Assembly (NCBI GenBank): GCA_000827205.1 | Contig: KN832559.1 | Location: forward strand, 1,092,692-1,156,691 | From: Plicaturopsis crispa FD-325 SS-3 | Lineage: Eukaryota > Basidiomycota > Agaricomycetes > Amylocorticiales > Amylocorticiaceae | Length of the DNA: 64,000 bases | Direction: 5' to 3' | Shown here: positions 1 through 64,000 of the stretch, piece by piece | Layout of the letters: each line of letters opens with the position of its first letter | Numbering within the stretch: position 1 is the first letter of the stretch | Program-made: the position numbers and the translations under genes | The notes under the pieces: model-generated | What the model was told of the DNA's origin: nothing | Databases searched by the model: none | What the model saw: only the letters and a program-made list of their open reading frames with translations

Positions 1-1151
1 GTCGCGTCGCGAGTGCGCCGCGCTCTGAATCGGTCGCGTCGAGCGTCCTGCTTATATTTCTACCTATTTATCATGTCCTGTAGACACAAAGAAGTAACAC
101 TCCCTACCTCTGAACACACTGTTTCCTACAACTCCTTATGTTGGGCCAGGAACTGCAAGTCCAGCCTCGAAATCTAAAGTGCAGCATACTCAGCTGAGTC
201 GGAGTCTCGAGAATCAGCACATTTCAGCTCAAGACAGCTGCGATAGCACTGTGAGTCGACCGGTCTACCTAAAAGCTCAATTTGCGTGATTCTGAACAGC
301 TTCGTAGGCAGCAAATCGCACAGTAGTTGATGACATTTTGGACAAGATGGCACTAATTGTCGGGTCCGAGACCATTCAAGTTCAATCTGGGGATTGCGTC
401 TCAGTAGAAGCAGTACGTGTCTCACATATGGATTAAAATAGCTCGTTAGCACTCCCTACTACATTTTACAATACACGCAGTACATGATTTCTACGGTAGA
501 GAACGGTCAAAACATCGCGCAGTGCCTCCGAGTCGCGCTGCGCGACGCCAGCAAAAACTTTGCTGCTACGTTTGGAAATACTTGCATCCCGGTGCTAAGT
601 ACACCATACCACTAATATGGTCATTCTTTCAAAGGCTTAGTACGACCTGCGAGGCTGCGACAAGAAGGAAACAGATGGTGCCCGGCGCACGCGAAATGCA
701 CGCGAGAAGCCTCGTGGTCTCCCATACAAGGAAATGGCGGAGTTCGAAAAGGTCATGTACTCGTTCTCGACAAAGTCCTACCAGTCTCTATACGTGCTAT
801 TACCGCCAACACGCTATCCATATTGTCTCTTGCTATCCCCACCGCCGTTTCACTAAGCCGGTAATAGCTACGTATAGAGACTGGTTTCGAGTCTAAAGGA
901 TAACGAACCTTGCTATCATTAGGACATCTCTTCATCGGCGACGTTGCCTTCACACCGCCCGTTGAAATCACTAATTATGAGGACGTAGTCAAGTCAGATT
1001 TCATTCCCAAAGGCAGACGTGGGCTGTCGCAGATACAACGGGGATGAAAACACTAGTGCATAGAAGCATGAAAACTGAGTGTGTATGGTCAGTCAGACGT
1101 CGAGACCAAGGCAAAGATGAAGGACGAGGATAATGCCCACTCAAATATGTA
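1..1151. other. Intergenic stretch, no gene recognised
   Basis: Both strands were read. The open frames here are short, overlap each other and carry no recognisable domain. The right part holds the 3' flank of the SART1-like gene, which is transcribed leftwards and stops at 1152. A distal exon or UTR of a gene beyond the left edge cannot be excluded. Confidence 0.5.
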
Positions 1152-4072
1152 CTACCGCTTCTTCGGCGGAGGCGACCCATTTGCATCCTCGCCCGCCTTT
1201 CTCTTCGTTCCAAATCCGAACGCCACTTTCGTACGCTCACTTGGAACCGGCGTGCCGCCTTGTGAGGGGGAATCCATAGCAGATGAGATCCGCGAGAAGC
1301 CAGGCTTCATCGAGGGTGCAGGCGAACCCGACGGAGTCTCCATCGACAGGCCGGAAGGGCCTGGGCTGGCACTGTAGGATTGCGACTGCGGTGCTGGAAG
1401 GGTCATGAATCCGGTATCCATTGCCAGAGCCTGTGACGATTTAGCGGCGGCTTCGCTCTTCTTGCTCTTCTTCTTCTCCGTCTTGCCCTTCGTCAACGGC
1501 TGTGCATCAAGGAACTCCGATGCCTGAGGAACAGCACTGCAGATCCAAGTCAGCATCAGGGAAGACTGAGAACGAGAGGGAGAACTCACCCTTTGGTGCC
1601 GACAGAGAGGACGAAATGAGCCTGGCCTGCCTTCTCCTGCCGGATCTGGAACGCCCTGTTCATGCTGAGCGGCGTATCACCACTTGCCATCGCCTCCTGC
1701 TTTTTCTCCTCGGCGATCTTCTTCAGCCGTTTCTCCGTCTTCATCTTCCCGGAGCCCTTCCCGTGGAATTTATGCGACAGCGCCTTCCACGCCTCCTTCG
1801 GCGTCAACACCCGCCCGAACTCGTCGTAATACACGATATTCACATCCGGTTTGTAGTTCTTGAACGCCTCGAGGTTGTCGCGCGCCTCCTGCTGCTCGCG
1901 GAGCCTATTCTCGTACTCCCGCTGCGCCTGGTCTTTGTTCTGCCCGCGCGACTGCAGCCGTTCGATCTCGCGCTGGGCGACACGGCGGCGCTGGTCCACG
2001 AGCCAGAGATCCCGCTGCAGCTGCGTTTTCTCGCGGCTCTGCTGATCCGCAGCGGGTGCCGACAGGATGCCTTGCTGCCGAAGGATGTTGAGAGTCGAGG
2101 CCATGCCGGTGCTGAAGTTCTGCTCTGCGCTTGTTCCGCCTACGGCATCCTCGGTCGCGCCGGCTTTGCTTGCGGCGGCCTGTTCGGCCTCGGTCGACTT
2201 GATGGCATCCTCGATCATGTTGAGAATAGCCTCCTCGTCTTCCTCTTCCTTCACAGGCACTTCTCCTGCCTCCAGCTCTTCTACCGCCTCATCAGCCATC
2301 TTGACATCCTCTGGCGGTGACGGTTGTTTCGAGCTACTAGCTACGGGAGCCTCGACAGGTTCCTGTTTCACGGGGTTGTAGGCAATGGCGCGAACAAACT
2401 CGGACGTGTCGTCAAAGGTAAGACCAGATTGGTCTGCCGCGTCATCTTCATCGTCCTCAATCTTGATGACCTCCTGGGCCTCCGCCTCCGCCGCTCTTGC
2501 ACGCTCCTCAGCAACTGTGCGCGAGTCCATGTATTGGTCTGGGTACAGATAGCGTGAATAATTAAGACTTACTTTTCTTCGCGACGTCCTCAGGCGACAA
2601 TTTCTTGGACTTGTGAATCTTTGCTCTTCGTGAGCGAGCCAGGGCCGCCTGGAGCTCGTCGTCGTCTACGAAGTTGGTGTCCAGATTCCGTTCCCGAGGG
2701 ACAATGGGTTTCTCGTCCACCTGCATTTGATCATCACCGTCTGCACCACCGAGCTCGACTTCAGCAGCGGCCCGACGAGATGGCCGCTTCTTCTTGGTCT
2801 AGGAAAGCGCGTCAGATATTGACCACAGACGCCGATATGGATCTACCAACCTTCGGTTTCTTGAAACCAACGTCTCCCTCTTTCAGATAATCAGCCGTTT
2901 CTAGGTTTTCTGCATGATAGCGTTAGTATTTCCATACGATTCCATGAGATGACACCACGTACTAGCGTAGTCTATAGACAAAAGCGACTTGTTTACGGAT
3001 GCAGCACCTTCCTGGGCCTTCGCCTGCTTAATTGCTTTTGCGGATACGATTGAACTACCCAGTCGGAAACCCTAAATCGTCCGTTAATGATTGTCGGGGT
3101 AGATATTGCTTGAAATATTTACCGTTTCCCGTGTGCCCTCGATATCTTCATCGTATTTGGAAAGTACAGCGCGCTTGAGACCCTCATTGCCGGGCGTAAA
3201 CTCTTCATCGTCGTAGCCGGTGTAATCACGCTTCTTGATCTTCAAGTCATTATTTTTCTTTGTCTTTTCGTCTTCGGCCATTTCAACGTTCTGTAGCTCG
3301 TCCTCTGCATAGTAAGTCAGCTCTAGTCACACGCCCACTGAATGCAAACGGCTGACCTTCGTTGTCGAGGATGCGGCTATCTTTCAAGGTGAGTATGCGC
3401 GCGTCGCCTTCGTCCATCTCTTCGAAGTCATGGCTAACCTTCAGCCCAGTGAGGTCCCCTAAGAAAAGAGCATTTAGCACTTCATGTATGCTACCTAGTG
3501 AAAAAGAAGGCGCACGTTCTGTATACTCCTCTTCGATGGCTTTGTCCATGCTCTCCTGCTCCTCCTGCCTCTTCCGCGCGAGCTCCTTCTCCCGCTTCTT
3601 TGCTTTCTTGATCCACTTGAGCGTGTCCTCTGCATCTCCGTCGGCGTCACCGAGGGTTTTGCCTTTGAGCGAGGCATTGAGCTCTCGCTTATTTCTCACC
3701 CTAGATAAGCAGACGCATGTACGTGAGAAATGCCATCTTCACGCAGGCCTGAACATGCCAGACAAAGGAGATAGAAGTGACTGTAATGGCGAATGCGAGG
3801 GAATGTACTCACTTGGCTATGCGGTCGGCGATCTTTCTACAACGAGCGCAAAGCAAAACAAGTCAGCAGGGAGATGGGACGGTGAGCAATGCACGGGGAC
3901 TTTACTTTGACTCGCGTTCCTTTGCCTCGCGCTCGCGCTGCTTTGCATAGTTGCCTTCGGCCTCCTTGTCCTTGTCGTCGGACGGGGAAGTGTCTTCGGA
4001 AAGAGGTTTGAGACCCAGCGAGATACGGATCTTGTTGGTCTCCTCCAAGCTGATACTTTCTTCCAAAGACAT
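1152..4072 (-). CDS. SART1/Snu66-like U4/U6.U5 tri-snRNP component
   Basis: Probable nuclear pre-mRNA splicing factor of the SART-1 family, which joins the U4/U6.U5 tri-snRNP and helps form the activated spliceosome. The N-terminus from the ATG at 4072 (MSLEESISLEETNKIRISLG) is the family signature: an acidic leader followed by IRxxLGLKPL. Highly charged Lys/Glu-rich helical segments follow (3283-3699 and 1586-2530). The middle contains GLTFDDTSEFVRAI, another family block, and the C-terminus reads KVAFGFGTKRKA before a basic tail and the stop at 1152. The gene is broken by several short introns; one is visible after the Gly of SVGTKG, with donor near 1588 and the exon resuming near 1533. Length is roughly 700 aa. 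It is divergent from the oxidoreductase at 5051. Some internal exon borders between 2530 and 3290 were not resolved. Confidence 0.85.
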
Positions 4073-5050
4073 AGCGGCGAAGATAGAGTGGAAGAGAAAG
4101 ACGCAGACTTGGCAGTCACCGTTCACGAGCAAGGCGCACAAATGAGCAACGACTCCGGGTCCGACAAGCTCACCTGGTACCAGCGAACCGGCTCAGTTCT
4201 CGCCCTGAGTTGGGCCGCGGGCGAGCGCCGCGTCCATTTACCACTTTGTCTCCTACTCTCACTGGCACTTGGCTCCCACTTGTTTTTCTCAAGTCTGCTT
4301 ATTTCTAGTGGTGGTCGCTCTAAGCAGCACGCAACCTAGCTCTGCATCCATCAATACAGGATCTGCCTGTGACAATGACACGCAAGCTAAAGCATCAATA
4401 TACACTACGAGGCTGGCGGAGCCACTAGGCTCATACAGGTCCTGCATACAAGCAACGTCTTCGAGCGCGATCGAAGTCGATGGGCAACGCGACTGCCTGG
4501 TCCTTTCCCATGTGGACGCCAATGGGAGCCAGCAGCAAGACGCAAGCGTACGTCTACTTTGAGATTTCGATGTATCCAATGCATCCAGAATGCTCTGGCT
4601 AATTGGCGCCGCATACATATCGTTCTGAGGGGAGTAACCTGCTTCAATCTGTCTTGCACGAATCCGTAGCGTGGGGTGTGATAATGCTTGCCTGCCCACT
4701 TGGCAACTCCCACCATCGACCGACCTTTTGTTGACGGACGCACATACACCTAGCATACACCCTTTTCTCATCCATATGCGCCAGTCTGCCTGGTTAACCG
4801 CTGGTATCTTTCATCGTGGCTTGTCCTTACTTTCCTCCTTTCAATGCACTTGATTATTCCCGCGAAATGCAAAGGCCGGCAGCGGTCCCTTCGATAAGAT
4901 TTTAGTGAATCCATCAAATCAAAAGTCGCGTCAAGCAAACCTCCGACGCGCCCTTCCCCGCACCGGGAATCCAATAGCCGGTTCCTGCCTGTTCCTCCTC
5001 CGCACTTTTATAAAGTCTTATACTAAACGCCCGGTCGCTGCACGACCGCA
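4073..5050. promoter_or_regulatory. Divergent intergenic region between SART1-like gene and oxidoreductase
   Basis: About 980 bp separates the two outward-facing start codons. A 160-codon minus-strand frame at 4289-4771 has no recognisable domain and is not called. The region should hold both 5' UTRs and promoters. A TATA-like ttttataaag occurs near 5006-5015, upstream of the oxidoreductase start. Confidence 0.4.
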
Positions 5051-6205
5051 ATGTCCCCCTCCAACTTTACGCGAATCGTGCTCAACAGCCGCCCAGTCGA
5101 GAACATCGAGCCAGACACCTTCAGAAAAGAGGTCGTGCCATTCAATCTCAAGCCGGGCAATGGGCAGGTCCTTGTCCAGGTCACTTGGCTATCGCTGGAC
5201 CCCGCAATGCGCGGCTGGCTCAGAGACGCGCGCAGCTACCTGCCGCCGGTGCAGATTGGGGAGGTCATGCGAGCCGGTGGGCTAGGCGTTATTTTGGAAG
5301 CGGGCCCTGGGAGTAAGTACAAGCCTGGACAGATTGTGCATGGGATATTCGGTCAGTCAATGTCTATCGCACGGTTATAACGCACGCGTTTATCGTTCCG
5401 GGACAGGGTGGACGGAGTATGTCGTCGTGCCCGATAAGGCTCTCGACCTCATAGTGTGAGCTGCACCAGCGCAATCCGCGAATTCGCTCTGATTATATCG
5501 CGTAGACCGCCCAAGGGTGCCGAACCGCTCGACTTCTTAAATACCCTAGGCTCGCCTGGTAAGTAAACACAGTGCTCTCTAATGCTTCAATGCTAACCAG
5601 CACGCAGGTTTGACCGCGTATTTTGTCCGTAGGCATTCTGTATTCTAGGCTGTCTCATTCTAACACGCGCACAGGGTCTCAAAGACGTCGGCCAACTAAA
5701 ACCCGGGGAGACGCTTTTCGTCTCCGGGGCCGCCGGTGCAGTCGGCTCCCTCGTATGCCAACTCGGCAAAAAGGCTGGCGCCAAGGTCATCGCGATCGCC
5801 GGCAGCGAGGAGAAGGTCGAGTGGCTCGAGAAGGACATCGGCGTCGACAAGGCGCTGAACTACAAGTCCCCGACATTCCACAGCGATGTCAAGAAGCAGG
5901 GCTACTTGGACGTGTATTTCGATAACGTTGGTGGAGATATGCTGAACTTCATGTTGACGCGGCTGAAGAAGAACGCGCGGATCGTTTTCTGCGGTATGAC
6001 TATATGATGTCCCATCTTAGAGACGAAGTGACTGATAATTTGCACAGGCGCTATTTCGGAATACAGTTGGTGTCCCTTCATCTTGCGCAGGTGTAACTGA
6101 AGCTGAACGACAACGCGATGCAGATGCCTCCCAGCCCAAGGGCCTAACATCGTACATGAACCTAATCTCACAACGAGCGAAACTCCAAGGCTTCATCGTG
6201 TACGC

Positions 6206-6248
<43 letters not shown>

Positions 6249-6526
6249 GTCCTTACCGATCGCTAAACCTCCGTAGATTTGATTACGCGGACCAATACCA
6301 GGCCGCACGGGAGGACATGGCGAAATGGCTCGGCGACGGCTCCGTAAAGCGCAAATTCCACATCGTGGAGGGCTTGGAGCAGGCGCCCAAGGCGCTGCCG
6401 ATGCTTTTCACTGGCGGGAACACAGGGAAACTGTAAGCACCGTCTGTTGGCTGTCGGAGCAGGTGTATTGATGTCTTGGACAGGGTCGTCAAAGTCTCAG
6501 ATGGGCCGGCGAAGGCGAACCTTTGA
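5051..6526 (+). CDS. MDR-family NADP-dependent oxidoreductase (alkenal/enone reductase-like)
   Basis: Likely cytosolic, zinc-independent medium-chain dehydrogenase/reductase that reduces the C=C bond of alpha,beta-unsaturated carbonyls with NADPH (prostaglandin reductase / 2-alkenal reductase group). The catalytic GroES-like half starts at the ATG at 5051 and includes the family block LSLDPAMRGWLRDARSYLPP. The nucleotide-binding Rossmann motif is SGAAGAVGSLVCQLGKK, followed by AKVIAIAGSEEKVEWL and by DVYFDNVGGDMLN, all typical of this family. The last exon ends KVVKVSDGPAKANL and stops at 6524-6526. About six short introns are inferred. The one at about 6200-6276 has donor gtacgc and acceptor cgtag, joins GFIV to FDYADQY and contains a CT microsatellite. 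No catalytic-zinc cysteine pattern is visible. The exact substrate cannot be told from sequence. Confidence 0.88.
6208..6246. repeat. (CT)n microsatellite in an intron
   Basis: An uninterrupted CT dinucleotide tract of about 39 bp lies inside the penultimate intron of the oxidoreductase gene, between donor and branch region. It extends the polypyrimidine character of the intron and is likely length-polymorphic. Confidence 0.95.
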
Positions 6527-7092
6527 GTTGTAGGGTATGACATATGTACGATGGACAAAATAATCTAGGTTAATTATCGCACTCCTACTTTCGGGGCGGA
6601 CATCACGAAGAACCTGTATTCGCTTCGCTCCCAGAATCGCCGGGTGATACACTGTCAACCTCGTCCTTGGCCTGGGCAAACCCATCATACTTTTGATCCA
6701 GTGGTGGACAAGGTATGTGCTTTACTCCCGTCCTCAGGAATAGCACTATTCACGGGCTTCTGATACCAGGACGCAGGCATCTACCTGTACGTCACTTGAA
6801 AATTGAAGATTGTTTCTTGCAGTTTTCCTCACTGGCTCGTACAAATTGGGGTCTATGAATGACCGCGAATCGCATTCCATCAATGTTGGTACGCTAGTAA
6901 AGTAACATCATCAACCTCATCCTTCCGAGCTTACGCCCTTTCCTAATATACAGCGACAAAAATCGCAAAACAAGACATTGGAACACCGTGTAGCTCTCCC
7001 GAGTTCCGAGTGTAGACAATCAAAATCAGACATCTAGGGCAATGCAGCGTGTCAGTAAGTGGTCTTCGAGCACGATGTGATAAAAGGGCAAG
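6527..7092. other. Convergent intergenic region
   Basis: About 570 bp lies between the stops of the oxidoreductase (+) and the aquaporin (-). It should contain both 3' UTRs. No further gene was seen. A small 3' exon of the aquaporin past 7093 is possible, because TCTAgtcagt could be read as a splice donor. Confidence 0.5.
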
Positions 7093-8594
7093 CTACTGAC
7101 TAGATTTGCTCTCGCTGGCGCGCTCAAACTGGTCTACGCGCGCCTTGTCGTCAAGGTCGTTGAACGTCGGCAGGTTGAGCTTGTCGGTGACGCCGCGCGC
7201 TTTCAGGTGGTGCGCGTGCCCCCACATGAAATCGACATGCGGCGCAGGGAGGACTATCCCACCATGTCAACAACAATCATACAACAGGGGAGAGGAAAGC
7301 CAACGCACCTCGGGACGAATCCGACAAGAATATCTCGTATAGCGTGGCCCCGAACAGCTGCGCGGGGATGTTCGTTAACGCTGTGAGGGCAGCGTACGTG
7401 CCCCCGCTAGCTTTCATGCCGTAGATGGACATCGCGGCAAACCGGCCACCGAGGTCGCGCGCAGTGTTCGCAGCAACTGCATCAAGGGGCCGTCAGTCTC
7501 AAAATGCGAGGCCACCCAAAGTACAAGGACAACTGACTTCCGACGGGGGAGAATCCCCAAATGGCGACAGCGTATGCGAAGCTGATGAGCCAGGGCGCAG
7601 CAGCGGGCGGCGAGAAGAAGTTTGTGCTGTCGAGGCACGCCCAGATGGTCATCCCGATGAACGTGTCCTGGAAAGGGAAGCAACGGGAGAAGCGTGAGCT
7701 ATGGCCGCATGGGGGAATGCGAACGCGACTTACGACTACGAACTCGTTGAGGAGGACGCGGGCGAGGTTCGTGCCCGGGGCCACGTACAGGGCAAGGATT
7801 CCGCCCGTTCCCTCGGCGGTGAATTGGACTGCCTCCAGCGTGCCCTTGGCTGTGAGGACGGCTTCTGCGGCCTGCAGCATCGCGGTGCGTGGGTAAGCAT
7901 TCTTAGAGATCCATGATGCTACTCACGACAATCTGGTCTTTCCACTGAGCATAGACGAGCAGACACGCGATGTAGCCGCCAAAGATTTGAGCAATGATGT
8001 ATCTAAGCAACGAGCAAATGTGGAGTCAGCGTCAGTGTTTCTTATCTGTGGAGACGTTCACTGACCGTAGACCCTTGAGTGGAGGGAATCCTTTGTAGAG
8101 AACGAACGATATTGTCACGCATGGGTTGAAGTGGCCACTAGACGTCGCCGCGCAAACCACGATCGCAAGCAAGATGCCGAACGCGTATGCAAACCCAATT
8201 TGCAGGATCGCTGTGTGCAATCATGGTAAGGTGATGGGCCGTAGAAAGAAGTGTAAGTTGCGTACAGCTAACGCCCTCCAACCCCAGGATGTTTCCAACG
8301 ACGTATCCTGCAGTAGATCCCACACCTGCGTTCAATCGGCCAATCAGACAAGGTTCGCTCAAATAGCTGAGCGTCTACTCACCGGCATACGTGTAGAAGA
8401 ATACCCCGAGCTAGACGACTGGGAATGAGCGACGAGCACAAGAACTGCGGGAGACGACTGCGACGTACTGCCTCGGCAAACAACTCCACTACCCAGTGGA
8501 GACTCGTATGCCTGTGCTTCTCCCATACCTCCAGCCAGCGCGGTCGCGGGACGACTTCACGCTTGTACACCGTAGGACCAACAGCGACGACCAT
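7093..8594 (-). CDS. Aquaporin / MIP-family channel with variant NPA boxes
   Basis: Membrane channel of the major intrinsic protein family for water or small neutral solutes. From the ATG at 8594 the spliced product reads: N-terminal tail, then helix 1 (LGVFFYTYAGVGSTAGYVVG), helix 2 (GFAYAFGILLAIVVCAATSS), the first half-helix GHFNPCVT, helix 3 (YIIAQIFGGYIACLLVYAQW), helix 4 (GTGGILALYVAPG...), helix 5 (PWLISFAYAVAIWGFSPVG), the second half-helix NTARDLGGR and helix 6 (AALTALTNIPAQLFGATLYE). A cytosolic tail ends at the stop at 7093. The two pore boxes are NPC and NTA instead of NPA and NPA. The gene has about eight short introns with GT-AG ends and a total of about 330 aa. Transport selectivity cannot be assigned. 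Confidence 0.85.
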
Positions 8595-11500
8595 TTTGCG
8601 AGACGACTAGTACGACGCGGTGGTAGAGAGAGAGAACAAGAGGAGGCCTGTGCGTGGATAACCTTCCTCGGGAACTCGGTCTTGAAATATGGAAAACGGG
8701 GAACGGGGAAAACGGGAAACCGCTGGACTAATCGGGCCGTTTTATGGGGCGAACAAGAACTGCAGAGGCTTTCCAGGAACGGGTGGCTTTTTCGCACCTG
8801 CGTTAATGCCTGCCTGGCGGTGCCAATGTCAAGTTCTTTCGTGGCGTCAGGACCTGCGTCGCGCTTGCATCCGATCTGCCCTGCTGACCTCCGTTCCCCG
8901 CATTGTGCTGCCACATACCCCGCATTTTTTTCTCCATAAATTACGATCAATCAAAAACTTGAGATTAGGAGTTCGTGATCGTCCGTGGCAACTGATCCAT
9001 CGTTCCCGGGTGCACTTCCGCTGCTGCGAGGCCTGAGCTAAAGAGCCAAAATATGACTCGTTTCACTGGCCAGCGTCCGGTTGTACGTAGCATTTCTCCT
9101 ACGAGCGTCGCAGTAAGTACGTTGTCCAACAGATAAGACACGAAGTCGAACCTTACACTCGGAGTCGACACGACGCGTGCTATCGGTGATCGAAGTAGGG
9201 GCGATCGCTCTGGAAGTCTCCTGACTCCCTTTCTTAGATCAAGTTCCGCCTGACCACGGACAAGGCGCCCTTCGCAGAGCCCCAAGACATGCTCAGCTGA
9301 TACGTCCAAATCGCGCGAGGAGGTCCTCACCAGCTCCATGTCATATTATTCAGACAGAAAAATGGCAGATGGCGGCCAGCGTGCTTACCTCGTACCCCAT
9401 CGGTCGCATATACGCATGATCAGCTGGGCAGGCACGCTTGTTCTTGGGCTGCGCAGGAGGTACGACATCCGTCGGCGAGTGGTATCAATGGCATTGTCAT
9501 ACGGCCGTTAGCGCGGTGTCATAGACTGAAGCCACAATAACATTCGCGCGAGCCAAGCGCAAGCCTGTCAAAACCCCGTAGGACCGGGCGTAACACGGAC
9601 ACGGACATGGGCCAATGAGAGAGGGCTCGTGCACAAGCTCTGCGATGAAGGATGCACTCGTGTATGACACCGGGCAGGGACGATCTTCATTTTTACCAGC
9701 CAGTCGGCGGCTGCGACTCGTAAGTAAGGCAGTGCAAGCGCAGGACGGTGCAGCGATGCACTTTGAGGCGCGATAGCACATACGATCGCGGATTCGCAAG
9801 GGAAGCTCGAGCAGGGGGTAAGTACTCGGAGGCAAGCTTGTATTTATGCAATGTAGAAGAGCCCCGGGCATGCCATGTCGGGCATGGATCCACGGAATAT
9901 GCGCTGACAGAGACAGAGCGCATTGAAACAGTTTCCGGCCCCGGACTCCCCGATGGCCTTGCTCCTCTGTCCGTGCTGGGCCTCTGCTGGTGTCCTGCTA
10001 GCGACGTATTATTAGCGATACGCCGGAGGTGCATAGGCAGACATGTGCGCATCGATGGTATAGCTTTCACTCGGAAAGAACTTGGAAAGGTTAAAACTGT
10101 ATCTTGACATTCGAAGGGAGAGCAACGAGATGCGCTGATATCAATCTATAGCAAGGATCTAAGTAAGTAGCGGGTCGGTGAGACGCATCATGCCCGACAG
10201 AGCAATATGAAAACGCACCACGGTGGCGGTTCGCTCGTACTTGAACGCGTCTTTCTTGACGCGTCGGAACTACGGTCGTATGTGCATGCGTTCGGTCGCC
10301 GATCTGCACTTGTCCACGACCTTTGCTTCGCCTCACGAAGCCGCATTCATAGGCTTTCGGAAAACCTGCAGGTACGGAAAGTGGCCGCGAAAACCGGGTT
10401 GCACTGGAAGCTGCAGATATATGGATGAGCATCGCTGGGGGGGATAATTTTGGAAGCGTTTGGTAGATAGAAGCAAGGCATGCACATACATTCCCGTCGT
10501 CGCGGACTCGTCGATGGTTACGCTGGCATGGATCCGGAAAGTCCAATGGAGATGCGCGTTCGAGAGCACATCGGAAGAGAGCAGAGCATTGACCGCCAAC
10601 GGACGACGGATGGCTTATCACTGCATGTTGCAATCTAGTAGAAAGGGTACCAGTGACTACTCAGGTAGAGGTACTTTGTTAGGAGGATGGTGCAAGGCTT
10701 CAAGAGATCTTGTATGAATTCAAACTCAGACCTAATCAAGTCACGAAGTCATTACAACTCGATTGTAAACCCGGACCGTTGTGGCACCTCCTCCTAGCTC
10801 CCATAACCTCTACATCCTTACTCGAACCTGACTAGTCCTGACTCAAGACCCTTCGGCTTTCCATCATGCAGAATTGGCTGCGTGGCGTCTGTTCTGAACG
10901 GCTGCCTACATCCACTGGCAAGTTATCCTGCGGCGCAAGCATTCGCAAGCACCAAGCAAACTCTTGAGTCTGACGACTGGAGGCTCGGACCCTGGCTCGG
11001 GCACAATGGATTGCACGTCTCCTTCGACCGGGAGTACCAAAGGAATGGTGTGATTTTGCGGTGCCCTTCACTTCATTCGTATTTACTGACATGCAATGAG
11101 CATAGGCTCTACTGGACGTTCTTCTCCAAATCTACTGTCCGACTCGCGCTCAGAGATTCAGCGAGATTATCTGGACTACGAGATCACTCGGCACCGAAAA
11201 ATCTTCGTGCACCATGCCAAAATTCCCAGTATGTCCTCCACAATTACGGAAGATGGCGTCGGGCTCGTCGTCCTCTGTTTTGCAAGCTCATTTGACGGTT
11301 AGCAAGATTGTTGTCAACGCGGCTCCGCGGTACCTCACGCCATTGTTGCCCGTATATGCATCCCACGGTCAATTGCTGTGGACTTTCAGAGGGTAAGCTG
11401 ACTCAAAGATCGCAGCTCTTGGTTATCGAACGGCTAAAAACGCCAGGGTTGATGCGTCTGCCTAAGTACATAAAGACCATCTCATTTCCTGTAGTGAGTG

Positions 11501-12523
11501 CTCATTTCTGATTCTTGCGTTTCTCATCTGATCGCATAGCGTGACGCATCCATTTGCAGCTATTTCCTTCCCGTGTAACTTTCAATGAAATCCTGCAGGT
11601 CACTGTACCCTTTGCTCGCTACCGTTCTGCCTCGGCCCTCCTTGCATGGCAGCCCCTTCCTTTCCCATGGTCGGACGATGATCGGTCATCACTCGTGCAC
11701 TGTGTTGCGGCAGACGAGAAACCGCATCTCCGCAAATCGGACAGGCTAAGCAAGGGACTGCGACGGGTACTTCTGTTCGTGAGTCTGTCTCTAGGTCATC
11801 GCATCTGCTGAGATGATGGCTTCACAATTGGATCAAACGATGCTACCGGTTCTTGCCCAGGTTGATACAGATAAGTATCACGATACCGAGTCTCAGCACG
11901 TTGGATTGCTCCTCCGAAGGCCCGAGCACTGCAACGAATTCTCCCACTAGTACTCGTCATATGTACCGCTGTGTACGGTACGGAAGCAAGGACTCTTTGC
12001 AGCACGTTTCAAGACCCCGAACGCAGCATAGACTATGTACACGCCTTTGCCTCGCCTGTACTGCGACGTTATTGCGTATGACGCGGCCCACTGCTATCGA
12101 TTGTAACTTGTCGTGCTCTGAATATGCCATACGATAGCGTTCTTGTGTATAAGATGGAATAATAAAAAAGTTGCAGCAGCTCGAGAACGGAAGCAAACAA
12201 AAGCGGTGGCTGGGGTCCAGCAAGAGTGAGAACGACCCCGAATAGATTTGAGCAACCGTCGACAACAGTTTCCCCTTCGCCTGGCTCTGCCTTTACCAAC
12301 GTTCAACGCTACACTCTCCTTCTCCTACCGCTGCTAAGCCAGCTCGTCGTCGGCAGACTCTCAGTTTCTTTGCTTTCTCAAGAGAGCAGGTTCAAGCTGT
12401 CTTCCTATCTTTACACCGACACTACTCTGTAGTCGCGTCCTTCAAACCCGCTATCTGGAAATTCAACTCTTCCTCCAGCTTGTCTTTTTCTCTTTTCTCT
12501 TCTTCCTGCGCTAGGAATTTCCG
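8595..12523. other. 3.9-kb gene-poor stretch
   Basis: No open frame here translates to a domain I recognise. Frames are short and stop-dense on both strands, in contrast to the tightly packed genes around it. The last 250 bp before 12524 are pyrimidine-rich and are probably promoter and 5' UTR of the Pbp1-like gene. The rest could be non-coding RNA, decayed transposon DNA, or a gene too fragmented to see by eye. Confidence 0.45.
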
Positions 12524-15500
12524 ATGTCTACCGCTGCTCGACAGCAGAAACCCGCGAGGAAGGGGGGTCCTGATCCTGCCAGGTGCGTGCTCTTGTATAG
12601 CGGCCGCCCATCTAGCACTAATGTCTGCATAGACGCGCACCAGCATGGAACGGAGCGAGAGCTTCCCCGACCTTTTCTCCGAGCGGCGCACCAGCTCGAC
12701 TTCCCAACGGGCCCCCACAAGGCGCATTCCCCCCTCTGGGTGGTCAACCGAACGGCAACGCCCGCACCGATAACCCCCAGGATCGCGTGTTGCAGAATCT
12801 CTCTGGTTTAACTGTGAGTTATTGAATATATCGGACACATGAACGGTGTTCACCATTAATCAGGGCACTACTATTACACTGTCTACGAAGACGTCGCAGC
12901 GGTACGAAGGCGTCGTTGGCTCGACTAGCGCCGAGGGCGATACGACGGGTGTCACACTGAAGGACGTCAAAGAGCTCTCTAGCCCCGGCGCCCCGCTCAA
13001 GGAAACACTATTCATCGCAACTACAAACATCGACAAGTGGGCATCAGGCCCGGCGGACGCGCAGGCGACCAATGGCGACAGTAAGACGCCACATCATCCG
13101 ACCCTGCTGTGCCTGTTTACCTGAGCCCGTTTTCTCGTACTATTATCAGGTTTCCGGACAGACACAGACATCTCACAAAAGGCGCCTGCGCGGCAGAATC
13201 GTGAACTGCAGGCCTGGCAGCCTGATCCCGACTCGTCGGGTGCGAGCACTACGCTCACCCAAGGCGATGACCTCACTTTCGGCCACAGCGCTAACAACAC
13301 ATCTTGGGATCAGTTTGCGGCCAACGAAAAGCTGTTTGGGGTTAAGACGGGCTTTGACGAGGATCTATACACGACTAAACTTGACCGTTCGGCGGCAGAT
13401 TTCAAGGAGCGGGAGCGGAAGGCGCAGAAGATTGCAAATGAGATCATCGGGGTAAGTCACGCTTCATTCATATTCCAGTGACGATTTGGGTCTTATCGGT
13501 ATGGTAGTCGGCGACGAATAACCCCCATATCGCGGAGGAGCGGAATATGGTCGTGGATGACAGCGGTGTCAACGAGGAAGACAAGTAAGCATGCTAGTCA
13601 AAGCCCTATATATTGTTACTCATATAGTGTGTAGATATGGTGCTGTTGTTCGTGGAACTAATGCCTACGTCCCTCCGGGCGCCCGGAGAGGCGGTGTCAC
13701 ATCCCCGACAGAAACCGGAAAATCTGACGCTCCGAAAGTAACAGTGAACACACCTGATGGTGCAGCCGCGTCCCAGCCTTCGGCACAGACCTCGTCCTCA
13801 TCCAAGGCGGCATCTCCTGCTCCGTCGTCAAACGGTAACAAGGTGAGACCGTTCACTTGAAGATTGCACGCTCGTCGCCTCACGCATATGATCTTTCTAG
13901 CCTCCCGCAGACCCTTTGCCCGCTTTCCGTGACTTCGTGACAAATGAGAAGGTTCGACTCACGCAGAAACGACAAGCACTTGTAAAGAGCGAGATGGACA
14001 AGCGTATGGCTGAGCTTGTGAAATTCAGTCAAAGTTTCAAGGTAGGCCTTTTCTTTCCGCGCCATGTTCACATGCTCAAGTCTCGACTCTTCTAGCTCAA
14101 CAAGCCCATTCCCGACGACTTGGTGCCGATTCTTGCGAAAGACGAGGAGAAGCAGAAACAGATCCGAGAAAAGTCTACGAAGGACGCTCATGCCCCACAA
14201 GCGCGTAACATTGGCATAGCGTCGACAGCTGGAACAGCACCCAACGTCGCGAGCTCTCGTGTGCCCGCGGTCCTTCAGTCAGGAAAACATGCACCTGACG
14301 CAACACGGAAAGCAACGCCCGCTCCCCCCGGCAGTGCGAAGGCCCCGCCTGCATCTGCGCAGAAACCTGCGGCTGCGGCTGCGAAACCTGCTGAACCTGC
14401 GAAAAAAGGTGCCATCTCGATGTTCATACAACCGATCCCTGCTTTCAAAGGGCCGAAGCAGTCACGGCCAGCGGCGAATTCTAACAACGCCAATGGATCG
14501 TCTGCTCCCCGTGCCCCTGCTGCCCCCGTCCCGTCTGCTCCCGCTCCTGCCGCGAACCCTCCCATGTCTCCTAACACTGCGAATCGGTTGAACGTGAATG
14601 CGCATTCGTTCAGACCGAACACCAAAGTAATCTTGTTCCGCGCAATATCTTGTATATTTACTGACCGATGGTGGTGCGGATTGACAGGCTACCCCTTCAC
14701 CAAGTACTCAGTCTGCATCTCTGTCGCCGAAGCCAAAACAGTCAGATACGCCTCGGGTACGTGTCATCATCTTCTGGACTTCGACAGCTGCTTATGAACT
14801 ATGGCGCGATACCTTAGTCGTCCTCGACACCTAATCCCTTCTTTGGGACTCGCGTCATCAAGAAGAACACGCCGGTGCATATCAAGGACGACTTCAACCC
14901 GTTCAAACACAACAAAGTCGTCGAGGCGGGCCAAGTCTGTGAGTGCCCTTACCATATATCACCGTAGGCTCTACGCCAGAGTACTGATATTGCATCTAGC
15001 GGCTATCTGGCCGTACAGCGGCAAGCGGTACATGCTGATGTTCCCACCTCTTCAACACCAACCACCGCAACAATCTCCGCATATGATGGCTCCTGGTCCG
15101 CCGCCTATTCCGCCCCCATCTTACGAGGAAGACTCGGCACAACAGGCCGCTGCGCGGGGATATGTCTATGCGTATCCTCCTTATGCCTACCCCGGCCAGG
15201 TCAAACCATACCCTCTGAACGATATTATACTGTCACTGACAAACTACTTCAGCATATGATGCCCGGGATGGTGCCTCCTGGACCGCCCGGTGCTTACATG
15301 CCTGGGCCTTACATGCAACCTATGGGCTTCCCGCCTGGTATGCCCCCACCAAACGGTCAGTGCAAGTTTCCTATGAAGTGTACCCAAAAGCTGAGCTCGT
15401 TTTCCGTTGTCCTATCTAGCAATGTATGCTTCTCCGAATATGGGACAAATGCCTCGTAAGTCGCTATCGAATTTGCACCGATGGTATCGTTGACTGATCT

Positions 15501-15796
15501 CGATCCCTCAAGCGTATATGCAACCACCACCACCCGGTGCATATCCTCCACCTAATGGTGCGGGCCCTCGCCCATCCATGCCACCTACACCCATTCCCGC
15601 ACATGCCCACCCATACTACCATCAGAGCCCACAACGTATGGTCTCATTTGATCAGTACAGTGGTAAAATGATGTTCACAATGCCTACAGTGCAGCACGCC
15701 GTGCCATATCCTATGATGATGCCACCGAACGGGCCTCCGGGACACCCGTACGACAACGGCCAGGCGCCACCTGTGCCAATGGGCGGACATGCTTGA
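12524..15796 (+). CDS. Ataxin-2 / Pbp1-like poly(A)-binding-protein partner
   Basis: RNA-metabolism protein of the ataxin-2 family, which acts in the cytoplasm with poly(A)-binding protein and in stress granules. Spliced order: a basic Pro/Gly-rich N-terminus from the ATG at 12524; the LsmATX (Sm-like) domain (LSGLTGTTITLSTKTSQRYE with VVGSTSAEGDTTGVTLKDVK); the LsmAD domain (NNTSWDQFAANEKLFGVKTG, then FDEDLYTTKLDRSAADFKER); and the conserved YVPPGAR block near 13660. A long Ala/Pro-rich linker contains a PAM2 motif (RLNVNAHSFRP, about 14586-14618) for binding the PABP MLLE domain. A Met/Pro/Tyr-rich low-complexity C-terminus runs to the stop at 15794-15796. At least eight short introns are needed. 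It is convergent with the Bub1 gene, with stops only 238 bp apart. Confidence 0.9.
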
Positions 15797-16034
15797 ATCT
15801 CCGGCGACGGATACCGCGGCCCCATGACATGAGAGCGCTGTCCGTTCCCCTATCCGTACTTCGGCGACTGAACTTGTTGTGTTACCTACTGCTTGCTTTC
15901 ATTGTTGTGTTGTGGATTCTGGAATGCGACGGCGACTTTCAGATCAATGCCTTTGAGCGACGGTTAAGAGAAATGAGCGTATGCAAATAGCAAAAGTACA
16001 GTATGTAACAGGTAATACTATCATGTTGTCGTCG

Positions 16035-19000
16035 TTATCGTGAATCCAAAAGTGAGCGTTCAATCTTCTTCAACAACCCCTTCAATGTGTTGCTTGTCCG
16101 ATTGCAGTTGCCCTGCAACCACTTCTCCATTTGCACGCGTATCTCGCCCAGCTCGTCGCAAAGTGGCATGTGTCCGTCTTCGTGCACCAAGCAGGGGTTC
16201 AGCAGAACGTCGAACAGCTTGGTCCATAAGTCGTTTTGCCAGTAACGCTTCAGCGGAGTAGATATCTTGTAGCGCGAAGGGCCCCCGGGCGAAGATGCCG
16301 GCACTGACACGACGGAACTGCTTTCGATGTACTTGCCGAAGAGCATGCAGTATATGATCCCTGCTAGACCGAAGTAGTCGGGCTGGTACGTCCACGGTCG
16401 GTCTTCGCGCATCTCGAAGCAGTCCCGCGCGTCGGTCGGCCACTCTGCGATGAATGTCTGGCCTGCTGGGAACAACGCCGTGTCGATGGTGCGGCCAAAG
16501 TCGATGACTCGGACGCCCTTGTGGCTCCATCCGTCGTCGCCAGACGGCTGATATACGCTAGACCACGCAGAGGCGCCTCCGGGAACGTCTTCGAGGCGTA
16601 TGAGGCAGTTGTCGATCTTGAGGTCGCCGTGGATGAAGCCCGCACTATGCATGCCCTCGACGAGACGCATTAATTCGATGGCGAAGAACATGACGAGGAG
16701 TTCATCCAGGCATGCCCCTTGCTGCGACACACCGGCCTGGCTGGCGCGGTTGACAATGTCGAGCAGTGTGCCCTGAGGACTGAGCTCCAGGACAAGGAAG
16801 CTTTCGTCGCGGAACGCGTAGAGGTCGTGCGGAACGACTACAGATGCCCGGAGATTCGGCGCAAGCTTGGAGCGCATCCTCCGGAGTACGTGGAACTCCC
16901 AGAGGTTCTTCGGTTTGACAACCTTTAGAGCGAGCATGGAGGATCCGCCTTCATCCTCGTCCTCGTCGTAATCATCCTCGTCTTCGTCCTCGTCGCCGGG
17001 CTGCTTGCTGATATCTCTAGCCGCAAACACAGCTCCGAATCCACCCTCCCCAAGCTTGCCCGTCACATTGAACTTTCGGCCTGCAATCGTTAAAGGGAAG
17101 CCACCGGTGTCAGATGAGCTCGTGTTTCCACTGGCCCTGCGCTGCTTTTTCTGCGCGAATTTCTGCAGGCCGTCAAGGAGCTGTGCATCATGGCTCGTCA
17201 TGTCGTGGAAACCGGAATCCGACGGGATAATCGATAATAAGGTCGATACAATAGGTGGGTCGAACGGGTTGCACGGATTAGCGGGCTTGAAAGACGATGC
17301 AAGAGTGAGGGTTTCCGAAAAGCTCAATGCGCCCGTCTTCTCTATCAAGAACTGTGGAAGTTCTTGGCCGTCGTGCTCCTGGTCGTCGTGTCCTTCGTCG
17401 ACGAAAGAGTCGTCGTAATTTTCGTGCTGCGATGACTCTATGAAGGTATTGCGCGCTCTCGCAAGTGCTTCCTCCCTTTCCTCTTCCTCCCTCAACTCTG
17501 CGGCCAACCGCTCTGCCGCTTTCACAGCACCATGCTCGACCATCGACTGGTCCAGCTCGTTCGGCGTCGTAGGCGCGCGCGTGCTGGTCGTAAAGTCGTA
17601 CGTCCGCTCCGTTATGGGAGTCATCACATTGAACTCGCCAAAGCGTCCGCCGAGAGGGACATGGTACGACTCTGCGTCTTCGTATCCGTCGCCTTCTGCG
17701 TGGTCGAGGGGTTCCGGTGTTGCATCGTATCGCTCCTGCTCCTCGATATATGATTCATCGGCCTCGTCTTGCACTTCTTGTTCTTGTTCTTGTTTATACT
17801 CGGCCTCCGCCTCTGCAGCGGTCTCATCGACCTCCTCGATGAACGACTCCGCCGGAGGCTGTAAAGGCGCTCTGCTGCCAAGAACAAGTCGAGGCGTCTG
17901 CCCATCCTTCCCGTCCACAAACGGCCTAAACGTAGCACTAGGCGTCTTCGGCGTGAACGCATTCTCGTTCTGCGACGGCGGGCGACTGAACACCTTGAAT
18001 GGCGTCCTCGAATTCGGGTCGATGAACGGAGTGAACGAAGTGCCTGACGTCGAAGTTGAGACCTGTAGCACATTGGGTGCTTCCAATGCGGGGTCCGAGC
18101 TGGCATGGGAGAAGACGTCGCGCGGTGCGGGGGTAAAGACTTTGGAGAACACGCTTCCTGTACCAGGGTCTTCTGGTACGACTGCAAGGGGTCGGAGGAG
18201 GCTGCGAGGCCCAGCGTTCTCGTCTACGCGGGGAAGTGAGGGTGTCGCGGCGTCCTTGACGGCGAGGGCACGACGGCTCACGTCGGTGGCTGAAGGTGTC
18301 TTGTTTGCTGTGTCATCTACGAAGGGCTTGAACTAGAATACTTGGTTGATGAGTGATGTCTATGGCACGAATGACATATCCTACCTTCGCTGGACCCGAG
18401 GCCACCTTCTTTCCAGCATTCTCGTCCACGAACGGCCGGAACGCCGGACCTGTACCGTCAGATTAGAGTCGGTATACTAGGTATCGACCAACACTCACCT
18501 GGCGCCTTCACAACGGCATTTTCGTTGTTCGCTGGGGTGTTCAGCGTGGGCAAGGGCCGCACAATCGGTGTGATAGGCTCTATCCTTTTCACCGGGGCGT
18601 GCTTGCTCCCAGGTGCAACACGCATCGTCTTCTCCGGCGAATTGTACATTCCAAACACATCCGCCAGCGCCTCCTTCGTGTTGATCGTCACGGTAGGCTC
18701 GGCACCGCCCATGACGCTCTTCCTGCGCAGCCCACCTGTCCTGTTGCGCGTGCCGTCGTCGTTGAATTGGACACGCACGGCAGTGGATGATGTGGACCGT
18801 AACTCGGATGCTGGCGGTGGGCCCCATTTCTTGCCCAGTAAGCCCATGGAGCGTGCGCGTGCTTCGGCTGCGCTGTATTCGACACCCTCCTCGGTGAAGA
18901 GGAGTGATAAGTTGAAGCGCAGCTTCTCGGGACGCTTTCCAGGTGCAGGCGGTGCCAGCATAGGGAGATAGCGATCGTGATTTGCGCCCGATAGACTAGT

Positions 19001-19809
19001 GCTATTGGCAGCATTATTGGAGAGTGGAGAGGGTGTCGAGCGGGTTGGTGGGGTGTGGTTTCGTAGCGGGTTGAGGCGTAAGTCGGTGGATTTGGAGGAT
19101 GTGGATTTGGAAGATGAGGATTTAGAAGACGAGGGTGGGCTCGGACGTGCGTCTGCAGTAGCAGGTGAAGAACCACGCTCTTGGAATGCAAGATAGCGTT
19201 TCTTGAGCCTGTCTCGAGGACGTGCTTGACGCTTGATACCGAGGGCATACACTTGATCAGCTTCGCTCCGTCTAAGCAGCAGGCCTTTCAGCGCACATCA
19301 GAGTAGCTGACTAGAGCACACACTCACCGGCCCTCCTTCTCCAGCACATCTGCGTACTCCTCGTACAGCAAAGAAAACACGAGCCCGATCTTGTTCTCTA
19401 TGAGGAAAGCATACACCGTCGAGGGTTTCTCGACTTGCTGCGCATATAGCAACCACAGCTTCAAGTAGCGCAGATCACCCTTGTAGCCCTCATCGTCCTT
19501 GAACTTCCGTGTCGTTTCCTCGAGTAGTTCGAGCAGCCCTGATTCGGGATCGTCTTTCGCATAGTTTTTGACCGTCCACTGGATAAACCGATCGTATGGG
19601 GTGAGTGGGTCGTCGTCGTCTTCGAGTAGATTCGATATTTGCTCGCGGTAGTATTCCTTTTCTTTAGCAAGCTCAGAACTGGAACGAGCGGGAGTCGATC
19701 TTGAGGCCTCTTGCATGGCGGCGAGGGTGGCACCTCTCAGAGTTAGAGTTCTGGTCGCGCGACTTTGAGCGCGACGCGGTTCGGTATTGTCACCTGACTT
19801 GTTTTTCAT
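16035..19809 (-). CDS. Bub1-like spindle-checkpoint kinase
   Basis: Kinetochore Ser/Thr kinase of the spindle assembly checkpoint. The first exon (ATG 19809, or the in-frame ATG at 19707) encodes the Mad3/BUB1 homology region 1 TPR domain: DPLTPYDRFIQWTVKNY, then LRYLKLWLLYAQQVEKP. It splices at about 19320 to VYALGIKRQARPRDRLKKRY. The middle is disordered and holds repeated FxPFVD and ENA motifs (see finding). The kinase domain has Gly loop KLGEGGFGAVF, an acidic insert, ALKVVKPKNLWEF, catalytic loop HGDLKIDN and metal site IDFGRTID. HGD in place of HRD is normal for Bub1. Total is about 1,200 aa. Introns near 19279-19320, 18449-18490 and 18335-18388 have good splice sites. No literal KEN tripeptide was seen. 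Confidence 0.9.
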
Positions 19810-19933
19810 GTTTTTCGCTCAGTTCGAGAAAAAGAAAAACGGCGATGCTCTGAATCAAACTAATATTCGAGCTTGAACGCTACGGAAAGCAATGAAAAGC
19901 TAATGCAATGACAATAAGATGGAAGATAATGTA

Positions 19934-22165
19934 TCAAGTCGCCTCCTTGGCCAGCTGGGCTAGGACCCCCTGCTCAATCGTAGTCTCCCAAAGCTCCACC
20001 TTCGCCCGCTCGATTTCCGCCACCAGCTGCCTTCTCCGCTCCTTAGCTTTCGCCAGCACCTCGTCTTTTCGTATAGGCTGCGCCGCAGGGCGACCTGGGC
20101 CGCCGACGCAGCGAGGTAGAGTCGGCTGAGGTTGACTGGACGGCCCAGCGCTCGCACGCGTGGAGGATGAGACGGTTTCCGACGTCCCTGCCATCGACCA
20201 GACACTGGACAAGTCGGATGCCACAGAATGGGATGTAGGTATTGGACGGTGATGTATTGTCGTCGTGGATGGGGGTACTGGTTGCACGCCCGAAGGCGTC
20301 ACGTCTTTATAGATCGGTTCCGCGAGCGGGTTGGTAGCCAAGTCTAGCAGCATGGTTGCGGCTGTCATTGGATCGTCTGCTGCAGCTGCGGCGGTGGGAA
20401 ATTGAGAAACAAAACGAGCGCGCAGAAAATGTCGAAGCATACCTTGGTCACCCGTGAAAACTTGCGGATCCGGGGATATGCTTTCGAATTGCGGCGTCGA
20501 CGGTCCCGCGAACGAGCTTGAGGATTCAACGGGGGAGTGGGAGAGGGCGGGCGCGGACGAGTTGGCGGGATATGAGGAAGAAGAGGGCTGCTGCGTTGAC
20601 ATGGCCAGCAACGTCGGGTCAATGACATAATCTGGAATGCTATTGGAATTGGTGGAGCCAGCGTCTGCGTCGTTGGCCATCGACTCTAGCGTCTGCTGCA
20701 TGGCAGTGGCGTCGAAATTTCTATTGTAGTCATGATTGGAAAATGCTTCGGGCGAAAATGCGGTATTGGGGATTTCGTTGGTGGAATAAGAATTAAGAAC
20801 AGACATGAAGTTGTCGAGATCGAAATCATCGGGAGGGTTACTGCTGCCTGCCGTTGACGAGGGGCTAGACACGAGGTTGGGGGCGGGTGGATTAGATTGC
20901 CCAGAAAACATGGTCGCGATGATTTGGTCGAACGTCTCCGGATTGTTCTTCGACTGGTCCTGACCCTGCGTATTATGTCGCGACGACCGCGCAGCTTCCG
21001 CATTAACATTGCTATGATCCACAAGAACCTCGGGAGCCACAGGATGTGGTGGTCTGGCAGACGACGTCGGAGGACGTTCGAGCCCGTACAACGCCGTCGC
21101 TGGCCGATAATAGCTCCGCTTCTGTGGGACCTCCTGCCGCTGGGCATGCGACCTCGCAGCCGCCTTTTCAGCCGCACTCTTGATGAGCCCCACTAGCTGC
21201 GCGATCAGCTGCTTCCCACGTTCCCGCTCCCAAGTCGCACGATATGCATCGGGCCCCTCGCCATTGGGAAATGGATATGGCACGTCCCAATCCGCCGCGC
21301 CTGCAGGTACGTTGGCGAGCTTTCTCCGCTTGGATGCTGGACTGCTAGATCTCCGGGATTGCGCCCACTGCTTCTGCTGAATCCTCTCCTGGTCGACAGG
21401 TGGTCGCCGGGACGCGTCGCCGGCCGCGATGAGCTTTAAGATGGACCCCAGAACGGGAAAGATGTTGCGTTGCTTGATCAAGGACGCGACGATCTCCTCG
21501 TTGGTGGGCACAGGTAATCGACTAAGATCGTAGACCGGGAGGCGTGACTTGTATCCTAACCGAGGGGCGTTACCATCCTCTTCGACAACGATTGGATTGT
21601 CGGGGTTTGAGCCGCGTGTATGTCGCTGGACAGATAGATTCGCGGGGTGGACACCACCGACTAAACCAGCTAAACCTAGGAGGGCCTGCTGATTCCGTAG
21701 AAAATTTGCCGGAGGTGGCGCGTCGGGATCTGGTAATGGAATCGGGGGAGGTGCTGGCCGTGGCGTAGCCGACTTCTCCTTTGCAGCCTTCTTCTTTCGA
21801 CCGATCAGCGGCTGAGATCCATGTCGAAGAGGCAGTGGCTGCGGGCGAGACACCGGGCAGTACGACTGCTGGGGTTGCGCCGGAGCATATGCAGGGGCCT
21901 GAGGCCGTTGAGCAAACCCGTGATGGCTAAAGCCACTCAACGACGAGGCTGGTGGATTGACTGCAAGTTCAGAATATGGTTGGGAACCAGGAAGTGCAAT
22001 GGTCCCCACGTTTTGTGCTGCAGAGCCTGGCCCACTGGGCAGAGCCAGTGACGGCGATGGTGACCTACCTCTGGTTGCACCCGGAGAGGGTGGTGGAGAA
22101 CCGAAGAGAGAATCTTCGTTCTCGCTGTCTTCGTGGTTATCGCCGTGCATCGAGTCGTCGATCAT
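19934..22165 (-). CDS. Uncharacterised low-complexity protein, about 740 aa
   Basis: I do not recognise this gene. It is an almost uninterrupted minus-strand frame. The most likely start is the Met at 22165 (MIDDSMHGDNHEDSENEDSL), because the residues upstream read like 5' UTR. The N-terminus is acidic, then Ser/Pro/Gln-rich. An ordered-looking part near residues 215-340 contains YDLSRLPVPTNEEIVASLIK and WDVPYPFPNGEGPDAYR followed by WERERGKQLIAQLVGLIK. The rest is Ser/Asn/Pro-rich. The C-terminus (KDEVLAKAKERRRQLVAEIE...) is a charged helix likely to form a coiled coil. The style (acidic start, long disordered tracts, small helical block, coiled coil) suggests a nuclear regulatory or scaffold protein, but that is a guess. 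It stops 125 bp from the Bub1 start, head-to-tail. Confidence 0.65.
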   Translation of the reverse strand: MIDDSMHGDNHEDSENEDSLFGSPPPSPGATRGRSPSPSLALPSGPGSAAQNVGTIALPGSQPYSELAVNPPASSLSGFSHHGFAQRPQAPAYAPAQPQQSYCPVSRPQPLPLRHGSQPLIGRKKKAAKEKSATPRPAPPPIPLPDPDAPPPANFLRNQQALLGLAGLVGGVHPANLSVQRHTRGSNPDNPIVVEEDGNAPRLGYKSRLPVYDLSRLPVPTNEEIVASLIKQRNIFPVLGSILKLIAAGDASRRPPVDQERIQQKQWAQSRRSSSPASKRRKLANVPAGAADWDVPYPFPNGEGPDAYRATWERERGKQLIAQLVGLIKSAAEKAAARSHAQRQEVPQKRSYYRPATALYGLERPPTSSARPPHPVAPEVLVDHSNVNAEAARSSRHNTQGQDQSKNNPETFDQIIATMFSGQSNPPAPNLVSSPSSTAGSSNPPDDFDLDNFMSVLNSYSTNEIPNTAFSPEAFSNHDYNRNFDATAMQQTLESMANDADAGSTNSNSIPDYVIDPTLLAMSTQQPSSSSYPANSSAPALSHSPVESSSSFAGPSTPQFESISPDPQVFTGDQGMLRHFLRARFVSQFPTAAAAADDPMTAATMLLDLATNPLAEPIYKDVTPSGVQPVPPSTTTIHHRPIPTSHSVASDLSSVWSMAGTSETVSSSTRASAGPSSQPQPTLPRCVGGPGRPAAQPIRKDEVLAKAKERRRQLVAEIERAKVELWETTIEQGVLAQLAKEAT

Positions 22166-22618
22166 ATCGCGCCTTGGGGTGCAAAAATAAGCGGAGTGAG
22201 AATGAGCTGCGATGAGCACAAACTAGGGGCCGTACCGTAGATGAGGGGATTGTGACCGGAAAAATGACGACTTGGGTGTGTCTGGAGGTGTCGTGAGGAG
22301 AAGGAGGTTTTTTTTGCGGCGAGGCAAAACGACTCGAGGAAAAAAAGCTAGGATGAAAACGAGATTGTTGGTACATATAACGCCACAAAAAAGTGGATAT
22401 GCTTACCCTCGATGCCTATTAACACCTTGAGGATGGTTTCGTCGGAGCACGCAGCAATTATAAGCGGTTTGAGATGAAAATGGAGGAGGACATGGTGGTC
22501 GTGAGCAGAAATGCAACGGAGTTTGTAGCCGTGTGGCCCGAGGAAGTATTGCTTTCCGTAAGCGATCTTTACTGACTTCATGCTTTCCTGCTAACGAACT
22601 CATCCTTATACCTGGACC
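22166..22618. promoter_or_regulatory. Divergent promoter region, orphan gene / RhoGEF
   Basis: About 450 bp separates the two divergent start codons. It includes a T-rich/A-rich patch near 22308-22345. No coding signal was seen. Confidence 0.45.
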
Positions 22619-25600
22619 ATGGACTCTAATCATTTGCATCCTAATTACGCCCAGAGACCTCATCCTCATCTCAGTATTCCCCCGGGCGCACAACCACCTA
22701 CTAATCCAAGTCCAATCCGGTCATGGTCGCCGTACGCCTTCGAGCTCAGTCCGCCTCCTGGGCAAGGACAGCCCGCAGCACTTGCCAACCCTTGGGACGA
22801 ATCGGAATCGCCAAGTACTCCCCTTGCAAATGGTAGAGTCAGTAGAGCTCAGAGCGCGTATGTGCCGGAGGCCGCAAGTATGGCGTTTCCTGAACCCCAA
22901 CTATACCGATCCTCGTCGCAGAGACCTACGCTATCACATCGACCGAGCAAGAGCGACGCTGGGCCTTCTGCACACCTCCACCGAAATACCTCGACGTCTT
23001 CCACTGCGTCGTCGGTATCTTCTTACTTTCCCAACGATACTACCGAAGAGGTGAGGATTTCTATAGTTCCTTTGACTCGGACAAGCATGGTTTATGGCAA
23101 TTGTAGGACAGCTATAGCGATCTGTCGCGCGAACTGTCGCATCTATCGTGTGTAATCTTTTGCAATGCATACACGACCCCAACTCATGCGAAAACGCGAC
23201 AAATTTAGATTAGACTCTGAGGAGGGCCTCCGCCGCTTTCAAAGCGGAGAGTTGAACGAGAACGATGAGGAGTGGCATCGTCTCGTGCCAGAGGCTGCTC
23301 GGGAATCCTTGGGTAAACAGGAAGTGCAGAGGCAGTCTGTGCTTTTCGAAGTTTTCAAGTCCGAAAGAGACTATACTCGAGATCTTGGACTGGTGGACGA
23401 GGTGCAGTCGTTCACATCGAGCTCGACATCGAAACTAATACGCAGCCGATAGGTGTTCATAAAACCTCTTCGAAATGCGCAACCACCTGTCATTCCCTTG
23501 CAACGACTGCGAGGATTCATTGCCGAGGTCTTCTGTAACATGGATCAAATACGAGCTCATCATGAACGGATGCTCGCGCAACTTTTCGCGCGACAACGAG
23601 AGCAACACCCGATCGTTCAAAGTGTCGCAGACATCATCCTCGACTGTGCGTGTACGTGTTCCTTCCATGGACCACCATCTGAACGCCTACTTTCGCCTAG
23701 CATCTCTTCTCTTCCTTAACGAGTACGAAATCTACATCAAGCATTATCCTCTCGCCGAGGCACGCCACCGGTCTGAACTACGACGAAATCGACGTTATCA
23801 GGCTTTCATTCAGCAGTGCTCTCAGGATCCCCGCATCCGTAAACGCGACCTTATCACCTTCCTCTCACGACCAGTAACGCGTCTTCCACGGCTCAGTCTG
23901 GTGCTCGAACACCTGGGCAAACTCACGGATCCCGAGCACGACGATGTCGAGACATTGCCGCTTATCATGAGCATTCTTAGTGACTTCATCAAGAGCACGC
24001 AGCCCGGTATCCAGGCCGCAGAAAGCAAAGTGAAGTTCTGGAACCTTTGCGAGAGTTTGGTGTACCAGAAGGGCGAAATTATCGTGAGCGATTAAGTCCC
24101 CTTCGACCATCTGCGATTAAATATATTGATAATATTACTCTAGGATATGGATCTGTACGACGACAGTAGAACACTCGTTTACTCCGGCCCTCTTGCGAGA
24201 CGTCAAAGGTCTGAGGTAGACTGGCACGGCTGGTCTGATCTATTCGTCGCGCTGCTGGATAATCATCGTGAGCGAAATGATGACGAATACGGCGTGTCTC
24301 TTTGCTAATAGTTCCCTCAGTCCTGCTGACTCGGGAAGAACAACGACCACACGGTATGGTGAAACGATTAGTTTCGTCTCGGGTCAGTTCTTCGCTTTCT
24401 CTTCTAGGCGCGTGAGTTAACTGTATACTAGCCAATACCACTGCAATATCTTCGTCTTGGCGGTTTCACTGGTCTTCCAGAGACGAGAAGGGAGAAGGCG
24501 GACGACGGTCGCCTTCTTGAAAGTCTGCGCTACCACTCGAAAACATTATACCCATTCACCGTATACCATGCCGCGAACAAGTCGACACGACGATATACCC
24601 TCCACGCAGTTTCGGAGGCGGTCAGGAAAAAGTGGAAAGACGCTCTTGTGGACGCCATTGGAGTTCACAAAGCACGGCAAGACGCAAATATGGTACGTAC
24701 AAACCGCGAACCTTTCACAGAGGAATTATTCGTGACAGTCATTCCAGTGGTTTGTTCCCCAAACTCTGAATGATGGCTACTTTCGAACGCCCGGACCCCG
24801 AGTGGGTTATAACTCTGGCGTTCATTTCAATGGAAAGGTCACATGCGCTACACCTTTCAGTAAGCAGTCGTTTCTTGCATAGAATCCATGTTTTTTGAGT
24901 GCTGATGTTCTGCGTTTAGTCAGCGGTGGTAGGAGGTATATCGCCGTAGGGTGCGCCAGTGGCATATTCGTTTCCCCAAGGGGTGACTCGTGTAATAGAT
25001 CTCTGATTCTTACCAGCTTGTCCTGCCGCTTATCGTTTCTTCGCAGCATTTCGGAAGGTACTGAACTACTCTAACCCGACGTCAATGGCTGCGCTGCACG
25101 AATTCAACAAGTTCATTGTGCATTTCGACACCTATCTCGTTTCATACTCATTAGATATCCTTGCACGTGTCGCACAAGGACTGTCTGCAGCGAAGAATCT
25201 CGACGCGTCGCTGGAGAAGATTGCGGGGCAAGATGGTAATGTCCTGTTCTTCAGGCCGAGTATGATCGGGAAGCGGACGATCAGTAAGCATACACCATGT
25301 CACGGATAGATTTCTTGCTAATATCTCTACGACTACAGTCATGTATGCGGCGAAGAACTTTTTACAGATAACTCTGCAAGCCTTAGAAGCTGTGCATCCC
25401 TCCGACAGTCACCTGACAACTCGGCGACACAGTGAAGGACTATTATCCTTCCGGTCTTTTGGCGACGTAAGTCCCAGCCATCTTATCTATGGTACCCTAC
25501 TAAATATCGTTTTAGCCGTTCTACGTCCCCAAGGACGCCTATGATATCACCCCTCTTGTCAAGACCGTCGCAATCAGTACGGAGAAGGGCATTGTGATAG

Positions 25601-26227
25601 TTGACCCTACAAAGTATGTTTGGGATATCGATGTATCGCGGGGTTTACTAACTACTGCTGTAGTCTCGCGAGCTCCAAAGTCAACGTCGTACCAAATTTC
25701 AGCGATACCCTTAACAATGCGCCCATGGCCGATTTGAAAGGGCGATGTGACACTGCCAAACCACTCGGTTTGGTCCGTTGTGATGCGTCCGAATTACTTG
25801 TTGTGTACAACAGTGAGCGAACACCACAACTATGTCACAGAAGATCTCTAACATGTGTTCTGCTCTAGCTATGGGCTGTTACATTACGAAGCACGGTGAA
25901 CCCAGTCGGTCATGCGGATATGTTCGATGGGAGGCCCAGGCTACGTCTTACGCGCACCGCGGCAATAACATCCTCCTCTTTTCCTCCGAGTTCATCGAGA
26001 TCCGCAACGTGAACACTGGCAGGCTGCTTCAAGTCATAGAAGCACCCGATATTCGCCTGCTACACTGTGGGCCCAAGGAGGGGACGAGCGACACGATCCT
26101 CGCGGCTATGAGGGGCGACAAGTCGGGTAACGAAGGGATCAGTGACAAGATTGTAGAGCTAGTCGAGACTGCTGAAATCGGTACGCCTGCGGACACAGAG
26201 GGTTTGTGGGACGAGTGGGACATGTAG
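22619..26227 (+). CDS. Rho guanine-nucleotide exchange factor, DH-PH-CNH (Rom1/Rom2-like)
   Basis: Activator of Rho-type GTPases, by family most likely Rho1 in the cell-wall integrity pathway at the cortex. A disordered Pro/Ser-rich N-terminus starts at the ATG at 22619. The DH domain follows (VLFEVFKSERDYTRDLGLV, then DPRIRKRDLITFLSRPVTRL with the conserved PVTRLPR helix). A PH region follows (RTLVYSGPLARRQ ... YTLHAVSEAVRKKWKDALVD). A citron-homology (CNH) beta-propeller occupies the C-terminal third (FNGKVTCATPF, RRYIAVGCASGIFVS, NNILLFSSEFIEIRNVNTGR) and ends at TAG 26225-26227. At least ten short introns interrupt it. One lies in the DH region near 23450, where LVDEV joins FIKPLRNAQ. The whole domain order matches fungal Rom2-type GEFs. 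Exon borders around 23060-23180 and 24880-25050 are uncertain. Confidence 0.88.
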
Positions 26228-26531
26228 CTTAGTTTCTGAAGGATGAGACTCGTGGGTCTGGGTAACTTATCGTGGACTTTATTTGCAATGTATCGATATC
26301 TACCGGCATCCGTATACCTCCTAGGCCTGGACCTCTATGCAACTACTTTGTAGATCTCCCTTTTTCCGCATTGAAAGACGAATACCAAGCTTAGGACTTA
26401 TTGAAAACAACGGCAATGGTAATGAAAGCGAGAGCGTGTTATGTACAACGCGCTAAAGATAAATATGGAGCTATGAATGTCGTCAAGTGCGGATGCCGCA
26501 GCGTGAATAAACAAAGGTAGGGTACTGTATA
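26228..26531. other. Convergent intergenic region
   Basis: About 300 bp of 3' flank lies between the RhoGEF stop and the stop of the lactonase-like gene on the other strand. No coding signal was seen. Confidence 0.5.
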
Positions 26532-28212
26532 TCAGACTTTGACGAAAGTAGTCATGCCCTGTAAGTTGTTTCTGTCTGAATGGCGCATGACATTTCAGCG
26601 GGATGGCGATATAGCACGAAGAAACGTTGCAGACATACCGAAGGGCACACCGGCAGATTTGAGCATCTGAGAGACATCAGCAGACTGGATTTTGGTCGCA
26701 TTCCCGGCTCCATTCAAAGCAAGAACGTCGATGGTAGTCGCGTTCGCGGAAAGAACATACATGAAGCTGGTGGCGGTCAGTTAACATCATGGCTGCGAGC
26801 TTCGACGCCGGAAAGTGACTTACTCCTTTCCGTTGATCGTAGCGATGTCGTTGTCGATTGTAGCAGAGTTATTTGCTTGGGGATATTGCTGATGAAGGCA
26901 CAATCAGTCGTACCCGTCGCATTTGGGATACAAGGTTAATTTGTTTACCTTCACAATGGTCCCTTTGAGGTTCTTGTCGACGTTGACTTCCGTCACCGTG
27001 GATGTCATTATGTCCGTAAGATAAAAATTGCCGGTCTTCTGCGAGTGTGAGGACCAGCACGTTGCACCCTGCCCCGCTATGGGCACAGCGGAAGAGTTCC
27101 CAGAAGCCGTTGAGTTCCCCGAGGCGCTCTTGACGTTTGCGCTCAGATCGAAGATGTCGAGGCCGACGCCGGGGTCTGTCACAAGCACAGCGCTCTTCCC
27201 AGGTACGACAGTCATAGAGAACGGAAGGACCCCTCCTTTAGGAGGCGCGATCTTCGTAAAATTCTCGGACAGGGATCCATTCTTGATATCCCATGCCGCA
27301 ATAAACCCAGGGGTCGGAGGTACGCCTTTGACCGAGGCGAGCAGCTGCGATTCATTATCGTTGAAGATGATGTGGCTAGCCGTTCCCGCTGGACCAGTAG
27401 CAGGCGTGGTTTGGTTGATTCCAAGAGACCGTAGCGTATTGGGAATTGGGATCAGACCCTTTTTCTTGTCGACAGAATAACAGCTGCAGAAATGTTAATG
27501 ATGAGCTCGAAAGAAAGAAGAAACTAAACAAACGCCTACTTGACACCATTGACAGCGCCGCCGTTCAGCGCACAGACCATTGTCCCATTCTTGTTGATGG
27601 CAACGGACATAGGAAATTCACCCTCGCTGCTCACCGGCTCCCCAATCAAAGAGATTCGGCTCGGATTGTTGGGATCGATGGAGAAAAGGGAGACCGTACT
27701 CGACCCAGGCTAAGTAGATAATTATCAGATATATCCTCCTGCCTGTATGCATAGTAGTGTACACTTACATTCACGTTTGCGAGGATATTTCCGTGCTGGG
27801 AAGCTTTTACACAACCTTGCGAGAACAGACCGTCCGGACCGTTGGCAGCAGGAGCGTCGTTTCCGTGCAAGCCATTGCCCCGAGTGCTAACAGCCTCCGA
27901 AAGACTCTACAAGCCAAGGAATAGAGGCATCAGCAAGGACATTTGCATGGATAGAGTGATGCCCACCAATTTTCCATCGGATCCTATGTTGGCGGAAACA
28001 ATGAAATTTCCGGACGGGTCGTTGGTCATGACTAAAAGCAAGTAAAGGCGGACGGCACAGTTAGATTGACATTCGCTAGATGTAAACGAGGACTTACAGT
28101 AAGCCGCGCCAGAAGAAGAACTTGCGCGCGGATAGACTGGGCCTGCAGTTACCGGTACCAGCACCAGTGCAGACCCTACGACGATAGAAAAAATCCGTGA
28201 GGTCAATGTCAT
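26532..28212 (-). CDS. Secreted beta-propeller lactonase-like protein (3-carboxymuconate-cyclase-like)
   Basis: Predicted extracellular protein with a seven-bladed lactonase-type propeller. The start at 28212 gives a classical signal peptide, MTLTSRIFSIVVGSALVLVP followed by VTAGPVYP. Repeated blade motifs follow: AVSTRGNGLHG, STVSLFSIDPNNPSRISLIG, GEFPMSVAINKNGTMVCALN, GTASHIIFNDNESQLLASVK, NFYLTDIMTSTVTEVNVDKN and MYVLSANATTIDVLALNGAG. Many NxS/T sequons (for example NGS, NFT, NNS, NAT) fit secretion and N-glycosylation. The last exon is very short (GMTTFVKV, stop at 26532). About eight short introns are inferred. Related fungal proteins are usually named 3-carboxymuconate cyclase or 6-phosphogluconolactonase by similarity. 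The enzymatic activity of this secreted branch is unproven, so a catabolic role should not be assumed. Confidence 0.78.
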
Positions 28213-29213
28213 TGTGTAATATGGAAAAAGACAATAAGCTTCGCAGAGTAAGTTATGAAGAGTCGAAAATAAGAGCAACGAGCGAAGGCGTGTAAAGGGG
28301 AATGGGTACTAGCCCGACCGTTGAGAAGATTTGGCTTGCCAGGAGTGAAGCTCTGCAGCTGAGCGATTGCATCTTATATGTCAAGTTGCATCTATGTCTG
28401 AAACCGACCCCTCGTGAAGCTTGATGGGGAGCGTAAACGGGCATGGCGCTGACGATAAAACCATCAGGCATTACCAACTTGTTCTGGAGATGCACGGAGG
28501 GTGTGAGTACGAGTTCTTGTGCAATTCTCCTGTAAGCATGATCGGTTAGTAAGGTGCTCTTATCCATGTTGCAGGAACTCACTATCTGCATTTAGATCAC
28601 AGCCAGCCGTTTATGATTGCGAATCTACCGACGTCCGGACGTGGTCAAGTTGAGTATACTTACATACGTGATCATGCATCAGTACCGCAATTCGATTTCG
28701 ACCTTGGTGACTTGTACGAATACTTCTGGAATCCGGATCGTCCTGAAGTCCGGAGGCTAGCAAGGTGTCATCGATTCATCCCAGGCCTGTCATCTGTGCG
28801 TTGTTCATCATGAATTTGTATTCAATATTCCATGTCTATGTTGCTACGAAACGGAATGCTCACGCGCTCAGAATACTTTCCAGCAAGAAGGCATCGCGGG
28901 CTGTGACACTGGTAGTGCCGGCAACAATGCGAAGACTCTGTCGCCACGTGCCACTGGGATACTAAGGGTACCGGGTATTTCCTAGTATTTCAAGGACGGC
29001 GTTTGCAAACTCATTTGACTACAAGATATGCTTAGCTCAGACGTCTATCTAGGGAGAAAAGCAAAAACGTACTGGAAACGACTTCACAGTGCCGACTCCA
29101 GACAACGAACACGGCGGATGAAATGTATCATAGAAAATGATTTCTATAATGACGCACCATGGCACGACCAACAAGCAAATCGAAGTCAATAGATAGACCA
29201 ATCCATACCGAAT
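28213..29213. other. Intergenic region, no gene recognised
   Basis: About 1 kb lies between the start of the secreted lactonase-like gene and the stop of the AAMP-like gene; both are on the minus strand. Short frames at 28253-28591 and 28613-28965 have no domain. The part next to 28212 should be the promoter of the secreted protein. Confidence 0.45.
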
Positions 29214-30710
29214 TCAATCAGCCTCTTCCGTGGTGAACACCATACAGAATCCATCATCACCAGCGCTTACGACGACAGAACCTTCAAGTCCAAGAGCTGC
29301 GTCTAAAACAGGGCCGTGATGACCCTTGTGCTCTCGTACCAAAGCGCCTGTGCGCGCGTCCCATGTTCGCAGGGTCTTGTCCGCAGATGAAGACACAAGA
29401 AGATGGCTTTTTGGTGCGGGATGCGCTAGCAACTTGGTGATCGCGTCCTAAGAGATATATTAGCACGGATGCAGGAAATGATCGTATCAAAACGTACCCG
29501 GTGCTCCAATGTAGCGCGAATGCGCATTGTGTTCAGATCCCATATGCACGCCTTACCATCTGTGGCGCCAGTGACGACGACACCGCTCGTGCCGGTGCCC
29601 GATCCTACGATATCGACGAACTGAATGGCCTCTACACTCTCGCCCTCTGCGTGTCCGCCTAGCGCGCCCACGATCTCGCCCTTGCTAAGGCTCACAACAC
29701 GCACACCACCCGCTGCACCACCGACAACGGCAAGCGTTGACGCAGGGTTAACGGCAAGGGAGGTTATGCCGTCGAGGTTGAATCGTGCATCCTCCGGTGT
29801 GAGTTTGAAAATAGGAGAAGGCGACCGCGGGTCCCAGAAGATGAGTGTTCCGTCGGCGTCAGCGGTGATAATCCGTTTTCCTAGAGATATAAAAAATTAG
29901 CGGGCAGAAATTGGAGGAAGAAAACTGAGTATCGACCATCTGGTGTGAACTCTCCACATTGTACAGGACTAAGGTGGCCGGCAAAAACCTGCATAGTGTT
30001 TCCAGATGGCACTGCAAGAGCGCTGTAAGCGGCATAACTTTCGCGGACCAAACGTAAAACGCACATTGCCATAGCCATACCGTGGTATCGTTGGATCCCG
30101 CGAGGAGGACATTTCCCTTTGGATGCCACCTCAACCACTGCCCGAGGTATGTTCGTCAACAATTGTTGAATCTCGAATATGTATGTATGAGACGTACCAT
30201 AACTTCATCGGGTCCTTGTAATTCGGTCAGGAACTCCCATATCCTATAATTTTCTTTTCCGACTCTTCTCCATATCCGTACACGTCCATCCATACCACCA
30301 GTCGCAATCATCTCTCCGTCTGCACTAAATGCCGTGCTGGCCACACTGTCGGTGTGTCCAGTCAATCTCACGATGACCTCTCCATCCGTGATATCCCACA
30401 TGTATCCCAGGTCGTCCTCGCCGCCGGAAGCAGCAAGGGGTTCCGTGGGATGCATAGAAACCGTAAAGACAGAGATGCGGTGTTCTGCGAATTGCTGGAC
30501 CGAATTGTTCTCGTACTCGCCGTCCTCGTCCATGGCATTCGAGGGCCCTCCAGCCATTTCTCCGAGCTCATCCCCTGCCTCGTCTTCATCGTCTTCGTCC
30601 ATCGGATGATCGCCATCGTCTAATATCTCTTCAATTACATCGCCCTCGTCGATGTATTGATCGCCTTCCTCAATCTCGTCCTCCTCCTCTTTATATTCCT
30701 CGGGGGCCAT
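29214..30710 (-). CDS. WD40 protein, AAMP/Sqt1-like
   Basis: WD40 beta-propeller of the AAMP/Sqt1 family. Yeast Sqt1 is the dedicated chaperone that loads ribosomal protein uL16 (Rpl10). The best start is the ATG at 30710 (MAPEEYKEEEDEIEEGDQYI); the open frame extends ten codons upstream only from a GTG. A strongly acidic N-terminal tail, as expected for a chaperone of a basic ribosomal protein, precedes the first blade (AEHRISVFTVSMHPTEPLAA). Further blades are LTGHTDSVASTAFSADGEMI, WLRWHPKGNVLLAGSNDTTV, KRIITADADGTLIFWDPRSP, GKACIWDLNTMRIRATLEHR, and the last, ADKTLRTWDARTGALVREHK to the stop at 29214. The gene has about five introns. Its neighbour across a 296-bp gap is the divergent helicase. 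Confidence 0.85.
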
Positions 30711-31006
30711 GGGTGTTATTCCGTCAAGAGTGTAGTTCACAGCGAAAAAGAGGACGAAGCGACTCCTTCAGTATTTACACGAAAAAGAGAGCTGCTGAGT
30801 CAACCACCGGCTTACAGAGAGTGTAGAAGTACGAGACGGATCCGAGACGAATGACTGAGATTCACTTAGTCTAGTTTTCCTTGCCAGCGCGATACCGGTG
30901 CTGAGATTTCGGCGATAAAAAGACCACGTGAACGATGCTTTGTCAGACTCGCGTCAATTAATCGGAGAAGTTTTCTACGCGTCTCGCGTCTCCCTATACA
31001 GTCTCG
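30711..31006. promoter_or_regulatory. Short divergent promoter, AAMP-like gene / helicase
   Basis: Only 296 bp separate the two divergent start codons, so the two genes probably share a promoter region. No individual factor site is asserted. Confidence 0.5.
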
Positions 31007-32661
31007 ATGGCGTCCGCTGCGGCCTCTGGTCCATTCACCTTCAGCTCTCCTGCTGGGTATGACCTATGCCGTCAGATACTCTCCAAATCTTTGCCTTTTG
31101 ACCCACACGACTACCAGTTGGAGGGCATTTGCAAGGCTTTGGACGGTAACAATCTGGTCGCGCTTACTTCAACAGGCTCTGGAAAGTCGGGTTTTTTCTA
31201 CATGTACATGCTTGTGGTCCTCGCCATAACAAAAAATCCATCGCTCTGCCCATCTGTGAGGTTTCCTGAGGACCCTGCTATGGTAATCATATGCCCAACA
31301 AATTTTCTCGAAGAGCAGATGGTGCGACACTGCATTTCAAAGCATGTACTCAGTTCATGATTAATCCCTTCTACCAGGAGGAGAGAATGCATGCAATGGG
31401 TCTGAACGCACTCGCAATCAATGCGGTACAAATCGGCAAAGCGCAAGAACTCGGAGAAAATCTATGGGAAAAAGCTCGGGCGGGAGTGTCCATGATTCTG
31501 CTGTCCCCCGAGCAGCTTTCATCCAGCGACTTTGAACGGCTGCTCCAGGACAAAAAATTCTGGTTTCGGGTCTGTGCTATGAGTGTGGACGAGGTTCATC
31601 TGATGAATACATGGGGGAAGGGCTTCCGAAAGCATTTCCACCAAGTCGGGTTTACGAAGGAGCGTCTGCGCGAAATTGGCCTCATCGTCATGCTGGTCTC
31701 CGCCACTTTGCGATCCGGGGAGCCAATGCAGGCCGTGCTTAATTTTATGGGACTGCGCGAAGGCGGTTTCCACTTCATACGCCGGTCCAACATGCGCTAT
31801 GAGATCCAGCCGCTCTTTCGTGAACTCAAATCTGGAATACAAGGTCTCTACTTCCCAGAGCTTGCGTGGATCCTGCGCGACGGTCGGAAGACAGTCATAT
31901 TTGCCAGTACAATCAACTACGGGTTTCGACTGCAGGTCTACCTGACACGCATTGCTCCCATATCCCCTCCTACCAACATCCGCATCCGCCTCTATAACTC
32001 CTTGAACTGGGAGGATTTCAACGCCGAGTCTAAGAGACTATTCGAGGAGGATCCGCGATGCCAAATTTTGATAGCCACAAAAACTCTGTCCGTCGGCGTA
32101 GATCTGTCAAATGTCGAAGACGTTGTGAACGCAGACCTTCCGGATGACATCGACGAGTATGCGCAAATGGCCGGCCGAGCAGGACGAAACAAGAAAGTCG
32201 TCAAGGATCCACGCGTTATCACATACGTGCCACTCAACCTTGTGACAGCGCTGGCGAAGAAAGATGGTAGAGGGGTGGGGATAGCAAAGAAGAAAGCAGC
32301 GCCTGCTAAATCAACGAAAGGAAAGGAGAAGGCATCTGACCCAACAGCGAGCTTAGACCCGAGCATAGTTGCACTTATCACTGCGCAATGCAAAGTGCGG
32401 GAGCAGGAAAGACAGTATGAAAACCCGCTAAACGAGACACCCTGCCAGTGCCGCTCTTGCAAAGAGAACCCGCCTACACCACGGCCAGCATTGTGTAGCT
32501 GCAGCGGCTGCAAGCCGGAGCCACTCGACCCTCGTGACGAGACAGAAAAGGCCAAGCGTGTCACCGGCGTCACCGATGTGCCCAAGAGCAAGCGCATTAC
32601 AGGAGAAATGCGTAGCCACGCACCTGAATCAGTAGCCAAATTACAAATGATTCAGTCATGA
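31007..32661 (+). CDS. RecQ-like DEAD/DEAH helicase, C-terminus overlapping a KDZ transposon end
   Basis: ATP-dependent SF2 helicase related to RecQ. Exon 1 (31007-31321) has PHDYQLEGI, Walker A TSTGSGKS and motif Ia VIICPTNFLEEQM. A 56-nt intron (31322-31377, gtgcga...ctaccag) explains the apparent frame change. Exon 2 (31378-32661) has Walker B DEVH (SVDEVHLMNTWGKGFR), motif III VMLVSATL, motif IV TVIFASTINYGFR, motif V ATKTLSVGVDLS and motif VI QMAGRAGR. The two exons total 533 codons including the stop. A Cys-rich tail (CQCRSCK, then CSCSGCK) may bind zinc. The last 14 codons and the stop read into the terminal inverted repeat that starts at 32621, so the original C-terminus was probably replaced by transposon insertion. 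The core motifs are intact. RecQ-like copies of this kind are often multicopy in agaricomycetes (recalled, not checked). Confidence 0.8.
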
Positions 32662-32870
32662 AGCGTTGGACTCTGTGCAAAGGAACCCGCTAACATCTCA
32701 GCCACATTTTCGGCACATTGCGGCACTGCGGCAAGCTCGGCTCCCTCTCTATGCCTTTCGGGCTTTCAAAATTTTGTCCCCCTCCTCGTCAACCCCCTCG
32801 GAGTCAATCCATGCAGGTTATAAATGCACAAATCATGCAAAAATAATAATTTCACCCAAAGTATCCATAA

Positions 32871-33397
32871 TTACACAGGGATTTCGTACGCGTCCTGCAT
32901 AAATTCCTCCTCCATTGTACGGGGCCCCTCATCCACGGCCTCCTCCTCCTCCCTCTCGTCCTCTCCAATATCCTGATCGCTAGGCCTATCGCTTCGAATG
33001 TCGCTCCACATGGCACTGAACTTCGAGACAAGCCCTCGGAGCATCAGCGTCTGGGAATCGGCAAACGCCCGGGCACCCTCCGCGTCCGCACCCTCCAAAT
33101 GCCCCCCCCTTCCCTGCGCTGGGCCCACTGCTCTGCGCGGTGCTCCAGGGTGATCAAAACGCGCCGCATCTCTTCCTTTACGAGCTGCACCTCCTCATCC
33201 CACCGCCGAGCACGGGACCACGCCTTTGCCCATTCCACTCGCAGCGCATCCAGGACCTGGGCGTCATCCGCGCCGCTCCAAATCCATGACACGGTAGCCA
33301 CGCGCGCCCCCTCCCCGTGGCCGATGCGGGCTGTGTCGCTCTCCAACCGTTCCCGATCGGCTATGCCCTCTTCGCGTCGGTCCCGCGCCTCAGCCAT
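32871..33397 (-). pseudogene. KDZ transposase, C-terminal fragment (distal part)
   Basis: Minus-strand remnant with the hallmark KDZ C-terminal pattern VSWIW ... LDALRVEWAKAWSRARRWDE ... EVQLVKEEMRRVLITLEHRA, recognised from memory of Kyakuja-Dileera-Zisupton transposases. The frame shifts by one base in a run of eight C (33102-33109) and then continues as HLEGADAEGARAFADSQTLM and an acidic tail, stopping at 32871. The shift could be real decay or a homopolymer sequencing error. The residues just before (MAEARDRR) join in frame to the fragment ending at 37411 once element A and one target duplication are removed. Confidence 0.75.
33384..33391. repeat. 8-bp target-site duplication, left copy (element A)
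   Basis: CGCGCCTC, identical to 37403-37410. The two copies flank element A exactly, and a single copy restores the KDZ reading frame. Confidence 0.85.
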
Positions 33398-33553
33398 AGC
33401 TGTAAGATTATTGTCAAAGTACCAGGTAGATGTCGAAGTCCGTTATGCAAATAACCCGGATAGTCCGGCTCAGCCACAATTCCGGCCATTCGGATCCGAA
33501 CGCTGCCTTTCGGAGCTCGAAATTTTCGCGCTCCCTTGCTCAAAACAGTTCTC

Positions 33554-33704
33554 TAGCCCCTATATCTGCTACCACTGCTCGCCGGCCTTTCCTCGGGCTG
33601 CTCGGGCATTTCTAAACGGTCTATTAGCCCCTATACTCACTTTTGCGACGCGTTTCCTCCTCGGGCTGGCCGCGGATGTACCTCCACGGGTAGATTAGCC
33701 CCTA
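33554..33704. repeat. Subterminal TAGCCCCTA repeats of element A
   Basis: Three exact TAGCCCCTA copies start at 33554, 33625 and 33696, spaced 71 bp apart, with CTCGGGC(T/A) motifs between them. Element B has the same repeat near its left end. Subterminal repeats of this sort are typical transposase-binding sites in hAT/KDZ-like elements; binding here is inference. Confidence 0.75.
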
Positions 33705-34815
33705 TATCGTCTCAAAAAAATTTGCGCCTGGCTCGGGCTTACCTCGGGCACCGCGGACCCCTTCATTTCACCTCACGTTGGTCGGGCACATAATGCGCGT
33801 GTCCGACCGTGTCTACGATATTTTTTTTCGATTTTTTTCGATTTTTTTCGATTTTTGTATTTCACTGAATTTCCTACTTAGTGGGATGTGGGGGGTGGGT
33901 CTGTAATGCTGGAACTAAAAATATATTTTTTGTACTACTGGAACGAGCGCGACAGCGACGGCACAGATGCCGACGCCGTCGGCCTACATGCGTGAAGGAG
34001 CGGCGGCAGACGCGACGACGGAATAGGGACGACGAGAACGGGGCTGCCGTCGCGCAGCTCCCCGCCCTCGTCGCACCGCTGGTCCGCCTGCCGCTTGCCA
34101 TCGCGCTCCCCACGCGCTCGGGCCCCCGCCGCGCTCGGGCCCGCTGCTCCTGTCCCTGCTGCGTCCTCCTCTCCCGGGCATTGTCGTCCTGCGTCGCCGT
34201 TGCCGTCCTGCGTCGCCGTTGCGGTCTTGGGTCGCCGTTGTCGTCCTCCGCTCTGACACCCACGCGCGCCGCGCGCCATCGTCGATGCGCGCGGCCGTCG
34301 GGCGCTGCCTGTCGAGCTCGAGAGTGGGCGCGGGGTGCGCTGCTTCGGAGTAGGCGCCGCGGCGCACGCGCCGGGTGGGCACGCGTGCCCGGTGCTGCTG
34401 TATGGTGCGGGGGGTTGGGGGTCGCGTGGGCGCGCGCCGAGCCGACGCGAACGCGGACGTGCCGCATTTGCGTCGACTCAACGCGATGAGGGGTGCTGGG
34501 CGGGCGTGCACCGCCGCGTGCACGGACGGGCCTGGTTTTAGGCGGGGGTATGGGGGCTGGGGCGTTTGCGATCTGCTGGCGCTGGGTGTGGGCGCGCTGG
34601 CAGGGCGTTCGAGGGTGATGGGGAGGGCCGGCGAGGGCTCAGAGGGCGCGGGCGTGCAGGCGTCGGCGCCCGTGGTGGGCGTCGTCGCTGGGGTTGGTTG
34701 TGGAGCTGGTGCTGGTGCTGTGTGTCGTGTCGTCTGAAAAGCGTTGGTTAGCGATTGAAATAACGGTTAAAAAGTTATAAAAGGACTTACATTTAATGAA
34801 AACAAATAACAGAAT

Positions 34816-34839
34816 ACCCCCTGCAAAGTAGCAGGGGGT
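34816..34839. other. Perfect 9-bp hairpin in element A
   Basis: Arms ACCCCCTGC (34816-34824) and GCAGGGGGT (34831-34839) enclose a 6-nt loop. The hairpin sits just upstream of the block gttgcgtggaacgtcg that is shared with element B. B has a different 9-bp hairpin at the same place. Confidence 0.8.
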
Positions 34840-36917
34840 GGGTCGGCGGTGTTGCGTGGAACGTCGTTGGCGACGTGGACGACGACGAGGAGAAACAGAA
34901 TCAACAGCGACGACGCGTTGATTCTGATTTCAAACTCCGCCGGCTTTCGCCGCGGAGGCGCGCCACAGCGTCGAAATCAATTTATATGGCTTCAAATTGC
35001 AGCCTTTCAGTCTGGTAAAATTTGAGGGTGTCCAGAGACCCTACAGCACGATGTATACAAAGTTTAAAATTTTTTCACCGAGGAGATTTGAGTAAATTAG
35101 CGAAAGAGCGTCAAACTTGAGACTTTCTGCCACTTTTGAGTGAAGTTTTGGCAGATTGACTTGTACCCCCTCGTTTTTGGACTCTGAAAAAATTATATTC
35201 GGATTCAGAGACCTAAAAACCCCCTAGAACTGAATTTACGAGAGGGAGCGGGAAGGTGTGCCCATCTCAGTAGCTGAAAGGATGCTGGAAGCACCAGATT
35301 CGAGCATTTCGGTCGTTCCGGAATGCACGATTCAGGCGCAAAAACAGTCGTTTTGTGCTCTGGAGATGGGCACATCACGAATTTTTTTACAGCAAGCTCA
35401 GGGGGCATGCATTAGCATACCCTGAGCATGAATATATATTTTTTTAACGAGAAATCTTGCGAGGGGATTCATTGCGGAGCGAGGTAGTGCGTAAGCGCCC
35501 ACCATGTTGCGATAAGTTGCGATAATCTTGAATCTTTCGGTCTACTGTATTATACTCACGCAACAAAAAAAGACGAGAATATTCAGAGAGTGACTACAAG
35601 TATACGCGAGCACAATTGTATTTTTACATGAAGGAAAACGAGCTGGTATTGGTGGAGAACGAGGTCCACGACGAGCTAAGCGCCCGCGCGCCGCCGCGCG
35701 CCACCGCGCGCACGGACCAGCGGAGCTCGGAACCGTGCCCAATTGAGGAATTGGTTCGTTTTCTCTTTCTTCCCTCCCATCACCTCCCTCGTCGTCGCCC
35801 TCTCCCCCTACCGCCGTCGCCGCCGCCGCCGCCGTCGTCGTCGACGACAGACCCTGGAGCTCACGGGCCCAGGTAAGTTTTTCTTTTTTTCTTTTTTCTT
35901 CCCTTTCTCCCCGCTGCCGCGCGTCGTATGAAAGCACGACCCTGGGCAGCAGAAAGCGCGCGGCAGCGCTTTTTTTTCCATTCTCTTTCTACTGACCAGC
36001 GGCGCGCAGCGCCAGCGCAACCCCTTAACAGACCAGGACCGACGGCTGGCCAAGCTGCCAGCTCACCACCACCACCCCGACGTTGCACGACACCGCGACG
36101 CCGGTCGTCCCCACCCCACCTGCGCCGTCATCGTCACGTCGCAGGGCGACGCCATGCGTGCCCGCCAGCGCACCTCCACCACCACCACCACCGCGTCGTG
36201 CGACGCCGCGACGCACGGCCGTCCCCACCCCGCCACCACATCTCCACCACCACCACCCCACGTCGTGCGACGCCCGGCCGGCCCACCCCGCCAGCGCCGT
36301 CACCGCCACGTCGCAGGGCGACACCATGCGCGCCCGCCGGCGCATCTCCACTACCACCGCGTCGTGCGACGCCGCGACGCCTGGCCGCCCCTGCCAGCGC
36401 CGTCACGTCGCACGGCGACAACATGCGCGGCTACCAGCGCACCACCGCCACGTCGTGCAACCCCGCGACGCCCGGCCGTCCCCACCTCGCTAGCGCTGTC
36501 CCCACCCCGCCAACGCCGTGACACCAAGCGCGGCCGCCAGCGCTCGCACCACCAACGACCACCATCACGTCGTGCGGCAGCACGACGCCCACCTGTCCCC
36601 ACCCCGCTCCTCGGGCTGCGGCGGGACGCTATGACACCGCTGGCGCCGTTGTGTTACGACGGCCAGCGGAACATCACCGCCACCTCACCCAGCACACCGT
36701 GCTGCAGTAGGACGCCACGACCCCGCCAGCGCTGTCGTGCTAGCACGACGGCTAGCGCAGCGTCGGTCAGCACGCGTGCCGCGCAGCAGCGCACGCGTGG
36801 GCCTCAACCATGGAAATGGCAGCGCGCAGAGCAATAGGCTCTGTGCGCCGTCATTTTTGTGCTTTTCTTTACAGGTATATCGGCTCACGCGCCCCTGCCC
36901 CCTCCATCCTCCCCACC

Positions 36918-36956
36918 GTGACCCAACCGGGTTTTACTCCCGGTCTTCGTGGTCAC
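36918..36956 (+). ncRNA. Candidate structured-RNA segment in element A (nested stems)
   Basis: The outer stem is GTGACC (36918-36923) with GGTCAC (36951-36956). The inner stem is CCGGG (36927-36931) with CCCGG (36939-36943). Spacers are 3, 7 and 7 nt. Element B has the same geometry with a compensatory change in the outer stem. This supports conserved pairing, either as RNA or as a DNA cruciform or binding site. Transcription is not shown. Confidence 0.5.
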
Positions 36957-36998
36957 AACTGGGAGTACAAGAGGCAGGGCAGGGTAGAGTACGCTCCG

Positions 36999-37042
36999 GC
37001 CCCGCGTCGACCGTGCTAGCACGGTCGATGCGGGGCATTTTT
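36999..37042 (+). terminator. Long hairpin followed by a T tract in element A
   Basis: Near-perfect inverted repeat: GCCCCGC-g-TCGACCGTGC (from 36999) pairs with GCACGGTCGA-t-GCGGGGC (to 37036); the single g/t position can wobble. It is followed by ATTTTT. It lies 42 bp after the nested stems. Element B has a weaker GCCCGCAC / GTGCGGG pairing followed by eight T at the same place. It is reminiscent of a transcript 3' end, or of a Pol III T-tract stop, but this is inference. Confidence 0.4.
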
Positions 37043-37402
37043 ATGCTAGTTTTTTGTAGTAGTCAGTAGCTAGTAGAATAAAAATTGTTTTTTCATGAAT
37101 TTTTCGAGTGGGAGCAGGGCGTGCTGCGCGCGGCCAGTGCGTGTGGCTAAAAATAAGTTTTGTGAGCCTCGAGGCACGGTGAGCAAAGCCCCGGAGCGAT
37201 GCCGAGGGTGCGCGAGCCATCCGTAGCAAAGGTGAGCTTAGTAAGGCCAATATTCGAGGTCCGAAAGGCTGCCAGGAGGTGCCGAGGCAGGCCGGGGGCC
37301 AAATGTGGCTGAATTGTGGCTGAGGCGAAATATCCGGGTTGTTTGCATAACGGACTTCGACATGTACCTAAGGTATTTGTAAATACCCTACAGCATCAGG
37401 TG

Positions 37403-37410
37403 CGCGCCTC
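37403..37410. repeat. 8-bp target-site duplication, right copy (element A)
   Basis: CGCGCCTC, the partner of 33384-33391. Confidence 0.85.
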
Positions 37411-37862
37411 CAGACCTCGCCGACGGGCGTATTGGGCCTGTCGCTTCTGCGCACGGCGCTCGAGCTCTTCCGAATCCTCCATGCAACGACAGTCTTCCTT
37501 TTTCAGCTCCCGAAGGCCCACCGCGCTCGCATCGCCTCCTGCAAGGGAGATCTTGGCCTTTCGTGCGTCCTGATATTTGGCCGCGTGAAGCTGGATCTTG
37601 GTTTCGTTCCTCGTTATCAGCGTCCGGGTACGGATGGCCATATGCTGATGGCGTGTTTCGAATTGTTTGTATGTGAGGTAGCGGGACTTGATGTGGAGCT
37701 GCACACGGAGCCTCTCCAGCGACATCGCACACTGAGCATCGCGAAGCTTGTCCTCAATGCTACCAAGGCCCGGTGTGCACGCCTTCAAATCCTCTTGATT
37801 CAGCGCGGACGGCAGGTATAGAGGCTCGTTCTCGGGGTGCTCGGCAGCCTCCGTTCCACCTG
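37411..37862 (-). pseudogene. KDZ transposase, C-terminal fragment (proximal part)
   Basis: Minus-strand frame running out of the assembly gap: LYLPSALNQEDLKACTPGLG, then EDKLRDAQCAMSLERLRVQL, then a KYQDARKAKISLAGGDASAV segment and ELKKEDCRCMEDSEELERRA. This is the LPS...C..GL...E..LR.AQ...L..LR pattern seen just before the VSWIW segment in KDZ transposases. The open frame is uninterrupted up to the insertion point of element A. The catalytic part would lie upstream, in or beyond the gap. Confidence 0.72.
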
Positions 37863-38046
37863 NNNNNNNNNNNNNNNNNNNNNNNNNNNNNNNNNNNNNN
37901 NNNNNNNNNNNNNNNNNNNNNNNNNNNNNNNNNNNNNNNNNNNNNNNNNNNNNNNNNNNNNNNNNNNNNNNNNNNNNNNNNNNNNNNNNNNNNNNNNNNN
38001 NNNNNNNNNNNNNNNNNNNNNNNNNNNNNNNNNNNNNNNNNNNNNN
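37863..38046. other. Assembly gap (184 N)
   Basis: A run of N. It is followed by a copy of sequence already present left of the gap (37079-37402), so the gap probably reflects repeat collapse and its length is unlikely to be the true distance. Confidence 0.98.
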
Positions 38047-38369
38047 ATAAAAATTGTTTTTCATGAATTTTTCGAGTGGGAGCAGGGCGTGCTGCGCGCG
38101 GCCAGTGCGTGTGGCTAAAATAAGTTTTGTGAGCCTCGAGGCACGGTGAGCAAAGCCCCGGAGCGATGCCGAGGGTGCGCGAGCCATCCGTAGCAAAGGT
38201 GAGCTTAGTAAGGCCAATATTCGAGGTCCGAAAGGCTGCCAGGAGGTGCCGAGGCAGGCCGGGGGCCAAATGTGGCTGAATTGTGGCTGAGGCGAAATAT
38301 CCGGGTTGTTTGCATAACGGACTTCGACATGTACCTAAGGTATTTGTAAATACCCTACAGCATCAGGTG
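38047..38369. mobile_element. Second right end of an A-type element (truncated by the gap)
   Basis: About 323 bp match the right end of element A, differing in the comparison by eye only by one base in each of two homopolymers (a T run near 38058 and an A run near 38117). The element end is again CAGGTG (38364-38369), followed by cgccttcc, which belongs to the hairpin satellite. That suggests a separate insertion. The left part is missing in the gap. Confidence 0.75.
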
Positions 38370-38805
38370 CGCCTTCCTCCACACCCTCACCACCCACCAC
38401 GGACCAGCCGTCTCGCGTGCTGCGAGCCAGTGCACGCGAGACGGCGACGACAAAACGAGACGCGTCCTCACGTCTCGTCATTGTCGTTGCTTGCCCTGCC
38501 GCCCCCGCCTTCCTCCATCCTCAGCACACCACAATGGACCTGCCGTCTCGCGCGCGCGCGCGACCCTGTGCACGCGAGACAACGACAACGGGACGAGACC
38601 TGGCGTCTCGTCGTTGGCGCTCTCGCAGCCCCCCCGCCTTCCTCCACCCTCACCACCCACCACGGACCAGCCGTCTCGCGTGCTGTGAGCCGGTGCACGC
38701 GGGACGACGACGACGAGACGAGACGCCAGCCGGCGTCTCGTCATCGTCACTCCACTCACCGCCGCCGCCGTCCTTCCCACAGCGCGCCACCACGGGCCCA
38801 CTGTC
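38370..38805. repeat. Hairpin satellite, left part (about 127-135 bp units)
   Basis: Tandem units marked by ccgtctcg near 38408, 38543 and 38671 and by the variant ccactgtc at 38798 (spacings 135, 128, 127). Each unit has an inverted pair CCGTCTCGCGTG ... CACGCGAGACGG and, about 10-20 bp on, a second hairpin with arms around ACGAGACGCC / GGCGTCTCGT. CT-rich DNA containing CCACCCTCACCACCCACCAC separates units. The array continues after element B. Confidence 0.8.
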
Positions 38806-40253
38806 AGCCATTGATGTAGGATATTTACAAAAGATCTGGCAATGCAGCGTTGGGCCTTATGCAAAGGAACCCGCTAGGTTGCTTCCCTGCCAAACCGGAT
38901 CTACGGACTTTGAAATTTTGTTCAGCTGGCCGTTTCGGCGCTATTCCGCGTTCCCCAAACGGGTTTTAAGCCCCTAATGTCGAAAATGTACCCTATTAGC
39001 CCCTAAACACTTTTGCAACATCCCTCGGGCTTACACAGGATCACCTCGGATATACCGTTGCAGAACAATAGCCCCTAATTTGATTTTCCACTTTTTGTGC
39101 CTCGTTCGGGCTTGCCTCGGGCATCCCTTTGTAGCAATAGTAGCCCCTGACTTGACTTTGGATTTTTTGGCGCCTCGCTCGGGCATTCCTCGGGCATCTA
39201 CATTCTAGACTTACTATACGCGAGAATATTCTGGGCATTTTTTCCGATTTTTTTCCGATTTCTTGGTCTTACTTTTCAGCTCATGTAGGTTATGTTAGAG
39301 TAGCAAAGAAAATTTTCATTGTATTCTAATACTACTATTGAAGCACATGCACGACGCCGCAACAAGACAGAGGCAGTCGGCGTTGTTGTGGCGCGGAAGC
39401 AGGGACGAGGTACCGTGAACGGCGCGGCCGTCACTGATCTCCCCGCTGTTGACGCACTCCCGGTGCGGTCCCATGGTCATGGCACGCGCCCGCCTACTGC
39501 GAGGGTGGTGCCCTCGCAGTGCGGCATCCCTCGCGCGCCGAATTCGGGTGCTGCGCCGCCCCGACGCAAGCGGTCTGCGCCGCCGTTACCCGCGCTCGTC
39601 TCTGGCCGCCTCCTTCCAACGCCCGTGCCTGCCGCCACTGGCACCCGTACTTGGCACCCTCTCGCACGGCTGGCTGCCACTCGGAGGGCACACCTGCTCG
39701 TCGAGCTCATCCGCGTTGCGCTCGCGACGCGGCTGTGTCGTACGCCCCGCGTGCTGTCGCCTACGCGAGTACGGGAAGGGGGGCTGGCGCGCGGCAGTGC
39801 CGAGTCGATGTATCGACTCGAGCGTGCTGCGGTATGTGCGCGTGGGTGCGGGTGTCGTGCGGTAGTGCCGGGTCGATGCGGCATTGCCACGCTGACACCG
39901 ACTCGCGGATGGGATGGCTGGGCCACGGGGGCGCCGAGGGCGCGCAGCGGTGCTGTGGGTGCGCGTTGTTTGTGGGTGCTCGTGAGGGGTCGCGTTACAG
40001 ATGTTTGCGGCCGGTGCGGTTGTGCGCTGGCTGGGGTCGCGTCAACGCATGCGGGGGAGCGCAGCCACGTCTGGCGGACACGCGTGGTGTGGCTGGGTAC
40101 GGGGGTGGTGGACGCTAGTGATGGGGTGGCCTGGTGCGGTCGTGCAACGGATTGCGCGGAGGGTTGTGATCTGGGCGGTAATAAACTCGTTAGCTCTCAT
40201 ACTAGCGGTTGAAAAGTAATGAGAAGACTTACATATAGAAATGGAGAGAAAAG

Positions 40254-40289
40254 GAGCGCCCCTTCGCAATGTCATGGGATGGGGCGCTC
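40254..40289. other. Perfect 9-bp hairpin in element B
   Basis: Arms GAGCGCCCC (40254-40262) and GGGGCGCTC (40281-40289) with an 18-nt loop. It occupies the same place as the unrelated-sequence hairpin of element A. Confidence 0.8.
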
Positions 40290-42342
40290 TCGTTGCGTGG
40301 AACGTCGCAGACGACGTAGAGGACGACGAGCAACAGCAAAACCAACAGCGACGACGCGTTGGTTTTGAGTTTCAAACTCCGCCGGAAATCGCCGTGCAGG
40401 CGCTTTCCAGTGTCGTTTTCAATTTCTACGACTTCAAACGCAATCGTTTGAGCTCGAGAAAATTACGCTGGCCTCGTGAATGCCTAAGCATGCTGTAAAT
40501 AAAGTTTGAATTTTTTTGAACGAGCAGATACAAGTCAATACTCGATAAGGTGTGAAACTCGCGACTTTCAGTCACTTTACAGTGCTTTCTTCGTGAATTG
40601 AAGTGTTCCCCTTCGTTCTTTCTCAAAATAAAAATCAGAATCTTGTTCTACGACCCAAAAAAACCCCTAGCGTGATTTACGATGGGGTATGGGCGAGTGT
40701 GCCCACTGTGACTGCAGAAAACAACCCTGGAAGTGTCAGAACTGAGCATTTCGGACATTCCGCAACGCTCGATCCTGGTACTTTCAGTGTCGATCTCAAC
40801 TTCAAAAGCAGTTACATCTGTCGTATCCCTACTGCAAACCTGGGGACCATGCATTACTACATTTTCAATGTGCATATATTTTTTTCAAGCACCAAAATCG
40901 CGAGGGAAACGATAAACTTGTGAACGCAAGCCCAGGTGAGCGATGTTTGAGATAATTTGAGATAATCTATCGTGAATCGATAGATTGACTCATACTCGTC
41001 CGTTCAAAAAATCTGAAAATAATCAAGGCCTTTCTAAATGCATCCTAGAGTACGAAACAAATTTTATATCACTGAAACGAGCCACTGAGGATAGAAAACG
41101 AGGCATTCAGTCCTTGTCGAGCGCAAACGCCACAGTGCGCACGGACCGTCGGAGTTTAAAAATTTTCCAAATCGAGAAGTTGGTTGATTTTCATTCTTTG
41201 TCGCGTCCCTCCTCCCTCGCTGTCGTTGTTGCTGTCGACGACAGCAGTTGTAGCTATACCCGGGACCCAGGTGAGCCCCATGCTATAGTTTTCTGCCTTC
41301 TTTCCTGCTGCCGCGCGGGACACGATTGTTCGCTACTCTGGACTGCGAGAACGCGCGGCAGCGGCCTTGAATGTTTTTTCTATTTTTCAATCTTTGTGTG
41401 CTCCAGCTACTAACCGTCCGTGCGCTCAGGGCCAGCGGGAACCTACGGCTGAAGACTAGGGCCACCCACGACTGTGATGGCTACAACGCAGTGCAACGGA
41501 CGCGCCATGTCAACATTCAAAGCCGGTGTGCAGGCCGGCTGCAAACCACCGCCAGCGCGCAGGCCTGCTGCACCATTGCTGCCGCGGCCGCGAACGCGCA
41601 CGTCTGCTACGCCCTCCATTGTGCACGTCCACTGTGCCCCTCATCGCGCCCGTCCGCTGGGCTTTCAACCGCACACGTCTACTGCGCCCGCCCTCCATCC
41701 CGCATGTCCACCGCTGCACCCCTCATCGCGGCCGTCCGCTGGGCCCTCTACCATGCACGTCTACCGCGCACGTCCACTGCGCCACTGCGCCCTCCATCCC
41801 GCACATCCGCTGCCCCCTCCACCATGCACATCCGCTGTGCCCTTTGTTGCGGACGTCAGCTGCACAGCAACGCGGATGAGCAATGCGACTGCCACGGCCA
41901 CCAGCCTCAGTGCGTGGCCCAGATGCACGTAAGCCTGGCCTTCCTATGCAAGTCCACCTGCTGCTGCACGACGGTTGCCACTGCCGTGCACGCCAGCCAT
42001 GCGATTGCCGCCGCGGCTGTGGCAAGCGCGCGGACCTGCTCTCTTCCCTGCACCAGTGTGCCGCACTGTGCGTCAGGCTACAGTCTGCCATTGCTCCGCG
42101 CCGACCGCGTGATTCCCACCGTGGCCGCCCCAGCTCTCACGCCCACCGTGCATTAGCAACATTACCAGCGCTAGCATGGCCTCCCTGCCCTGCCCGTGTT
42201 ATCCTGCCATTGTATGATGGCCAGCTGCACGACGGTGATGGCTGTTACCAGCACCCACTCTAGCCGCTCATTGCCACCTCTGCTAGAAACTTGGTGGCAC
42301 GCCCCGCACATCTACACCCTCCCTCCCCGTCATCCTCAACCG

Positions 42343-42381
42343 TAACCCAACTGGGCATAGCTCCCGGTCTGCGTGGTTACA
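42343..42381 (+). ncRNA. Candidate structured-RNA segment in element B (nested stems)
   Basis: The outer stem is GTAACC (42343-42348) with GGTTAC (42376-42381). The inner stem is CTGGG (42352-42356) with CCCGG (42364-42368), where T pairs G. Spacers are 3, 7 and 7 nt, identical to element A. Relative to A, the third pair of the outer stem changed from G-C to A-T on both sides. Confidence 0.5.
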
Positions 42382-42806
42382 ACCGAGGGATACGGCGGCA
42401 AGGGTGAAGCCCGCACATTTCACTGCTGGATCCGGTGGCGGGTGCGGGTGCTTTTTTTTTCAATACATACACCACACACACACCCATGTAAATAGCATAG
42501 CAGTATTACAACAATTATAGATTTCGACTGCTTCTTTTCAGCCGGCATGGTGCGCGGTAGTACTAAAAATATCTTTGTGAGCCTCGAGGCACGATGAGGA
42601 CGTGCCGCACTCAAAGCCGAGAATGTGAAGTGACGGTCAGCTTGGTAGGGTCCATTTTCAATGTCCGAAGGCTTGCAGGAGATGCCGAGCCATGGCAGGG
42701 AGCCGAAATATGGCCGAGAATGTGGCTGACAGCATATCGGGATCCTTTGCATAGAGCCAAACGCTTCATTACAAGGTCTTTTGTAAATTGGCTACTGAAT
42801 CTGGTG

Positions 42807-43560
42807 CCACCGTCCCGCGCGCGCTCTGAGCCGGTGCACGCGAGACGGCGACAACGAAACGAGACGCCAGCAGGCGTCTCGTTGTCGTCGATCTCCCCCT
42901 GCCGCCGCCGCCTTCCGCCCTCCTTCACCCTCAGCAGATCACCCCGGGCCCGCCGTCTCGCGCAACCGCGGGCCCGCCGTCTCGCGCGCTGCAAGCTCGT
43001 GCACGCGAGATGACGACAACGAGACGAGACGCCTGCTGGCGTCTCGTCGTCGTTGCTTTCCCCGCCTTCCTTCAACCTCAGCACCCCCCATGCACCCGCC
43101 GTCTCGCGCAAGCTGCGAGGCCGTGGACACGAGACAACGACGACGAGACGAGACGCCAGCAGGCGTCTCGTCGTTGTCGCTTTCCCCCGCCGCCCCCGCC
43201 TTTCTCCACCCTCAGCACCCACCACAGGCCCACCGTCTCGCCGGCGCTGCGACCCTCTGCACGTGAGACGGCAACGACAAAATGAGACGCCTCCTGGCGT
43301 CTCATTGTCGTTGCTTTCCCCCTGCCGCCACCCGCTCCTGCACAATTACAACCAGGAGACCGCTCCCAGCGCACGCGAGACGACACGCCCCCACCGTCTT
43401 CCCTCCCACCGCGGTTTCGGCGCGAATCCACCCGGACCGCCACCCTCAGCGCACGACTACGGGTGCACCGTCTCGCGTGCGCGCGGCGCGCAGGACGACA
43501 ATGATGGAACGAGACGCGTGTTTCGCACTTTACACACCACGGGCTGTCGCGCCCTCCAGA
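42807..43560. repeat. Hairpin satellite, right part
   Basis: Continuation of the array split by element B. Unit marks ccgtctcg lie near 42952, 42976 (a partial short unit), 43099, 43232 and 43470. Hairpins such as GAGACGCC-AGCA-GGCGTCTC recur in most units. Units become irregular after 43330 and the array fades near 43560 into AT-rich DNA. Confidence 0.75.
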
Positions 43561-43825
43561 TCCTCCACATTTTATGCTATCTGTATCCACGTATAATGAT
43601 GACCTTGTGTAATATCTCTGCTTTTTCAAATATAGACTATGATTAGTTATTCCAGCTATAACAGCTATAATAGACACTAAGAAGAAATCGCCCAAATCAT
43701 GCAACTTTTAAGTGAAGTCTATTACAGATATGGTAGCTATCATAGTCACATCTTATCTATAATTGCACATCAGAAAATCATGCTTCTATATAGCAAAAGT
43801 GATTTTCCTGATGCACTCAGCCTTG
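43561..43825. other. AT-rich junction, no gene
   Basis: About 265 bp of AT-rich DNA lies between the satellite and the first Gypsy fragment, with small repeats around agctataacagctataat. No coding signal was seen. Confidence 0.5.
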
Positions 43826-44300
43826 CAATGGGCTCGCACATACGAAAACGCGAACCGACGCCTCGCTGCGTGGGGGGCGGTGTATTCAGCCTACGCCCCA
43901 GGCTTGGAAATCGTCCACCGCGCTGGCAGGGTTCACTCGAACGTGGACCCCCTATCCCGACTCCCCAGATTACCCCCCTCGCACCTGGGACCGGCGAAAG
44001 ACTTCACCCCGGCAATTGTGCCAGACTCAACACTGGCCCAAGCACAGGAGGAGCAGTACCAACCTGCTCGCCGAGCCGTGTTTGTCGCTAAGACCCTGGA
44101 GGATTGCATCGAGACCCCTCGAAGCGCATTTTCAGCACCACGTACTAGAAGCTCAGCCAAGCCCGCCGAAGTGCATACTGACAGTCACGGCTCTCCTGAC
44201 TTGGCAGCTATGCCGGCATCAGACGGGGGAGGTATGGACAATCCTACCCCTCCGGACGATCAGGCGGCATCGACCCTTACCGACGGGGGGGCGACGGCGG
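43826..44300 (+). pseudogene. Ty3/Gypsy pol fragment (RNase H end and linker), inverted
   Basis: Plus-strand fragment starting inside RNase H (HSALQWARTYENANRRLAAW), then VHSNVDPLSRLPRLPPSHLG and a disordered linker. It faces the minus-strand element at 44277. The first 60 codons are a close but not identical copy of the end of that element (NAN against NSN, HRAG against HRPG), so it comes from another copy and forms an imperfect inverted repeat with it. Confidence 0.8.
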
Positions 44301-47300
44301 CGCTCGGGGCAGACGGGAAAGCGGGTCGACGTTGGAGTGCACTCGTCCTGGCCTATGGATGATTTCCAACCCCGGTGCGTACGCCGAATAGACGGCCCCC
44401 CAGGCAGCTAGCCTTCGGTTCGAATTCTCGTACGTGCGAGCCCATTGAAGGGCGGAGTGGTCTGTGACGAGTAATATTTTTTCTCCTTCGATGAAAGGCT
44501 GGAACTTTACCAGCCCTTCCTTCGCGCCTAAGGCTTCCCTTTCCGTCGTCGAGTAATTCTTCTCGGCCGCCTTGAAAGAGCGCGACCAGTACCCGATCAC
44601 TCGTTCGACGTGGACTTCCGTGTCCTCGAAGCTCGTACCCCACGCGTCTACTGGCACGTCATCCGTCTTCGAGGATAACGTGGCGACGAGCTTTGGCGGC
44701 GGTTTACCCTCGTCGAAGGCTTTCTTCAAGCGGTCGTACACTCTGGTCCCGCGAAGGTCGCGTATTGCGATCGGTTGAACCTGTTGCAGGGCGCACCCCA
44801 GCGCTTCTTGCGACGCGTCCGTGTATAGGCGGTAGGCGAGCCCTGCTATCGGGTGCCCTAGCACCGGGGCGCGTTGCAAGGCTTCTTTAGCGGCATTGAA
44901 CGCGTACTCGCAGTCCGCTGTCCATTCCCATTTCGCGTCTTTGCGTAGGCGTTGGAATAAAGGCGCGCATATACCTGCGTAGAAGGGTATAAACGCGGAA
45001 AAATAAACCACCATTCCAAGGAAGGTCTGTAGTTCGGACACTTTCCTGGGTGGCTTGAGTTCCACGATCGCTTGCACCTTTTCCAGGTGCGTCGACAGGC
45101 CTAAGCGCGACACTTTGTGACCTAAAAGGAGTATTGAGGAGTAGAACAGGTGACACTTCGTGGGGGATAGCGTGAGTCCGGCGTCCTCGATGGCGGAAAG
45201 CACTCGATCCAGGTGGTCGATGTGCTCCTCGTACGATCTAGAAAAAATTACGATATCGTCGATGTAGACCAGACAAAATAGCCATAAGTAAGGCGCCAGT
45301 ATCTGCTGCATTAGCCTTTGGAATATCGACGGCCCGTTACGCAGCCCGAAGGGCATCCGACGAAACTGGAACAGACCGCGGTGCATTCGGAAAGCTGTCT
45401 TTTCCACGTCTGAGTCCTGTATCTCGAGTTGTGTGAACCCGGTCAGAGCGTCTAAGGAGGATAGAACCTGCGCGCCAGAAAGGGTTTGCAAAATTTCTGA
45501 TTGCCTAGGGATTGGGAACTCATCTCCTATCGTCACCGCATTGAGCTTGCGATAGTCAACGCAGAACCGGGGTTTGCCGTTGCGATACGCAATGACCACA
45601 GGGGCACTCCAGGGGCTGATTGAGGGCTCGATAACACCCTGTTCAAACCATTTGTCTAGCTGTTCGTCGATTACCAAGCGCTTCACGGGAGAAGAACCGT
45701 ACATCGGGACTGCTATTGGCTGCTGGCCGTCCTCGGTCTGGATATGAACCCGGAAAGTCGGATGGTGCCCAAGTCTTCCATCAAATCCAAAGGCCTTGCT
45801 CCGATTCCGTAGCATGTCATAGGCCTTTTGCTTCAGACTCTCCGGTAGGGTGCCCACGTCAATCAGCTGTTCGAGCTCTTTCGAAGGGTACACTGTCGGG
45901 TCCGGCGCTTCCGCGGTCTTAGGCCCCCACTGGTCTTCCTCTCCCGCATTGTTCTCATGTACCACCTCGTCGTGGGGCCTCGACCTTCCCTCGCTCTCTG
46001 GCTCTGCGTTCATCGCTGTCGCCGCGGCGCTCGGCCGAGGGCTTCCCTCCTCTCTAGACGGTGTTTCGCGATCTTTCTGTGTCTGTGCGCGAAGACCGTC
46101 GAGATCCACGTCTAGGACCGTGACTATCTTCGCGGTTTGATTCAACAGCTCCTCTAGTTGCTTCAGATCGCGGGGAGTGTCGAAGAATTCCTCGGCCGGT
46201 GCGATGTAGCCGATAGGCTCTCCTTTACGGATCATGCGCGGCTGGTCGGTGGGATTAGTGATAGGGACGCACGGGTCTCTTGAAGAGAATAGCGCATTTG
46301 GAAGGGCGAAGAAGGTTTCGTCTGCATTGGCAAGTAGCGATTTTTCTAGGACCCACTCTTTCTCCTCACTAAAGTATCCTTCCAAAGCTATCACGCGGGT
46401 CGCGTGCGGGGATATCTTGTAATCCTCCGCGGCGCGCACCGTGCGTGCTTCCACGCCGAACTTTTTCACGAGTTTGTGCTTCTGGGCCTTGCGCCGGCGG
46501 TGAGCCTTAGCTTTGACGAACCTCGCCTCTTGTTCCTCATCTACCCTCTTCTGTACCTTTAGCTCGTCGAACAAACGACCTACGCCCAGGGCAGGAACGA
46601 CGTGTTTGCCACCGTCATAATGTACGTACGCGCCCGTTTCGACATTGCGCGCGATCGTTAACTCGTAGTTCAGGTGGTAGTCCTCGCCCAACAGTATTGG
46701 GACGGCCATACCGGGTACGACATACGCCTCCGCTTCCGTCTCTATTAGGATTCCGTCGATGGTCGACATGAAAATCGGGATGGTCACGTATCCCGTAATT
46801 TCGGCGCTGCGGTCCGTTAGCTGCCACAGTCTGGTCTTCATCCCTTGGCGCATGGCAGGGGGTGAAGGCAGTGAACGGTAGTATTCGAGAGAAATCAATG
46901 TAATATTTGCGCAGGAATCCAATCGTAGATCCGTCTCGGGGTTGTCTGGATTGCCTACGTGCCCGCGAGCCGACAACACCGACACTCCCGATGCTGATTT
47001 TCCGTCTGGCTTCTGGCGCTTCTTGCGTAGCTTGAGAGCTGGCGTACCTGGCGGCAGCGTAGGAGGGGGCGTCTTCGCGTCTTCGTTTCCGCCGACAGCA
47101 CAGTCGTCGGTGTCTGGGCGCCCCGGCCCACCGTTCGCGTAGTCCATTTCTTCCTGGGTCACTTCGATCCGAGTGTCCTCGATGATGTACACTCGAGCCG
47201 CCGGCGTGTCTCGAGGAGGGTCCTCCTCCTCTTCCTCCACGTCCTCGACGGTCGCGCGCCTGCTCGTAAGGGTGGTCTGGGATGCGGGCAACGCGGACGC

Positions 47301-50300
47301 CGTTACTGAGAAGGCTAAACCTATCTCATCCGGTGCCGCGTCCACGGAGCCGTCTCTAACGCACTCCGCCCGCATCGATGCCTTTCTTACTTTTGCATCG
47401 GCCGACAACCCTTCCTTAAGCTTCACTCGGTCGATGTAAATGGAAGAATGGTACTGCGTCATTAGTACCTCGTAAGCCCTGTTATATACATTGTCCTCTT
47501 CTGTAGCCTGGTCTGAACCTGTCTCGACGGAGTTTACCGTCCTCTGCCGCGCGGAGCGCCAGATGTCATAACGTGGGCACTCCCTGTCCCAATGCTTCGG
47601 GTTGCCGCACACTCGACAGGGCCCTGGCGGTGGCCTCGACATGGCGGTGTCGCCGGCTTGCATAGGGTACGGGTACTTGCCGTCCTTAGGGATGGCGCGT
47701 TGACGTCCAGCCGCTACGGCGTAAGCTTCTGAGATTATGCGGTCGTCGTTTGATTCGTCGTTAACCTCCTCGAAGCGTTCGGTGTCGTAAACCTGAGTCG
47801 CCATGGTGGAATCCTCGGCCATGTTGGCCGCTGGTAGCGCGCGCCGCAGGGTACTAAACCGTTGGATCCTCGACCCATCGGGATGGTAGCCCATTCTCTT
47901 CATGACGGCCGCGAAGTGCTTTTCAGTGACCGTGTCGGTGCGCCTTGATCCTCCGACTGCTTCGACCAACGCCTCTTGGTGTTCGGCTACGCGTAGGTGC
48001 AGGGTAGCCGTGTCTTTGATGGTTTCTGCCACAAGTAGATTGCGCCATATCACCGGGACCGCGAGGAGTACCAGTCGTACTTCGTCTTCCCCTCCTGGAG
48101 GCAACTTCGTGAGCAGCCGCGCGTGCATTATGCGCCGTATGATGAAGGCCTGCGGTGACTCTCGTTCGTGGTTTGGCTGGCGGAAATGCTGATTCGAAAA
48201 GGCGTAGTTCGCTGTCTGCAGCCAGGACGTGCCGAGCCACAAGTCCTTGATCGCCGATAGGTAGTGCACGTAGTGCCCGCGCATGTAAGCCTTTAGGCTC
48301 TGGTCTAGCATGCCGAACCAAGTTTTGATATCGCCCTCCAGTCTTTTCCACAGCCAGAAGCCGAGGCCGCCTGGTAAGTATCCTCCTAGCGCGGCGAGCT
48401 CCTGGACCTCGAAGAAATATAATACTGCGGTTTTGCCGTCGCCGTCTCAGCTCGGTAAGTCTTCGACCTTGAGCTCAGCCTTGATTGTGGGGATTGCCGT
48501 GCCATAAGGAGCAGTGGGCCAGTTGCTCCCGTAGCCGTCCCCGTAGGGATAGCCGCCTCCGGGAGGTCCTCCAGGCGGCTCCCCTCCGGGGGGCCCTCTG
48601 TAGTTGTAAGGCGGTCCAATATTCGGCGGGAGCTGTGGCCAACCACGACTAGGACCAGCTGGCGGCCCGCCGCCGTAAGGCGGTCCTCCACCACCCCCGC
48701 CACCGCTCGGCGGTCCACCTCCACCACCTCCTGGGGGTCCGTTCCCACCTGGCGGGTCTGAAGGTGGATTGCCGTCGGGAGGTCCGGCTGGCAATTGTTC
48801 GGGCCCTTCATTGCTACTTGTCGACGAGCGGGCATCTTTTCGCGCGTTGATGCTCGCTTCTGACGCAACGGCGCTTGTCGCTCGCTGCTTATAAGCCGGC
48901 GGTGCTGAGGCAAGAGGCCAAGGTTTAGCGGAGGGCGGTTGTCTGGTCGCCTCCGGTTGAACGGTGACCGTTGACGCCCCCGGGGCCGCGAGTCCGTACA
49001 GTATGTTCTGGAATTGCGACTCCACCGGCTTGGCAGCCGCTTCGAGCGAAGGCTGTGGTTGAGTAAACCACTCGTTTGCCGCTTTAAACGGGGTTTCCTG
49101 CGCCATGGAAAAGGCGTATGATTGGTAAGGAGCCGCTTGAGGGGGAATCGGCCTTGGGGACGCCACCGTCTCCGCGGGGGGATCGGGCTTTGCTACGTTC
49201 CGTGGGCCTTGTGAAACCGAGAGATTGCCCGCCGGCGGCATAAGGTGGGGCGGAACGTCATACCCGTCGAACTTAGGTGCTATCCTGGCGTCCGTCGCCG
49301 GTAAACGAGCGCGCGCAGTCGGGTCTAAGGTAGATTCCCACGTCGTTCGGCTTGACGTAGGCTGGACTTCAGGCGTCGGCTCTGGTTCCATCCTTTGCGC
49401 GCTCTTGAATACTTCACGGCTTCGGTTCGGGTTTGAGGTTCCTCTATCGTACTCGTGAGGTCGATCCGAGAAGGCGAGCGCCAGTGGTGAAGGCGGAATT
49501 ACGACGTTTCCGAGGGGACTCCCCGCTTCGAGTCTGACGCGCTGCTGCTGATTGAGCAGGGCGCTGTGGTTCGGAATTGCCGTGTAGTAGTGCCTGAGCT
49601 TGTCCTCGGTTGTCCTGTCGTCTTTCGCGAACGGGGAGTAAAGACGATGGTCTGTCGACGCCGGTGACTGAGGGGAGGAATCCCCTTTATTCTCGGCCAA
49701 GTACTTATCCACGCTCTTTTGAGCGTTCGCGATCCGAGCGACTAGAGTAGCCCAAGCCACATATAGATGCGAGATCGCCTCCGATCCCCGCAGTGTCGTC
49801 AGCAGAGTGTTGTGCGGGTCGATAATGTAGAAAGTGGATCGATTTGGCGAGAAGCCGGCTGCCAGGGTCACTACGCGTTGTAGGTCGGCAACCAGGGACG
49901 ACAGAGCGGCGTAGGCTGACTCTGTCAGTGCGTAGCGAGGGGTCGTTTCCGTATACATCACTTCCTTCAAACTGAGATCGTCGCGGTTTAACATGTCCAT
50001 GACCCGGCGAAAGATCGAGGGTTCCCCGTTGCGAGTTTCGTAAAGCAGAGCGACAACGTCCTTAATAGTTGAGTAATCGCGAGGAGGGGGAGAATTATGA
50101 GTGCGTTGCTCGTCGTTGCTGCGGCGGGATTCGTCTTTCGACGGGGTACGCCAAGGAGCGGCGCGAGGGCCCGCAGGAGGGGTGGAGGCTGGCCGATCCG
50201 TGCTCAGGATTGATCCGAATAAGACCCTCCTCTGTCCGCTCGTGATGGGAGAGGCGGGTAACGCGCGACGAGGGCGCTGCGGAGCGAGCGTAGGATCGAC

Positions 50301-50603
50301 AAGGTCGACCGGAGAAGTTCGTCGTGGCGTGATCGCGGCTGCCGACTGGGGACGCGTCATGTAGAGCGGATTGCGGGGTGAAATTCGCGGGTCCTGGGTA
50401 GTGGACGTAGGGTTTTCAGCCGAGGGGTGGTTGACGCCGGTCTCCGGATCCAAGTCCAGGAACGATGATCGCCTAGGGGGATCATGTCCTGGAGTCGGCC
50501 TGGTTTCGCCGCGAGCAGCAGAATCCTGGGCCGCTGAAAAGGTATGCTGAGGTTGCGGAGAAGGGGATGGGGAAGCTTTAGCTTGCTTAGCTTTCTTCGC
50601 CAT
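44277..50603 (-). pseudogene. Gypsy 1 gag-pol (single frame broken by one stop)
   Basis: From 50603: a disordered Gag N-terminus, a helical Gag region, and a Gly/Pro-rich tract (near 48590-48790). An in-frame TGA follows at 48447-48449, where the related element 2 has Trp (LPKWDG against LPS-stop-DG). The same frame then continues for 1,344 codons: Gag capsid-like part, CCHC knuckle CRVCGNPKHWDREC, aspartic protease with DSCANITLIS at the active site instead of DSG, reverse transcriptase with FCVDYRKLNAVT and LFCLVYIDDIVIFS, and RNase H (YRLYTDASQEALGCAL, LLVTDHSALQWARTYEN). The frame ends just after RNase H. The stop, the Gly-to-Cys change in the protease and the missing integrase make it non-autonomous. 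Confidence 0.88.
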
Positions 50604-50668
50604 TATCTCCTCTCCGAGTTTCGTATCTGACTTCGACTTCTACAGCTCTTCCGGCCAGGGGGACCAAC

Positions 50669-50684
50669 GTTCCCAGTTAGTCCA
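50669..50684 (-). other. Primer-binding-site-like sequence of Gypsy 1
   Basis: gttcccagttagtcca on the plus strand, next to the inner edge of the LTR. The same sequence occurs beside the LTR of element 2 (58763-58779), although the LTRs differ. I could not match it to a particular tRNA 3' end. Confidence 0.5.
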
Positions 50685-50689
50685 CCAAA

Positions 50690-51291
50690 TGTAACGCTCG
50701 ATACTCACGGGCGTTCGGCTTAGCGGGATAACGTTGTCGGTAGGCCCGGCGAGAATGTGAGTGAGGTCGGGGTCGTTGCCTTTGGTGTGGTTGCAGGCGT
50801 GATCGCCCGAGACGCTAAGAGGAGGAGCGCGGGGATCCTTGACTCAATCGAGGATCGGCGCTCCTCGTCGACTTGAGCTAGACCCGAGTCGACGTGCGTT
50901 CACGGCGAGCAACTGAGCGATCTGTAGATAAAGGATGGCGATGTTGATCGCCGTTTTCAATGAGTACGGGAGACTCGAGAGTAAAAGGAATAAAACCGAT
51001 GGTCCGCCTGGCGCCCTGCTCGGTGACTGCAGCACAGAGCTAGGCAAGTGTTTGTTAGGCGGTAAAAAGTAAGTTCTATTCCGCATTGCGTCGTCGTGGT
51101 CTAAGTAGGTACATGCACGTGTATGAGGGCAGGTAGATAAAGTCGTACGTCAAGTCGAGCCTTATCGGGAACGCGTGGTAAGTACTCGGCGCGCGTGCCG
51201 TCCTGCGTGTCATGAGTAAGGAAATGAAAAAGGAAAAGAAATAGGAAAGAAATAGGTATCAAGACGAGGATGCCTATATACCCGCGTTACA
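50690..51291 (-). repeat. 5' LTR of Gypsy 1 (602 bp)
   Basis: On the plus strand it begins TGTAACGCTCG and ends CCCGCGTTACA, giving the inverted TGTAACG / CGTTACA ends expected of an LTR. On the element's own strand a TATA-like GGGTATATAGG lies about 10 bp inside the LTR start. The adjacent outer 5 bp (ggtaa) would be one target duplication copy; its partner is lost. Confidence 0.8.
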
Positions 51292-54200
51292 GGTAATACT
51301 CCTTGAGCCAGTAAATCAATTACGCTGACTGGCTGAAATCCGTATAACAGGAAGTAGGGCGCTTCTCCCGTGGAAGCGTGCACCGAAGAATTGTATGCAA
51401 ACTCCAGGAGATGTAACCACTCGGACCATGAGGTCTTGTCTTCGGCTACGTAAGCCCTCAACATCGTCTCTAGTTGTTTATTCACAATTTCAGTCTGGCC
51501 GTCGTGCTGGGGGTGCCGTGCTGAGGATAGAGAGAGTTTGGTCTTCAGACAGGTGGCTACCTGTCTCCAGAAATCCGACGTCCATCGAGGGTCTCTGTCC
51601 GAGATTATGGACTCCGGAATACCAAACCGGCATGCGACATTCTTCACGAATTCGTAGGCAAATCCAGCCGCGGTGAGTCCCGTGTCCGTAGGTATGAATT
51701 GCGCGTGTTTTGTCAGTCGGTCCACTATCACTAGGATAGCGTTTTTCCCTTCGGACCACGGTAAATTCACGATGAGGTCCAGCGAGACAGATTCGTACGG
51801 TCGGGACGGTATGGGGTTTGGAATCAATCTGCCGTGCTTCTTGAAATTACCCAGCTTAGTCTTTTGGCAGACGTCGCACGTCTCACAGAACCTGTATATG
51901 TCCTTCCTCATTCTCGGCCAAAAGTACTTGTCGCCTAGGCGTTGCCATAGCTTTTCCGGACCCATGTGCGCTGTCTCGAATGGAGATTCGTGCGCTTCGC
52001 GTAAAACGGCTGCTCTTTCCGCTTCTGGCACGCAAAGTCGAGGGACAAAATCTGCATCCCTGAAGTAGAGTAATCCATCCTGGTCTCTGTAGTAGCGCTT
52101 GCCGGCGTGCCAGTCTGTTTAGCTCTTACCCGCTTCCTCCCAGCGGGAACTGAGGTAGGTATCTTGTTGATATGCTTCTACGAATTTCCGTAGATACTGG
52201 GCGTCGAATCCTACCATCAGCGTCGGCGGAGGGTTCGTCGCTTGCCAGTACGCGTTCGTAGATTGCTCTATCTTAGCCCCCCCAGCTTCCTCTGATTCCG
52301 CTGGGTCATCTAACTGAACCGGATTGGCCGGGTCCAGCTGATGCCCCGTCCCCCCCTCAGGCGAAGGCCGAACCTTTCGCGGACGGGAGGACGTTGCGGT
52401 CGGAGGCTGTACGGGAGCCTTCGAACGGGTGGTCGCAAATGCGCGCGGATACTCCACTGCACATTCCGCGATTCTGGTAGCTGTGAGCGTAGCTTTCATC
52501 GCGGGCTCGTATGCGAGTTCCTGGGCTTCAGCCAAATCTGACTTAGTCTGAATGGAAGGCTCGATAGGTCGTAAAGGCGCCGTGAAACTTGGGGGAGCTC
52601 TCGGTAGGCGTGACAGTGGGTCGACATTCGAATGCACCCGTCCTGGTCGGTGTATAATTTCCAGGTCCGGGGCGTGAGCTGAGTAAACGCCCCCCCACGC
52701 TGCTAGTCGACGGTTGGAGTTCTCATATGTCCTGGCCCATTGCAGCGCCAAGTGGTCCGTGACGAGGAGGATCTTCTCGCCTTCGATGAATGGCTGAAAC
52801 TTCACGAGCCCTTCCTTGGCTCCCAAAGCTTCCCGTTCCGTTGTTGAGTAGTTCCTCTCGGCTGACTTGAACGTTCGAGACCAGTACCCCACCACTCGTT
52901 CGACATGCACCGTCGTCTCTTCTAGAGACTTTCCCCACTTGTTTGGGGGGCAGTCTGCGATTCGGGTGGATAACGGCGTCACTAGTCGGGGAGGAGGCTC
53001 TCCCTTCTCGTAGGCTTTCTTGATTCGCTCGTACGCGCGAGTCCCCTCTAAGTCCTTCACCAGCATCGGTTGCACCTGCTGCAGTGCACAGCCCAAAGCT
53101 TCGTCCGACGCGTCTGTGTATAAGCGATAAGGCAGGCCCTGTATCGGATGGCCGAGCACTGGCGCTTCCTTCAGCGCTTCTTTCGCAGCTGTAAAAGCGT
53201 GTTCTGCTGCGGCCGTCCACTCCCATTTTCTGTCTTTCCTGAGTAGGTCAAATAAGGGAGCGCATATGCCTGCATAGAAGGGAATAAACGCTCCGAAATA
53301 TACCACCATTCCTAGAAATGTGCGCAGCTCCCCTATCCGCGAGGGCCGTTCGAGCTCCAGTATGGCGCGGACCTTCTCTTCGTGCGTCAACAGTCCTAGC
53401 CTCGATACTTTATGCCCAAGCAGTAATATTGATGAGTAGAACAGATGACACTTTTTCGGGGATAGCGTCAGTCCTGACTCTTCGATGGCTTCCAGTACGC
53501 GATCTAGGTGGTCAATGTGTTCTTCGTACGACTGCGAATACACGACGATGTCGTCGATGTACACCAAACAAAATAGCCATAGGTACGGCGCCAGCACTGA
53601 GTTCATGATGCGCTGAAAAATTGACGGTCCGTTCTTTAACCCGAATGGCATCCGTCTAAACTGGAATAGTCCCTGGTGGCTCCGAAACGCTGTCTTTTCG
53701 ACGTCTTCTGGCGCTATCTCGATTTGAGTGAAGCCCGACAGAGCGTCCAGAGACGACAGGACTTGGGCCCCACTCAGCGACTGTAGGATTTCTGACTGTC
53801 GTGGAATGGGGAACTCGTCTCCTATCGTCACCGCGTTTAGCTTCCTATAATCTACGCAAAAGCGCGGTTTCCCGTTCCTGTAAGCAATCACTATAGGTGC
53901 GCTCCATGGGCTCTTTGACGGCTCTATGACTCCCTGCTCAAACCACTTGTCTAGCTGTTCGTCGATCACTAATCGTTTTGCCGGCGATGATCCATACATG
54001 GGGACCGTGATCGGGTTCTGTCCGTCTACCGTGCGGATGTGTACTCGAGTCGGGTGATGCCCCAGACGGCCGTCGAAACCGAACACATTCACCCTCCGAC
54101 GTAGCATTTCGTAGGCTTTAGGTCGCAAGTGCTCGGGCAAATTTCCGACATCTAGCACGTCCTCCATTCTTTCGGACGGATATACGGTGGGGTCTGGCAT

Positions 54201-56330
54201 CTCTGCCGTCTTTGGGCCCCATTCGTCATGTTCCTCTTCATCTTTCGGTTTCTGAGCTGGCTTCTGGTCTGTACTGCCAGTGCTCGCGTATGATTCCTCC
54301 GACAGCTTCAAATTGACTTCCACTAAGGCTACCAATCGAGCCGTCTCGTTCAATAGGAGTTCGAGCCCTTGGACATCCCACGGAGTAGCAAAATACTCGC
54401 TCGGAGGACAGATTGATCCTATGAGCTCGCCTTTCCGGATGATGCGAGGCCGATCCGAAGGATTACTCACGGGCACACATGGATTCGCCGAGGAAAATAG
54501 GACGTTAGATACTGTGAAAAATGAATCGTCGGCGTTGGCTAAAAGCGATTTCTCCAGGACCCATTCGTCCTCCGTATCAAATCACCCCTCTAGCAGTATG
54601 TTCCTGCTGGAATGAGGCTGGACACGGTAATCGGCGGCCGCTCGCACCTGTCTCTTCTCCTTGCCGAATTTTCTCAAGTGCTTTCGTTTCTTAGCTTGAT
54701 TCCTACGGTGCTGCTTAGCTCGTACAAAGTTCGCCACCTTGTCCGTATCCCGTTTGAACATTGTTTTGAACTCCAAATTTTCCGGGCGACGTACTCCCGT
54801 CGCAGGAACTATGTATTCCGAGTTGCCGAACTGCACCCTAGTACCGATTTCCACGTTCCTTCGGACTTGGAGCTCATAGTTCAGATGATAGTCTTCGCCT
54901 AGGAGAATCGGAACAGCCATCCCGGGTACGACGTATACTTCTGCCTCCGTCTCAATGATCTGATCATCTATTGAGGTCATGAATATGGGTACTGTTACGA
55001 AACCCTGGATGGTTGCGTTTCCATCGGTGAGTTGATAGAGCTGCGTCTTGTTCCCTTGCTTAATCCTAGGAGGCGCGATCATAGCTTCGTAGAATTCCAG
55101 TGATATCATTGAAATATCGGCGCCTGAGTCCAGCCTTAGGTCGATCTCGCGCTCCTCCAGGCTGCCTACCCATCCGGGAGTTGCTACTACGGAATCGCCT
55201 TGCGCGGAATACCCGGGAGGTCGGGAACGCCTTTTTGCCATCCTGACAACTTCAACCGCCGTTGGCGGAGGGGGACGTTCTTCTCCTTTGGCGGTCGAAG
55301 GGTCGCTCCTGCTTTGCTCGTTGGCGAGAGCCTGGACGCGCTCTTCCTCAGTAATAGGTATTTCAGGATCTTCCACTAGGTAGACTTCCGCCGCTGGTTT
55401 TCCGCGCAGTTCCGTCCAATCCTCGTCTTCTACTGTACAAATCGTAACTCTGTGAGTCCGGGTAGCTTCCTGTACTTCAGAGGCACGATACGCGAAATGT
55501 TTGTTTGGTTTCTCGGATGGATCTGATCCCAATGGAGTCTCCGAGCTTGTACTGGTCGAGCCAGTACTGACTACGAACGCTTCGTGATCCTTCCTACAGT
55601 AAGCCACCTCTCGAGAATTCAAAGCTGTTTTCAAAGCGGTCACGTCGACGTACAGGGAAGAGATTGTTTCATTCTTGCACAAATCATAGGCCTTGCTATA
55701 TACATTTTTGTCTTCGGGAGAACGTAAAGACTCGCTGCTCGCCCAGTTCGCGGATTTGGCCACAGCTGACATATAGACATCGTACTTCGGACACTCTCGG
55801 TCCCAGTGATGAGGGCTTCCGCAGACTTTACATGGCGACGGAGGCAGTCGTCCCACGGCTGTCTCCACGTTTTGCCTGGGGAATTTGTAACCTCCCACTG
55901 GCGGTGGTCGCTGCCTCTTTTGTAAGACAGCGAAGGCTTCTGCTAGCACCGGATCGTCGTTAGAAGTGGGGCTCAGCACGACTTCCTCGAATCTACTTTC
56001 GTCCGATAGGTCTATGAGCGGAGAAGCGTCTTCCGCGCGCTCTACTTCGTTGGCTGACCGGGTGATCGCTTTCTGGTTACCGTACGGCCGATACGGCTGT
56101 CGACGCTGGCTGTCTGTGCCTACTCCGAGGTTCCGCAACAATGCGGCTAGCTGGGTGTCCGTAACGTAGTTTCCTCGTTGATTCGGTTGTACCGCGTATA
56201 TTAGGGCCTCCTCGTTGTCCGCGACTCGTAGTTGAAGAGCGATCGAATCCTTGACGTTCTCGATTACCAGTAAGCTCCTCCATGCTACTGGAGCGTTCAT
56301 CATGACCATCTGAACTTCTTCGACACCCCA
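51292..56330 (-). pseudogene. Gypsy 2 protease-RT-RNase H-integrase (decayed)
   Basis: Order on the minus strand: capsid end, CCHC knuckle CKVCGSPHHWDREC, aspartic protease with an intact DSGADISMIS site, reverse transcriptase (FCVDYRKLNAVT, LFCLVYIDDIVVYS), RNase H (YRLYTDASDEALGCALQQVQ), then integrase with an HHCC zinc region ending CETCDVCQKTK and a DDE core (SLDLIVNLPW, IPESIISDRDPRWTSDFW, HPQHDGQTEIVNKQLE). In-frame stops TGA at 54582-54584 and TAA at 52119-52121 split the frame without shifting it. The reading ends at AQGVLP, where the LTR of Gypsy 1 begins. Confidence 0.88.
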
Positions 56331-58692
56331 CCCTGGGGGTGCGCGTCAGCATGCGGGAAGCTAGCAGGCACCGATGGATGAAGGCTCGGGGAGTTTCCTT
56401 CTCGTGCCCGTGTTGCCGGAAGGCCTGCTCAGCGGACTTCTTGTTCGCGGCTTGCAGCCATCTATCGCCCAGTAGGTAATCCTTCAAGATTACGTTCAGC
56501 CACGCAAGGTAATGCGTGCGCATGTATGCCGTGGTAGTCTCGTCGAGGCTCATGTACCATTTTTCTGCATCCCCGGTCAGAGTCGACCACAGCCACTGAC
56601 CCAAATCAGTCGGCATAGATCCACCCAGTGCGGCAAGGTTTTGCACCCGGGAGAAGTATTCGATAGCGGTGTCCCAGTTTCCGTCCCACTTCGGCAGTTC
56701 ACTGTTCTTGAATTGACCTTTTACGCTGGGCTCCGGTTTAGGACCTCTAGAACCGGAATTGCCTTCGTTACGGTACGCTCCCGGTGGGCCCTCTCCATAT
56801 GGAGGCTCTGACGGCGGGCCTCCACCGTATCCATGTCCTCGAGGACCCCGCGGCGAGTTTTGATGCGAGTGTGAGCGTCGATTGGCTGGATTAACATCTC
56901 GATCACTACCTCCTCCTCCTCCGCCTCCACCGCCACCTCCGTCGCCATCTCCGTCGCCCCCGCCTCCTCCTCCCCCACCGCCAAACCCTCGGAGGTCTGC
57001 CGACGAGTGGTGAGAAGTTGGCGGAGCAGAAGGTGCAGGAGGTGGATCGGCTCTCGAGCGGTTGTCGTTTCGCGGGGAGGCTTCGTTTGAGCGTATAGGC
57101 CGTGGAGTGCCCTTGGTATCTCGTTCCAGACGGGCAATCCTGTCCTCTAATAGCCTTTGCTCCTGTCGTCTAGCGTCCTCCGCATCTATGGATCGGCGTT
57201 GTAGATCCGCTAGAGAGTTCCCGGGAATGCCTAAGTGATGTAAAACATTTGGCGTCGGAGGATTCGGTAAAGGTTTCGGAGGGGGTAGTCCTGAAGTCCA
57301 GTCCTGTGGTTGCTTGTACTGTATAGCGGCGGCCATTGAGATTGACCCGTAGTCAACGGGAGCGAGATCGGCTGTGTGGTACGGAGTGTTGCTCGCAGCT
57401 CCTTGGGCGTATGGTATATGTGTGCGAGGGGAGACGTTGCCGGAAAAAGGGATGGCAGGATGGTGTTCCGATAGCGGTGGAGAAGCTTCCGCTAACGGTC
57501 GTAAATGAGGAGGATCCTCACGCCGAAACTGACCCGTTGTCGACTTAGTGTTTTGCATGGGACGAGGTCCTTTCCCTCTGTCAATCGACGGCCGATTCCT
57601 ACTTCCCTCTCGAGTATCTCCTTCGAGAACGGGAGTCCGCACCCTTTCCGTTACTACCCTCTGGTCTTCTTCGTTATGCGAATACAGCTTCCCTATATCC
57701 GCTTGCGTACGCGGAGGGTAAGCTTCCCTCAGTTCTTGACCCGCCAGAAACACTTCCGCCAGGCTTTTCTTCTGTTCGAGCCATTCTGCTTGTGACTTAG
57801 GTATCTGGGACCGGTGGTGCGGGATATGCGAGAAGAGGTACGCTAGTTTTGATTCCGCGGTACCTTCCTCCCTCAAAGGGTCGTACAATGAAGGCGCTGT
57901 CAATACTGGCGATGTAGGGGGCTCGCCAGCCTTATATTCCTCAACGTACTTGTCGACCGTTTTCTGCGCTACTTCCAGTCTTCTCCGCAGAGCTGCCCAT
58001 GAAGCGACCAACCCTTCTATTGTCTCCACGCCCGCTAACGTTCCTAGCAGGAAGTCATCTGGGTCTATCTTGAGGTACGAGGATCTTCCTGGTACCAAGT
58101 TCGCAGCTTGCATGACTATTCTCTGTAGATCCTGGACTAGGTGATTGACGGAAAAGTAGGCTGAATCGCTCAACGCGAATCGCGGTGCGTATGGTCGATC
58201 GATGATGTCCGCCCGTGCCAGGGATCGCTTCGTGGAAGTGAGTAGCTGAACTGATTGATATATGGAAGGTTCGTCGTCCTTTTCCAGGTGGTAGTCAGCC
58301 AGGACTGCGTCCATTTCTTGGTTCGATTCGAATCGGATGCGGCGTAACTTCGTGATCGCTGCCGCTATCTCTTCGGAAGTATGGCTTGCACCTCTCAGCG
58401 GGTCTTGTGAAGCTCTCGTAGGAGAGAAGTGCTCTGGTATAGCAGTTGCAGGGTCTAGTGATAACGATACTCCCGCTGCGCTTCCCCTCGAGCTCAGTAG
58501 TCCTCCGAACAGGTTCTTCTTTAGCTCGAGTGAATTAATCTCTTTGGATTCCCGAGAAAAGAGCTCGTCTCGCTTCCCTGAACGTACACGTCGGGGAAGA
58601 GGGGGAGGTTCTTGTCGCGGAGGATCGGAATCCGACGTGGGAGGAGTTTTCACCTTAATAGGAGACGTAGTGAGCAAGGGGGCGAGATTCAC
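56331..58692 (-). pseudogene. Gypsy 2 Gag (frameshifted at its end)
   Basis: Gag-like frame from 58692: a basic/Pro-rich N-terminus, helical segments, a low-complexity Gly/Asp tract (near 56890-56990), and the conserved capsid block LPKWDGNWDTAIEYFSRVQN, then LAALGG and WLWSTLTGDAEKWYMSLDE. Near 56325-56345 (the cccaccctggggg area) the frame is shifted relative to the downstream frame MVMMNAPVAWRSLLVIENVK. Comparison with element 1 (LPPGGEDEVRLVLLAVPVIW) shows the two frames belong to one protein. Confidence 0.82.
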
Positions 58693-58762
58693 GACCGTAC
58701 GGGAGGGAGAAAAGGAGTCGTATTCGCGATTAGGACTGATGTGGCCGGCCAGGATGACGGTG

Positions 58763-58779
58763 GGTTCCCAGTTAGTCCA
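58763..58779 (-). other. Primer-binding-site-like sequence of Gypsy 2
   Basis: ggttcccagttagtcca, shared with Gypsy 1 and placed four bases from the LTR edge, as a primer site should be. Confidence 0.5.
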
Positions 58780-58783
58780 CCTT

Positions 58784-59399
58784 TGTGACGGACTCGCGTA
58801 GGCAAGTAGTCACAAATACTTATTTAGCTGGGGTACTTCCACAGTCGATGTTCTGGCGAGCCGGTACGCGAGTCCAAGTCACGAAGGTGTTCGTGTAGAG
58901 GCGAGTCTCACTCGCCGGTCCAGCTCGCGTCCAAGGGATATACCACAAGGAGGCCGAGCGGACGCTTGGACAGCTGGTACTAGCCCGAAAGGTCCTAGCG
59001 ATGAGACGCCTGAGCCCTCGACGCGACTGTCGAGGGGGGGGGGCGAACCGGAGAATACGGAGTTGGCGCCGCCACGTAGCGAGCCGACGCGGGTAGTCCC
59101 CTGTTCAGTCGTCGAAGAGTCGACGAGAATGAAATAGAACTAGAAACCTACTCTCGGCCCTCTCACGCGCGCTTCTCTATCTGAGACAGCGGGGGTGGAA
59201 GGACGGCGTAAAGTGGGTGGTAAAAGTAGAAAGATGATATTCGAGTCAAGAAATTTTTACAAGTACATAAGAGCCGGATCGGCTTTCCGGAACACGACGG
59301 AAACCGCGGCGCGGCTAGGAAATACCCGTCCCCGGCCCGCCGCTCGCGGGCGCAAGTCCGTGAACCAACGACTAAGTCCGAGGCTGCAACGCCGTTACA
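58784..59399 (-). repeat. 5' LTR of Gypsy 2 (616 bp)
   Basis: The plus strand starts TGTGACGG and ends CCGTTACA, near-perfect inverted ends. The sequence is otherwise unlike the LTR of Gypsy 1, so the two are separate families. A run of nine or more G near 59034 and GC-rich palindromes lie inside. The following 5 bp gcgtt would be the surviving target duplication copy. Confidence 0.75.
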
Positions 59400-59913
59400 G
59401 CGTTGTGTGTCCAAGCATACTCACACGTTCGCCGCTGTGTCCAAGCATTACTTGGCTCGTGCTGCGCTAACAACAGCGCACTTCGGAGGGCGTTGCGAGC
59501 ACAGGCGTCAAAGTTAAGTTTGTCACTCGTTTACCCAAGTACATATCGTCTAACAGTAAACACACTTAGTTGCCCCCGTTATCATGGCATGAGCTACGGA
59601 TAGAATACTGTCTCTTCTGTATTTAGTGTAGAACAATACCATGTGTTTTTTCATTCATCTCCTAGTCCTTGAGCACCCGTACCACTGTACCTATCTTGAA
59701 GTATCTGTTTGTATAGTAATGCCCATAGGCATTAAACTGCATCAAATGGCTATTAGCTTGGCTCTAACTAGATGATAATAACCCGAAATTCATAGCAAAG
59801 TCTACTAACGCTCTTAATGTGATGCTAAATGAGAGGGGGGGGGTAGCTAAAACCTCTAATTTTTTTACTGCAAATTATTGCTAATTAGCTTTAATTTTCG
59901 ATAATTAGGGTAT
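59400..59913. other. Intergenic DNA between Gypsy 2 and the hAT element
   Basis: About 510 bp, turning AT-rich toward 59850. No coding signal was recognised. Confidence 0.5.
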
Positions 59914-62900
59914 ATTCACCAGTGTTGGCATTGACCAAGTATTACCCTGGTCATACCGGGGATGACCGTGGATGGCCGTGGTCACGGAAATTCGACCGCG
60001 GTCAAGGTACGTCCGGCAAACTCGGTTAAGTAGCCGGGCTCTGACCATCGACAACTCGGACTTGACTCGGGCGCAGGCAAAACTGTTCGCAAACCAGTAG
60101 ATACAACGATAAGTATAGGATAAAATATTTGCTACAAGGAAATCATGGAGGTCGTAAGTCGTAAACAAGGGCTAGTATCAGTAAGTAGTAGGTATTGTAG
60201 TGAAGACTAAGATTAAAAAATTACTATGTGGCAGTCGGATTCTCGCTCGCCAAGTCATTGAGACCTTCCTCGTAGACAGCATCCTGAAACTCGACCTCGT
60301 GGTCAAGTCCCTGCTTGCTCGCAAACCAGAAGTCTGTTAAAATAGACATAGAAATACGTGAGGATGCTTCAGAGCCAGTGGGGTAGATGAAAAGGTTTGC
60401 AAGTAGAAGTGGGTCCTCGTCGGAAGGGAGATCCTCCGATTCCTCGGTGTCATGGGCTTGTTGCTCGGTCTCTTGGATAAGATCTCGTGCAACCGCTGTG
60501 AAATCGACAGCGGGAACTTGAGGAACTGGCGAGTCCAGCTGACCGTCTGATGGTGGTGTGCTGGAGGAACCGCTAGCCTCGGGGCCGGAGGCAGGAGTCG
60601 ACAGCGGCGCGGCTGCAATGGGCTCGAAACTGGAGTTGTCGTCGTCGTTGTCGAAATTGTCAGGGTCACCACGGTCAGCGGCACCGAATTTGCGCTTGTG
60701 CCTGGGCGGCAGTCCGAAGCGCGCCGCAGTGTCAACCCGAATCATGACCATCTTTCGCACTTTGGTGGGATGCAACCGGTTGCGTCGACTTGTCAAGACA
60801 ACACCGAATTGGCTGAAAGTGCGTTCGGTCGCAGCCGAATTGGGTACAATGCTCAGGATTCGCATGGCTAGCCGCGCTAAGCCACCTTCGCCGTTGAGAG
60901 GGGGTGGAGGGGGACTATTGTCTGAGTCGGGCTCGTCAACTTGAAGGTAAGTGGGCTCTTCAGTGACGGGCTCGTATTCGCGCCAGAGGTCGATGAGGTT
61001 AACTGGTTTATTCTGCAGGAGAGGATTAGTATACGAGCTGCCAATATGAAGCCGCTACGCACCTGTGATTTCGCCAGTCGCTTGCGATCCGCCAGGTCCA
61101 TGGCAGCGTCGCTCCATGTCCCGATCCTCTTGATATACTCCTGGAACTCTCTTCGCAGCTCCGTGTCAGGCTCGATATCGTAAAATCGCTTAAAAGCGGC
61201 GCGGACGAGTGGCCAGAGCTGACCGAAAGTGCTGTAGGGGTTGCAGAAGCACGAGGTGCGGACATACAGATTGAAGACAACAGCAAGAATGAAGATGGGC
61301 CGATCAGCCTTAGCCCAGCGTTTCTCGAGGCTCGCTCGAACTGCGGCACAAATCGCCTGGTCCATGTCTGGACTGGAATAGATGCGAAATAAATTGGCCA
61401 AGGTGAGTAGGACAACATCGAGGCGTGCATGGTCGGTTTGTGTGGTGTTGGCAGCGACCGCAAGCGGCTCCAGGTGCTTCTCAACCCTTCGTAATGTAAG
61501 TATACTTTCGTCCATGCGGAAAGTAACAAAACTCACATTTCCAGTCTAGGCCAAAAGCTCTCGCTTGCGAGCATTTTGACCACCTTGTTTGCAGCATCCT
61601 TCGCTTCTCGTGTTTTGCCCCCGCACAGAAGCAGCTCCTCCTTGAAGTCGATGAGCAGCTGTCGGAATGGCTTCTGAAGCTCCAGCATACGCCGCACGCA
61701 TAGATAATGTGATGTCCATCGCGTGAGAACTGGTAGGATTAGGCACAGCATGCATTTCAGCTTCTGAAATGTAACCTCCTTCAGGAAGCCCAACGCGCGA
61801 CTATGGTTGTTGAACCACTTCACGACTTCGAGGACCTCGTTCACGACCTCGATGAAGATGCCCTTCGCCTTGAAGATATCGCCGACAACAAGATCAACCT
61901 TGAAATGGTGAGCTGACGGACTATTCTGTTGACGCATGATTGCATACTTACCTGGTGACACCAGCAATCAACCACCACCAGAAACGGATACTTGCGCACA
62001 AGCAAACGGCGCATCTTCGCGGATTCCCCGCTCGCATCCGTGCACCAGGCAACAACAATCAGATGCAGCACAGTCCAGCAGTACGTTAACTCCTTCAGGA
62101 CGATGTCGAGCAGCGTTTCCGCGGTCTTTGGGAGTGTTGTAACGTTGACGGTGTTAAGGAGGTATGGCTTCCATGCACAATCGGTGAGTTTCAGTACTGG
62201 CAAGTGATGTATGCGATGACTTACCTTGTATTCAACATTCATCATTGAAGCAATCAACGATGTCTTCGTGTTGCTTTTCCACCCGTCACACTGGCCGGTC
62301 GCAACCTTGCCTCGTACCGCTGGCTTCATCCCCTCGAGAACCTTATGAGCTTCCTCATCCAGAATGCACCCCGACAACTCTCGCCTCCCCGGCATATGGG
62401 CCTCGGGAATCCATTTCTTAAAGAATGCTCGCCAAAATGGATGCTCGGAGGCCCACCATGCGATGTTACACATAAGCATGAGGCGGCACATGCCTGCTGC
62501 AAATTCCGCTTGCATAGCAGCTGTCCAGGGTGGCCTTGATGGAGCCGCCTCCACGGTCTCGGGCTCGGGCTCGTATACTACGCGCTGGCGCTTCGAAGGC
62601 CTATCTTGCAATGCGGCATCTGATGTCGAGGCAAAGGATGATGAAGTTGACGCGGTTCTAGAGTGATCACCGAGCGCCATCGGCTGAGTGCGAGAGGGTC
62701 CAGGGGTTGAAGCCGACGACATAGTCTGTAATGCAGCTTGCCGGTCTCGTACATCTTCCTTTTTCTTGTTGACACGTCTGATCTCTTGAGCTAGGACTTC
62801 CTGCGTGGCTGTCGCTTTCGCATGTCCCGGGGCATTCGGGCATTTGTCTGCAAGATATTTCCAAAGCCTGTCCGACTTCCCGCTCTTGGGTTTGACTGAT

Positions 62901-63426
62901 TCGAACACTGGTTTACGGTAAGTTCTTCAATCCCTTCTCGTTCGGAACGATCACTCACGCTCGTTTCGTATCTGATCCTCAGTCCGCGCCCAGCCAACTA
63001 GCGTGCCCGTGCTCTCGGCGTTAAGCTCGTTCGATCGAATGCGCCTGACCCGTTCGTCGATACAGTATTTGCACCATGTTTTGTAGTGAGTATCTTTTCC
63101 CGAGAATTTCTCTTGACTCTTATAAAAATGGTCCCATACATTGGGTGGACCGGGCATGGTGGGGGTTTGAGCAAGAGTGTTGCACGTCCCAACGACGAGG
63201 CAGCACTATACATATAGCAATATATTGATTTATTTCGAAATTCAAGACAGCAACGGCGGTCAGTACCACTGTTGCAAAGTATGCACGTTCCAAGCAGATC
63301 GGGACGACTCCCGGTAATTACGTACCTGTTCTGTAGACCGTGGTCAACTTTATTTACCGTGGTACGACCGTGGTAAGACCTGCTTACCCGGTAAATGGTC
63401 AAGGGGTCAAGATTTTGTTGTGAATG
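59914..63426 (-). mobile_element. hAT-family DNA transposon
   Basis: The left edge reads ATTCACCAGTGTTGG followed by CATTGACC. The right edge, reverse-complemented, reads ATTCACAACAAAATC followed by TTGACC: an imperfect inverted repeat around the transposase gene. Both subterminal regions contain repeated GACCGTGGTCA / ACCGTGGTA words in opposite orientation, a usual hAT feature. I could not identify a clean 8-bp target duplication, so the exact borders are uncertain by some tens of bases. Confidence 0.6.
60224..63157 (-). CDS. hAT transposase, apparently intact, 5 exons, 909 aa
   Basis: Cut-and-paste transposase of the hAT superfamily. Exons read on the minus strand: 63157-62959, 62907-61952, 61898-61537, 61486-61063 and 61012-60224. 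They sum to 2730 nt, exactly 910 codons with the stop, with GT-AG introns throughout. The N-terminus has a BED-finger-like part (NVWDHFYKSQEKFSGK, CKYC). The central RNase H-like region includes ATGQCDGWKSNTKTSLIASM, AWCTDASGESAKMRRLLVRK, PFLVVVDCWCHQVDLVVGDI and LILPVLTRWTSHYLCVRRML. The C-terminal dimerisation domain reads ARLAMRILSIVPNSAATERT followed by FSQFGVVLTSRRNRLHPTKV. A disordered acidic tail ends at 60224. No frameshift or stop was seen, so it may be a recent or still active copy, or a domesticated gene. Confidence 0.85.
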
Positions 63427-64000
63427 GACATTTACCATAGTATGCGTTCTCGTTCCTTTCCTATTTCCTTATTTGGACTTAGCCCCTAAGTGAACTTCCT
63501 TCGGACGTTTATTCGGATCTCGGAACTTCATGGACTTTTCGACGTGTCGCGTCTCTTTTCTTTTCCTCAGTCGTTCACTTATATTCACGACGACTGAGGT
63601 ATGTTCCATTGCTATTACACTAAAGCTACTTAATACTTACTGTACCTACACTGACTCACAAAAGTAGGGTTACCCCCCCTTACCCCCTCTTTCTGCTGCA
63701 ACCTGAGGAACAAAAATTGAGTTTATTGCATGCAATTAGAGCCCTTGGAGACTGTATCTTAGATCATATCACAGTGGGGTAAAATGTGGCTCTGGTGATT
63801 TAATTTTGATTTATTTGTATTTTCTCTGGTCAGTTAGCGCTGGAACATTTGGAATATAAATTCTCCTGTGAGTCAAAGCCTTGGCAGAGTTATACAAAGT
63901 GCATCTCTGTAGGGAGTGTAGGGTCTCTATATTTCATACAAACACTTGGTTTCTCCATGCTCTTGCAAGGATGTGCATTTATGCGGCATCGGCAGAAAAT
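63427..64000. other. Right-edge intergenic DNA
   Basis: AT-rich toward the end; no gene recognised. A single agcccctaag at 63481 echoes the subterminal repeat of elements A/B but is isolated. Confidence 0.45.

Follow-up and report, generated by a model that had tools for sequence, protein, structure and literature searches.

It is commonly assumed that a non-autonomous DNA transposon requires nothing beyond its two ends. What, then, could the interior of two such elements be kept for? Elements A and B lie in the window analyzed here, a stretch of 64,000 nucleotides from Plicaturopsis crispa, and were originally predicted to be TIR elements of about 4.0 kb. Both proved to be complete, with left ends that needed correction, since the first C of each had been missed. 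Element A (33391..37402, plus strand; 4012 bp) is non-autonomous and is flanked by the target duplication (TSD) CGCGCCT, at 33384-33390 on the left and 37403-37409 on the right. Element B (38805..42806, plus strand; 4002 bp) belongs to the same family and lies between CCACTGT and CCACCGT. The TSDs are thus 7 bp long, matching at 7/7 positions for A and 6/7 for B.

Limits and history of the A/B family

The left terminal repeat of A (33391..33508, plus strand) starts 5'-CAGCC, and the right one (37285..37402, minus strand) ends GGTG-3'. Their inverted match is imperfect, with positions 9-118 of A pairing with 3895-4004 (37285-37394, inverted) at 80%; in B, positions 12-77 pair with 3926-3991 at 79%. 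The subterminal repeats that had been claimed are seen in the left end of A, and the right end of A is present again, as a duplication, about 970 bp downstream. Over 3553 aligned columns, A and B are 52.7% identical. Element A is inserted within the 3' part of a KDZ-type transposon, pieces of which flank it on both sides (the 3' end at 32621..33395 and, past A, a second piece at 37402..37841, both on the minus strand, at 66% and 69% to the C10 element described below). ARAGORN found no tRNA genes in the window.

All genome-wide counts refer to one genome, the source of A and B. The core 16-mer TTTCAAACTCCGCCGG, at 34928..34943 in A and 40370..40385 in B (both plus strand), occurs within one mismatch at 75 sites in this genome (44 exact and 31 with one mismatch), compared with 0 for the control. 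Among 16 elements with both ends mapped (15 non-autonomous elements and the C10 partner), the TSDs contain a single mismatch in 112 positions and are perfect in 15, a success rate that applies to such elements and not to all copies; in 240 mixed control pairs, an average of 5.3 of the 7 positions mismatched. The one end pattern used did not reveal TSDs for the palindromic elements C7, C43, C6:887 kb, and C6:1736 kb. Thirteen of the 15 non-autonomous elements with both ends are 3.6-4.9 kb long, the other two being interrupted or containing Ns. The ends are of the type CAGCC...GGTG, except that one palindromic element has CACCT... with CAGCT at the opposite end. The TIR comparison included 12 elements with both ends, and their terminal inverted matches span 49-156 bp at identities of 67-85%.

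Nine aligned copies, those known at that stage to have both ends and to lack Ns, differ from one another by 16-50%. This alignment omits partial or N-bearing copies (C2c, C2d, C41, C38, C1b, C17, C27, C12, and others) as well as C18, C6c, C23, C13, and C2:3558302-3562117, which were found later. Divergence of the ends tracks divergence of the center (Mantel r of 0.75 and 0.87). Near-perfect TSDs combined with such divergence among copies indicate that the lineages diverged while mobile; judged by these sequences, A and B are members of an old, recently mobile family. We also considered whether the copies are fossils, that is, decayed remains of a coding transposon that resemble one another by descent only. 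The low identity between copies, arms with stops in every frame, and the far-diverged spacers agree with decay. However, the TSDs remain almost perfect at such divergence, the same modular constraint recurs in four independent pairs, and compensatory changes and splice signals persist, so that we consider the fossil explanation very improbable.

A larger partner with a KDZ transposase

Element C10:1239872-1251552 is 11.7 kb long, is bounded by the TSD CTATGAT and a TIR of 70 bp at 76%, and encodes KDZ (PF18758) and CxC2 (PF18803) domains. Its ends match those of C18 (88% left, 72% right) and C23 strongly and those of C9 well. The match to A- and B-type ends is weaker (0.57-0.59 of 120 bp), and the link to them runs through the family. 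Because this partner has the same end type and encodes a CxC2-KDZ transposase, we regard A and B as non-autonomous and KDZ-mobilized, with the enzyme probably supplied by a larger, related transposon. The partner also allowed us to follow up the proposal that a full-length relative with a transposase might explain the conserved blocks as decayed exons. By BLAST, the partner and the non-autonomous copies have in common only the ends (about 200 bp each) and one 30-bp internal motif, with no other interior match found; the blocks are therefore not explained in this way. A MITE or deletion derivative was rejected as well, given the length of 3.6-4.9 kb and an interior that matches C10 only in the 30-bp motif.

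Membership of the KDZ superfamily is indicated by ends common to a KDZ-encoding element, which are present by way of the C10 partner. Within the superfamily, Kyakuja transposons occur in Agaricomycotina and have 7-bp TSDs and 5'-CA..TG-3' ends, and the available part of their description presents the Laccaria families as lacking TIRs (Kojima 2025, PMC12730594). The A/B family has the same TSD length and CA..TG ends, and its C10 partner has the KDZ domain. It differs in that A and B have no transposase and that both the family and the partner have imperfect TIRs; in addition, a non-coding module is not mentioned for Kyakuja in that part of the description (PMC12730594). Owing to the imperfect TIRs, we call the elements Kyakuja-like and do not file them as Kyakuja. 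Zisupton and Dileera were rejected, since an 8-bp TSD is expected for them and 7 bp was found. A 7-bp TSD would fit the hAT7 or P superfamily; the partner encodes KDZ, and the A and B ORFs have no Pfam match. The KDZ1-3 elements of Cryptococcus also encode a KDZ transposase, measure about 9-11 kb, and have TIRs of 139-241 bp, 4-8-bp TSDs, and a CxC1 domain, and the accessible portion of that report records that no evidence was found for clearly non-autonomous copies being mobilized (PMC12810828). They resemble the C10 partner in size and transposase but carry CxC1 where C10 carries CxC2.

Content of the conserved interior

A coding interior was rejected, since no preferred frame emerged from codon phase, from gap lengths, from six-frame matches, from BLOSUM scores set against shuffled columns, from frames that span the junction, or from a comparison of the spacers frame by frame. 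As predicted, no frame is conserved between A and B: most windows have a flat phase profile, and most gaps in the central block have lengths that three does not divide. The exception is A 826-1125, where the phase windows look codon-like in that one phase is less conserved than the other two. Protein-level matches between A and B are spread over all six frames. In the shuffled-column test, which used 25 of 40 arms, all frames scored somewhat above shuffled columns and one minus-strand frame in one window reached a z of 4.8. The core, distance, and G.T/A.C counts used 27 of 40 arms; the left arm of C10:693 kb was dropped because it lies on a long branch. Pfam gave no match for nine ORFs in A and B, nor for one ORF lying between the two elements.

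Constraint is modular. The central module of A (34741..35590; A 1351-2200) contains few indels and the degenerate remnant of a palindrome centered near 35315, which in seven sister loci extends over 1.1-1.2 kb at 68-90%. In all four close pairs the center has diverged less than the spacers (0.08-0.22 versus 0.30-0.49), and in pooled pairs there are more substitutions per indel in the center than at the ends (Fisher p=1e-4). This difference, together with the covarying stem-loops and the conserved intron signature described below, supports the prediction of a non-autonomous family with a constrained interior. Conservation of all 4 kb did not hold up: the GC-rich left spacer of A (33991..34740; A 601-1350), which has no detected frame preference, and the internally repetitive right spacer (35991..36890; A 2601-3500) both diverge fast, with mean distances of 0.52-0.54, close to the 0.57-0.60 of most shuffled arms. 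A length constraint on the spacers was set aside by argument alone. We also rejected the idea that the whole element is one palindrome, which is seen at the ends and center and is absent from the zones between, except for the end zone 160-700 of C13.

Core 16-mers occur as inward-facing pairs, with a spacing of 751-759 bp in 10/12 of them. Nearby, the inverted repeat HP-b (CCCCTGC-N6-GCAGGGG; 34818..34837 in A, degenerate in B) is found exactly at 31 places in the genome, 29 of which have a core site at a distance of about 100-115 bp. Because those 29 places adjoin the core of the A/B family, we rejected the idea that HP-b is a site for some general host factor.

Reading outward from the center on the minus strand, A contains a 57-nt intron signature, GTAAGT ... 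GCTAAC ... CAG (34734..34790), with a 62-nt counterpart in B (40171..40232, minus strand). A candidate 5' splice site in the right arm of A (GTAAGT; 35873..35878, plus strand) is less certain than the left one. The signature, of about 57 nt, is at the expected place in 16/16 elements scored; elsewhere the pattern, which was written after the sequences were seen, occurs once in 122,414 bases and 0.8 times per shuffled set. Intron length varies with the AG chosen, being 55-65 nt in 14/16 elements by one choice, with C1b unparsed and C41 at 31 nt as exceptions, and 47-62 nt by another. In the palindromic subgroup the strict pattern was present in 4/8 left arms and 1/8 right arms, which we count against the explanation favored below.

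An intron could also mean protein. In that case the spacers would encode two divergent, fast-evolving protein genes, with the center as their promoter. In 10/16 elements a frame of 230-276 aa stays open starting at the 3' splice site or no more than 2 nt from it, in 13/16 the longest frame on the intron strand is longer than any on the other strand, and the codon-like phase windows at A 826-1125 point the same way. Yet in close pairs similar scores are reached by several frames from either strand, the best mostly on the opposite strand, and in distant pairs no score exceeds 38 bits and the frame is not consistent. Moreover, the first ATG of these roughly 230-276-aa frames is often missing or far downstream, GC content by codon position shows no pattern in them, and the opposite strand has frames of 97-299 aa as well. 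We consider such genes improbable.

On the other side of the center, all on the plus strand, are predicted stem-loops. HP-c lies at 35911..35969 in A and 41305..41364 in B; in A, its covarying stem of 14 bp encloses a conserved loop, with a T-run downstream. HP-d1 of A (36910..36964) consists of three nested helices, the inner part of which has 24 copies genome-wide within one mismatch, and is followed by HP-d2 (37001..37041), a GC-rich hairpin and T-run resembling a terminator; in B the two span 42334..42459. Based on nine sequences each and on shuffles that ignore relatedness, 92.5% of cells are paired in HP-c and 98.8% in HP-d, with two-sided changes in 9/18 and 9/30 pairs, respectively, and 0/500 shuffles reached either value for either structure. 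Covariance models also recovered the stem-loops in relatives that had not gone into building them. The HP-d model matches seven held-out elements, one of them weakly. The HP-c search returned 47 rows, 22 at or below 25 bits. In the palindromic subgroup, some loci of which are only partly covered, HP-d was found in 1/8 loci and HP-c exceeds 30 bits in 2/8, which we likewise count against the explanation favored below. HP-d2 could be placed in 10 of 14 elements, and a T-run follows it in all 10. A search of positions 32500-43500 and four further loci against Rfam 15 gave no known family above the gathering score, only sub-threshold miRNA models.

Structure prediction used the plus strand, a choice that favors G.T there; in HP-d, G.T occurs in 12 pairs on that strand and A.C in none, a bias expected for plus-strand RNA. 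The corresponding counts indicate no strand for HP-c (4 versus 3 pairs) or HP-b (2 versus 3). These observations bear on whether the conserved blocks act as DNA sites only, bound by transposase or host factors or extruded as hairpins that aid transposition, with no RNA involved. Such sites would account for the inverted repeats, the regular spacing of inward-facing cores, the proximity of HP-b to the core, the strandless counts of HP-b and HP-c, and the presence of the loop motif in the transposase-bearing C10 element. However, the intron signature in 16/16 elements, the HP-d2 T-run in 10 elements, and the one-sided G.T bias of HP-d point to transcription, and stem letters vary while pairing is kept, which a sequence-reading protein would not need. 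We regard an explanation by DNA sites alone as possible but unlikely.

Possible roles of the interior

We consider it fairly probable that A and B represent an old non-autonomous, KDZ-mobilized group that carries a conserved, spliced, and structured non-coding RNA. KDZ (Kyakuja-Dileera-Zisupton) transposases of larger partners, such as the 11.7-kb C10 element, would move them in trans. The central palindrome may serve as a two-way promoter region from which RNA would be transcribed outward. The left RNA (minus strand) would be spliced, the right RNA (plus strand) would carry HP-c and HP-d and end at or near the HP-d2 T-run, and neither would be translated.

In maize Mu, non-autonomous copies match the autonomous element at the ends only, with unrelated interiors that are often captured gene pieces, whereas the A/B family keeps one interior across lineages differing by up to half their bases. 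The TSD of Galileo is 7 bp. In Drosophila, Galileo and Foldback are DNA transposons with long inverted repeats (PMC2775673, PMC3573991). As far as the available parts of these accounts go, they have a P-superfamily transposase and a terminal palindrome, in contrast to the KDZ transposase of C10 and the central palindrome of the A/B family. SINEs are of retrotransposon origin and much shorter than A and B, and we know of no central palindrome or intron signature in those with a highly conserved domain. According to the accessible portion of a study of such SINEs, one of these domains, the V domain, was spread by the MER6 DNA transposon (PMC6887750). As in the A/B family, a non-autonomous element has a conserved piece, and in this one case a DNA transposon carried it. 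In titles and abstract openings, with most subscription journals outside the search, we recognized no description of a conserved non-coding interior in KDZ elements. Recently moved lineages with up to half of their bases different nevertheless retain a central module together with splice signals and stem-loop folds. An old question thereby becomes testable, namely whether, and for what, the non-coding interior of a DNA transposon can be selected, and for KDZ transposons there is now a definite RNA or DNA structure with which their proteins can be tested.

As to what that structure might do, genome-wide pattern searches placed neither the core pattern, the HP-d pattern, nor exact HP-b among the matches in the C10 partner, and its transposase apparently does not need them. 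The 30-bp motif of the partner is a variant of the HP-c loop motif. The HP-c model itself scores only 19.1 and 14.6 bits there, a range that holds many other rows, and the link to the partner therefore rests on the 30-bp motif. It is rather doubtful, in our estimate, that KDZ machinery recognizes the HP-c fold, that a transposon-borne spliced RNA takes part in transposition, and that these lineages survive by RNA and not by protein. Our best guess at a use is that the folded RNA, or its DNA, may be a handle for KDZ partner proteins, because the loop motif is the only internal sequence found in both the partner and the non-autonomous elements. The left-end pattern of the partner is seen at nine further loci, only 4 of which have the 30-bp motif (at most 3 mismatches); the guess also draws on the loop motif being exact or nearly so in four elements with partner-type left ends.

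Elements A and B and their family

Elements A (33391-37402, 4012 bp) and B (38805-42806, 4002 bp), neither of which contains a transposase, both begin with CAGCC and finish with GGTG, and their terminal inverted repeats (TIRs) are imperfect (~80%). The 7-bp repeats flanking A are perfect, and those flanking B have one mismatch. These matching ends, imperfect TIRs, and 7-bp target site duplications (TSDs) bear out the original prediction that A and B are genuine elements. Searches of the 33.2-Mb genome (49 contigs, window included) with the DNA of A and B gave at least 83 and at least 58 matches, respectively, counting the queries. We aligned nine copies of 3591-4017 bp that have both ends and no Ns; their pairwise identity is 49.5-83.6% over 3215-3809 columns. 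The core, a 16-mer in the centre of the elements, is found at 44 exact and 31 one-mismatch sites genome-wide (reversed-pattern control, 0), and a right-end pattern occurs 31 times, versus once in the control. Spacing in the 12 pairs of facing cores is 751-759 bp in 10, 777 bp in one, and 1137 bp in one. Exact cores crowd contig ends: 33 of the 44 are on the 13 contigs with a recorded length of 0.5 Mb or more, and 15 of these 33 lie no more than 100 kb from an end, compared with 12% expected.

The TSDs of 16 elements with both ends mapped, including a transposase-bearing relative on contig C10 (the C10 partner), have 1 mismatch in 112 positions. In a control that paired the left flank of one element with the right flank of another, a mean of 5.3 of 7 positions differed, and 0 of 240 pairs had one mismatch or fewer. 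Because the TSDs are nearly perfect despite sequence differences of 16-50% between the nine aligned copies, most of these differences should predate the present insertions, and we infer that the family lineages diverged while still mobile. Divergence of the ends tracks that of the centre (Mantel r = 0.75 and 0.87; p = 0.0005, the floor of 2000 permutations), as would be expected of elements inherited as whole units.

Judging from the adjoining sequence, A is inserted within the 3' part of a minus-strand transposon of the Kyakuja-Dileera-Zisupton (KDZ) type, two pieces of which (32621-33395 and 37402-37841) are 66% and 69% identical to neighbouring stretches of the C10 element (BLAST). A search with the PF18758 model found the KDZ domain itself absent from the window; the transposon remnant adjoins a helicase frame at 31270-32658 (Helicase_C). 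B seems to have gone into an array of GC-rich tandem repeats of ~133 bp, which flank it at 38370-38805 and 42807-43335. A 98% identical direct repeat (37078-37416 and 38047-38385) copies the right end of A, thus creating a second right end, without a left partner, at 38369. Elsewhere in the window are LTR-type retrotransposon frames (44277-48446, 51210-52118, and 52119-54581), two with reverse transcriptase and RNase H, which are 71% identical across 1.66 kb, and one with integrase, as well as a minus-strand frame (16038-18332) matching a protein kinase domain.

Constraint and reading frames in the interior

The original prediction also held that the interior is constrained and contains no conserved frame, and both claims are supported here. 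Divergence of the centre (A 1351-2200) is 0.08-0.22 across four independent pairs of close copies, versus 0.30-0.49 for the spacers (A 601-1350 and A 2601-3500). The pooled ratio of substitutions to indels is 44.5 for the centre, 15.7 and 12.1 for the ends (centre versus ends, Fisher p = 1e-4), 17.3 for the spacers, and 14.9 for A 2201-2600.

Codon-phase profiles are flat across most windows of the nine-element alignment, most gaps in the central block have lengths not divisible by three, and protein-level matches between copies appear in every frame on both strands. Relative to column-shuffled controls, no frame is consistently favoured in the arms of the central palindrome, though one minus-strand frame attains z = 4.8 in a single window. 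None of ten ORFs (nine in A and B, one between them) has a Pfam match. In 10 of 16 elements, the GC-rich left spacer holds frames of 230-276 aa that are open from the predicted 3' splice site; their start codons are often absent or far downstream, and their GC content by codon position is patternless. On the opposite strand, frame lengths are 97-299 aa, and that strand is the more open of the two in 3 of the 16. No frame stands out in the spacers of close pairs, and in most of these pairs the best-scoring frame lies on the opposite strand. The phase profile at A 826-1125 appeared codon-like at first, and the spacer frame comparison of pairs gave this no support.

The centre is a palindrome, whose arms in sister elements such as C13:971916-975782 (TSD ATATTCA) and C2:3558302-3562117 (TSD AGTGGGA) are 85% and 80% complementary, respectively, over 1.1-1.2 kb; A and B keep just a remnant of it. 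A tree built from 40 arms groups the right arms of the twelve A/B-type elements together and splits their left arms into two clusters, of which the one with C9, C18, C6:898 kb, and C1:3140 kb adjoins the right arms. At each of the eight palindromic loci (the palindromic group), both arms share one cluster.

Stem-loops, splice signals, and a predicted RNA

Scanning the nine aligned elements in windows flagged a strong hairpin near A 1388-1487 and, near A 506-662, 1788-1888, 2490-2585, and 3487-3679, inverted repeats that show compensatory changes. Two stem-loops to the right of the centre, HP-c and HP-d (HP-d1 plus HP-d2), were assessed in nine sequences. Paired cells amount to 92.5% in HP-c (slid controls, 29-55%) and 98.8% in HP-d (39.5-46.2%), with two-sided changes at 9 of 18 and 9 of 30 pairs, respectively. 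None of 500 shuffles matched either stem-loop in percentage paired, two-sided counts, or covariation score, in tests that favour the predicted structures because these were predicted from the same alignments. The number of pair types is not distinctive, being reached by 77 (HP-c) and 70 (HP-d) of 500 shuffles.

Covariance models of both stem-loops were searched against the window and 56 loci. Outside the training set, HP-d scored at least 77 bits in C17, C2:519-536 kb, C23, C1:3140 kb, C18, and C6:898 kb, and 31 bits in C43. HP-c exceeded 30 bits in these same seven elements and in C2:3600 kb, C6:887 kb, and C12; its scores in the C10 partner (19.1 and 14.6 bits) fall within a group of 22 rows at or below 25 bits. 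Within the palindromic group, some loci of which were covered in part, HP-d was found at 1 of 8 loci and HP-c above 30 bits at 2 of 8. HP-c forms a tandem pair in C18 and C23 (L077:1356-1436 and 1443-1524; L076:1329-1409 and 1417-1497). Allowing one mismatch, the genome contains 24 copies of the inner part of HP-d1 (control, 0), and 20 of these lie 407-507 bp from a listed right end. A T-run of 5-10 follows HP-d2 in all 10 elements where it was located (14 tried). HP-d has G.T in 12 plus-strand pairs and A.C in none, a bias such as a plus-strand RNA would show; the same counts do not discriminate strand for HP-c (4 versus 3) or for HP-b, an inverted repeat near the core (2 versus 3).

Just past HP-b on the minus strand, GTAAG(T/C) is followed by a CTAA branch-site motif and then YAG in 16 of 16 elements, partial copies counted, with the predicted 5' splice site 131-141 bp from the core. 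This intron pattern, which was defined after inspection of the sequences, occurs elsewhere once in 122,414 bases (both strands); shuffled sets contain 0.8 occurrences each on average. Its strict form is present in 4 of 8 left arms and 1 of 8 right arms of the palindromic group. In the right arm, 8 of 12 elements have a GTRAG site 510-557 bp from the centre, and 10 of 12 have a CTRAY motif past HP-c. A motif as short as this often arises by chance, and a second intron is uncertain. We propose that transcription would proceed outward from the central palindrome, with splicing of the RNA on the left and folding on the right, where the RNA would end near HP-d2. The predicted RNA is probably untranslated. 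The stem-loops with compensatory changes, the intron signature, the KDZ partner, and the TSD-based argument for long-lived mobile lineages are new here.

KDZ partner elements

The PF18758 (KDZ) model has 43 matches in the genome, exon pieces counted. Two such pieces lie in the C10 partner (C10:1239872-1251552; 11,681 bp), which has the ends CAGCC...GGTG, the TSD CTATGAT, and a CxC2 cluster. It is 88% identical to the non-autonomous C18 element over the left 195 bp and 72% over the right 180 bp, and the similarity of its ends to those of A and B is 0.57-0.59 of 120 bp. At the closest exact core-to-KDZ-match distance, 2.1 kb, the KDZ match is outside the core element, beyond its left end. Kyakuja transposons are described in Kojima 2025 (PMC12730594) as having 7-bp TSDs, CA..TG ends, and no TIRs; we call the present family Kyakuja-like because A/B-type elements, in contrast, carry imperfect TIRs. 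The KDZ transposase of partner elements would cut and paste A/B-type elements via their ends.

Apart from a 30-bp motif in the HP-c loop, no further interior matches to the C10 partner were found (BLAST, E 1e-4). With up to three mismatches, this motif occurs at six genome sites (control, 0): two in the C10 partner, upstream of the CxC2-KDZ gene, and one each in C18, C23, C34, and C19 (0-2 mismatches), which share the partner's left-end pattern. The same genome search did not list it for five further loci with this left-end pattern. At the corresponding place, mismatches number 6 of 30 in A, 5 in C9, and 4 in C1:3140 kb. One of the C10-partner copies is also bordered by an inverted repeat, with different letters (by eye). 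The shared motif suggests that the predicted RNA may have a link to the partner's proteins.

Near the right end, a palindrome, GAGCCTCGAGGCA(C/T)G, is retained in 9 of 9 aligned elements (window ~37165-37180; A ~3775-3790). The left end of A has three copies of the motif TAGCCCCTA (33520-33720), and each of the nine aligned elements has at least one (by eye); these copies are possible transposase-binding repeats. C12:1009792-1030546 may be a 20.8-kb element whose ends resemble those of B (89% identity on the left, ~73% on the right); the genome PF18758 search listed no KDZ match on contig C12, and this candidate could be related to the partner of B.
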